Below are positions 1 through 64,000 of a stretch of DNA of 64,000 nt, piece after piece; position 1 is the stretch's first letter; every line of letters begins with the position of its first letter. Source of the DNA: Chrysomallon squamiferum (Eukaryota; Mollusca; Gastropoda; Neomphalida; Peltospiridae); the NCBI GenBank assembly GCA_012295275.1, contig CM022672.1, forward strand, positions 23,676,930-23,740,929, given 5' to 3'. Below the pieces are notes generated by a model. It saw only the letters and a program-made list of their open reading frames with translations, ran no database searches and was not told where the DNA came from. Both the position numbers and the translations under genes were made by a program.

Positions 1-725
1 CAACTGAATATCCAAAGCCTAAATTATAAAGCCATTACTGTACTTTTGGCTCTTTTATATTCCTTGGTAAATGGAAATTTTGGTACTTCACCCTCACACA
101 CACACTTGCTTGTACAGAACCAAGCTTATTGTTCTAGAAAGTTGTCATTCTATGATGTATTAATCTATGCAAATAATTCTCAGTAACTGTGGTGTACATT
201 TATTATTATTATTGTTTTCAAATATAGCTCCAAAAAAGCAAAATGGCAGAATTCATGAAATTGCTAAATATTTTAAAATAGAAATATTTATACTTTAATA
301 GTAGATATTGGCCACCAGAAACATTACAGCAGTAACAAGGAAGTACAGATAGCATGTTTATGCTATATTTTTATTGTTCCTTAAGTATAAATTAAGTATT
401 TGTCATATTAGAAAGGGTATAGCCTACTTTATATTTAACAATTGAATCAAATAATGATTTCAGATTTAAACCAATTTAGAAGATTTAAATAGACCAAGAA
501 ACCTTGTTTTATATTACAATGCGCTGAATGAAGAATCTTATCATAGACAAAAATATTGTCAAGAGACACTGCAGTATTTTTAGTCACATTTTCAACATAA
601 TCTATAGAGAAGTCATTTGAATTTGTTCTTTAGTTCTTAAAGAAAGAAAGATAAATAACTAAAGATAACTTTACAATTTGTTTCTTAAATTCATGAATGT
701 TATTTTGTGACAAAATGTTAATTAC

Positions 726-944
726 CTTTTTATCATACACTGGCAGAGCTCCATGAAATATTGCCTTAACTCCTGATAATCTTCCAGGTCCTGTGACTGC
801 TACTTCCCCTTCTTGAATTCCAGATTTATATTTCTCTCTACATTCTTTTTTAATCTGATCTCCTGCTGATTCAAGTAATGATTTTGAAATCATCCCTTGA
901 TTAAGATACAAACCTGTGTTTGTGGAATTCACCAGAACATCGAA
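726..944 (-). CDS. Macrodomain exon of gene A (73 codons, intact)
   Basis: The exon is bounded by an acceptor (TTTCTTTTCAG) and a GTAATT donor and is phase 0 at both ends. It encodes the N-terminal core of a macrodomain: VLVNSTNTGL (the NSxN-type strand), then NQGMISKSLLESAG (the glycine-containing ADP-ribose loop and helix), then GPGRLSGVKAIFHGALP. It aligns without gaps to 33288-33506 in gene B. Its first residues differ (FDV instead of VDV) because the acceptor context has changed. It is preceded in the transcript by the 62-base exon 1950-2011, which encodes KTYISKIDIHFGELEKQK and joins in frame. Confidence 0.75.
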
Positions 945-1949
945 CTGAAAAGAAATACATATTTTTTCTACATTTCTGAAAAAAGATTCCATTAAAGAAT
1001 TAGATTTCATATAATATTACAAACTAACTAAAATTAACTAAATAAATAAATAATATTTTATAACAATGGAAATTGTAACAATTTCCTTCATTACCATACT
1101 TTATGCATGCACTGATACTAAACGGCTATTTCAAATAAAAGATGTATTTATCTGTATTCCTAAAATATTTATTATATTTAACTGGAATGGGAAATTAATT
1201 TAATATCCATTTAGGAATTATATTTGGATATATATTTTTTAATGTTCCTGAGATAAAAAGCAGGATATATTCATGTGCGAATGTTCTATGTGACTGACTG
1301 TTGACTGAATTTATAGAACTCATTGACATCACTAGTATTTACAGTATCTTGAATACAATATTACGGAAATTCTTGGACCAAATAACATAAGCAGACAATA
1401 CAAGAAAAAACAGCCAGTTATTAATTAGTTATTCTCTATGTTGCCAGTGACATATGGATATGATTATGAATATGTAGAATAAATTATAGAGAAAAACAAT
1501 CCCTTTTGGTAATGTCAAAATTATGAAGAAACCACCGTCTATACCCATAACTGATTTTAAAATAAAAATAAAATAAATAATAATAATTAAAATAAATTAA
1601 ATAATAATAACTAACATTTTTTTTTAAAATAACATATTCATATTCAAATGTTTTTTGTCATAGTGAAAAACAAAAAGTCATCTGATGCTGTCTAGGGTTA
1701 TAAATAATACAGTATGCAGGTTACTCATGATTACTTCATCAGGTGTATTTTACCACATAATTCAGAATCCTGTGGTTAATGCTGTTTTCCTTATAAATAA
1801 ATCTAATTCTGAATAATATAAATGAACAAATGTATGACATTATAAATGACAGACTGAGGAGGTAGAGTTTAGAAAATAAAGAAGCTGATGTCGTAAGAAA
1901 AAGTGTAACTTTTATAAGGTTAAATTAAAACAGTATTTTTATTTTGTAC

Positions 1950-2011
1950 CTTTTGCTTTTCAAGTTCTCCAAAATGAATGTCAATCTTTGAAATATATGT
2001 TTTAGCAGCAT
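1950..2011 (-). CDS. 62-base linker/macrodomain-start exon of gene A
   Basis: The acceptor is CTTTAATAG and the donor GTACAA; the exon starts in phase 1 and ends in phase 0. It encodes the first strand of the macrodomain (SKIDIHFGEL). It matches 35135-35196 in gene B with a few substitutions and the same length, and is intact. Confidence 0.7.
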
Positions 2012-2159
2012 CTATTAAAGAAAATAAAAAAAATTTAAAAATTATTTTTCCACTAAGGTTATGTAAAGTGGCATGAATTAAGGACAAATGTTTAAAAATA
2101 CAGTCATCTTGAAACCAAAATAATATTTATAATAAATTGACTTTTAATGTAAACAAACA

Positions 2160-4450
2160 ATTATTCAAGACCACTTCACAATCATCATTCTCATTTTGTG
2201 AAACTGAGCTGTTTTCTGGTGATGTGATTGTTATTTTAGCTTTCAGTTTCTTCAGCTGCATATGTAATTAAACCAACAATCTCATATCCAGTATCTTTAT
2301 CACTAGCAATGTTTTTAATAAGTACATATTCTCTGTCATACTCTCTTCAATTTTATCGAAAATGCTTTTTTCAATCACTATCTTCTTTTTCTCAAAATTT
2401 GTAAAATATGTTTAATTTCTTACAAAATATTAGGCAGAGATTTAAAACTTCCAACAAGAAATCATTTTTTTTTTTTTTGTATTTGGAATAACCAAAATTT
2501 TTCTTTTTCAAATTTATTTTGAATATTTGTTGCTCAAGGAGTTTTGTTACAGCTGTGAGGACATTTTCTCGTGGTGTTCCAAAATGACTTCTTCAACCAC
2601 TTTCTCTGCTGGTTTTACTTTGTCACCTTCAACATGCAAGACATTTTCTTCTTTAAAATCAAATGCATGAATGATATTTAGCTTCATTAATTTTTCACGT
2701 ACGAGGTTTTGTGCCTCATTACTACCTTTTAAGAAGTCAAATCTCAATGATGAAATTTTCACAGATATAACCAGTTTCTCTAATCTTTTGCACACCTCTG
2801 CACATATGTCTTTCTTTCAAAAAATTATGAATTCAACTTCTGACTCACATCTAGAAACTGGATCAATCGTTACAATGTTTTCATTAAACTCCTTTGAAAT
2901 GTGCAAAATTTCATGTATTAAGTCTCTGCTAAAGAAAACACATTTTTCTTGCAAACAGTCAGATCTTTGTCTTAAGAATTCCAATGCCTCAGAAACTGCA
3001 TCATTTAGTCCAACAAACACTAGTATGTTTTCTGAATTATTTAGTATACCTAACAACTGTATTCCATACTTTTTTTCAAGTTCTCCTGATATCTGGTCAA
3101 GTTCATGCAGTTTCCTAATTGAGTATATCCACCCTTTGTTCAATTTTCTCCCCCCTGGTCTCCCTTTGAGGCTTCAATGTGTAAAATAAATTCAGGTCAA
3201 TCTCAAAAATGTGCTCATTGTCGCGTCATTTAGAGATTTTTTAACATAGTCCTGGGCTGTAACATTGGACTTCAAAAATGCCAGTTTTGTAATTGAAATA
3301 GATAATCTGATGAATATGTTTTCCAATTTGTATCAAACAGTTTTGCTGATATCATTTATAACAATAATTAACTCTTGTTTCACAGGTAGCACGTTTTTTT
3401 TAATGACATCATGTCGTGATCATACTGATCAGATATTTGCTGAATTTCATAAAAATTCTAGCAGCATTGCATAAAGTAACCGTTCTATCTTTATAACTGT
3501 TTAACATTTTATGGATCTTTTCTAATACAGATGATATTATACTTGTGGTACCAACAATTAATAAATCTTCATTATTACAAGAAAGCAATATCTTTTCATC
3601 TTGCAATTTATTCTCTCAGCTGCTTTCTCAATTCCAAGGAGTTTTGTAATAGGCTGTGTACATATGTTTTCACAGAATTCAGAGATGATTTCATCAAGTA
3701 AAGTCTTTGCTTTCTGCACTTCTCTGTCTTCATTGTGAACTATAACTCCTCTTGCAAAATGAAACTTGTAATGGATTTGTTTCTCCTTGAAGTTTTCATC
3801 TATTACATCAGTAAACTCCTGATAATATTTCAGTTTTAAAGGAGAAAGTGGAATTGTGATAAATAAATTCTCCATTTTTGTTACAAACAGTAGCACATAT
3901 GTCTCTAAAACCAACAATAACAAAACCAGTTTTTGACTCATTGGTAAATGGTTTGATAATTAAAGTATGGTCATGATAAGTGGCAGGAATGTCCTGGAAT
4001 TCATCAGACTTTCTTTTCTTCATATGAATCCAAATATTTATTAATTTTTTTCATAACATCATGTGTTCCAATAAACAGTAATGAGTTTTTGTCATCTTTT
4101 GGAATAACTAATAACTTCTCTTCTCCAAATTTTTCTTCAATTCTTTCAGCTATTTTTGACAGACCAAGAACTTTTTTTAAGGGTTTTTCAGATATATTCT
4201 CTTCATGTTGTTTAATTATTTCATCTAGCATCTACTCTGATTTCTCTGCACTCTTGCATTCTGTAAACATTATAATTCCTTTTTCTGGTTCAAACTGACA
4301 TTTTGTTTGCTAACTTTCAAGTCTTTTCAAAATGTAATTCAGTGCAGTGTCCTTGGATTTCAAAAATCTAACTTTCAGAGCTGAAAGTTTCACCAGTTTA
4401 CTTTCCTGCTTTTCTTTCTAATGATCTAAACTGTGCCTCTCTGATTTGCA
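2160..4450 (-). pseudogene. Frameshifted KH-like repeat array of gene A
   Basis: The minus strand holds overlapping open segments in different frames that together read as a repeated KH-like array. The recurring signature is a helix rich in LLDEII or VVEEVI, then an acidic/Asn stretch, then P-(I/V/L)-x-K-(L/V)-LG(L/I), as in QPITKLLGIEKAAERI (near 3640), EKPLKKVLGLSKIAERI (near 4160) and, in gene B, QPVTKLLGLEKTATNI. PARP14 and DTX3L carry comparable KH-type arrays. Frame changes are visible near 4010, 3900, 3600, 3470, 2800 and 2540. The last lies where gene B has a longer in-frame sequence and this copy lacks about a dozen bases plus one G. Most of the array (about 2745-4450) has no counterpart in gene B. 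Confidence 0.7.
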
Positions 4451-4758
4451 ATCCAGATAGCTTCCTATAAATTATATTCACACTTCTTACCATAATCAAA
4501 ATACTAGTTAAAAAAATTCTACTTTTATTTAAGTAGAGGGTGCTAACTGCAACATTATAAAAAGTCCTCGCTTTCCATGGCAATACTTACAACTGTCTTC
4601 TAGCACTAACTGTTGATAGAAATGTGATTACTTAAATGTTCTACAGTAAATAATTTCTGCTGTAACAAATGCTGAAACAATTTTATTTATTTTATTTTAT
4701 TTTATTTTATTCATTTAATTTTAACAATTGGAACCTATTAAAATAAACAATATAATAC

Positions 4759-4792
4759 CACGCTGATGAACTCCATCTGAATGGGCTGCCAT
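4759..4792 (-). CDS. First coding exon of gene A (MAAHSDGVHQR)
   Basis: The ATG at 4792 sits in a strong initiation context (AAAGATGGCAGCC). It opens 11 codons and ends in phase 1 at a GTATTA donor. The same exon is conserved in gene B (37359-37392, MAAHSDGADQP). An acceptor-like TTTATTTTTGTAG lies about 45 bases upstream, suggesting that the ATG is in the second exon behind a 5' UTR exon. A short upstream ORF (ATGGCGACTACTGTTTGA) lies between them. Confidence 0.65.
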
Positions 4793-5192
4793 CTTTAAAC
4801 AATCCGAATCAAACAGTAGTCGCCATTGCAGTTACATTCTACAAAAATAAATAAATGATCATTTCATATCGTCACCCCTTCCATCGAACGATAATGACTG
4901 TATGGTGCATTTTATTTTTTGAATATAAAAACGTTCTTTTCAAATGTAAATTGAGAGACAGAGAGTTAAATGTCATGACAGTGAACTGATAAACATACAA
5001 TGATTATGATATATATACACTACATTAGGAAATGGTAACTCGGTTAATGATTTAATAATAATCGTATATATACCTGCATGTGGTTACATAAGTAATAAAT
5101 AATAAACTGATATATTTTGTAATTAAAATTCAATAGAACAACATTTTAAATAATAACCGTTCGAATAAAAAGAATTGCAGCCAGAAGTTAAG

Positions 5193-5210
5193 GAAATCGA
5201 AACCGAAACT
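5193..5210 (+). promoter_or_regulatory. ISRE/IRF-type motif L1
   Basis: GAAATCGAAACCGAAACT is a perfect GAAANNGAAANNGAAACT. It is followed 27 bases later by TGACGTAA (5238-5245), a CRE/ATF-type site. Confidence 0.6.
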
Positions 5211-5334
5211 GGGAGTTATTAGAAATCGCGTGACAAGTGACGTAAAATAAAAACTAGACTGGACTATCAGCTCAATTCGAAATCCTAACACTTCGTAACT
5301 TCCGATTAAAATAAACAAATAAATAAATAAACCG

Positions 5335-5388
<54 letters not shown>

Positions 5389-5392
5389 TGAA

Positions 5393-5435
<43 letters not shown>
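5335..5435. repeat. (AAT)n followed by (ATT)n: hairpin-forming microsatellite
   Basis: About 50 bases of AAT repeats are followed, after a short ATATGAATATT centre, by about 45 bases of ATT repeats. The two arms are complementary and would fold into a long AT hairpin. Confidence 0.9.
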
Positions 5436-5438
<3 letters not shown>

Positions 5439-5784
5439 TAAAAGAAAAAAGAAAAGTAAATAAATAAATATTCAACAAGTTGGGGCTTAAACTAGGATGT
5501 TAATATTATTCTGAAGCTGTCTCGATACAGAAAAATCTGAATTTTGATTAGTAAACACGTACACGCAAAATAAAAAAGTTCATAACTTTTATTTATTTAT
5601 TTAAGTTCAGAAAACGAAGTAACAGAAAAATTACTTGAATGAACATATTTAAATAGTAGTTTTTCAGGGATCGATAGCCGCTAAGAATAAACGTAATTGA
5701 AAGGATAACAAGGAATTTAAGTATTTTCACTGCCTTAGTACTTTAATTCTTTATGCACTTATATTACACTAATATATGTAATGC

Positions 5785-5789
<5 letters not shown>

Positions 5790-5852
<63 letters not shown>
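5790..5852. repeat. (GA)n microsatellite
   Basis: An uninterrupted GA tract in the second upstream module of gene A. A longer one lies at 6501-6588, starting the third module. Confidence 0.95.
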
Positions 5853-5856
<4 letters not shown>

Positions 5857-6327
5857 GTGTGTGTGTATGTATTACATAACTGTATTTATTTTTGACACGA
5901 CAAGCCATATTGGTAGAAATAAAAAGACCATACACATTTCAATGATGTTAACCTACAGGACTACGACATAAATAAGTATTTTTACTCTTGTGCTAACCTA
6001 CTATTTTAAACATTTAAGAATTTTAATTTATATTAATATATGAAACTAATGAGAGATAGAGTAACATGCATTTATTTAAAAATCTTTTCTTCACAGCATA
6101 ATTAAACCAGTAAATTGGTACACAATAAAGACTACAGCGACATAAGTGCTTGCACATTATATCTACAATATAATTATATAGGAAGATGAAAATGTATTAT
6201 TATAAGTTATATATTCTGAAATTAAAATATAAATAAAAATTTAAAATAATAATCTGTAAACAAAATAAAATAAAAAGAGTGAAATAGCAGATACAACATT
6301 TTGCGGCAAGAAAGTACGAACATTAAA

Positions 6328-6345
6328 GAAATCGAAAACGAAACT
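6328..6345 (+). promoter_or_regulatory. ISRE/IRF-type motif L2
   Basis: GAAATCGAAAACGAAACT is a perfect GAAANNGAAANNGAAACT in the second upstream module of gene A. The CRE-like site of L1 is not retained here. Confidence 0.55.
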
Positions 6346-6497
6346 GAGTTACTAAAATCGCTAAAATAGTAAGTAGATCGTTAAAACACAAAAATTATAT
6401 TGAAAAATTAATAACAAAATAAATTCATGAATAAATACCTAAATACCTAGGCAAATAAAGACTGCTCTGATAGAATGATTTTCAAGCAGTCTCCATA

Positions 6498-6500
<3 letters not shown>

Positions 6501-6588
<88 letters not shown>
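6501..6588. repeat. (GA)n microsatellite
   Basis: An uninterrupted GA tract of more than 40 units at the start of the third upstream module. Confidence 0.95.
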
Positions 6589-6593
<5 letters not shown>

Positions 6594-6809
6594 CATTACA
6601 TCGGGAGAAGGTAATTCATCCATTCACCGTTTGAATAATAATTATATGTAATTATTTATATAGATCTATCGATGAATTTAAATGAGAATAAAGTCATAAA
6701 TTTATATATATATTGAAATTAAAATATATATAAAACCAATTTTTAAACAGTTATCATTAAAATAAATTCCAAATACAATGTTTTGCAGTATGAACGTACA
6801 AAAATTAAG

Positions 6810-6827
6810 GAAATCGAAATAGAATCT
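6810..6827 (+). promoter_or_regulatory. Degenerate ISRE-type motif L3
   Basis: GAAATCGAAATAGAATCT keeps the spacing but has one change in the third GAAA. It lies in the third module, followed by GGGAGTTACTAGAAATC as in the others. Confidence 0.4.
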
Positions 6828-6856
6828 GGGAGTTACTAGAAATCACAAAATAATAA

Positions 6857-6887
<31 letters not shown>

Positions 6888-8955
6888 AAACTGAAAAGTA
6901 AATGAATTAAAAATGTAAAAATAAAATAAAATAAATAATCAAGAAGCTGGTTGCTAAAATAGCATGTAAACATTCGTCTGACTTTCTGACTTAAAAGCTT
7001 TCTCGATAAAGAGCAACTTTTGTAGTCTGAATTATTTAAACACGGTATGTAAAATAATAACATTTTCTTATGATGAATAATATATTCTTTAGCATTTTCA
7101 CTTTATTTGCCATGGGAATAATTAATTTTAATAGACAGATAATGTGATCGTGTTAAAGTGATTAAATCGAGTCTTTCAAAATGTAAAATCGATTGACTAA
7201 CGTGAATATACATACATATACATATAGACGTACACAAATACACAAAGAAAGAGAGAAAGTATATACTAATATTTTACTGAAATCAGGAAACCCATCATAT
7301 GAACAGAGATATAAAATATATTTAAAATCGAATAGATTTTTGTTTCAGCAGAAGTAAAGAATTTTTGTTCTCTGTGGAAGCCGGGACCGTTTAGGGCCAA
7401 AGATTGATCAGGTCTGCCAAGTAAAATTATTAATTAAAATTATTTTCACAAATTTAAGAAATCTCTAAAATGTTCGCCAAAGTTTCATTAACAATGGAAA
7501 GACTTGTAGGCCTATATGATTAACGCTTGTCTAATATGAAGATATATCTAATTACATGTTTCAAGTTATATTGGTTATTTATTGTTAATAATTGGTTCGC
7601 TGAGCTCATCATATTCCAAGACCAGGTTGTGTGTGTGTGTGTGTGTGTGTGTGTTGTACATTCTAGTCCGAGTACACTGGCGGAGAACTGCTCAGTCAGA
7701 CAACTGCTCAGACGGACATCTGGATGGATATCTCTGGTTCTCTGCCATTTGGCAACGATTACGGCTAGTTTACTCTTATAAAAATATTTTTGGCTTTGCA
7801 TTCCTTTAGATTCATCATTTTCGAGTTCGTTTGTAGCACAAACAAATACAACTTAGTTGTACATACACACGCTACAAGAAGAAACCCAAGACCTCTATTA
7901 CCAAAATCACGAACTCGGAAATCTTAGGACATGCTTGTTCCAAATGATAGGTTTTAATAAATTATATTCAAAATCTACTTTTTACTTTTAAACGCCGCTG
8001 AAAATGGATAAAATGTTATCTTGTAAACAGATAAACAGAAAAAAACTACTACTATTACATTCTATCAGAATATGAGTAGACGAATCTGTGGATTATCTCT
8101 TTTCATTTTTCACCCATATATATATATATATTTAAGGCAGAAAACTTGCATTCGTATAAAATATTATGAAATCTGTAAATAAAGTTTATTTAATATTTAT
8201 GAGTATGAATATATCTGTTTTTACATATACATATGTGTTTTAAAACGAATTAATATATTGTTTTCACAAGCTTCATCCAGTAATACACTACTTGATTGGC
8301 AAAATTAATTTGTTTCAAAACCACAGTTATTTTCTTTTGGCATTTTTGTTGTACAGTACATGTACATAATTATAACAAATTAATGGCGATCTTCATAAAT
8401 ATGACTGGGAAAAATTATGCATGTAAACTGAGATTAACACCAAATGAAATTTAGGCTTACAAAAATAATTTAAAAATTACATCAAATAATAAATAAGATT
8501 TTATTAATTATCTCAGAAACTTGCAACATATACCAATGTAAATATTTAATGACATTCCTTCTTTCTTTTTTAAATCTAATATAAACAAACGTTCACATAT
8601 GTTATATCTATGACACAGTTTTTAAAATTAAATCATACATCTCACTATTTTATGACCAGGCATTCATTAAATACATAAACAGTTTAGAAAACTTTGAAAA
8701 TAAGTTACTATTCTTATAAATATTTTATGGTTGAGTCGCTATATATATATATATCTGCCTTCCTATGAATATTAGGTCTAATAAAAATTGATTTTGTCTT
8801 GTACCAAGATTTAAGTGTATGAGAAGACACTTATGAACTTAAGTGTTTTTAACTGAAATAAAATTGAAAAATTGTTTAAACAATTACTGATGTATCAGTA
8901 TGATATGTTCTTAATGTTTTCGCCTTAAAGGAAACCTTTTTTAATATAGAACAAT

Positions 8956-10871
8956 GACACAGTTTAATTTTTCTGCTGATAACTGCAAATGAATAAAAAG
9001 TTTAATAAATTTAATAAAACATGTTATGTAGAAGTAAGATGCAGAAACAATAACTATTAAAAATTCTTGAAAGGACAATTTATGCACTTTAACAAAACTC
9101 CCAAAAGAAAATAGAGAATAATAAAAATACTATAACGTTTTACCGGCATTTATCATGTTAAATAATAAAAAATTTATCTTCAAAATTAGGAAATTGCTTT
9201 TCATTTGTCAAGACATCTTTCATTCAGCAATCAGAGGGATGAAATAAATGCCAAGCCTTTAGGCACTGGCAACAACTGTAAGACACCAGACAGGTTCTTC
9301 CATTAAACAAAACTGGCCACAATTTTATGTGTTCCTATGAACTGTTTGTGACTGCCATTTTAAAGTATGAAGCATCTCTTGCATCACTGTAAATTCAGAA
9401 TAATGATTCTATGCCATAGGGTTTTAACAAAAATACATTTATAACAATTATTTAGGACAAAAATGATTTTGTAAATAGATATTAACAGCAAAATATACCG
9501 CATACAACACCAGTGGAATCATCATACAATCACCCAGAGATGACTTAACAGAAATTAAAAGAGGTGAAGAAAACAGTAGTCCAAGAACGTACTGAAAAAC
9601 GGTGGACCATCCCATATTAGATGTTAATTAACAAGCTGGTGACTACAAGCAAAGACCACACTGTCTTAAGAACACATCAGCTTGCATATAGCAGCTTTGA
9701 GGCATGTACTACAAATATGGCAAATAGCACTGCACTGGAGACATTTTAAATTATTTCAGGAGGAAATTCTGCAAAAGTACTTGGGGGTCTTAAGCGAATC
9801 ATCTGTCTTTTTTATAGTTGCATAAATTAGTCAGATTGTGGCTGTAGGTTCTGTCAATTTCCTCTGTGTGTGTGTGTGTGATTATTTATATTACATCTGT
9901 TTTCATCTTGCTGAAATGTTGTGAATAATAGAAAGATACCTTTGTAAAATTGTATTTGCAAAATATTTATATATATATATTCTTCCATGCTACTGTTTTC
10001 TTCCAATAATCTTTTCCTTCCATTGCAAATACAATATGCATGTATTTCATTAAAGCCTAAAGGCCTAATTCAAAATGGAAACTAATTACACTTCAGAGTT
10101 TTGACAACAGTTATTAAACACTCTGCATGTATTTCATTATAGCCTATAGGCCTAATTCTAAATGGAAAATAAAACAAGGCCAGAGCTTTTATATGGGTCT
10201 AATTACACTTCACATAGAACTTTGAAATATTTTAGCAAAAATAGGATTTTGGTCAATCAGGAAAAATGCTTTAATACTGAAAAAGTAGAAATTTGTTTGA
10301 AATATCAATTAATAAAGTGCCTATATGATTATCGTTTACATCAAAAAAACTGTTGCCTAGTTTTCCATACACAGTGTTAAAAGAAGAGGAAACAAAATAG
10401 GAAAGTGAATTAAAAGAAAAAAACTCTGTTTGCTTCTTCTCTTTCCACGGCCCTCTGTAATTAGGCTTTTAAAATAACTTAGACTAGTCACTTCCACTGA
10501 AGAACACTAGTCTCATGTATGTCACAACTACTTCATAATCTCAGGCAAAATATATGATTTTTATGTTTTCTAAGATATTTTTTCCTTCAAATATTATTTT
10601 AAGCAACTGAAAAAAATAATAAAATTTATTTATTTAACTTTTTGTAAGAATTTTTGATTGAAATCACAAACACTTTTAAAAATTACATAATGCAGACACA
10701 TGGAAGCTGACAATTTTGTGAAAATGAATATTGTTCATATCTAAATGTTCATCTGTAAAAACATTATGCACACATTTTTCACATGTAAGGTTAGATTTGT
10801 TAAACAGACAAAGTTAACAGTTTTCTGGTAAATATAGTTGCATAAGATTATTATAATTAGTGTATATATGA

Positions 10872-10920
<49 letters not shown>

Positions 10921-11355
10921 ATTTGTTGTATTTTGTTCTTGATTCATATAGACTTCAAAAAAAAAAAAAAAAAAATAAAATAAAATAAAATAAAAAAAAA
11001 TAAATAAATAAAATAATAATAATAATAATAAGCCTGTAATCACTGAACCACTTCACCTCAAGCCATTTAAGTATTTCAAAGTTTATTCTTATTGACTGTA
11101 AATAATAAAATAAATAATAAGCCTGTAATCACTGAACTACATACACCTCAAACTGTTTAATTGTTCCCATTTTTATTTTTATTGTTTGTAAAAACATAAT
11201 AATAATTTCTTCATGAAGTTTATTATTTAATTAATCCTATATTAAAGGTGCATAAATGATAAGTAAAACATTTTGATTTCTAAACTCTTTATTATTTTTC
11301 CACACGTGCAAAAATATATACAAAAAACAAATCTGGAAAAAAAGAAATCAATAAC

Positions 11356-11390
<35 letters not shown>

Positions 11391-12830
11391 TCCCCAAAAA
11401 ACCTCCACAAAATAACTAATAATAATAATACTAATGAAAAAAAATGAAATAAAATATAATTAAAAAACAATTAAAAAAAAAAAATTAGTAAAAGATTAGT
11501 TATTTAATTCAAACAGAAATACTTACATGATTGACAAAAAATTCTTCATCTGTTAAATAATTTCTTAATGCGAGATCAAGTAAATACAAGAATTCAGAAA
11601 ATAAGTTTTTGTTTTTGTTTTTCTGCTTTTTCTTTAATAATAAAATAAAGTGAAATTTATACCTAAAAGTTATTCATATTTTTTCTTTTCAATTTAGTAT
11701 CATTTGAAATTTCCATTTAATTTCTCTGAATGAAGATGTAAGAATTAAATCCAATATGGTTATTTTTATTTCAAAACAAATTATCTGCATGCATGTTCCA
11801 TGTTGATAGTATTGTAAGTGAAAAATTAATTTAACTCCATCTATGCAACTAGTTTCAAAAATGCTTTGTTGATTATTATTTTTCTTATATGTGTATGTTT
11901 TCTGGTTACATTTGTAAAAATTTCAGTCATCAGCCTTTTTTGATTTCTGAAATATTCTTACAGTTTAAAAGTTAAATATGTTGGTCAGTCCGTTGCTCTT
12001 TTCACAAATAATAATAATAAGAAAACAACTAAAAATATGAGATAGTAATGATAGAGCAACTTTGTTATTTTGGAAACAATTACTGATGACTTACTATAAG
12101 AATAAATTTAAAAAAAAAAAAAAAAAAAAATCATTAAGATGTTAATGCTTTACGAACTTAAAATCTCAGAAACAAAACTGGACAATATTTTCTCATAAAG
12201 ATTTTTCATTCCAAATTAAGCAGTTATTATCATAAATAGTAACATGAATAGGACTGATGTATAATGTACCTCTCAGAAGTTCATAAAATAATTTTTCTTT
12301 TTAACTTCTCATCTATTATAACTTACATTAGGAAAAGGAAAGAAAAAAAAAAGGTTTTCTAACCTTCTGTAAAATACCAGTTTACAACGACTTATATTCT
12401 TTGAATTATTTCAGGTGTCCAACAATGGAACATACATACTACTGAAAAACAAGATGAAGAATGTATTGTCAAAATGTAAAACATATTTACAATAAATAAA
12501 CAACAGTCATCAATGAATAAAATATCTATTATACAAAGTTTTGGAAAATTTACACTTTAATATAGAAAAGGTATTTCCATGATGAATGAGAGAACTGTCA
12601 CATTCGTTATCAATTATAATAAAAAAATATATTTGAAGCTTATTAACTGGTTGTAGTTCAAAAGAATTTCCAGTCTATCCTAGTTTTAAAGAAAAATAGA
12701 ATAAACAAATTCTCGAATTTTACTTTTACCCACACCTTTAAAAAAAACTATAAATAAAATCCTTACGTATAATTTTTAATTGTATTTGAAAGCTTGCCTT
12801 GTTCATATAACAAAACCACCAAAATAAAAA

Positions 12831-12873
<43 letters not shown>

Positions 12874-14766
12874 TAATAATAAAATAAATTTCCTGCAATC
12901 AATCCAAGATCTAGTTACTTTATTTCAAAACCTTCCTAAAACATTAAAATGTTACAAATTTTACAATATTTCTAATTTCTGAGAAAAAAAAACCCAAATA
13001 AATCAGCAGAATTTCCCAGGAATAACTCTCTTATATCTAAAAAAAAATCAAGCAACATTCTTAAGCAAATTCATTATTTTGTTATTATCAGTTAAAAGAT
13101 GTCTGAATAAATAGGATTACATCCAGTACTGGAAAATAATATTCATATTTTTATATAATTATTTTTATATCTGGATGCCCAACGTTCATCAAAAATACCT
13201 ATAAACATATCCACAAAGAAAGGAATTGTGAACTTTGCACATACTTATTTTTTATCTTTTTTTTTTGTTGTTTTTGTAAGAATATTTTATCAAACAAGTC
13301 AAGGAGAAATTGAATGTTATTTTAAAATTTTTTTTTTTTACACTAAACAAAATAATTTATATTGTTCAGAAAAAAAAGATATATATGTTATCATGGAAAT
13401 ACCTTTGCTCAGCATTACAGCACAAACCATAATAAAAAACATGATTATATAATTTTATCTAAAAATGGTTATTGAACTATGCTATAAATTGGAATATAGA
13501 CATTTCTAATATAAATTCAGAATTTAATAACATGTTGCTTGGAATAAATATACAAGTAGAAAAAATAAATTTGTATAATGAATGATACTGTTTTTATCGC
13601 TAGTATTTTTAACAACATATTTGTTAAATGATCTTCATCATCATAAACATCTGTAACAGTATTTTGTCAGTGATGATCATGAACAAAAATATTTTTCCTT
13701 TTAGATTCAGGTTTTAATTACATGAAGTGCTTGTAAATTGTTTTCATAATCACTTGAAATAATGTGTAATTTATCATCATTCAACAAAAGAAAACTGTTT
13801 TATGAAGTGTTATTTTATACACATTAAATTAAACAATATATATATATACTTTATAATGTAAAGCTAAACACACAGAAGATTAGTACAATATGGAATTATA
13901 CATTTATTATTTATTAACACCGTTAAAAACAGCTAATTACAAATATCTGAAGAAAAACACCAACAAATGATTTTGAAAATAGGCCAATATTTACAAGCAT
14001 TCTCTTCATAAAACAATTATTAAATCTTCTAAATTCCAAAAAGCACATTATTTTACTGATTTCTTAATAATTCAATTCAAATGTCTAAACATTAAGAATA
14101 ATAAGAATATTTTGCCTTAGAATGTTAATATTATAGATTAAATTTCTTTATCATCAGTATCTTGTATAACTAACTAACTGGATTACTTTAAACAATGATG
14201 ATTACATTGGTATATCTAATTTGTTGTTGTTCACAGTGAATTAACCTTCTTTAAATGATTTTAGAATATAAAGCTATTTTAATTTTGAATTAAATTATGG
14301 AGTTAAATTCTTGAATTATACTAATACAAACTACATTGTGCTAAATAAAATTGTGCACACATACATGGATACATTCCTTTAGAATTTTTCAGAACATAAT
14401 TATCTTTCAGCATTATTTCCATCTTCAATAAATCATCATCCATCCTCATATTATAACTGCTGATGTATCAAATTTACAAATAAAATTCATTCTCTTATAA
14501 CTTTGATTTTGTTGACAACTGTCCCTTCTTCAAGAATGTTACATCATCAACTTATAAGCAAAGTGCCACAGTAACGGAAACCGTAAAATTAATGGTTCCC
14601 TTGTTCAAAATAATTCTGCAATATTTAATAAACTTTATCCATATTTCCTTTCTTTGCCTTCTTGATATCAATGAAAGGAAATAAAATATAAACAAATTAT
14701 AAATCTGATCATAGATATAACAAATTTATCTGTTTCTAAATAATTTTGAAACTAAACATACATTTC

Positions 14767-14853
<87 letters not shown>

Positions 14854-16934
14854 AATAAATAAATAAATATTAGTAACTGGGTTATGTACAATAATAATAA
14901 TAATAAACTTAGAACAACAACAGTCATGCAACAATAATGAAAACTGAATGTATCAGCAATTAAAATAATATGAAAAACATAACAAAAGTACATCTCTTAG
15001 ACTACCTATATTTTTGTAAACCAAAATAAACTTCATTTATTTCCAACAAATGTGTAAAAACAGTCTTTTATGAATATAAATTCAAGTTGTGTCATTTTTT
15101 TTCTTCTACTTATGTATTTATGAAAAGAAAATGTATCATTATTAAAAGTTCAAATATTCAAACAAAATCTGTAATAGGAAGCTAAGTAGCTTGTAAAACA
15201 TACAAAGCTTATCTATATTAAAACAATACCAAAACAAAACAAACTGAAAAACAACAACAAAAAAGCAATTCATATACATATAATTAATTTTTCTACATAT
15301 TGTTATCAAAATAGTCTGACACTGAATATGCTGGCTTTAGAATTTTTAAAGGTACAGTGATCAAATATGAATAACATGAACTGCAACAAATAAGCAAAAT
15401 CAATCCAAAGATATTAAGTAGTTGAGAAATATTTACAATTTAATTACATATCCAAATTTACATACCATACATCTGAAATATCAGACTGGGAAAACTTCAA
15501 AGTATACAAAATACTACACATAAGAAACATTATGAATAAACATTATTATTATTATTATTTTCTTTTTAAAGTGAAACAAAAATCTGTATTATAACAGAAT
15601 AACACTTCTGGAAAACAAATCAATCTAAAGTAGCAAAATTAACTCTGAAAGCAATGTATAGAGACTAAACTCATATTTAATACAAAAATGTTGGTTACAT
15701 AAGTCATACTGAATTCAGATATATTACTGGTTAGCTTTAATTCAACGTATCATCACTGCTGCTAATTTCTGCAAACCATTAATATTTCCTCTCCAAATCA
15801 AATCAATAATTAAAATGAACAAACTTTAGCCTGTCATGCAATGTGACCAATTCTAATAATAAAACAAAGTGAAAATGAAGATTTATTTATATATATTTTT
15901 TTAAACATATATTTTATTATTCACTGACAATATGATTTTATATAATATTGATGATTATTTACATAATACATTATAATACAAATATCTCACTTGTTGGAAT
16001 TTAAAATTAGTATGGTGATGTTCTATTAACTGTTTGTTCTATGCACTGTAAAATATTAACTCTTTGTCTATCTCACAGATTTTATTTACATTTTACTGAG
16101 CTTCTGTTAGGTTAGGTTATGTCCAACATCCCATTTTTTTACGTGAAATGTTTCACGAGAATAGTTGTTTGTTTGTTTCATGTACTACCTATTATGAGTT
16201 TTTCTTGGTTTATATCTCATACATCGAATATTTTACACTTTCTTATCTATAATGTTTTCATGTTTCAAAGAATTATTAATAGTTTATATCACATTATTTG
16301 ATATCAAATGTTAATCAAATACAACATAAAATATTGAAAAATCAAAACTTTACATTTCAAAAATCTAAATCAAATATCTATATTTTTAGTAGTTTTTAAA
16401 TTATATATTATTAATGAAGATTAAGTATATACAGTGACACCAGCATACAGTGTTATAACCAAACATCTTTGTAATTTGTTATACATTTGTAATGAATATT
16501 CAAATACTTTTCAATAAGTGTTTTTATTTCAAAAATGTTGTTTTATTGTCAAATTAATTAATTATAATATTTACAACCTATTCAAAAGATTAAATGTTTT
16601 TGCTAATTATGTAACTAAATATATTTATGTTTTATAAAAAATATTTCAAGCATTTCACAATAATGTTATACCAAATGTAGGAACTATTTCAGTAGTTAAA
16701 ACAAATTTCAAAACATATATTCTATTCAGTGACGTACTTATTATATAACACAATATAATATAAAATGTATGTTACTGAAAAGTTACAGAGAATATTTACT
16801 ATACTAAAATACATAGAACTAAATATTCAATATAAGTTTATAGAAAGCATTTAATATGCTAAAACACTTAGAAGAGTCCTATACATTTCAGTGTTTTATG
16901 TTTCAATAAAATTTTAAGACCAGTCACTGTTATT
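8956..16934. other. AT-rich interval without a supportable gene
   Basis: The segmental duplication ends close to 8955, where similarity to 42240 stops. From here to the 3' end of gene B I see no exon chain with consistent splice sites on either strand. The interval holds simple repeats: (GT)n 10875-10918, (AAT)n 11361-11390 and 14768-14844, (AT)n near 12837-12862 and poly-A runs. A less AT-rich patch at about 9235-9730 may be an old mobile element, though I found no terminal repeats. The 3' UTR of gene B should occupy part of the right end. Confidence 0.6.
14768..14844. repeat. (AAT)n microsatellite
   Basis: A long AAT tract grading into (AAAT)n up to about 14868. Poly-Leu and poly-Ile reading frames on the minus strand here are artefacts of the repeat. 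Confidence 0.9.
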
Positions 16935-19195
16935 TCAGACAGATGTTTCATTTGTGATTCCTTTTCTAGCCAGCTGTTCTCTTACTCTTTTCAGGTAATC
17001 TGGATCAGGATACCCATTTCTAAAATAAAAATAGCATAAAAACAATTACAGGAATTAATAAATATTTCATATAGAAATACTCACCCATCAACACCAGAGG
17101 AAAACAGTCTGACATTCAGACAAAATCCTGAAGGATAAACGTTTTTGACCCATGAAGAAAATACAAACTGTTGATTGGGGTCCCGGTCTTAGTTTTGAAT
17201 GAAGTTAAAGATTCACAGAAATACATTTTCTGATATCATTTTGACTTTATAAAATTACTCCATCATATCTAGAACTATGTCCTATACTTAAAAGTATAAA
17301 CATTTTCTTATTAAACAGAGATTAAAAAAAAAAAATTATTTTCATATAAAGAAATTTATCTCAGATGTTACATATGATAATTATGTGAACAAATAACAGA
17401 ATGATAAAAAAAAACTCTACACTTACTTTTCTGGACCTCCCCGTATATTTGTTTTATGTTCAATATCACTCCAGTCTATAAAGTTATCTGCCCCAATGAT
17501 GAAAGTAAGTCCTCTGTCAAAAGCAATCTTCAACAATTTGTAGACTGTCCGACCTTCCTCATTATCTGGCAAATAAGCTGTCTTTGTTGTAGAATAACAG
17601 AACCTTCCTGGATTGGGATGTCCTTCCTGAAAATGAAAACACCAATTCTCTTAGTATCAAATCATTATCAAATTTAATGATATGACTAAAGATAAAATCT
17701 ACTGTAAATTATAATAATGAACCACGTTAACTAATAAGGTTAATATAGTATGTTAAAAAAGGGAGAAAAAAACACAACAGAAAAAAGAAAGAATGTTTCT
17801 TGAAATTAATCTAATTTTGTTCTGATTACATTAAGAAACAGCAAAACAAAAGTAACATGGAAGAAACTGAAGAAAAATGTAGGTTTCTGAATAATAAATA
17901 ATTAAGAACTTACAGAACTGCATGAAAATGTTACTTTATCTTCTCATCTAATGTTAGTATAAGTAAAGATTGTTATATGCTTTATTAAATGAAATTTAAC
18001 TAACAGTATACTACAGTCTGAGAAAACGGAATAAATTCATGCTGTTCTTGAATATCATCATTTTAAAAATTAGATTACTAGCATCATTTGAAAGACAAAG
18101 AAAAAAGTACACTTATATATACCAGTTCTTGCTATATACACTGACGTTAATGGAATTTACTTGCTGGCAGCTATATAGTTACCTCTTCTGGTGCATTTAT
18201 AGAAACTTAAACATATTAAAGTATTAGAATTAATAAAAAAAATATTGAATAAAAATATATTTTACTCATTATATGATTTATTTTAGTATACATAATTTTG
18301 TAACTATTTTGTGATGTACTGATTCTCAGCAGTAATCTTTTACATTTATCAAACAAATAAATTCTTTGGCATTTGATTGTGATAAATGCTTAGCTAATTC
18401 ACATCTAAATAAATAACTGGCATGAAATATTTTGAACTGCACATTTTGCAGATCAGATAGGAGTAAATGATAGTTTTTAAAAAAGTAATTAAATAAATAA
18501 ATAAAAAGTCTAAAAGTAGCCACAAATTTCTAATAGTTTTCTGACAAAACATATATACATACTTGGATATGTATTATTATTTTCTGTACTCTTCCTCACT
18601 TAATAAATACTTTAGCTTTAATTCTGAAATTGAATTGATGTAAATATTTTCTGCAGATTACTAAATAATCATAATGTTTAGTGCTCTGATTAATGAAAAT
18701 TAAACTATAGTGAATTGTATATAGGATATTTAAATCTTACCGACTGTGTGCCACCAGTAAGTGAATAATTAATGACTATTGTTCCATCATGAGGATATCC
18801 TTCCAGATGGAATCCATCAAAACTGAAGGACATTTGTCCCTTTGCCATATTTCCACAAACTGGTTTGTTTACTGAGGAACAAACTGGACAGACAGATGAA
18901 AATTTATTTTTGCAGGTTTGACATAACAGATGTTTGCATTTCTGAAACACTGCAAGGGAAGAATCTTGTTGCTTGCAGGATGAACAGACATTTTTGTTTT
19001 CTCTGGATTCTGGTTTAGATAAGGCATTCGAAAAATGTAATTTTTTAAACTGTTCATAATTATCTTGCATTGTCTTAACATGAATTTGATTTTTATCAAC
19101 AATTTGAACTTGTTTGAGAAATAGATTTGATTCTTTAGCAGCAAATTCCTCAACTGCTTCAAAGATCATTTTGGAGTAATCCTTTAGACAGACAT
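16935..19195 (-). CDS. C-terminal exons of gene B: RING finger and complete DTC domain
   Basis: Exon 18741-19195 holds the last helix and strand of macrodomain M4 and then a RING-HC finger: C-x2-C-x12-C-x-H-x2-C-x2-C-x7-C-x2-C (starting CSSC and ending CPVC). It runs into GNMAKGQMSF and LEGYPHDGTIVINYSLTGGT, the start of a Deltex C-terminal domain. Exon 17427-17626 continues with EGHPNPGR, TAYLPDNEEGR and IEHKTNIRGGPE. Exon 16935-17019 ends it with NGYPDPDYLKRVREQLARKG and a stop at 16935-16937. All DTC landmarks of the Deltex family (HPNPG, AYLPDN, HKT, GYPDPDYL) are present, including the His of HKT, so I see no sign of inactivation. This fixes the family assignment. Confidence 0.95.
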
Positions 19196-22100
19196 CTGCA
19201 AAAAAACACAACAAAAAAACATTAAAAAATATAACAAATAAAATAAATAAATAAATAGACCCCACACACATAAATATATAATAATAATAAGAAGAAGAAA
19301 AAGCAGAAATAAAGAAAATGAAAGAAATAAATATCAGAAATGTATTTTATATTGAGCAAAAAATGATTCAAAGATATGTAGGATATGTTAAATTTATTGT
19401 CAATACAGTAATTCTTGCTAATATTTTTATTAATAAGAACACTTTAAATTATTAATCTATCATTGTGCTTTAACCAAGATAATATAGATTGACCATTGTT
19501 TGCTTGCATAGATGCATTTCTCTATAACAAAGATGTAGGTAAATTTGGTTGAGACGATGTTTAAAATACTTCCTTAAACATATTCTTTTAATTAGAGGTT
19601 TATGTATTTGATAGATAAAAACAAATAACATTTTCTAGCCATTACAGCCAATTTAACTATCTAATGCACTAACTGACCAATATACCTTTTTGAGTCATCA
19701 ACACAGGAAAAGCAACAGATGAAAGTTCTTGAGAGTTGGCAAAAGCAAAGATTTTACTAATAATCTCTTTAAGGTTAGAAATTTCTTTCAGATCAGATTT
19801 TAAGGATACCAAAGCATGTATGACCATTTTCTGAAGTTTTCCTTCTGTGGTTTGGAAAATATGTCCAATGGAGAACTGATTAACTGAATAAGCCTTCAAA
19901 GCTTTTCTGTATTCTTCTCCAGCAGCTTCAGAGATATCGTTGGGCACACTATGTTTTTCTGATAGATCTCTATCATGCCAGCAGACTATGGCCTGAACAT
20001 TTGAATGTAAAATGTTATCACAATATATTAATATGTCAGGTACTTTGTCACTTGTAGTTGTCACTTCTGAAGTATTATTTGACTTTTTTAATGTTTCATT
20101 AAATCTGACATTAGGTCTGTTTTTGGTGCTAACAGTTGAAATGTCAGATTTAGAGCTGAGCTGTTTCGTATTCTGCTGGATAACAGATTCATTACCAGCC
20201 TTTTCCTTTGATGCAGCTGATAGACTGGCAGAAGCAGAACTCTCATTTGCATCTTTTGTGTTAGCTGAAAACTGCCTTTTAGATCGTTTTGTAGGCTTAA
20301 TTTTGTTAAGATAAAGATATGCTTTGGTTTTTGCCTTGTCTGTTGTGTCTCTATTATCACCAATTATCACCAGTTTGTCACAGCAGTATTTGCAAAAGAC
20401 ATCGCTGAATTCTTCCCCAAGTTTATTTTCAGCTTCTTTTGCTTTTTCTGATTCTGAAGATGAAATATCAATTTCAAATCTTATCATACCTTCTATCTGA
20501 TGATAAAGCTGCTTTGATTCATCAGGATTAGAAGAAATCTGAAAAGATAATTTCACTTTGTCGTTTACACATTCTGTGATACAACACTTTTCAAGCAGAT
20601 GGTTTTTAATAATTTTCTTAACAGCCTCATAGTGACAAGAGTCAATAACAATTTCTTGAAACTGGTTAGGAATCATTTTTGAAGGAGAATGCTGTTGTGG
20701 TTGTTTCGGTCTTGCACCTTCTCCCATCTGATTAGATAGTCTATGTGAAAAATGAGCTACATCATACTGAGAATTTTGAAAACTATTTATTATTTTGTAG
20801 ACATCAATTAGGTGTGTAAAGGTTTTTGCTTTCACTGAAAAAGTTGGTGGGTTTGACTTTTCACATTTCATGACTTTTACACCATCCAAAGTTTGGAGTT
20901 TCTCCAATAAATGATCATGTCCTTGACATCTAAGAATTGTTGGATTTATGTCTGCCATATGGTTGAAACTCTGAAGTACAGAAATACTTACTTTAAAAAA
21001 AAATTTAAAACACATATTTGTCTACTTATGTGGCTTCTAAAATATATATATAATTTTAAGAAAGAGAAATTAATATTTAAGTTCAAACAAAATGATATAT
21101 TGATTGGTATGTAGTAAGAATTGGAATTCTTAGAATTTGTTTTTATGCTTCATGAATTTAATGTGTAAATAAAGATACATGATTTTTGTGTGAGGTTTTA
21201 ATGGTGTATTCACACATACAAAAAATAAAATTACAAATGAAGTAAAAAATTAATTATAATGTCATGCTCTACACAGATATTAATAGAAAATAAATTAATT
21301 AACTGAGTATAATTTGATTTTCATTTCTGATCAAATCTACACTGTCTTTCAAATGATATCAAAATTTGGCCATCTGAAAATCACACAAATTTTGGTATGT
21401 AGTAAACATTATGAAAATTAATTTATACCATTAAATAACAAACCTCAGTTTCTTCTGTATCTTGTGATTCTCTATCATCTGTAAATCATTTTTGTAACAA
21501 TTAAAATTTCAAATATAGCTGAACAAGAAAAATAAATAAAAGATTGAAATCGTCTTTATAAAATGAAAAGTTTGCATTATACTTAAACATATGTATTATT
21601 ATTTATTTTAGTATTACAAAGTCTGAATATAAATTTAAAAGCTAAACAAACATTTTCAAGGGAGATAACTCTCAACATTTTAAAATCAATTTACCAGCTC
21701 TTTCAGCATCTACAACCATGTTTTCTTGATTCTGGTAAAATATGTAAGAAATAGAATTATTAATAGTGCATCAATAAAATAAAAATATTACACATATTGG
21801 TGACAACTTATGTAGAACATCAAAGTTTTAAATTTTTATTGTATCATAGGATCTCAAATACTAAAATTAATTTTGTCACCGAATCAGACAGATCAATAAT
21901 TACTCATTTACAGTAAAATAAGAAAAGAAGAAACAAATAGAAAAAATGTGCAAAAACAAACCCCCTAAATAAAAAAGCAATAATATATTTTTACATTTAA
22001 CCACAGTTGCAATACTATTTTTCTTAACTTTCAGTTAGATCAGAATTCATTACTAAAACCAAAATGTAAATATATCAAAAATATTCACTAAAAGGGATAA

Positions 22101-23864
22101 CATTTTACCTTTTCAAATTGTGAAATTAAATTTTGTTTCGTTTTTTCATTTTTCTCAGATGAATTTGATGTAATCTTCAAAATTCCTACATTTTCTTCAT
22201 CATGATCAGTGTCTTGGCTTGATAGAAGTCCTGAAAATATTTTAAACAAGGGTAAATGGAAATTCATTATAAAATAAATAATAATTGTAATTATTGCATA
22301 ACTGAGTTTAAAGAAAAAATATATTTGAAATATTAATTTATTTCTGAATGTAAATCATTTGTTAGGAAAATGAATTATTTGTGATATCAATCTCAAACTA
22401 AAACTTACCAGTATAGGTCAGAACTTTTGAAAATAGTGATTGGCTGTTTCCATGCAGTATTTTTGCAAAGTTCTCATAGTCCTTTTTATTGTGTACTGGT
22501 AGTGTGATGAGACATATATTCTTCTTAATCTCACTATCATTCAGACATTCCACCAAAGCCCTACATACCACTTCAGCATTCCTTGCTAACAGGCCTGAAA
22601 ATTGTTTGATCTTTTCATTAAATACAAATTCCACAAAATTAATAATTAAAAAAAAAGAGACAAAACAATTTCAACATATATAATCTTTCTATTAATTTCA
22701 GTTAATTGAGAAAGAAAGTAAATTTTTCTCTTAATTTTTTCTATCCTATTCCATTTTATTTGGTCAGAATATCTTTTAACTTTACAAAAGAATGTCTGCA
22801 ATTCTTAAGAGAACACTGCAATAAATGTAGAGAACACAACCATAGAAGCAACGGTAATTAATAAACTCAGTGCTTAATTAAAGTCCTTTTCACTAAATAA
22901 ATTAAGTTTTGAAATAGAATAATTTTAATATAGTTTTTCAGTCAAAGATATATCAATTTACCATGTGCAGTAATAGGCATTTGCAATGTCTGTAAATACT
23001 GAGATGCTGCAATCTTCAAACTATTATTTATGGCTTCTTTTAGATTATTAGCAATATTCTGTTTTATCAAACAGTGAATCAACATCCTTGAAGCTGGCAA
23101 AGAGTGTGCTCTAGTTTTTACAAATCCATCAGTTTTAAGAGCTGAAACTTTAATAAAGAAGGATTAATTAATTATTTACCTAGTAACAGAGAAAGTAAGA
23201 TATATATAGTGGTACCTTGACTTACAAGTTTATTTCATTCCATGACAGATTGTGTAACTCAATTTGTCATATATCAAATCAGTTTTCCCAAATGAAATTA
23301 ATTGAAATACCATTAATCCCTTCCAGTCCCACCCAAAAACCACCCCAATTTTTTGTAACTTGTTTTTGAATATGAAAAATGTATTTATAAATGGCAAAAA
23401 CTGTATAAAAACAAAACAAAACAGAAAGTAAAGAAATAAACTGGTTTTGTGAAGTATATTTATCTCGGAGATCATACAACCTGGCCTAACTGAAAATGCA
23501 AATTAAAAAAAAAAATTTGGCAAAATATTGCATAAAATGCAAGCACAACACAACAAAGATGCTTCCACAGTGAGGTAACCACATGAAGTAAATGAGTGAA
23601 ATGCAGGATACTAGCAGCTGCATATCTGAAGTTTGCTCAGTAACTCAAACTTTGGCTTGTTATGAGCAGTTGTCTTGCAACTATATATATATACATACAT
23701 ACATACTGTGGTACCTTGACTTAAGAGTGCACCAACTCCAATTTTTTGTTTAGAGTTGCAAGCCAACTGCTCATAACTCAGAGAACTTGTAAGCTGGTGC
23801 ACTCCTAAGTCAACGTACCACAGCATGTATGTATGTATATATATATAGTTGCATACATACATAC

Positions 23865-23929
<65 letters not shown>

Positions 23930-26900
23930 TACAGTATTACTGTTTATATCAATACCATTATTTTGTCTAAATAATATTTCAGTTAAGTGTAACAATTAAT
24001 GCACCAAAAAAACTGATGTTCCATTTAATTTCATGTCTAGTGGTTAAAACCAGCATTAATTTCATTTATGTATTTACTTCCATGGTCATGTTTAATGTTT
24101 TCAGAGCTTGGAATCATGATCATATCAAGTACATAAAAGTGACTATTTCTCGATATCATTTGATTTTTACCAGAACTGTTCTACACTAAAAAGGTTAACT
24201 AACAACTAATGCACAACTTGTTTCAAAGAAAACACTAATTGATAAATATAAAAAAAAAAATCATTTCAGTTATAGAAAGAAGCACATATAATGAAATTTC
24301 ATTTACTATTTAAAATAGGTAATCTCATTAGGAAGGATAGGGGCAGAAGTCCTGAGGATGAATCTTTTGTATTAATCCCTCATAACATTAAATTAATTCA
24401 CTAGTCAACAAATATTTTGAGAAGTTTGAATGAATGAAAATAATATTTCTGATTTGGCATGCTTAGTTTGAGACTGAATTCATACAATGAAATTTCATGT
24501 AATCCCATTAGGAACAATAAGGGCACAAGTAATGGAAGAACTTTTTTTCTAATATTACCTTATAACATTAAATCAATTTACTAGACAGCAAATATTTTTT
24601 TAGTTTGGTTATAAATGAAGATTTTGGTAGCTGAATTATTTTCTAATAAATAAAACATATTGGTATTTTAAAGTTTTCTACTTACTGGATTCACTCAGTT
24701 TTATTGCTTTAATATCTTCATGTCTCATTAATGGATGTTCAGTTGTTTCTGGAAATTTGAAAGTTACAAACACTTAGATACAATCAGATATTTGCTATAT
24801 GCTGAATCGTTCACAATACACATGAGAAGATAAAAGCAATTTTTCTATCCTTTCAGAAAATCCTCTTTAAAAACATTTTTCTAATTAAAAATTATTTTAC
24901 TTTTTAAACAACTTATTATTTTATTTATATGAATTATTTTTTTGTGACTAAAAAATAATATTATATTAATTATTAATGTGCTAGCCAACTCATTAAGAAA
25001 AAAAAAAAAGGATAATTAAAACAAGATAAAGGTGTAAGTATTGAGACGTTTTACCTGAATTCATTTACATTTCTGCAGTATTTAAAATATAAAGTTTAAT
25101 GAACTTCACCTGATAAATCCTCGCTTTCCCAGAAACAAAGAATAGCTTCAGATTTTCCTGCACATTGAGAGATATTTCCTAGAATGAGCTGAATATCAAT
25201 ACCATTGAAAGTGAAGATTCTTCCTGAAATGTTTAATTAAACATATAGAGTATCCAAATAGATAAAACACTGAGTAATGTAAAGATTTTCTTTTTGATAA
25301 ACCTTTAATTTGTGTTTGTATTAAAAAAAAAATCATTAAAACATTAGTAGAAATCTTCAAGTCAAATAAAAAGGGACTTTTGATTCGTCCTTAGATAGAC
25401 CTTACAAATGTCCTGTTACTTATACTCACAGGATCAAATATCTAGAACATAAATATGACCTGAAACCCTGTCAACAACTGAGTTTAGATACTGTATCACA
25501 TGACTTTTGAAATAAATTAATAAAAATTAAAACATTTATATGTAAATAAAACAAGATCAACAATGATGTCCAGTGTTTGTAAACATATAATTTCATAAAC
25601 ATCTCATTTTCTTTCAGTAACATCAATAATAAATTTAATTCAGACTGAGTCTTCAATATAGATAACATAAATATTTCATAGCTTCATCCATAAAACAATA
25701 TATAGCCTATATTTAAACATAACTGCTGAATATTTAGAAAACACATTACTTAATAATGAATATAAAATGAAATTTCTAAGACAGTTTGGTTATTATAAAT
25801 CCTATATCATGTAATGCACACACTATCAAGCATGGGTCAAGCTGACTGTCAGACAAAGACATCCTACACAAGAGACTGCTCTGATTAGCACACTGAATTT
25901 TCATTCATTCACTTATTAATGTTTAATAAAACAAAACAAACAAAATCTAAATTTATAATGCTGCTAATAATTCAGGAACTAACTGAAATTAAAAATTGTT
26001 ACCTTTTTCTGCCCCATAACTTTTCTGCATGTACTTTGAGAGAAATATCTGAAACAGAAGATATTTAAATGTTTGCTAAACAATACCATTTTCTGTTTGT
26101 AGTATGTATCCATACAAATTTGATTTAGTAATCCATTGTTTTTCTAAAATATGTTAGTAATTACTTAATTACCTTTTTGAATTTTGCTTTAGCAAATCAT
26201 CTTTTTTATTTCTTTTTCAATGCTATTTTTTTCAGAAAATAATTATTGTTATGATTTGTTTTGTTTTGTTTTCTTTCTTTTTTTTTTTAGTTTTTTTTTT
26301 TAGTTTTTTTCTGGGAAACTGAAATCAAATATCAAAGTAAAAAGTGTAAAAATCTTGAAAACTTATATTTTCATTTTGATATATTGAAAGGAATATTGCA
26401 GTACCAGAAAACCTTGACTGGAAATGAAATAATAATAATAACTGTCAAAGGCTAAGACATACCTTTTTAATTGTATTGTTAGAAGGACCATCATATATAA
26501 CAATGCCCACTTTCTCAATGGTGGAATCTTTCTTTTCTGTGAAATGTTTTTCCACAGCATTCAACATAGTTGTAACAACAATCTCTGGAGGATAGTTTAA
26601 GTTTCCAGTACCAAGAGTAGGAAATGCAATTGTCTTGTAATGACATTTTTCACACAATGTCAGACATTCCAGAATGAAGTTAGTCATTAGGTGTGTCTAT
26701 AGAAAATAAAGGCAACAGATAAATAAGGATGTTTTATTAATAAATTAATGCATCAGATCAGTTCCATTATGTTAATTATCATGTATGATATTTGATAATA
26801 AAGACAGAGTCATATTAAGATGTATCAAAATATGGATAAAAGAGTTGCATGCTTACTCATCACCACAAATGTTTCAGTTTATTTTTAAAGATATATTCTA

Positions 26901-27997
26901 GATGCTGTTTTATTCCATTATTTCAACATCATCATGTCTTAAGATGTATAACCACAAATTACAGTAATTCTGATTAATTTTAATGTTACAAGCAGCATGA
27001 AAAGTTTATTGTGCTATTGGGAATGTATATAATTTAGAGGCATGTATGACAGATAATCTAGAACAAACAATTAGATGCTGTTTGAAGGAACTCCCTCAGC
27101 AGAGTTATTAAATTATTTTTGTCATCAATCTTTAGTTGATGTTTGTATGTATATGTATTCATTTATCTCAATTTGCAGCATATTGTATGTTATAATTGCT
27201 GGTACTGTATTGTCATTCTCACAGTCTGGTAGGTAAATCAAGTAACTTTGCCACCAGAGAGAATTACACAGTAACATGGAAGTACAGATAGACTGGTCAT
27301 ATTAGAAGGGATTTAGCCTACTTTTATTTTTAACTATAAATATTTTAAACCTCGATTTCAGATTTAAATAGTGTGAAAAGTCTTGGTTTACATTAAAATG
27401 CACTGAATGAAGAATCTTAACATTGACAAAAATACTGTCACTAGACATTTGAATGTTTGAAGTGAACATTTAAAATGATTTATAAAGAAACAAAGATAAA
27501 CAAATAAAGATAACTTTACAATATATATATTTTTTTGAATTCCTGAAATGCAAGAATTATAATGTGATGTTATTATTTTGTGACAAAATGTTAATTACCT
27601 TTTTATCATACACTGGCAGAGCTCCATGAAATATTGCCTTAACTCCTGATAATCTTCCAGGTCCCTGTGATTGCTACTTTCCCTTCTTCAATCCCCAAAT
27701 AATAGTATTTTTTATACATTCTGTTTGAATCTGATCTCCTGCTGATTCAAGTAATGATTTTGAAATCATCCCTTTATTAAGATCTAAATCTGTGTTTGTG
27801 GAATTCACCAGAACATCCACCTAAAAAGAAACATATATTTTTCTACATTTATGAAAAAAGATTCCATTAAAGAATTAGATTTCATCTAATATTACAGATA
27901 TTAATCCATAAAATAATAATAATAATAATAACAATAACAATAAACTGAAAAAAAAACTAATAACAAAACAATAACTAACTAACTAAAACTAACAAAA

Positions 27998-28029
<32 letters not shown>

Positions 28030-31000
28030 ATGAACAATGGAAATTTAACAATTTGCTTCAGTACCATACTTTATGCATGCACTGATATTAAAGGGCTGGT
28101 CCAAATAAAGACATATTTATTTGTTTTCCAAAAATATGTATTTACATGTAACTGGAATGGGAAATTACTTTAAAATCCATTTTTGAATTATATTTCAATA
28201 TAGATTTTTTAATGTTACTGGGATAAAAAGCAGGATAAATTTATGTGTGAAGTTCTATGTGACTGACCTGTGATTGAATGTTGAGAACTCATGACATCAC
28301 TATTATTTTCAATAACATCAGTACTGTTTTAAAGAAATTTTTGGACTAAATGATATAAGAGACAATACGAGAAAATACACAGTCAGTTATTAATTAGTTA
28401 TTCTCTGGGTTTCTAGGGACACATGGTTGTGATAATGAAAATGTAAAATAAATTATAGAGGAAAATATCATTTTGGTAATGTCAAAATTATTGAAACTGC
28501 CATCTTTATCCATCTTGGAAAAATGTAAGAATGAAATATTATTTCAATAGTAATTAGATATATTATATTTTCAGCATATCATTTGGATAGCCATTTTAAA
28601 TATTAGCTGTTTATTGTAGAGAAATTCAGTTCATGTTTTGTACTCCTCTTTTCTATCACAAACATGGTTGAGAATTATCACTGATTTAAAAGTAAATCTA
28701 ATTCTGAATAATATAAATGAACAAATGTATGACATTATAAATGACAGACTGAGGAGGTAGAGTTTAGAAAATAAAGAAGCTGATGTCATAAGAAAAAGTG
28801 NNNNNNNNNNNNNNNNNNNNNNNNNNNNNNNNNNNNNNNNNNNNNNNNNNNNNNNNNNNNNNNNNNNNNNNNNNNNNNNNNNNNNNNNNNNNNNNNNNNN
28901 NNNNNNNNNNNNNNNNNNNNNNNNNNNNNNNNNNNNNNNNNNNNNNNNNNNNNNNNNNNNNNNNNNNNNNNNNNNNNNNNNNNNNNNNNNNNNNNNNNNN
29001 CAGTTAAATGTTATATAATATATCAATTTACCATGTGCAGTAATAGGCATTTGCAATGTCTGTAAATCTTGAGATGCTGCAATCTTTAAGCTCTTGTTTA
29101 TGGCTTCTTTTAGACCATTAACAATATTCTGTTTTATCAAACAGTGAATCAACATCCTTGAAGCTGGCAAAGAGTGTGCTCTAGTTTTTACAAAGCTATC
29201 ATTTTTAAGAGCTGAAACTTTAATAAAGAAGTATTAATTAATTATTTAGCTAATAACAGAGAAAGTAAGATTACATACACACATATACACAGTGGTAACT
29301 TGACTTACAAGTTTATTTCATTTCATGATGGTGTGTGTAACTCAATTTGTCATATATCAAATCAGTTTTCCCAAATGAAATTAATTGAAATACCATTAAT
29401 CCCTTCCAGTCCCACAAAAAAAAACACCCCAATTTTTTGTAACGTGTTTTTAAATATGAAAAATGCATTTATAAATGGCAAAAACTGTATAAAAACAAAA
29501 GAAAACAGAAAGTAAAGAAATAAACTGATTTTGTGAAGTATATTTATCTCAGAGATCATACAACTTGGCCTAACTGAAAGTGCAAATTAAAAATATTTTT
29601 TTCTTTTTTCACAGTATTATTGTTTTTATCAATACCATTATCATGTCTAAATAATATTTCAGTTAAGTGTAACAATTAATGCACCAAAAAAAACTGATGT
29701 TCCATTTAATTTCATGTCTAGTAGTTAAAACCAGCATTAATTTCATTTATGTATTTACTTCCATGGTCATGTTTAATGTTTTCAGAGCTTGGATTCATAA
29801 TCATATCAAGTACATAAAAGTGACTATTTCTCGATATCATTTGATTTTTACCAGAACTGTTCTACACTCAAAAGGTTAACTAACAACTAACGCACAACTT
29901 GTTTTAAAGAAAACACTAATCGACAAATGTGGGAACAGTTCAGGTATTTAACTTGTAGTAAAACTGATGACAAATATAGAAAAAAAATCATTTCAGTTAT
30001 AGAAAAAAGCATATACAATCAAATTTCATTTACTATTTAAAATAGGTAATCTCTTTAGGAAGGATAGGGGCAGAAGTCCTGAGGATGAATCTTTTGTATT
30101 AGTCCCTCATAACATTAAATTAATTCACTAGTCAACAAATATTTTGAGAAGTTTGAATGAATGAAAATAATATTTCTGATTTGGCATGCTTAGTTTCAGA
30201 CTGAATTCATACAATGAAATTTCATGTAATCTCATTAGGAACAATAAGGTCACAAGTAATGGAAGAACTTTTTTTATAATAGTCCTTATAACATTAAATC
30301 AATTTACTAGACAGCAACTATTTTTTCGTTTGGTTATAAATGAAGATTTTGGTAGCTGAATTATTTTCTAATAAATAAAACATATTGATATTTTTAAGTT
30401 TTCTACTTACTGCATTCACTCAGTTTTATTGCTTTAATATCTTCATGTCTCATTAATGGATGTTTAGTTGGTTCTGGAAATTTGAAAGTTACAAACACTT
30501 AGATACAATCAGACATTTGCTATATGCTGAATCGTTCACAATACACATGAGAAGATAAAAACAATTTTTCTATCCTTTCAGAAAATCCTCTTTAAACACA
30601 TTTTTCTAATTAAAAATTATTTTACTTTTAAACAACTTATTATTTTATTTATATGAATTATTTTTTGTGATAAAAAATAATATTATATTAATTATTAATG
30701 TGCTAGCCAACTCGTTAAAAAAAAAGGATAACTAAAACAAGATAAAGGTGTAAATATTGAGACCTTTTATCTGAATTCATTTACATTTCTGCAGTATTTA
30801 AAATATAAAGTTTAATGAATCTCACCTGATAAATCCTTGCATTGCCAGAAACAAAGAATAGATTCAGATTTTCCTGCACATTGAGAGATATTTCCTAGAA
30901 TGAGCTGAATATCAATACCATTGAAAGTGAAGATTCTTCCTGAAATGTTTAATTAAACATATAGAGTATCCACATAGTTAAAACACTGAGTAATGTAAAG

Positions 31001-31974
31001 ATTTTCTTTTTGATAAACCTTTAATTTGTGTTTGTGTTAAAAAAATATATCATTAAAATATTAGTAGAAATCTTTAAGTCAAATAAAAAGGTACTTTTGA
31101 TTCCTCCTTAGATAGACCATACAAATGTCCTGTTACTTATACTGACAGGATCAAATATCTAGAACATAAAAAGACCTGAAACCCTGTCAACAACTGACTT
31201 TAGATGCTGTATCAAATGACATTTGAAAAAAACAATAATAATAATTTTTTTTTTATATGTAAATAAAACTAAATGTAAATATAATTTTATAAACATCTCA
31301 TTTTCTTTCAGTAACATGAATTATAAATTTAATTTAGACTCATTCTTGACATATAGATTGGTGCATAACATAAATATTTCATAGCTTCATCCATAAAACT
31401 ATATATACCCTATATTTAAACATAACAGCTGAATACTTAGAAAACACATGACATAATAATGAATATAAAATGAAATTTCTAAGACATTTTGGTTATTATT
31501 AATCCTATATCATGTAATGCACACACTATCAAGCATGGGTCAAGCTGACTGTCAGACAAAGACATCCTACTCAAGAGACTGCTCTGATTAGCACATTTAA
31601 TTTTCATTCATTCACTTATTAATGTTTAATAAAACAAAACAAACAAAATCTAAATTTATAATGCTGCTAATAATTCAGGAACTAACTGAAATTAAAAATT
31701 GTTACCTTTTTCTGCCCCATAGCTTTGCTGCATGTACTTTGAGAGAAATATCTGAAATGGAACATATTTAAATGTTTGCTAAACAATACCATTTTCTGTT
31801 TGTAGTATGTATCCATACAAATTTGATTTATAAACCATTGTTTTTCTAAAATATGTTAGTAATTTCTTAATTACTTTTTTGAATTTTGCCATAGCAAATC
31901 ATCTTTTTTATTTCTTTTTCAATGCTATTTTTTTCAGAAAATAATTATTGTTATGATTTGTTTTGTTTTGTTTT

Positions 31975-32009
<35 letters not shown>

Positions 32010-35000
32010 TTTTTTTCTGGGAAACTGAAATCAAATATCAAGGTAAAAAGTGTAAAAATCTTGAAAATTTAAATCTTCATTTTGATATATTGAAAGGAAT
32101 ATTGCACGGAAACCTTTACTAGAAATGAAATAATAATAACTGTCAAAGGCTAAGGCATACCTTTTTAATTTTATTGTTAAAAGGATCATCATATATAACA
32201 ATGCCAACTTTCTCAATGATGGAATCTTTTTTTTCTGTGAAATGTTTTTCCACAGCATTCAACATAGTTGTAACAACAATCTCTGGAGGATATTTTAAAA
32301 TCCCAGTACCAAGAGTAGGAAATGCAATCGTCTTGTAATGATATTTTTCACACAATGTCAAACATTCCAGAATGAAGTTAGTCATTTTGGTTGTCTATAG
32401 AAAATAAAGGCAAGAGTTAAATAAAGATGGTTGATTAATAAATTAATGCATCAGATCATTTCTATTATGTTAACTGTTGTTTAATGTATGATATTTGATA
32501 ATAAATACATATTCATATTAAGATGTATTAACATATGGAAAAAGAGTTGCATGCTTACTCACCACAAATGTTTCAGTTTATTTTCAAAGATATATTCTAG
32601 ATGCCGTTTTATTCCATTATTTCAACATGGTCATGTCTTAAGATGTATAACCACAAATTACAGTAATTCTGATTAATTTTAATGTTACAAGCAGCATGAA
32701 AAGTTTACTGTATTATTGGGAATGTATTTAATTTAGAGGCATGTGTGACAGATAATCTAGAACAAACAATTAGATGCTGTTTGAAGGAACTCCCTCAGCA
32801 GTTATTTAATTATTTTTGTCATCAATCTTTAGTCAGTGTTTGTATGTATATGTATTCATTTATCTCAATTTGCAGCATATTGTATGTTATAACTGTTGGT
32901 ACTGTATTGTCATTCTCACAGTCTGGTAGGTAAATCAAGTAACTTTGCCACCAGAGAGAATTACACAGTAACATGGAAGTACAGATAGACTGGTCATATT
33001 AGAAGGGATTTAGCCTACTTTATTTTTAACTATAAATATTTTAAACCTCGATTTAAATAGTGTGAAAAGTCTTGGTTTACATTAAAATGCACTGAATGAA
33101 GAATCTTAACATTGACAAAAATACTGTCACTAGACATTTGAATGTTTGAAGTGAACATTTAAAATGATTTATAAAGAAACAAAGATAAACAAATAAAGAT
33201 AACTTTACAATATATATATTTTTTTGAATTCCTGAAATGCAAGAATTATAATCTGATGTTATTATTTTGGGACAAAATGTTAATTACCTTTTTATCATAT
33301 TCTGGCAGAGCTCCGTGAAATATTGCCTTAACTCCTGATAATCTTCCAGGTCCTGTGATTGCTACTTTCCCTTCTTGAATTCTTGAATTATATTTCTCTC
33401 TACATTCTTTTTGAATCTGATCTCCTGCTGATTCAAGTAATGATTTTGAAATCATCCCTTGATTAAGATACAAATCTGTGTTTGTGGAATTCACCAGAAC
33501 ATCCACCTAAAAAGAAACATATATTTTTCTACATTTATGAAAAAAGATTCCATTAAAGAATTAGATTTCATCTAATATTACAGATATTGATCCATAAAAT
33601 AATAATAATAATAATAACAATAACAATAAACGAAAAAAGACTAATAACAAAACAATAACTAACTAACTAAAACTAACTAACAAAATAAAAAAATAAAAAA
33701 ATAAATAAATAAATAATATGAACAATGGAAATTGTAACAATTTGCTTCAGTACCATACTTTATGCATGCACTGATATTAAAGGGCTGTTCCAAATAAAGA
33801 CATATTTATGTGTTTTCCAAAAATATGTATTTACATGTAACTGGAATGGGAAATTAATTAAAAATCCATTTTTGAATTGAATTTCAATATAGATTTTTTA
33901 ATGTTCCTGAGATAAAAAGCAGGATAAATTTATGTGTGAAGTTCTATGTGACTGACCTGTGATTGAATGTTGAGAACTCATGACATCACTATTATTTATA
34001 ATAACATCTGTACTGTTTTAAGGAAAGTTTTGGGCTAAATGATATAAGAGACAATACGAGAAAATACAGAGTCAGTTATTAATTTGTTATTCCTTATGTT
34101 TCCAGGGACACATGGATGTGATAATGAAAATGTAGAATAAATTACAGAGGAAAACATCATTTTTGGTAATGTCAAAATTATTGTGAAACTGCCATCTTTA
34201 TCCATAATTGAATTAAAAAAAAATAAAATAAAATAAATAATAATAATTAAAAATATAATTAAAAAAATAAATAAGTAAGTAACATTTTGTGGTAGTGAAA
34301 AGCAAAAAGTCATCTGATGCTGTCTAGTGTTATTTGTGAGGTCTTTTCTATATCAGGTTTATTTTACCACAGAATGCAGAATCCTGTGCTTAATGCTGTT
34401 TTCTTTTTCTGGTGTTGAAAGCCCTAAATTTATCAATTTCTGGATTGGCATTTAATAGCTTTTGCAACAGCACAACTATTCTGGTGTGTTACATAAATGG
34501 AGTTATCAGATTTTTGTAAAAAATAAAATCACTTTTCAGAAACAAGTTATATAAGCTAATGTAATTCAGTTTTGGTAATGGTGTGTATTGGCTATTGTAC
34601 CTAACCTCTTCATATGCTGACAGAAGTGATTACAGATCTGCCTTATTTGAATATATCAACATTTGCACATATGATTACTTTGAGTTTGATATATCAATAG
34701 ACAGGATATATCTGATCATGCCTGTACTTTATTATGTGCCAACGTGTTCTCTCATCCTGGAAAAATTGCTGACAGTAGTTTCATATTTTACGTTTGTGTA
34801 TGAATATGAAATATTATTTCAGTAGTCATTAGAACTATTTTTAATTTCAGTATATCATTTGGACTGCCCTTTTAAATATTAGCTGTTTTTCTGATGTTAG
34901 AGAAACTGGGTTGGTCTTTTGTACTGCACTTAAATAATACAACACCTATCACAAACACAGTTAAGAATTATCATTGACTTAAAAATAAATCTAATTATGA

Positions 35001-35979
35001 ATAATATAAATGAACAAATGTATGACATTACAAATGACAGGCCGAGGAGGTGGAGTTTGGAAAATAAAGAAGTTGATGTCATAATAAAAAGTGTTACATT
35101 TGTAAGAAATTAAAACAGTATTTTTATTTTGTACCTTTTGCTTTGCAAGTTCTCCAAAATGAATGTCAATCTTTGAAATATATGTTGTAACAGCATCTAT
35201 TAAAGAAAATAAAAATCTTTCAAAAATTATGTAAAGTGGCATGAATTAAGCAATAATGTTTAAAAATACAGTCATCTTGAAATCAAAATAATACCTGTAA
35301 TAAATTTACTTTTAATGTAAACAAATAATATGTATAGAAAGTACTCTAATTTCATTTGATTTTCTGGATATATGTTCAGTTTATACACAGAAAGGCAGAT
35401 TTATTGAAATAAAAAGACTTACCCTTTTCTTCTGATTTCTTTTTTCTAAGGAATTTATTCTTTGATGAAAATGAACTACTTTTTTCTTGCAATGCAAATG
35501 TGTCATTTATCATATTTGTCATTTGTAAAGCTTTCTCTTTTCTTTGTGTGACCAAGAAAATTTTGGTGATAGAAACAGCTTTGTTGTGGCTGGAGACAAA
35601 ATCCTTAATTCCCATCATAATAAGTTCTGCCAGTTGGCTTTCCAAAATATCTTCATATGACATATCAAACAACACAACTGTAACCTTTTTATTTTTATTC
35701 AGCTGTGTCAAAAGTTCTCTTATACTTTCTTTGCCATTATCTATGGATTTCTTTGAAGAAAAAACATTGTGAAAAACTATATTGTTTGAATAATGTAAAA
35801 CTTTTCCCATTTGTTTTAGACTTTTCTTGAATTGCTGAGAAAGATCATCTGAAAAATAGAATATACAAATATATATTAATCAGATAATGTTTTTATATTT
35901 TCACATTTACTTTATTTATTAAATTTTAACCACAATTGCCTCTTTTTTATTACTGCTGCATAATCACACACACACAATC

Positions 35980-36040
<61 letters not shown>

Positions 36041-37392
36041 CAAACAAACTAAAAAACAAAAAACATTTATTAAAGTATTAGTATTTAAAATGTCATAGTA
36101 ACATTGTCATATGAATTATTTCTGGTGATTTTTTAAACTTTTATATCAATGCAAATCAAAGGGATAAAATAAACAAACAAATTTATTAAGTTGTAATTAA
36201 TCTAATAATTATTTTATTTTATTTCTAGAATAATATTTGAAATTTACCTTTTGATGTTACTGCAGGGCTTGGAATTTGCTGTTTGAACTCATACATCACT
36301 GGAAAAACACAAACACTGCAATTTCCTGAATCAAAAAGTTCCTTAATTGAAACAATGTCCCCACTCATTACTGACAGAGTCACTGGATCATCTTTTTTCA
36401 CTGAGTTCATTGTCCAACAGTCTACCTCATCTGACTGCAATCCATCTACAACTGTTATCATGCAGTTATTAGTTTTTTCTTCATCACATATTATTTTTAT
36501 GCCATTATTTGTGCTGTAGAAGTTGAATGAATCTTCATCTAATGGTAGATCATTGGTGTACAGCTGTTTTGACATATTTTTTATAGCTTCCACAGTTGAG
36601 TGTACCGCATCCATGTTTTGTCCTTTTACAACTAAAATTTGTTTGTTATGTGTTGAAGCATTTATTTTAGTTTTATACTTTATCTGAATGGCTTGCATTT
36701 CTTCAGAGCTGAATTTGTTTAAATAGTCAATTTTCTCTAGTGATAATAGTACAAACCCTTCACAATCACCATTCTCATTTTGTGAAAATGAGCTGTTTTC
36801 GGGTGATGTGACTGTTATTTCAGCTTTCAGTTTCTCAGTTTTGTCATATACTTGAGCTGCATATGGTTTTAAACCAACAATCTCATATCCAGTATCTTTT
36901 TCTAATTTATTTTGAATATTTGTTGCTGTTTTTTCAAGCCCAAGAAGTTTTGTTACAGGCTGTGAGGACATTTTCTCGTGGTGTTCCAAAATGACTTCTT
37001 CAACCACTTTCTCTGCTTGTTTTACTTTGTCACCTTCAACATGCAAGACATTTTCTTCTTTAAAATCAAATGCATGAATGATATTTAGTTCCATTAATTT
37101 TTTACTTAAAAGGTTATGTTTTAAGAAATTAAAAAACCCAGACTTATTCTCACCAGAATATTCTACAATAATTCATTTCACCTGAAAACAATTTTGTTAT
37201 TTTTTCTTTCTCTCTTTTCTTTATTTATTTCCTCTTTTTTTTCATTTATTTATAATGTTTAATTATTTATTATTTTATTTTATTTTATCTTATTTTATTA
37301 TATTATTATTATTATTATTTTTTACGAGTAAGATATTATTCAAAAGATAATATAATACCAGGCTGATCAGCTCCATCTGAATGGGCTGCCAT
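16935..37392 (-). CDS. DTX3L-like: Gene B: multi-macrodomain, KH-like, RING and Deltex-C (DTC) protein, DTX3L-like E3 ubiquitin ligase
   Basis: Exons in transcript order: 37359-37392 (from the ATG), 36248-37162, 35423-35848, 35135-35196, 33288-33506, 32161-32394, 31706-31751, 30826-30939, 30411-30473, 29032-29211, 22409-22594, 22109-22230, 21695-21731, 21444-21478, 19686-20970, 18741-19195, 17427-17626, 16935-17019. All have GT-AG borders and matching phases; the sum is 4698 bases, about 1565 aa. Domains in order: KH-like repeats, divergent macrodomain M1, canonical macrodomain M2, degenerate M3, DTX3L-type KH segment, degenerate M4, C3HC4 RING, DTC. RING-DTC proteins are E3 ligases; DTX3L with PARP9 also ADP-ribosylates ubiquitin. 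Macrodomains bind ADP-ribose. Ligase activity is inferred from family. No ART (PARP catalytic) domain or WWE was seen. This path skips a duplicated exon set at 22962-27820, whose use is unknown. Confidence 0.88.
19686..20970 (-). CDS. Large exon of gene B: DTX3L-type KH segment plus degenerate macrodomain M4
   Basis: A 428-codon exon with acceptor TTCTGTACTTCAG and donor GTATAT. The first two thirds carry KH-like folds resembling the middle of DTX3L (for example FQEIVIDSCHYEAVKKIIKN) and then a Ser/Lys/Asn-rich linker. The last third reads as a macrodomain: NVQAIVCWHDRDLSEKH, then ISEAAGEEYRKAL, then GKLQKMVIHALVSL and SSVAFPVLMTQK. The Asn residues of the ADP-ribose strand and the GTG loop are replaced, so M4 probably does not bind ADP-ribose in the usual way. 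It may be structural, as argued for degenerate macrodomains elsewhere. Confidence 0.85.
22109..22594 (-). CDS. Gene B exons: C-terminal half of macrodomain M3 and acidic linker
   Basis: Exon 22409-22594 (62 codons) encodes the last helix-strand-helix of a macrodomain (NAEVVCRALVECLND, then KNICLITLPVHNKKDYENFA). It has no second copy in the window. Exon 22109-22230 is a Ser/Asp/Glu/Lys-rich linker. Two small linker exons follow at 21695-21731 and 21444-21478. All phases agree (1-1, 1-0, 0-1, 1-0). Confidence 0.8.
23205..23480. mobile_element. MITE-like repeat (copy in unit 2)
   Basis: The segment starts GTGGTACCTTGACTTACAAG and continues with a region of partly self-complementary GTAACTC/TTGACTTAC words, as in non-autonomous DNA elements. 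The same element is at 29285-29560 in unit 3, so it predates the module duplication. It lies in the intron between two macrodomain exons. Family assignment is uncertain. Confidence 0.45.
23677..23852. mobile_element. Foldback element with long inverted repeats
   Basis: The left arm (from CTATATATATATACATACAT at 23681) and the reverse complement of the right arm (ending at 23848) agree at all but 4 of 57 positions. TGCAA/TTGCA extend the palindrome outward. The arms contain the ACTGTGGTACCTTGACTTA word of the MITE nearby, and the loop contains GAGTTGCAAGCCAACTGCTCATAACTC. It is present in unit 2 but absent from unit 3, so it arrived after the duplication or was lost from unit 3. A (GA)n tract follows at 23872-23924. 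Confidence 0.7.
27599..27820 (-). pseudogene. Macrodomain exon of unit 2 with an in-frame stop
   Basis: This is the homologue of 33288-33506. It opens normally (VDVLVNSTNTDL, then MISKSLLESAGDQIQ) but then carries a 2-base net insertion and a garbled stretch. It reaches a TAG (frame GGA AAG TAG CAA), and a 1-base insertion (GGGACCT for GGACCT) restores frame afterwards. The exon is 222 instead of 219 bases and still has both splice sites. A transcript including it would be truncated inside the macrodomain. Confidence 0.8.
28801..29000. other. Assembly gap (200 N)
   Basis: A run of exactly 200 N sits at the junction between the two macrodomain modules. The left edge matches 1896 and 35095 (just before the 62-base exon of the module). 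The right edge matches 22945 (just after the 180-base exon). The missing DNA may therefore contain unit 2's 62-base exon and a unit 3 counterpart of exon 22409-22594. Confidence 0.98.
29285..29560. mobile_element. MITE-like repeat (copy in unit 3)
   Basis: This is the counterpart of 23205-23480, with the start altered to GTGGTAACTTGACTTACAAG. It occupies the same intron position of the duplicated module. Confidence 0.45.
32161..35196 (-). CDS. Gene B macrodomain M2 (canonical)
   Basis: Three exons (35135-35196, 33288-33506, 32161-32394) make a complete macrodomain. Landmarks: IDIHFGELAKQK (first strand; GE in place of the usual GD), VDVLVNSTNTDL, NQGMISKSLLESAG, GPGRLSGVKAIFHGALP, KTIAFPTLGTGILKYPPEIV (the GTG phosphate loop) and a closing strand KVGIVIYD. 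The ADP-ribose contacts in the NSTN strand, glycine loop and GTG loop are all present, making this the most likely ADP-ribose reader of the protein. Confidence 0.88.
35423..37162 (-). CDS. Gene B N-terminal KH-like segment and divergent macrodomain M1
   Basis: Exon 36248-37162 starts at acceptor ATTATTGTAG and joins the first coding exon in frame. It encodes KH-like units (EHHEKMSSQPVTKLLGLEK and following). Its end, VTLSVMSGDIVSIKELFDSG, looks like the first strands of a macrodomain. Exon 35423-35848 supplies the rest: a helix (QQFKKSLKQMG), then IRELLTQL, then KVTVVLFD and VSITKIFLVTQRKEKAL, and a basic Lys/Ser-rich tail. The ADP-ribose motifs other than GDI are lost. Compared with gene A, most of an upstream KH-like array is missing here. 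Confidence 0.7.
35967..36036. repeat. (CA)n microsatellite in gene B intron
   Basis: A long CA tract between exons 36248-37162 and 35423-35848. Confidence 0.95.
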
Positions 37393-37438
37393 CTTTAAAC
37401 AATCCAGATCAAACAGCTGTTGCTACTGCAGTTACATT
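37359..37438 (-). CDS. First coding exon of gene B with strong start context
   Basis: The exon begins after acceptor TTATTTTTGCAG (at 37439) and reads about 46 bases of 5' UTR. It starts at the ATG at 37392 in an AAAGATGGCAGCC context, encodes MAAHSDGADQP and ends in phase 1 at a GTATTA donor. It splices in frame to 37162. I prefer this start to the internal Met at 37094 because the exon is conserved in gene A and the acceptor at 37163 fits. At least one upstream 5' UTR exon is implied and was not located. Confidence 0.7.
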
Positions 37439-37447
37439 CTGCAAAAA

Positions 37448-37486
<39 letters not shown>

Positions 37487-37625
37487 ATGATCATTTGATA
37501 CCACCAACCATTCCATCTATATAATTTTCCTTACAAATAATCGCAAGATCCGAAACTATGAATTTAATGTCAATCGTTTTAATTTCCTATCACAAGTATA
37601 CAAAATAAATAAATAAAAACGCTAT

Positions 37626-37627
<2 letters not shown>

Positions 37628-37709
<82 letters not shown>
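37628..37709. repeat. (GA)n microsatellite
   Basis: A long uninterrupted GA tract about 190 bases upstream of the 5' UTR acceptor of gene B. Confidence 0.95.
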
Positions 37710-37710
<1 letters not shown>

Positions 37711-37993
37711 AAATTAACATAATTATAAATATTTTCTTCACAGCCTAAGACAGTAAATTGATACTCAATAAAGACTACACAGAGATAGTCGCATACATAC
37801 AATGATACATGTACACTACATCAGGAAATAGGTAACTCAGTCAGTGATTTAATATTAATCATATATATATACCTGCATTTAATTACATTAGTATAAAGTT
37901 ATAAACTTATATATATTTTGTAATTAAAATTCAATAGAACTAAATTTTAAATAATAACCGTTCGAATAAAAAGAATTGCATGAAGAATGTAAG

Positions 37994-38011
37994 GAAATCG
38001 AAACCGAAACT
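37994..38011 (+). promoter_or_regulatory. ISRE/IRF-type motif R1
   Basis: GAAATCGAAACCGAAACT is identical to L1 and a perfect GAAANNGAAANNGAAACT. It is followed 27 bases later by TGACGTAA (38039-38046). It lies about 0.6 kb upstream of the first coding exon of gene B. Confidence 0.65.
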
Positions 38012-38526
38012 GGGAGTTATTAGAAATCGCGTGACAAGTGACGTAAAATAAAAACTAGACTGGACTATCAGCTCAATTCGAAATACTGACTTTCGATTAA
38101 GATAATAATAATAATAATAATAAGAATAATAATAATGATAATAATAATAATGAAAAAGGTAAATAAATAAATGAATAAAAATAAAATAAATAATTAAACA
38201 TTCATTGCCTTTAAGTTCGGGCTTAAAATAGGAAGTAAATACTGTCCTGTTATTCTGAATTGTTTCGATACAGAAAACGTGTTTGAACCAGAATTTCGAT
38301 TAGTAAGCACGAATACGCAAAATAAAAATTATATAAATTCTTATTTATTTATTTAAGTTCACAAAACTAAGTAACGGAAAACTTAAAAAATGAGCGTGTA
38401 TAAATATTAGTTTTTGGGAGTAACTGACAAGATCACAAGAAATTTAACTATTTTTGGTTTCTCGTGCTGCCCTAGGATTTGAATTCATTATGCACTTTAA
38501 TTTACAATAATATATGTAATAAGTTT

Positions 38527-38528
<2 letters not shown>

Positions 38529-38609
<81 letters not shown>

Positions 38610-38626
38610 TGTGTGTGTGTGTGTGT
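38529..38626. repeat. (GA)n then (GT)n microsatellite
   Basis: A GA tract followed by GTGTGT at the start of the second upstream module. 5790-5862 in the gene A copy has the same composite structure. Confidence 0.95.
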
Positions 38627-38911
38627 TACATGCACATAATAATTAACATTTTTCTCACAGCAAGCTATATTGGTACACATATAAAGACCAATCACATATT
38701 CATACATGTATGTAAACTTATCCAGCAACCGATTTAATAACAATTACATACACGCGCACACGCAGGTAAATGTGATCATAAGAGGAAAAAAGTAATAAAC
38801 TTATATGGTTTGAAAATAAATTATAATAAAACAAATTTTTAACAATTACCGTTCAAATAAATTCCAAAAAAAAAAAAAAAAAAATTGAAGCAAGAATATT
38901 CGAACATTAGG

Positions 38912-38928
38912 GAAATCGAAACGAAACT
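38912..38928 (+). promoter_or_regulatory. ISRE-type motif R2 (one spacer base shorter)
   Basis: GAAATCGAAACGAAACT has three GAAA words with the second spacer reduced to one base. It is followed 27 bases later by TGACGTAC (38956-38963). Confidence 0.5.
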
Positions 38929-39493
38929 GGGAGTTACTAGAAATCGCGGGACGAGTGACGTACAATAAAACAAAATAGACTAACAAAACAGGTCGTATCA
39001 TGCAATTATGGAGGAGAAAAAAAGAAAAGAAAAAAAAAGTAATAATAATAAGAAGAAGAAGAAGAAGAAAAAGAAGAAGAAGAAGAAAGAAAGAAAGAAA
39101 GAAAGAAAATTAAATAAATAAATGCAAATAAAGAAAGAAAGAAAGAAATAATCAACATAATTAAGAATAACATATGTAAACATTGTTCTGATATTTCGAT
39201 TTCAAAGCTTCTCGATGCTTTAGAAATTCGAATTAGTAAAAATGAATACATTATTATAAAAATTACCTTAATTAATTTATTGATTTATGGTGGGTTAGGA
39301 AAAATAACCTTAGCTTTTAGGTTAATAAAATGAGCACATTTGAATATCTTTTAAATATTGGTTTTTCAGAGAGTGGTAACCCCTAACTATGACGATAATC
39401 TACAGGACTCCGATGGAAATAAGTATTTTTACTCTTGTGCTAATCTACTAATTTAAACATTTATGAACTTTAATTTATATTAATATATGAAAC

Positions 39494-39497
<4 letters not shown>

Positions 39498-39560
<63 letters not shown>
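39498..39560. repeat. (GA)n microsatellite
   Basis: A GA tract opening the third upstream module of gene B. Confidence 0.95.
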
Positions 39561-39562
<2 letters not shown>

Positions 39563-39961
39563 ATAAAATGCATATAATAACAAATCTTTTCCTTATAGCA
39601 TAATTAAACCAGTAAATTGATATACAATAAAGACTACAGAGACATGGATGCTTGTACATTTTATCTACAGTATAATAATATGCGCAGTTGAAATTATATT
39701 ATTATAAATTATATATTTTTAAATTAAAATATAATAAAAGAAAATTTAAAACAACTACCTTAAAAAAAGATAATAATAATAAATAATAAAAAAAAAGAGA
39801 TAACAGATACAATATGTTAAGCAAGAAAGTACGAACATTAAGGTAATCGAAAAGTAAAAGTCAAATTAGTTATAAACTTGTATATTTTGAAATTAAAATA
39901 TATTAAAACCAATTTTTAAACAGTTACCAGGAAATAAATTCCAAATGCAAAATTTTGTAAG

Positions 39962-39979
39962 GAAATCGAAACAGAAACT
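39962..39979 (+). promoter_or_regulatory. ISRE/IRF-type motif R4
   Basis: GAAATCGAAACAGAAACT is a perfect GAAANNGAAANNGAAACT. The ATF-like site at the equivalent distance is degenerate (TGACGCAG). Confidence 0.55.
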
Positions 39980-40359
39980 AGGAGTTACTAGAAATCGGAT
40001 GAATAGTGACGCAGAATATAAACTACCGTCTTAACCAATTAAGAAAGAAAAAATTAAATAAAAAAAGTAGATAATTAAAATCGTAAAAATAAAATAACAT
40101 AAATAATGAAAATGTTTTGAAGTCAGAATTATTTCGGAGTAATAAATATGAGTATGGAAAATAATAAAATTTTCTTTTCAAATTCAATGCTTCTAGGTAA
40201 ATAACATAATCTTGAGCAATTTCACTTTAGTTATGTATTTGCCATGCTGAATAATTAATTTTAATACACAGATAATGTGATCGTGTTAAAGTGATTAACT
40301 CAAGTCTTTCAAAATGTAAGAAGGATTGACTAACGTGAACACACACACATATACACACG

Positions 40360-40365
<6 letters not shown>

Positions 40366-40434
<69 letters not shown>
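40366..40434. repeat. (GA)n microsatellite
   Basis: A GA tract preceded by a short (CA)n, past the last ISRE-bearing module. Confidence 0.95.
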
Positions 40435-40440
<6 letters not shown>

Positions 40441-42398
40441 ACTGGAAACCCATCATATGAATAAAAATACATAATACATATAAAATTGAGCAGATTTTTG
40501 TTCTCCCTGGAAGTCAGAGCCGTTTAGGCCCAAAGATTGATCAGATCTTCCAAGTAAAATTATTAATTATAATTATTTTAACAAATTTCAGAAATATCAA
40601 AAATGATCGTCAAAGCTTCTTTAAAAGTGGAAAATATGTTATATTGGTTATTTATAGTTAACAATCGGTTAGCTGAGCTCATGAAATTCCATAGATAAAT
40701 AGATAGATAGATCGATAGATAGACAGATAGATTGTACATTAGATACATAGATAGATTGTACATTGTAGCTTGAGTATGCTCTGCCGGAGAACTGCTGAGA
40801 TGGACATTTGGCTCGTTCTTCGCCTGAAATTGGTTTACGTCTCCATTTCATTTTTGGCTAATCTTTGTCAGTCTTATAGTTTGCATTCCTTTAGATCAGT
40901 CATTTACGAGTTCACAAAGAGTACACACACTACAAGGAGAAACCCCTATTATAAAACACCGACTTTGAAATCTTCGGACATGCTTCTTAGCCTGAGTATC
41001 GTCTGGCTGACATCAGCTCAAACGGACATTTGGATGAATATCGCTGGCTCTCTGCCAGATACAGGTCTTTTATGTGAGGGTGATACTCAGGCTACATACA
41101 GTGAAGAAGAAACTTGTTTAATTAAGAATTTCTGAAACCATAATCAGTCTTTGTTAAACAATAAAAATAAAACAATATGCTATGGCACTGGGTATATGAA
41201 AGCACAGAGACATTAAGCTATCTCTGATCTTTCAATATCATTCATGTAACTGGTAGAATAAATCGAAAATGGATGTAATGCGACCTTGTAAACAGATACA
41301 AAAATTATTACTACTATCACATTCTATCAGAATATCAGTAGATGAGTCTATGGATTATCTCTTTGCCTTTCTCAGCCAAATCGGGAGGGGGGGGGAATAT
41401 ATATATATATATAAATATTTTTTTTTTTAGACATAAACCTTGAATTAGTATAAAATATTATGAAATTTGTAAATAAGATTAGTATTATTCACATACACTC
41501 CAGTTTTCAAATATAGATAATTTTATTTTTGTCAGTATGAATATTTATGTTTTAAAATTAATATATTTCTTTGTCCTGCTTCATCCAGTGATACACTACT
41601 AGATCAGCAAAATTAATTTGTTTTAAAACCACAGTCATTTTCTTTTGGCATTTTTATTGTACAGTACATGTACATAATTATAGCAAATTAATGGCAATCT
41701 TCATAAGTGGGAAAAATTATCCACATACACTCAAATTAACACCAAATGAAATTTAAGCTTACATAAATAATTACAAAATTACATCAAATAATAAATAAGA
41801 TTTTTTATTAATTTATCTCAGAAAATTACACATACATATGTAAAAGTATAATGATATTTCTTCTTTTCAGTTTAATATAATATAAACAATCATTCATGTA
41901 TATTATTACAATGATTACAATGACAGCTTTTAAAATTATACCATACATCTCACTCTTTTATGACCAGACATTCAGCGAACAGAAAAGAAGTTTATAAAAA
42001 TATGTAAATAAAATAAGTAACTATTCTAATAATGTTTTTTAGGTTTCAGTCTGTCTCTGTATACAAGGCCTAATAAAACTGTTCTGTCTTGTACCAAGAT
42101 GTAAGTGTATGAGAAGGCACTTACGAACTTACATATTCTTAACTGAAATAAAATTTAAAAATTGTTTAAACAATTACTGATTTGTCAGTATACGTTCTTA
42201 ATGTTTTCACCTTAAAACAAACTGTTCTTAATGCAGAACAAAGAAACAATAAGAAAAAGTAAGAAAAAAATAAAGTAAAATAATAAATAAATAAATACAC
42301 AGAATCACTCAGCTTGCAGATTATTTAAATTTTGTTATCTATTAATATTTTATTGCATACTAATAAATAAAAAATGTTATTCAGTCACAGCCATTGTT

Positions 42399-44432
42399 TC
42401 AACCACCTCTCATTTCTCTGGTAGCTTTATGGAGAACATTTATCAAAATCTCTCGCTGGGCTTGAAAACCTACAAATCTTGTTAAAGCTTCAATTCCTGT
42501 GGATCCTATAACCGCTTGAACTTTTTCAACAATTCTTTGTTTTTCCTCATCTGACAATCCCTTTAAAGTTTCAATTAGGGACTGATATTCATCTCCAACA
42601 GCATATCCAATCACTGCACCTGAAATAACAATTACAAAATCATTATTACATAGTAAAATGTAATAATTCTTCTGACATTTTTCTTCCTGTGTGATATTAT
42701 TAACTGTTTTAAAGGTTATTCACAATTCTCTTTCAAATTCAGAAAATAAATACTGATAGTGATAATGAGAATAATATACATTTCTTAAACAGTACATGCC
42801 TCAGTAAATGAAGTTTAAAACTATTGTCTTTAATATTTAAAGTTATGATAAAACTTGATCCTAATCTAAAGATAATTTTTTTTATTTAACTTGCTGTTGT
42901 GTCTATCCTGGCAAAGTTTATAACAAGATTAAATTAAGACAGTATGCAACATTTTCAAAAACATTTAAATATTAAGTGAATTAAGATTATTACTTGACTT
43001 CTAAAATTATATAAAATATGCTTTGTTATCTTATCATTTTTGCATTTATGCTTCATTCTCAGTACCTTTACAATTACATTAATAATTTGTAATTTCAAGA
43101 AACAATAATTATTGCATTAGCTTACACTTTGACAAGCAGTCTATTTTCAGACATGTTTTTCATCTTTCATATTAGTAAAAACATACTTCAAGATTCATTA
43201 ACCAAATGATTAAAAATAACAACTATAAAACAAATTTAAAACGTGATGAACTTAGCAATCATCCCTGGTTTTGTAAGCTTCAGATTTTTGACTGTCAGAA
43301 TAAGGTTAAACAACCAATGAAATCCCAAAGTTTTAATTACAATAATTACAAATTTATTGAAATAACATTTACAACACAAGTTAATATGCATTATAAGTCA
43401 TTTTCCCTATCCTATTTGATTATTGATAAAAAAAAACAGACAATGTTTAAACACGAATGACAATTACTGGGAGCTGCAGTCCATGTTTAGTTTTAAAAGC
43501 TATTCATGGAAAACATTACTGGAGATTTTCAAATATGAACACCTGTTATTCCTCCAATTAAAGCACCTGGTGGTCCACCAATACAGCCTCCAACCAGAGT
43601 ACCACCTGCACCCCAGGCAACTTGCTTCATGATTCCTACATTAAATAAATAAATATATAAAAACAAACAAAACAACAACAACAACAACTAATTAACCCTC
43701 AACAAAAAAATAAATGAACAAACCAGAATAAATAAATAAATAAATTAAATATTAAATATTTTGTGCTAGTAGCAATAATGGCAGTGTATTTTACATTCTT
43801 TTTCTTTCTTTTTTCTTTGGCTATAGGTAAATGTATATAAAAGATACAGTTAGCTGAAAAAGAGTAACATTAAGTACATATATCATTTTAACAGTACATT
43901 GCATTTATCATTCATTAGCCTGTTATCTGATAAATCTGATCCATTCATTCCTTTTATTAACCTTGCAGTGTGTTGCTATTATTCAGTTAGAATAAATGAA
44001 AAAATATTTTATTTAACAATGCACTCAAGAAAATTCAGCTGTGATAGGTTATGGTGCATCAGACAATGAAAAAGGAAATCTGCTGCTGCCACCTTGTGAT
44101 GAGCAAAGTAGTAAGGACTCTTTTACATGAACTATTCTACAAACAGGTGAGTTCATTCCTTATCTCTGTAGCTGTACTTGTGGAGTATTGGTGGAAAAAG
44201 CTATAACTTGATGGTCCACAAACAGACTGATTCAGTGACTCCCACATTGTGAGCTGACTCTGCAATTGCACTACATTGCACTTCTAATTAGAAACAAAGG
44301 GACTATTACATTTTTGAGCTAATAAATGTTACCTGCAGCTGTTCGCTTCAGTTCCTTATTAGTTTCCAAGATCTCTATGAGATGGTCAAAATATGGAATA
44401 AATGCTGCACCAAGAACACCTGCAGCAGCCAT
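42399..44432 (-). CDS. C19orf12: C19orf12 homologue (glycine-zipper membrane protein)
   Basis: Three exons, 44333-44432, 43543-43635 and 42399-42619, splice with correct phases to 137 codons plus TGA (human C19orf12 is about 141-152 aa). The middle carries the family's glycine-zipper membrane hairpin: GAGGTLVGG, GGPPGALIGGITG and AVIGYAVG. It is followed by the conserved soluble helices SLIETLKGLSDEEKQRIVEK and REILINVLHKATREMRGG. In humans the protein sits at mitochondria, ER and contact sites, acts in lipid and iron homeostasis, and its loss causes NBIA4; the molecular function is unclear. A CTTTCTTTCTAG acceptor lies directly before the ATG, so a 5' UTR exon probably lies further up. The gene is head-to-head with IDE. 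Confidence 0.92.
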
Positions 44433-44813
44433 ACTAGAAAGAAAGAAAGAAAGAAAAAATAATAATAATAAATAAATACATTAAACAAATAAATAACATT
44501 TAAGAAGTTAGTTGATGCAGTTTGCAATGTTATTAAAGAATGGCTGTGTGTATTTCAGTATTAAGTACGCTTAGTTATTTTGAAACTTTTTTTTTAGCAT
44601 TAATTTTTCAGAATATTTTATAACAGCACCAGATATATGTTCCACAGGTATAGTGAATATAAGTTTGATTTCTGAAAAAATGCTTATCTTTCGATTTCTC
44701 TTATATAAATAATTATTTAATTGTATTACTTTCTTAACATAAATGTACTTTTTGAGGTGACTGAAATAGATAAAAGCAAATTTTTTTTTAACAGGTATAT
44801 AACTTAAATTTGC

Positions 44814-44845
<32 letters not shown>

Positions 44846-46068
44846 GGATAAGGATAAGGATAATAATAAGGAAATATCAAATAAATCAAACATAAAATGA
44901 ATTTAACCAGTCTTACGAAAGACATAAAGTTGTGAATCTTTTTTTTTTTTTTACGAACAAATATATGATACATTCCCTTTCGTTAAAAAACATTTATAAA
45001 GAATAGCTTCATTATTCATACTCACAGTTAATACGATATGATTATACTATTCGGAGTATTCCTGTAGACAGTAGAGTGTGGTAGTACTCTTAATAAGTAA
45101 TATTATTCGCATTTTCATTTAATTATTTAGGGGGAAAACTTTCCTTTTTATTTTATTTTATTCATACAAACTGTTATTTTGATTTTATAGACAAAGTCAT
45201 TAAAATTATTCTGTATTTACCTTTTGTATACATATATACAAAATATATATAGTTGAAACAGTCATGAATAGTCTCGGTCACCAGAGACTGAAAGCTTTAA
45301 AATAAAGACGGAAAGACGGATAATAAAAATAAAATCTTCTTCCTGTTACGTGATTCAAGCTTTCGTGAACAGATGGATCATGTTACGAGTTGAATATCTT
45401 GAGAAAGATCAAACCGACCATTAGCAATAACAGTTCATAAAGGTTTCCAGTACATATGTTTCTTAAAAAAATAATTGGTAAATCTATTTGTTTTACCACA
45501 ATTTTTTCCAAAACATTTCTTCACAATTCAAACAACAGGTTAGTCGTTTAGTAAATTAGTAGTTGGTCTGACGACAGAAAAAACATTTTTATTTGTCATT
45601 GACATAGCTGCGTCAGTTCTGCTGTGACTAAAACAACAACTACTACTACTATTACTGCAACTACTACTAACTATAATAATAATCTTCATGATAATAATCA
45701 GCTTATGCTAAAAATGAAAGAGCTGCAGATTTCATTGATTTGTTCATTCATCATTGTTGTTGTGAACTTTTAATAAATGTAATCAGCAATTAGTAGTTTT
45801 AACAGTATTTATTAGCACACATACATAAAAAAAGACAAAACCCCCCAAAAAACTCCCCGAATATACATATATATATATATACTTTGGGGGTGTTCATGGC
45901 CTTTTTTTTTTTTTTTTTTCTTTTTTTAATAATTAACAAATTTTTAATGCCATTTGATGTAAAAGCATTATAAAAAAAAAAATTACAGCACTGTATGTCC
46001 ACAGGATGAATTTCTTTTCTTTGAGAAAATTAATTTTATTTTAAAAGCTGCTTTTTGTCTACTTTCAG
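44433..46068. promoter_or_regulatory. Head-to-head intergenic region between C19orf12 and IDE
   Basis: About 1.6 kb between the first identified exons of two divergently transcribed genes. It should contain both promoters, the non-coding first exon of C19orf12 and the missing 5' exon of IDE. I see (AAT)n with AAGGAT repeats (44813-44870) and poly-T/A runs, but no convincing extra coding exon. Confidence 0.5.
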
Positions 46069-49000
46069 GTATCTTTCAGTCATGACAAAAGAATATATAA
46101 AAGTTGTTTTAGAAAATGAGGAAATCATTCGATCAGCTCAAGATAAGAGACTGTATCGAGGTCTGGAACTGACCAATGGAATGAAAATAATGCTGATCAG
46201 TGATCCAGAAACGGATAAATCAGCAGCAGCCATGGATATACATATTGGTACTAATAACAAATAATATTTTCTGTTATTAATTTCTTAAACTTAATAAACA
46301 CTATTACATTTCTACTAGTGATTTATTTGTATATATTTCAATGTTAATACCATACCAAGCATAATAATAAACTTAAAAATCAGGATAAAATTTATAACAT
46401 TCCAATGCTCTATTTTATTTATGGCTAAAGTTCTTTTTTTCCTTGGAGAGTGAGAATGTTTATACCAAAGAAAACAATATAATAAGACATTTGTAAATTA
46501 GTTTATAAAAAAAATGGTATATTTAAATACTGCAAAATTTGTACAATTTTTTATCAACATTTTTGCAGTCCTGCTAAATTGTGTCCAGTTGCAACCATTC
46601 ATGTCCAGTAGTGTCAGCTGCATCCAATTTTATTTTTAGCACAATAAAACTCACTCACTGGCACCTCTGGACTTCAAGTTAGCATGACCATTATTTTCCT
46701 TATTTTTTTTGTTATTAGGGTTTATGAAAGATCCCAGAGAACTACCAGGGTTGGCTCATTTTTGTGAACATATGTTGTTTATGGGAACAGAAAAGGTAAA
46801 ATTTAATTTATCTCACATATTTCTTCAGATAATTTCAAGCAATTTGTAATTAACTACTTATTAAGTAAATCAAAAATCTTTGTCAAGGAAACAAAACATC
46901 TATATATGAAATAACTGTAATTCTCTATGCACTGCTATTTTTGTGAATTTATTATGTTATTGTTTTCTGATATAATATTTCTGTATCTGACACATTCAAT
47001 TTTTTTTCAGTATCCTGAAGAAAATGAATATTCAAAGGTAATTACATTTATCTCTTGCACTCCTGTTTCTGAAAATATTATACAACCAATGTAACAGTTT
47101 TTGAAAAATCACAAATTTATACTTTTTCGTGAAATGCTGATCTACAGTTTTATTACATTTTCAAATGATAAATTTTGCAGCGTTTGTAATAACATTAGTG
47201 AAATCAGTAATATTAATAAATATGTAATAACTAATGTATTCAGTTATAGACTATAACTGGTTCCACTTAGTTGTGTTGTAATTGTTATTTTAACAAATAC
47301 AAAATCATAGTTAAAAACAGTTTTGATACAAATATTTAAAATAAATTTTCTTAATTGTTTTGTAGTTTTTGAGTGAACATGGTGGTTCATCAAATGCATT
47401 CACCTCATCAGAACACACCAATTATTTTTTTGATGTAAGTCCTGAATATTTATCAGGAGCTCTGGACAGGTAACAATTCATGTCTCTTTTTAGTTTACTT
47501 CTAGCAGTTATGCTTTGTGTGTGTGTGTGTGTCTGTCTTTATATTGCAAAGTTATGGTATTCTCAATAAGTATGAAGAATTCAAAAACCATAATTATTAC
47601 AACTGACTACATAATAATTTATATTATTTTCAGAAGACAAAGTATTGTTGTTGTAGCTTAATTCATATTTAACACATTATTCTTAGAGTTCTGATGTATT
47701 ATTTATGTACTTAAAATCATATACTTTCTTTATTACATTTATAAATATTTTTTAATGGGATCATATTGAGAGTTTATTCAGTGTTATGTCCTTGTATTTT
47801 CAGATTTGCTCAGTTCTTCATATGTCCCTTGTTTACAGCATCTGCAACAGAAAGAGAAGTGAATGCTGTTAATTCAGAAAATGACAAAAATTTACACAGT
47901 GATCAATGGAGATTGATGCAATTAGAAAAAAGTTTGGCAAATCCAGAACATGACTACAACAAGTTTGGTGCTGGTAGGTTTGGAATTTCTTTAAAAATAC
48001 ATACTATAAAATAGCATATTTTTTGACAGAAATAAAGTGAATCAGTTATTAATTATGGAGTTTTAAGGTAATTGCAAAATGTATATCAGAGTTTGATATA
48101 AAGGACTGCATTTATAAAAAAGTTAACAGCCTTTTTTTTGAAAACTATTCATATAAACCTTTGTCTTGATTATTTTACTCACTCAGACTTGCACATTTGC
48201 TTTCTTTATACAGAAAGATAACATGTTATTAGTATATCAAATAAATGAATAAAATGTATTTTTCAGGTAACAAAGAAACTTTAGAAACAATTCCTAAGGA
48301 AAAAGGTATCAACACGAGAGATGAATTGCTGAAATTCCATTCTCAGTATTATTCTTCAAATATTATGGGTTTGGCAGTTCTAGGCAAAGGTTAGATGTTC
48401 CTCAAAATAACTTAACTATATAACTGTTTATCAACATTATGTAGTATTTTGTACAGTATTGCTTATGGGTATTGCTGTATATTTATATGTTTTTATTTAT
48501 TATTACATCTGATAGCTATAAACATAGTTGTAGAGAATAGAAGAGTTCAGAATCATCGGCAGTTTCTTCAACAAGTTACAAAAGAAACTTGTCAAATAAT
48601 TTGAAACTATCTTTCTAAATGAATTCTTCTTTTGTTTAATTTTGTTATGAATTTTATTTCATTTCCATAATTAAATGTTGTCTTCTATTAACAGAAGTAC
48701 TTCCATCTTACTTTAATTTTCACATTTTTTTTGTTTTTTGTTTAACAGAGTCACTAGATGAATTAACAGATATAGTTGTACCTCTTTTTGCAAAAACCAA
48801 GAACAAGAATGTTGAAATACCTTGCTGGGATGTCAATCCTTTTGTACCAGATCGGATGCAGGTACTAACTAGGAATACTTATAGTTTATATCTTGAAATA
48901 TGACATGTTAACAAACATATGCATATATGTTAATACATAAACCATAGTTAATGAAGATATATTCTCTTCAGAATTAAAGTATCTGTATAAAACATTTTGT

Positions 49001-52000
49001 TTTGCTTTTTTATTTAATTCTTAAAAGTTAAACAGTGAAGAATAGGATCTGTTGTGTATAGAGACTATGATGTTTATAGCTACATGCCAAAAACGCTCAT
49101 ATTTAGATCTAGATAGAACATGAAAATAACTGGCATTTTAGTAAATAGCATTTTTGAATTTGACAAGTTTGGAAACATACTTTTAGAATATCATGAATTG
49201 GAATAGCAGTTTTTTTCTGAACTAATTTAAATAATTTGTTATTTTCTTTTGTGAAAACATTTAATGCACAAAATATTTTAGATTTTAATTTGTATATTTC
49301 TTTCATTTTTCCCTTTTTAGACTAAAGTTATGGTTACACCTATCAAGGATATTCGCAACATGAATGTAATGTGGCCAATACCAGATCTGGATCCATACTA
49401 CTCATCAAATGTAAGTCTGCCTGATTGAAATTATAATATCTATTTAACATTTATAGAATTGTAATAGTAGAAATAAAATTGTAGATTTAAGATGCTCTTG
49501 ACAAAATACAGATTATCCACTTTTTCTCTTGCTTATGTTAGAAATCCGTGGAGTGATTACAGTTCTGTTATTGTTTGTATTTATTTGGTAAGATCATTTG
49601 AACAAACTTTTATATATTTTGGGAAATCAGTACTAATTAATTTAATATAAAAAAATACATTGGTCTAGATTAACTGATCTATTAACACAAATTTGTATGG
49701 GTTTCATGTTGTTTAGGTTTTTTTTGTTGTTTTTTTACATTTCTGTTTATTAGTTGATGCAATAGTTTATTGTTTTTCTTTTCAGCCTGCTCATTATCTG
49801 GGACATCTAATTGGACATGAAGGTCCTGGCAGTCTGTTGTCAGAGCTCAAGAATAAAGGTATAGTACTCTGTTACTTGTTCATTAAAAGCTGTATTATAT
49901 TTTTCATTTCTATAAAAAAAGATGCATAATTTTAATTAACATTTGTTGTCCAAAAAGTCATTACCTGTCTCCTGTTCAGAAGATGCTACCAAGTTGTTAT
50001 TAATTTATTCAAATACTTCACCTGTATTTGGATTGTAAAATGTAACTTTGGTTTTTGGTTTCAAACATTTGTTTATTGCTAACCATTTTACAGAAAATAC
50101 ATTGTAAAGTTCTAATATTTTGTTTTACTCAGGATGGGTTAATGCACTGGTTGGTGGATATCAGCATGGAGCAAAAGGATTTGGATTTTTTATATTCAAT
50201 GTAGATCTTACAGAAGAAGGCCAAGGTAAAAGATGAATCATTTGTGAAATAATTATTGACCTTTGCTTGTTGTTTTTGCTTAAAATGTATCAGCTACTAA
50301 CTTTAATTAAGTTCAGTTATGCCTAAGGCTTTAATTAAACAAACTGTGTGCATGTTTTGATGGTTTGGTTTAGTAAATTAAATTTAAAATAATAAATTTT
50401 CATTAAACATATTTTAGATTTTAGAAACAAATTATTTATTTCTGGTGACAGTGAGAAAGTGAAAAAGAGATATTCATAGGAAATATGTTATGTTAGAAAA
50501 TGGACTGTTTTTACAGCATGCAATTGACTGGTCTTCTGATACAGTGGTGGCAAAGTCAGTGGAATAAATGTAATGTTTAGGCTTATTTTCCCAATTCCTG
50601 CTATCATACAAGTTGTTTATATATATATATAAAACATATTTTTGTTTCTGTATCAGAACATATTGAGGACATCATAACTCTGGCTTATCAGTACATCCAC
50701 ATGTTGAGAAGGGAAGGAGTGAAAGAATGGATATTTAAAGAGTGTCAGGTTTGTTATACTAATAATTTTCATTAAAATTGTTTCATTTTTGTGAATGGAG
50801 AGTTTTGACTGAGGTATTAAAAACTGAATGATCAAGTCTCACCAGTGTTTCTGCTAACATATTTACTCTCCAGACAGTGCATGAGACTGGTTTATCAAAT
50901 GGTGTGGTATAGTGCCTTTGTAATGGCAGTGTTTTCATACAAAGGACAAAAAAGACTGAAAATGTCTCAAGATGTTTTTAAACATTTATACTTGTTATTG
51001 TTTTTAATGAGGACTGATATCAGAATGCATGTTAATAACATGTATTAATATAAATACATACGTTTTTTTTAAATATATTTTATTTATTTAATAGGAAATT
51101 GATGCAATACGATTCAGATTTAAGGACAAAGAGAAGCCTAGAGGATACTCAAGTCATATTTCATGTTTACTACATGTGAGTGAATTTATAATTTTACTTT
51201 ATTCCTGATCACCTGTAGCAAATGCTTTTATATCTAGCTTGTACTATTTATTACTGATATTATGCTTTTCATTTTCATTATTGTTATTAATATCATCATC
51301 ATCATCATTTTGTTGTTACTGTTGTTGTTATTATTGTTATTATTATACTTATTAATATTGTTGTTGTTGTTATTATTATTATTACTGTTACTTTACTGTT
51401 AGTGTTACTGTTATTGTTACTGTTATTATTATTATTATCTGAATAAAATGTCAATCAGTTTAATATAAAAAATTTACATCTGAGACTACTTGTAATAGTT
51501 CTGTACACAGTCTAAATGTGTTTTACAAATGAAGAATTTATGAAGCCATTACGTAATTATCAGAATTGAATGATTATTTATTTGTAAGAATGTTTTGTTA
51601 CTACTATTTTGTTTGAATCAGAAATATCCTTTGAAAGAAGTTTTGAGTGGGGAGCAGCTGCTGACTGAGTATCGACCTGATTTAATACAGACAGTTCTTG
51701 ACAAACTTGAACCTGAAAACATGAGGTTTGCATATAACACATACTTTTCCTAAGTGTACAAGAAAGGAAAAAAATAAAAAATTCAATCTCATTCTATGAG
51801 AAGCACATATATAGCTGTATCAAAATAACAAAAAAAAAAAAAAATAATAAAATGGTACAGAAGGCTTGCGGGATTTCTGATATCATAAATTGTTTATATT
51901 TCTTGACAACATGTGAGCTTTGCATTTGTTACATAGATTTCCTGAGTATAAAAGAAAGGTAAAAAAAATACAATTTTGTGACAAGGACATATACAAGCTA

Positions 52001-55000
52001 TATCAAAAGAAAAAAAAGCAAATATAATAAAACATCATTGAGGACTAGTGGCATTACTAATATCATAAATTGTGTACAGTTCTTCATAATTTCCTCTTAT
52101 TCAGATATCATTAATTTATAGTTTTCTCTTAATCATTTACTCTTAAAAATGAAATCTATTTTTATTTGTTTAATGTCTTCTCTTAAAATATTGAAGACCG
52201 GTTAGTTACTTGAATAATATTTAATTAATGCTTCTGGCATTTGTTTCTTGGAATAGCATATCCAGTTTTTACCATGCATAACAGAGTTGCTTCATACAAA
52301 TTACCAAATTGTATTTATAATTATTTTCTGTGAACTAATTCTTCATCTTTCTAAAACATGTACAATTAATAAACATATCTCTGTTTCTTTAGTTGATGTG
52401 TTTGTTCTTTTTTCTTTCAGAGTGATTGTTGTGTCAAAAAAGTTTGAAGGACAAACAGATCAGAAAGAGTTTTGGTATGGAACAGACTATAAACTGGAGA
52501 AAATTCCAAGTTCTCTGATTGAGGTAAGAAGTAAAATCTGATAGAAAAGTGATAATATGCAGAATCTAACAGAATGTTTCATGTACTCTGTGTATATGAT
52601 TTCAAGAAAAATACTTTAATTGGTTAGAGAACTTAGCATTTGCATCAGTAAAGTTAATAAAAATTTTGCCTTATGAAAACTACAGAATACTGCGAACTGT
52701 GATCAAAATCTTTTATTGTTCATTATGTTCAGTGCTGGATAAAGACATGGGGTGTATCCCAAATGCCTCCAGACGTTATGTGAAGAGATAAATTAAAATT
52801 GAAATTTTTGTTCTTATTTGAAATGTTTTAAAAATTGCAGCTCTGGAATAATGGTGGTTACCATGATAGTCTTCGTCTGCCAGGGAAAAATGAGTTTATT
52901 GCATCAAACTTTGACATTGTCAAAAGAGAACCTGAGGTAAAACTCTTTTATTCATATAAACATTACACTGAGTATTTTCTCATTTCAGTGAATATTTACT
53001 CTTTTATTGAACGTTCTGAATAAATTATTAGCTGCAGCAATATTAAAACTTAAACAGAAAGATCTCATAATATAAGATTAAAAAGTTATTTTAGAAATTA
53101 ATTTAATATACATTAATATGAACTTCATAGTTCATATTCATTCTTTATAATTGTTATCTAATTTGTATTTTCAGATGTCTCCTGTACCAGAAATCATTAA
53201 GGTATTTTGTGTGTTACTGAAAAAGGCCAATAAAACATGCTTCTAACATAGTATATAATTAATTAAAATATTGCCTTTTTCATGTATATATGTGTGAGAT
53301 AATGGATTACATTTCTGAAAGAAATAACCTTTTATAATAATTTAATCATTTCATTTTTTTTATGATATTATCTTTTTATCTGTTAATTTCAATCTGAGTC
53401 TTTCTTTCTTTAAATTTTTTTTTTCTCTTTCTTTCTTTCTGTTCAGCATAAATATGAAATTATTAATAGCTACAGCCATAATACTTGCACTGATTTGTTT
53501 TGCACTTGCAGGAAAGTGATATGTGCAGGCTGTGGTTCAAGCAAGATGACAAATTCTTATTACCAAAAGCCTGTATGAGTTTTGAAATGGTTAGGTATGT
53601 GGTCAGGGAAGATTTTATTTTTGTAGTATTATATGATTTAAAGACAAAACTGAATTATGTTTCCTCTTCAACTCTTTGATCATTTACTCTTTAATTTAGT
53701 TACTAAACTTTAGTGTTTGTGATTTAAATATCGTAACCTGCTTTGTTGAAAAACATCACAGTGTCTTTTAACGTGTGACAACAAGTTTTATTAGAAGTTA
53801 GAGTTAAAAGTGAAAGTGTGTAAAGGTATCAGTTACTTGCCATTCTCTTCACATCATAGATTCTCACAACCTAAATCCATCAGTGAGTGCAATTCTTAGT
53901 AATTGTGATTCCTTATCAGTTAATAATTGATTAAAAGCATTTAAAAAAAAAAAATTTACACCTTAATACAATTGTGTGTATTTCCTGTAATAATTTATTG
54001 AATTTATGATATCTCAGAATTAATTTTAGGGTTAAATTGAAGCTGAGGAATGTAACTATTAAATTTTATCCATTCATTTTATTCACATTATGTTTATATT
54101 TCACAGCAACATAACTAAGAGGTCTTTTGTTTTTGTTTCTTTTATTTCTTTTCTTTATTTTTTTGTTTCTTTTTTTTCTTTTCTTTTTTGTGAGAATGAA
54201 TGTTTTCTTGTAAAGACTGACTTGCTAGGTTTTATTATTTATATTTTTGGATTTTGTTTCTGTCATTTATTATTGATAGTGACAAAAGTATAACTGAACA
54301 GTTCAACACCTATGTTATTAAATGTGGAAATTATTATTTGTGAGTTAAATCACCCCCAGTTCACACTATATTTTTGGTTTCACAGCAAAACATCTATGAG
54401 GTCTTCTTTTTGTCTTTCTCTCTCTTCTTTTTATTTATTTATTTTTTAATTTTTTATTTATTTATAAGAATGAATGTTTTTTTAAAATTTAAATTAGCTT
54501 TCTAGGTTTTATTATTTATGTTTTTAGCTTTCATTTCTTTCATTTATAACTGGTAATGAAAAGAGTAAAATTGTACAGTTCAGCATCAATGGTATTAAAT
54601 TTGGAAATTATTACTTGTGAGTGAATCACCTCCAGTTCACACTCTATATTCACATTATATTTTTTGTTTCACAGCAATATAATTATGAGGTCTTCTTTTT
54701 GTCTATTTCTCCTCTTTTTATTAATTTTTAATTATTTTTAGTTTTTTAAATATGTTTTACTTTTTGTGAGAATGAATGTTTTCTTATATAGGTTAACTTG
54801 CTAGATTTTATTAATTATATCTTTCATTTCTGTTTTTTATTATTGATTAGTGACATTATATTCTATAATCACATTATATTTTTGGTTTTAAGCTTTATCA
54901 TTATGAGCTTTTCTTTTTGTCTGTCTGTCCGATTTTTATTTATTTATTCAGTATTTTGTATTTAAATTCTGTTCTGTATGCATTAATGCATTGTTATGTG

Positions 55001-56913
55001 CCTGTATTCAGGATCAGCATCAAATTACTGATGTAATGACCCCAAAACTGCTGAGGAAAAAAGAAATCTAGATTATTTGTTGAAGTTTAGTACTATAGGT
55101 CATATTTATTATATGTGAATAAGAGAGTCCTGTTTAGCTTAATTGTTATTTATTTATCCAACAGTTTTAAAATATTTTTACTTGTTACAGCCCTCTGGCT
55201 TACACTGATCCAGCTCATGCCAACATGAACAGTTTGTTTGTGTCCTTATTTAAAGATGCTCTCAATGAATATGCATATGATGCTGAACTTGCTGGACTTC
55301 ATTATGGACTGGATAGTTCTGTCTACGGAATAAATGTAAGTTTATTTTAAGCAATTTTTTCTAATAATGATTTTATACTCTGTTGTTAATATTGGCATAT
55401 ATCACTGATTTGATATTTACACCAAAATTATATTTGTAAAACAATAAGAAGAATTATTTTAGCTCTGTTTGTGACTTTGAACTTTACAAAAAGGTGTGAA
55501 ATATAATCTTTTTTTTACTGCTTTTTTTTATCAAATGTTGAAAAAGCTACAGTTTTGAATGTTGACTTTATATATGCTTAACACATTCAAAGCATTTTCA
55601 GAGGATGAAATTAAATATTGCCAAACACAAATCTGAATTCATTAAAAGTTAATTAAATTAACTAAGGCTTCAATTATTTTAAAAATAGGGAATAATTCTT
55701 CATTTTCAGTTTTAGAACAGTTAACATCTGTGATGTTTGAAACAGAATATATTCTTAAAGTATTTAGTATTAAATTCACATACTTGTAGTTCATTTTATT
55801 CCTTGTGTTTAAAATTTATTATTATTATTTTTTTTAAATAAAGAGATTTTAATTCTGCATAAAATTTACATTTATAAAATGTTTTTGTTAAACAAATTTG
55901 TTGTAGCTGTCAATTCGAGGGTACAGTGAGAAGCAACATGTTCTGTTGAAGAAAGTTCTTGAAAAGCTAACAGCTTTCGTAATTGACCCTAAACGATTTG
56001 GTATCATTAAAGATATGGTATGTATATCAATATAATATGCTGACAATAATGATCATATAATGTAGCATCATCAGCAGTAATACATCATTTTTGTTTACTC
56101 TCTCTTTGATATTATCATCAGCAGTTCCTTAAATGATTTAAAAAAAAATCTTTTGAGGATATTCAATTTGAAACTAAAGAGTCATTTAAAAATAAAAAAT
56201 AAAATATCTAAAATGACATCAGGGGCAATAATTACTGTTCTAGATCCAAACGACAGATATGTTTTCATTATAGTTTTTTTTCTCTTTATAAATATGCTGT
56301 ACAAACAAATATTTTAATATTAAACTGTTTTAAGAGCACGATAGGTTATGGAAAATGATTTTTTTTCATACTAGCACCTTAATAAATATAACAACAGCAA
56401 TTTGTTAAATTACTTAGTTTTATAAAACATATATATATATATAATGATATTATTAGTTCCCTATTATTTTAACTTCAAATACTGCATGTTTTTACCACAG
56501 TCATTAACTAGTTCATTCATCTGATGTAAGTAAAGTAGCTTTTAATTAAAAAAATACTTTTTATTATGGATGTTAGTAATGGGGTACAATTTCTTTTCGA
56601 GGTTAATTATTTAGAAATGTATTTGTTGCAGTATACTCGATCCTTGCACAACTTTGCAGCTGAGCAGCCACATCAGCATGCTATGTATTACACAGCCATA
56701 CTCATGTCTGAGGTCTTCTGGACAAAGGCTGAGTTAATTGAAGCACTTGATGGTTTGTTGAAGTCCTTTTTAATCTTATGATTTTCAGTTTTTGCAAGCA
56801 GTCACATGGTGGCAATAATTATGTTAAAAGCTGAATTTTAATACATAATTTCACAAAATAACAACTGTAATTTACCACTTAAGAAAAGAAGAAAATTAAA
56901 AATTAATTTTATA

Positions 56914-56957
<44 letters not shown>

Positions 56958-59900
56958 CTTAACAAAAATAAAAAAACAAATATCAACATAACTGATAATA
57001 ATTTTTTTTTTAAATGTCTACTGTTATTAGAAAAAGAGAATGAGAACAAAACACTTAGATTATAATATTATTTCATTTAAAAACAACAGCAAATATCAAA
57101 ATGGTAACAGTACTTGTTTGTAAAGGCTGTTCTGAGAAAGCTTCAAAATATTTACTGATAATAAGATGTTTGTTTATTTGATTAATTCTGATGTATAAAG
57201 CATATTTTTTTTTGTATTACTGTAATGATTTTCTTTGCTGTTTTCAGAAGTCACTGTTGATAAGCTTCAGGAATACATTCCAGAGCTTCTATCTAAGTTG
57301 TACATAGAAGCACTTATATATGGTAATATCACAAAACAGGTATGTAAATTTTTATTTTTTTATTTTTTATCTATGAGATTAGTCTTTGTTTCTTGTTAAA
57401 TTTCAAAGCTTTTGTTTATTTAACTAAGAAGGCTGTATATTTGTGTTAACACTACATGATGTAAAATAATTTATGAAAAAATGTGCCAGGTTAATAATTT
57501 TCTGTGTCACTTCTGTTGTTTTGTTATTAGAATTTGTAACTATTTTTATATTTTGCAGAACAAGTAATATAAGTAATTTTGTATAAATATTTCCTAAAAA
57601 TATATAAAATGTGTGTGAGAGTGTGTGTGTGTGTCTGTGTGTGTCAGTGTTAAAATGTTCTTGCTGTAATTCTGTCTTCAGCAAGCTATTGACACATCAA
57701 GTGCAGTTGAGGATATACTGAAAGAAAAAATGGGCACCAAGCCTTTAACAAGAAGTCAGAGAAAACGTCTGCGAGAGGTTCAGTTGCCTGATGGTATGTC
57801 ATACAAATATCTTTATTTTTTAACTATTTATTGAATTATTAGTAATTTTATTAAAATATCATCACATGAAATTGTTACTAGTGAATCTCTAACTCAGTTA
57901 TTAATGTTAATACTTATGAGCCAGCAAAAAAATGAAAAAATGATGAAGTTCATTTTTGATTTTTCAAGTGCTTTCTGCAATTTGCTTAAATAATTTGGAA
58001 TTTAAATTTACATTTGTCTGATATTAATTTAAGGTTGTTACTACATGTACCAGAAACAAAATGAAGTACACAAAAGCTCATGTATTGAAATCTACTACCA
58101 GTGTGGTCGACAGTGCTGTGATCTGAACATGATGTTAGAACTCTTCTGTCAGATCATTGATGAGCCATGCTTTAATATTCTGAGAAACCAGGAACAACTT
58201 GGTAAAACACCTTTGTGTATTAATTTGTTTGTTTTGTATGCCTTTTGCCTTTAGCATCTTAATCCAGAATAAGTATTTAGGGAATAATGAATCAAATTTA
58301 GTTAAAAGAATTACTGAAATATTGATACTGGTTTTGGTTCAGTTAGCACTGACATATTTTTGTCTAAGCACAAATTGTATTAGTAACTATAATAATAATA
58401 ATATATATTTTGTATTTTCTAAAGAAATTAAATTCACAGAGTTGATGAAACTCTTTGCAATGACTGGTATGTAATCAGCTAGATAATTCCATTTTTACAG
58501 AAAGCACTTTTGCAATATTAAAACAGTTTAATTATATTTTTTATAACAATATATCTTTAAAATTTTCTGGAACATGATATATATATATTTTCAAATTACA
58601 GAGTTAAGGAAATAATATTCCATTGTCAGGTACTTCAGTGTACGCATGATGCAACAATTTGGGTTATAAAATAAACTGAGAGTGTAATACTGTCTGTGGT
58701 GTAACATATTTTGGGTGTATTTTCCAGGATACATTGTATTCAGTGGAATCCGTCGCTCCAGTGGAGTTCAGGGCCTCCGAGTGATTGTACAGTCAGACAA
58801 ATCACCTGCCTTTGTTGAGGGAAGAGTTGAAGCATTCCTCAAAAGCATGGGAGTAAGTGAAGATTAGAAATGTATAAATTTGTGTGAAGTAAATAGCTAA
58901 AACCATCCAACAAACGAAATTAAAAAAACCACTTAATAAAGAAGGAAAGAAATTATGAGTGAAAATGACAAAGGAAATACATGAAATAATAAATGTATTA
59001 TTAGCTTGATTCTTTATGCAGATAAAATACCAGACAAGAGCAGCAGAAAGATAGATAAAAATGTATATCCAAACTTATTTTTGTGGGATGAATTTTTTTT
59101 AGTGGTTATTATTATTATTCTTATTAGGAATACATAACTAAGATGACAGATGAGGAATACCAGAAACATGTAAAAGCTTTGGCAGCAAAGAGATTGGAAC
59201 AACCAAAAAAGCTGGCAGCACAAAATCTCAAAATACTGGGGAGAAATAGTTTCACATCAGTACCATTTTGACAGAGGTATGTATAATTAATAGTGTTTTT
59301 AAGATTTTATACAACATTTAAAAACGCAACATCCGGCAAAAATAAAAAACAAATTAATTTTGGTAATTTTAAAGCTCTTTAAATATATTTAAAAAATGAA
59401 AAAAGCCCATAATCTGCAAAAAATAAAGAAATAAACAAGATAAATAAATAAACTTAGTAAAACAAAAAACAAAATAGTAATAATTAGTAAATGAAAATAA
59501 CAAAATAATTAAGTGTTAAAACTGCAGCCATCTGACCTTTTGTAAACTCCTGCAAGATTTGTTGGAGTAATATTTGTGAAAATACACTTTATGTTATTTA
59601 TAATTTCTTTTCTTTTTTTCTTTTTTTCTATCTAGATAACTCTGAGGTTGCATTTCTCAAAGAAATTACAAAAGAAGATTTGATAAAATTTTATAAGGTA
59701 TCTTATTACTTACAGCTGTTAATGATGACTTAATATCAATTAAAAGTAAAGCATTTCATGTAATCTTGGCTATATATTATTTAATAAGAAAAAGAATGAC
59801 TGTGTAGTGGTCACGTATCACTTTGCTGTATTTCGTTTCTGGTATTAAGATGTCATTTTCATACCATCCAGTTATAATGTAATTGGCATGTCGGTTGTAC

Positions 59901-60557
59901 CTCAAATAATGTATAATGTAAGATAATATAGCTGTGTTTGTGAACTGTTTTCAGACACTGATCTCTCATGATGCCCCTCAGAGACACAAATTATGTGTAC
60001 ATGTAGTATCTACGTTGGAGCCAGTTGATGACGTGACCAAGTCAATAGATGGCTTAGAGACTGTGATACAGACAACATGTGCTACGGTTAGTATATCAAT
60101 CACTGATTTCACAACAGAACACAATTTTAATGTTAAATTAAATATTTTTCATAATGATTAAAATAAATTGATGCTAGTTTTAAATTTTAAAATTATGTTT
60201 CTCAAAAAATGTATATAATAAAACAATTAAATTAATAATAAACAAAAATAAATAAATAAACAAATAAATTGACAAAGTATAATGGACCTTAGCTATGTTG
60301 ATTGGTTTTCATGTTTTATATTTTTTGGGAAAATTTGTAAGTTATATTTGGAATATCAGTAATGGAATATTTAAAAAAGAAATGTTTTGTTCTATTAGTG
60401 ACTGATTAAGTAATTCTTTTTCATTATTCCATATTGCTTATTTTATATCTTGTAGCCTGTCATTGTAACAGATGAGTATGAGTTCAAGAGAGAGCTAGCT
60501 CTGTATCCACTTGCTAAACCATACATTGATCTGACAAAGGCAAAATCGAAACTGTGA
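46069..60557 (+). CDS. IDE: Insulin-degrading enzyme (insulysin), M16A zinc metalloprotease
   Basis: 28 exons: 46069-46247, 46719-46795, 47011-47037, 47366-47469, 47804-47973, 48267-48389, 48749-48861, 49321-49410, 49786-49858, 50133-50225, 50657-50748, 51095-51175, 51622-51725, 52421-52523, 52841-52936, 53175-53201, 53512-53594, 55191-55335, 55907-56017, 56632-56752, 57248-57339, 57682-57793, 58034-58201, 58728-58852, 59128-59276, 59636-59697, 59955-60086, 60456-60557. From the ATG at 46082 this is 2941 bases, one more than 980 codons. Inverted zinc motif HFCEH is in exon 2 and the distal Glu in [10 protein letters not shown] of exon 5, so the catalytic site is intact. QLGYIVFSG and RRSSGVQGL are also conserved. 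The protein ends SKL, a peroxisomal signal. It degrades insulin-like and amyloid-like peptides inside a closed chamber. Exon 25 has a one-base frameshift. The first exon has an acceptor, so a further 5' exon, possibly with a mitochondrial presequence, is likely. Confidence 0.97.
54085..54960. repeat. Tandem repeat in IDE intron 17 (unit about 280 bases)
   Basis: Four successive, diverged units begin near 54088, 54367, 54656 and 54877 with the pattern TATATTT-GTTTCACAGCAA-AT-ATGAGGTCTTC. Each continues through GAGAATGAATGTTTTCTT and GCTAGGTTTTATTATTTAT. Three of them carry a TTTCACAG word resembling a splice acceptor upstream of the real acceptor at 55190. Confidence 0.8.
56916..56954. repeat. 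(GT)n microsatellite in IDE intron
   Basis: A GT tract between IDE exons 20 and 21. Confidence 0.9.
59128..59276 (+). CDS. IDE: IDE exon 25 with a one-base insertion (frameshift)
   Basis: Read in the incoming frame the exon gives [17 protein letters not shown] and stops at a TGA a few bases before the donor. Removing one A from the AAAA run at 59230-59233 restores [18 protein letters not shown], the expected family sequence, and joins exon 26 in phase. All other 27 exons are open. It is either an assembly or sequencing error in a homopolymer or a real allele lacking the C-terminal quarter. Confidence 0.9.
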
Positions 60558-61255
60558 TCTACCAGTTTTGAGATAGAGAAGAAAGGAGTAAACTTTTCCC
60601 TTATCTTTATTAACTGCAGTATCTGATACAAAAATTGTGTGTTTATTCTTTAAATGTTTTTTTTTTTTTTTTGACTTTAACATTGACTTTAACATAATCA
60701 AATGTATATACATAATGATCGTGTGTTTGTTATACACATCAGAAATATACACTGACTAAAATATCTAACTAAATAAGATAATACAGGTGATATGTAAGAT
60801 ATATTGCATTTAGAATCTGTTTTCGACAAAGATGTATACTGATTTTCTGTAGTTTATTTTCTAGTCACAAATGGAAGTGTGAATGATAAACTTTACAACC
60901 TTACTGCATGGGTTGCTCTCAGAAGCTGAGGTTGACTGATGTTGAGTTTAATGTTGTGGACTGATGTCAGATTTTATAACTAATTATAAATATTACATTC
61001 TGTTTAAAGATACTGGTTCATAATAAGCATTTACATTTGTAACTTAAGTCCAGAACTATTTTTCTTTATTACCTAGAAAGGGTAATTTTAATATTTGTTT
61101 TCACTGAATAAACAATTGACTAGTAGACTTTTTATTTGTCTGATACTTTGTGAATTTAAGAATATATCTGTTGTAAACATTTAGTATTAAAATACAACAT
61201 AACGTCAATTAATATTGGTATCTTAAAATGTAACCATTTTCTCAGTAAAAGAATA

Positions 61256-61301
<46 letters not shown>

Positions 61302-61758
61302 TAAAAACCTTGCAGAAAACTACATTTTTAGATAAACTGAACAAAGATCACTAAGATATCCAAGTGTCTACATGAAACAGTGACAGTTTTGTTAATGATT
61401 TGTAGTATTAAATCTTTCAGAAGAGATCAGTCGTAATTCTGCTCTAATATTATTGTCAGATTTATTTTTCTTGAACTGGGAAAAAAAATCAGAATACATT
61501 TTAATGAAGCAGAAAGGATTATACTATTTTTGTTTTGTTGATCAGATAATTATAGTTTTAAATAATGTTTTATGATGGTTTCATAGATCTCATTTAATAT
61601 GTTTTGGAGTAGGCTTTTTTTTGTATTGTTGTTTTCAGATGAAATCAAGAATGGATGTATCCATAATGCCTTTTGTTCCTCATAAAATACTAACACAAAA
61701 TAAATGTATTTTATTTATATAATATACAGTTTTGGTTGGCAAACAATTATTTTTCTAT

Positions 61759-61796
<38 letters not shown>

Positions 61797-61906
61797 TTTT
61801 AAAGATAAAATTAATACTCAAGGTTTTTAGATAATATTTTTTAATAAATTTATTTTGGTGTTACAACAGTTTTATTTTATTTTTATTATCATTTATTTAT
61901 CATATA

Positions 61907-61938
<32 letters not shown>

Positions 61939-61993
61939 TAATGCCTATGAGCTACATTGTAACTAGTAAGATAGATATTTCTAAATATATATA

Positions 61994-62038
<45 letters not shown>

Positions 62039-62866
62039 AGAAATGAAAACAATATACTCAGACAAAATGCTTAAAAATACCAGTTGATTGTCAGGTTGTG
62101 AGTTTCAAAATGTTACCTACATTGTTTGGTTAAAGTTTTAATTAATGAATAAGTTTATTTTCTTATTTATTTATTCATATGATCATAATTTCCTTTTTTC
62201 CTTCTATAATGTTAAAATCCCTTGTATGGTTGTGGTTATAATTTCTTTGGTTAACTTTGTTCATTGTTTTGGGAAATGGTTTGTGTTTTAAGTTGTTGGT
62301 TGTGGATGCAGTAATTTTATTAAGAACTGTTTTTTTTTGTGTTTTTTTTTCTTCTTCGTTTATTAAACATTTTCTTTGATAAACTGGTTTCTCAGTTAAG
62401 CTATAACAAAAATGACTGTTATTTATAAGAAACATAAAAGAAAAAAAAAAAATAAAGAAATTACCTATAACAATAACAACAAAGCAAATCATACTCAAAG
62501 ATATTAATAGGTTTCTGGTAGATATGTGGGATAGGATTGTCTAATTTTTATTTTTATTATTATTGTTATTTTTTTATTATTATTATTTATTTTTTTATTT
62601 ATTATTATTATTATTTTTATTTTTTTTTTTTTTTATTATTATTATTATTTTTTTTTTTATTCGATTATAGAAATAAGTTTCACAAAGTTGCACTATTCTT
62701 CCATAATTATTTATAAAATAGGTTACTTCCCCTAGAGTCCTCGAATTAACGAAACGTTTTCATCAAACATTTTGGGTGTTTATGTTGTTATTAGTTTGCT
62801 ATAAAGTTTCGTTTTCAGTTTATATATATATATATATATATATCCACACCGTAAATAAATCTAAAA

Positions 62867-62919
<53 letters not shown>

Positions 62920-64000
62920 TAGTAGTAGTAGTAGTAGTAGTAGTAATAAATGGATAAAAAGACAAGATAATTTGCTCTGTATATTTTCTTTTCTAAATTA
63001 TTATTATTATTTTTTTTTATCTGAGTCTATTAATAAAAGTATTCAAAAATTGTTACCAAAACAATTACTTGCTTGTTTCTGTGTCTGAGGTAAAAATTAA
63101 TTCTATTCGGGGTTGTTTTTTTTTTTTTTTTTTTTTTTTTTGTTTTTTTGGGGGGGGATTTTTCTGCGGGTTTTTTAATGGAAAGAAAAGAAAAATAAAA
63201 CAAAACAAATAAACAAACTAATCAAAATGAATAAATAATCAACACTGAAATTAAAATTATATTAATATCAAATAGGAGATGAACACATCCAAGTCAAGAC
63301 AGTTAGGCTTTTCTAACAGAAGCAAAATATGATGTTTAATATATGAGTACTTTTTGGAACTGGAAATAGTTCTGTTGATTCAATTATGAAGATGAAATCG
63401 TAATGCAACTATTAAGCTAAATCCATCCTCAGGAGAGAATTCGGTACTAAGCTTCAACTCGTTCGTTAAGAAATTAATTTCTTTCAGAAAAAAAGAAAAA
63501 TAATAATAATAAGAAGAAGAATAATTAATGAAAGAAATACGAAAACAAACTGGACAATTATCACCTCGTTAAATAAAGTTCTGGCTGGGGGATAACTCAG
63601 CAGGGGTTGGTGATAAACTGGATTAATACTGTGATTGATCTCATCCCAGCCCGGCATACTAATCAAGAAGCTGTTAGAAGATTAGAATTACTATTTCTTT
63701 TAACGATTAAGTTATCTTGTTTCAACGTATTTCGGTCAGTGAAGAAGTGAAGACATTTGTGTGAAAAAAAAAATTAATGTCTGTATTTTATTTTTTTTTT
63801 TTTTTTTTTTTTGTGGTGATTTAATTTGCTGTATATTTTTACCTGGTACTTTATCTAAACTTGGATGTAGTTTCTAATACATATTTTAAAGTTTCATCTA
63901 TAATATCACTTATTTTTATATTATTATTACAGTTGTTATTATTATTATTATTATCGTCGTAGTCATCATCATCATCATCATTATTATTATTATTATTATT
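60558..64000. other. IDE 3' UTR and low-complexity flank, no further gene
   Basis: AATAAA polyadenylation signals follow the IDE stop at 61107-61112 and 61699-61704; the second precedes long poly-A runs (about 61767-61792, 61913-61938 and 61998-62033). The rest is AT-rich simple sequence: (TA)n near 61258-61300, (TA)n 62821-62843, (TAG)n 62867-62944, poly-T runs near 63119 and 63790, and mixed ATT/TCA repeats at the right edge. No exon chain was recognised. Confidence 0.6.
62867..62944. repeat. (TAG)n microsatellite
   Basis: A TAG trinucleotide array with one interruption (GTAGTATAGTAG). Confidence 0.95.

Follow-up and report, generated by a model that had tools for sequence, protein, structure and literature searches.

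Tandem ISRE-type modules upstream of a macrodomain-RING-DTC gene in the scaly-foot snail Chrysomallon squamiferum: candidate IRF-bound elements of a possible antiviral-type programme

Introduction

In vertebrates, PARP14, PARP9/DTX3L and SAMHD1 are interferon-induced, and the ISRE consensus is characterized by GAAA repeats at a 2-base spacing and a GAAACT end. The human PARP9/DTX3L pair is said, in work of 2006 attributed to Juszczynski and cited in PMC4070648, to have a bidirectional promoter that responds to interferon-gamma. In the IFN-beta enhancer, IRF-type sites adjoin an ATF/bZIP-type site.

Two oyster proteins, IRF2 and IRF8, can switch on human reporters of both the ISRE and the IFN-beta type (PMC5557890), and a cGAS/STING-TBK1-IRF axis has been described in the oyster (PMC8218723). 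The ISRE per se is already known in invertebrates, since a shrimp IRF binds the native Vago4 ISRE by EMSA and activates Vago4 (PMC4602278). In Aplysia sensory neurons, the DTX3L ortholog is co-expressed in one module with the orthologs of IRF1, IRF8, RIG-I, PARP12 and ZNFX1, the PARP14 ortholog being listed in a different co-expression module (PMC8195618). SAMHD1 is reported as over-represented in one of the compared disease-resistant oyster families (PMC6971885), and clustered IRF3 motifs were scanned across 97 genomes, one mollusc included (PMC11934927). In the literature consulted (titles and the beginnings of abstracts, with few subscription journals), no native ISRE arrays at such mollusc genes were described. 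The wider question is to what extent the ISRE programme is older than interferon. Described here is a set of native candidate ISREs in a mollusc at three families that are interferon-induced in vertebrates, one of them with a tandem array.

Results

The window is a stretch of 64,000 nucleotides (C8:23676930-23740929) of an assembly of 404,604,130 bases in 22 contigs. The one match obtained at the protein level came from Gigantopelta aegis, with 34% identity. Gene B, on the minus strand at 17423-37392, comprises an N-terminal exon, macrodomains, RING and DTC, and we infer that its exons belong to one transcript. The initial annotation had described a gene uniting the last three functions, and all three were matched in Pfam on the minus strand: the macrodomains at 33246-33503 and 19669-21018 (PF01661), and RING and DTC at 18705-19343 and 17423-17647 (PF13920 and PF18102). 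Two exons of gene B used as queries had no match in the PDB. The gene contains a 200-N gap and an internal tandem duplication (22948-28566 and 29018-34259, about 5.5 kb, approximately 92% identical). The candidate start exon (37359-37438, minus strand) exhibits an ATG at 37392, with an acceptor before it and a donor after it (splice sites read by eye), and is retained in paralogs A and C. Further upstream, the ORF at 42399-42716 on the minus strand corresponds to another minus-strand gene; it has no Pfam match, and it may resemble C19orf12.

Direct reading of the sequence upstream of gene B confirmed ISRE/IRF-type motif copies at 37994, 38912, 39843 (decayed) and 39962, where they had been annotated, all on the plus strand. 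ISRE B1 (GAAATCGAAACCGAAACT, 37994-38011), about 0.6 kb upstream of the candidate ATG, and ISRE B3 (GAAATCGAAACAGAAACT, 39962-39979) are intact. ISRE B2 (GAAATCGAAACGAAACT, 38912-38928) has a 1-base deletion in the second spacer, and the 2-base spacing is kept by its first GAAA pair only. The decayed copy (GTAATCGAAAAGTAAAAG, 39843-39860) has an intact counterpart at 6328 in array A, described below. These copies belong to a tandem array of about 0.9-kb units (37628-40435), the unit consisting of a GA tract, an AT-rich TATA-like stretch and an ISRE module. There are four GA tracts, at 37628, 38527, 39498 and 40365, and the third unit has an internal offset copy of 169 bp. The tandem repetition proposed at the outset is confirmed, with a period that the GA-tract spacing of about 0.9 kb corrects from the 0.4-0.9 kb given then.

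The form of the element in array B, with GAAA repeats, 2-base spacing and a GAAACT end, fits the ISRE/IRF consensus at the sequence level, as the initial annotation had claimed for its triple GAAA. In module B1, the ISRE is followed by GGGAGTTATTAGAAATCGCGTGACAAG and then by TGACGTAA (38012-38046, plus strand); this extension is conserved within the array, and TGACGTAA is presumably a bZIP/ATF-like site. A TGACGT site is present after the conserved extension in two of the three units. In a comparison with shuffled sequence, GAAANNGAAANNGAAA was found 4 times in the window with 0.09 expected (100 shuffles); 4 perfect GAAANNGAAACT cores at 2-base spacing are distributed across arrays A and B. 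Motif tests consisted of consensus patterns, shuffles, one reversed pattern and one decoy pattern. An extra perfect ISRE core, GAAAACGAAACT, adjoining a TATATATA run, is observed on the minus strand at 62805-62816.

Within array B, the mean pairwise identity among B1, B2 and B3 is 0.95 over the 19-bp ISRE and 0.92 over the next 16 bp (GGGAGTTATTAGAAAT), against 0.76 in the CRE-like part, 0.56 in the left flank and 0.42 in the right flank. The conservation peak at the ISRE is modest, because the adjoining TATA-like stretch of the left flank (37894-37963) also reaches 0.70-0.79. Over the ISRE and its extension, B2 and B3 are identical at 33 of 35 positions, with P between 0.003 and 0.02 for a background identity of 0.75-0.80. 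The conserved block is held to be non-coding. A minus-strand open frame spans it in both A1 and B1, and a coding reading of the block was rejected because the deletion at 38912 shifts the frame and the differences between B1 and B3, examined by eye, are mostly amino-acid changing.

The region at 37.3-42.2 kb of the window is paralogous to that at 4.7-9.0 kb, where a second array, absent from the initial annotation, lies upstream of gene A with motifs at 5193, 6328 and 6810. On the plus strand, ISRE A1 (5193-5210) is identical to B1, ISRE A2 (GAAATCGAAAACGAAACT, 6328-6345) is intact and ISRE A3 (GAAATCGAAATAGAATCT, 6810-6827) is decayed. The status of equivalent sites differs between the arrays, 39843 being decayed and 6328 intact, 39962 intact and 6810 decayed; ISRE sites therefore turn over, each array retaining two intact ones. 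The four strict motifs of the window are tandem or segmental duplicates of one origin and not four independent events.

Gene A (630-4792, minus strand), a paralog of gene B, extends to the left beyond the window, with its DTC at C8:23669128. This gene has a decayed long exon: relative to paralog C, with its open frame of 1298 aa, the reading frame changes, and two neighbouring stretches contain 14 and 6 in-frame stops. Despite these 20 in-frame stops, the block most like that of gene B is that of gene A, A1 lying within a 95-bp block identical to 37990-38084. The expected number of such identical runs is 6e-10 to 2e-5 given the identities observed, rising to 0.02 under a local identity of 0.9. 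As the long exon of gene A is broken, the identity may be due to gene conversion, which is a fair rival explanation of it, and we do not rely upon it. In paralog C (C8:16.32 Mb; C8:16321001-16331000, L038) the start exon is preserved, as is the right flank of module B3, and exactly 2500 N (C8:16326666-16329165) mask the expected position of its array.

Genome-wide, the strict motif GAAANCGAAANNGAAACT is found 31 times in 404.6 Mb, compared with 2 occurrences of the reversed pattern and 3 of a decoy with 3-base spacers; none of the 3 decoy sites is near the listed places of DTC, PARP14-RRM or SAMHD1-like genes. The window contains 4 strict motifs, for 0.004 expected per 64 kb from the density outside it. 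The loose pattern GAAANNGAAANNGAAA is found 4345 times, with 2684 for its reversed control. According to the initial annotation, a motif forming part of a repeat dispersed across the genome, with no link to immune genes, would have spoken against its interpretation. The whole module matches 4 times genome-wide, all in the window, and was rejected as a dispersed repeat at the sensitivity used, at which the copies at 6328 and 6810 were missed.

All 31 strict sites were placed; the sequence read around them was a 3-kb locus for 30 sites and 1.2 kb for the remaining one. Fourteen of them, or 14 of the 27 outside the window, are in coding or retroelement sequence: L039, L040, L066 (reverse-transcriptase-like), L041, L042, L046, L047-L049, L050 (arrestin) and L054-L057 (P450-like). 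These labels were given from the ORF over the motif, homology among loci and reading by eye; their Pfam support is weak, with matches for L042 and for the exon adjoining L050 (Arrestin_C, 3.2e-5), both under Pfam's cut-off. Nine of the 31 are upstream of or beside antiviral-type genes (4 in the window, 2 on C3, 2 on C12 and 1 on C8). At the other 8 (L045, L051, L052, L062, L065, L067, L068 and L078), no antiviral neighbour was recognised in the short stretches read, namely 1.5 kb on each side for six sites, about 0.6 kb for L078 and more for L062 (C11), where a chitin-binding gene is present and no immune gene was recognised. The exact 18-mer of B1 occurs 5 times genome-wide, at A1, at B1, in both SAMHD1-like promoters and at one coding site. 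The latter (L050, C5) was discarded as a candidate, as it is coding for an arrestin-domain protein, the frame of the motif being read by eye. Separately, a repeated sequence family that carries GAAAATGAAATAGAAA is observed at C1:0.12-0.21 Mb (L002, L004 and L007), several of its copies having perfect ISRE cores.

With regard to the SAMHD1-like genes, the strict sites at C3:10203772 and C3:10235329 each precede, by 0.8-1.1 kb, the first HD exon of SAMHD1 type that was found. The HD exon by the first of these sites matched SAMHD1 chains with an E of 1.6e-20 in a PDB comparison; the remaining SAMHD1-like exons were assigned by eye or by matching to this PDB-supported exon. Pfam named none of the SAMHD1-like exons. 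The 19-bp ISRE stretch is identical in the two promoters, the surroundings of which align in patches only, at 72-83%. SAMHD1-like HD exons are expanded in this region, with 22 matches in 13 exon groups at C3:10.107-10.321 Mb.

The strict sites at C12:4968295 and C12:4969302 form a second tandem pair, 2.7 and 3.7 kb from the RRM exon of a PARP14-like gene. This gene was matched in Pfam to RRM_PARP14_3, KH_PARP14_8, WWE and PARP; its macrodomain-like exon, recognised by eye, had no Pfam match, and a PDB search with the PARP14-like KH/WWE exon gave no match. The site at C8:7005977, homologous to the C12 pair, is 7.0 kb from the nearest PARP14-type RRM exon and also 29 kb before one DTC gene, and it could serve another gene. 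Two PARP14-like genes have the strict element on their upstream side, with 3 sites within about 7 kb. No strict motif was found within 20 kb of DTC exons other than those of the window genes, in a count of 25 of the 42 DTC exon matches, approximately one per gene, with distances measured to these exons. At C8:7.03-7.11 Mb and C8:16.31-16.37 Mb, DTC exons interleave with or lie near PARP14-type RRM exons, which recalls the vertebrate PARP9-DTX3L-PARP14 linkage.

A strict motif is nearby in 2 of 13 SAMHD1-like exon groups and in 2 of 13-15 PARP14-RRM groups (grouped by distance), so a wide regulon is disfavoured. Most family members would be expected to carry the element in an antiviral regulon, and this is not what is observed for the strict motif, to which the survey applied; the counts for these large families are lower bounds.

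Outside the window, 5 of 27 strict sites are in the SAMHD1-like cluster (2) or at most 10 kb from a PARP14-RRM exon (3), which gives a P of 2e-10 under uniform placement with homologous copies uncollapsed. When all homologous copies were collapsed, with the SAMHD1 pair and the three PARP14 sites counting as one each, the association became weaker, with a P of 4e-4 (at least 2 of 24) where it had been 4e-6. With coding sites also dropped, P is 6e-5 (2 of 10). PARP14 alone, counted once, gives a P of 0.017 within 10 kb and of 0.0096 within 5 kb. PARP14 had been named beforehand in the initial annotation and SAMHD1 was chosen afterwards; the collapsed association, at about 4e-4, consists of two events, one of them in a family picked afterwards.

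The genome search yielded at least three IRF genes, in the form of three loci with PF00605 IRF DNA-binding domains. No perfect ISRE was found within the five IRF-bearing 3-kb loci. On the minus strand of L014, at position 525, CGGAAACCGAAAAGG precedes the C3 exon for an IRF DNA-binding domain by about 1 kb and is possibly an IRF half site.

Discussion

The array is probably a tandemly duplicated promoter/enhancer region of gene B, whose modules would be bound by IRF as part of an antiviral-type programme. The same rare element is found at three antiviral-type families, namely macro-RING-DTC in the window, SAMHD1-like on C3 and PARP14-like on C12 and C8, a pattern which suggests that an interferon-style gene programme may be at work in the snail genome. 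In such a programme, virus sensing would lead one or more IRF proteins to bind the ISREs of the array and thereby increase the transcription of gene B. The presence of several copies could make this induction stronger or more graded, and a bZIP factor at TGACGT would perhaps join IRF binding. SAMHD1-like and PARP14-like genes that have the same element upstream would then belong to one shared IRF-driven programme. We infer the IRF binding, the viral activation, the direction of the effect, and what the copy number and the TGACGT site contribute. The IRF-driven antiviral regulon that the initial annotation took to be conserved is partly supported, at the sequence level and within one genome, by the ISRE fit, the non-dispersed module (at the sensitivity used), the three IRF loci and the element at SAMHD1-like and PARP14-like genes, and the published oyster and shrimp results lend support to such a mechanism in invertebrates; its breadth is not supported, few family members having the strict motif.

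The array might instead be a by-product of local tandem or segmental duplication and gene conversion, with ISRE-like sites whose presence goes back to chance or to an old promoter and which are now without function. The inclusion of decayed copies in the tandem units, the 95-bp block of identity with gene A, which has a broken long exon, and the AT-rich, repeat-rich nature of the DNA are all compatible with this. Nevertheless, the ISRE is the conservation peak within array B, and the strict motif, which is rare (31 in 404.6 Mb), recurs by PARP14-like and SAMHD1-like genes without any match to the module DNA, so we regard such an origin as unlikely. Constitutive or blood-cell expression driven by another factor reading GAAA or GGAAA repeats, of the ETS/PU.1 type, a STAT or an A-tract reader, appears quite improbable. 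GAAA repeats alone are indeed unspecific, as the loose pattern is common (4345 against 2684 reversed), but the enriched form has the exact 2-base spacing and the GAAACT end of the vertebrate ISRE consensus, and the neighbouring gene families are known as interferon-stimulated genes.

ISREs function in both orientations, and those of the array might belong to a plus-strand transcript or to the minus-strand gene upstream (ORF 42399-42716), and not to gene B. This we consider very improbable, since the array immediately precedes the candidate start exon of gene B, gene A is preceded by the same arrangement, and paralog C retains the start exon together with the right flank of module B3.

Taking the array as IRF-bound promoter/enhancer modules of gene B, we tentatively raise the possibility, which we hold to be somewhat less than an even one, that an ancestral IRF-ISRE programme joined the Deltex-macrodomain, PARP14 and SAMHD1 families before type I interferon, in the common ancestor of molluscs and vertebrates, and that the mollusc strengthened it by duplicating ISRE modules. 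With three candidate target families in one mollusc, shared target genes become testable.

The mollusc elements have in common with the vertebrate ISRE bound by IRF and ISGF3 the GAAANNGAAACT core with an extra GAAA at 2-base spacing, and a position upstream of Deltex-macrodomain, PARP14-type and SAMHD1-type genes. They differ in forming tandem 0.9-kb promoter units of putative IRF sites. The presumed pairing of IRF-type and ATF/bZIP-type sites is also that of the IFN-beta enhancer, with a different spacing and order. With the human PARP9/DTX3L promoter, the locus has in common a Deltex-macrodomain system under interferon-type control, which in the mollusc is a candidate one. In contrast to the human pair, macrodomains, RING and DTC are in one mollusc gene, and the array precedes gene B alone, as far as seen.

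Among invertebrates, the shrimp Vago4 ISRE is likewise native and is bound and activated by IRF (PMC4602278). It is from another phylum and is a single site at a cytokine-like gene, whereas the mollusc has an array of candidate sites at an effector-type gene. The oyster RIG-I/MAVS-IRF system shares with the present locus the ability of molluscan IRFs to act via ISREs; the oyster work used human reporters in human cells, whereas the scaly-foot snail provides native candidate target sites (PMC5557890).
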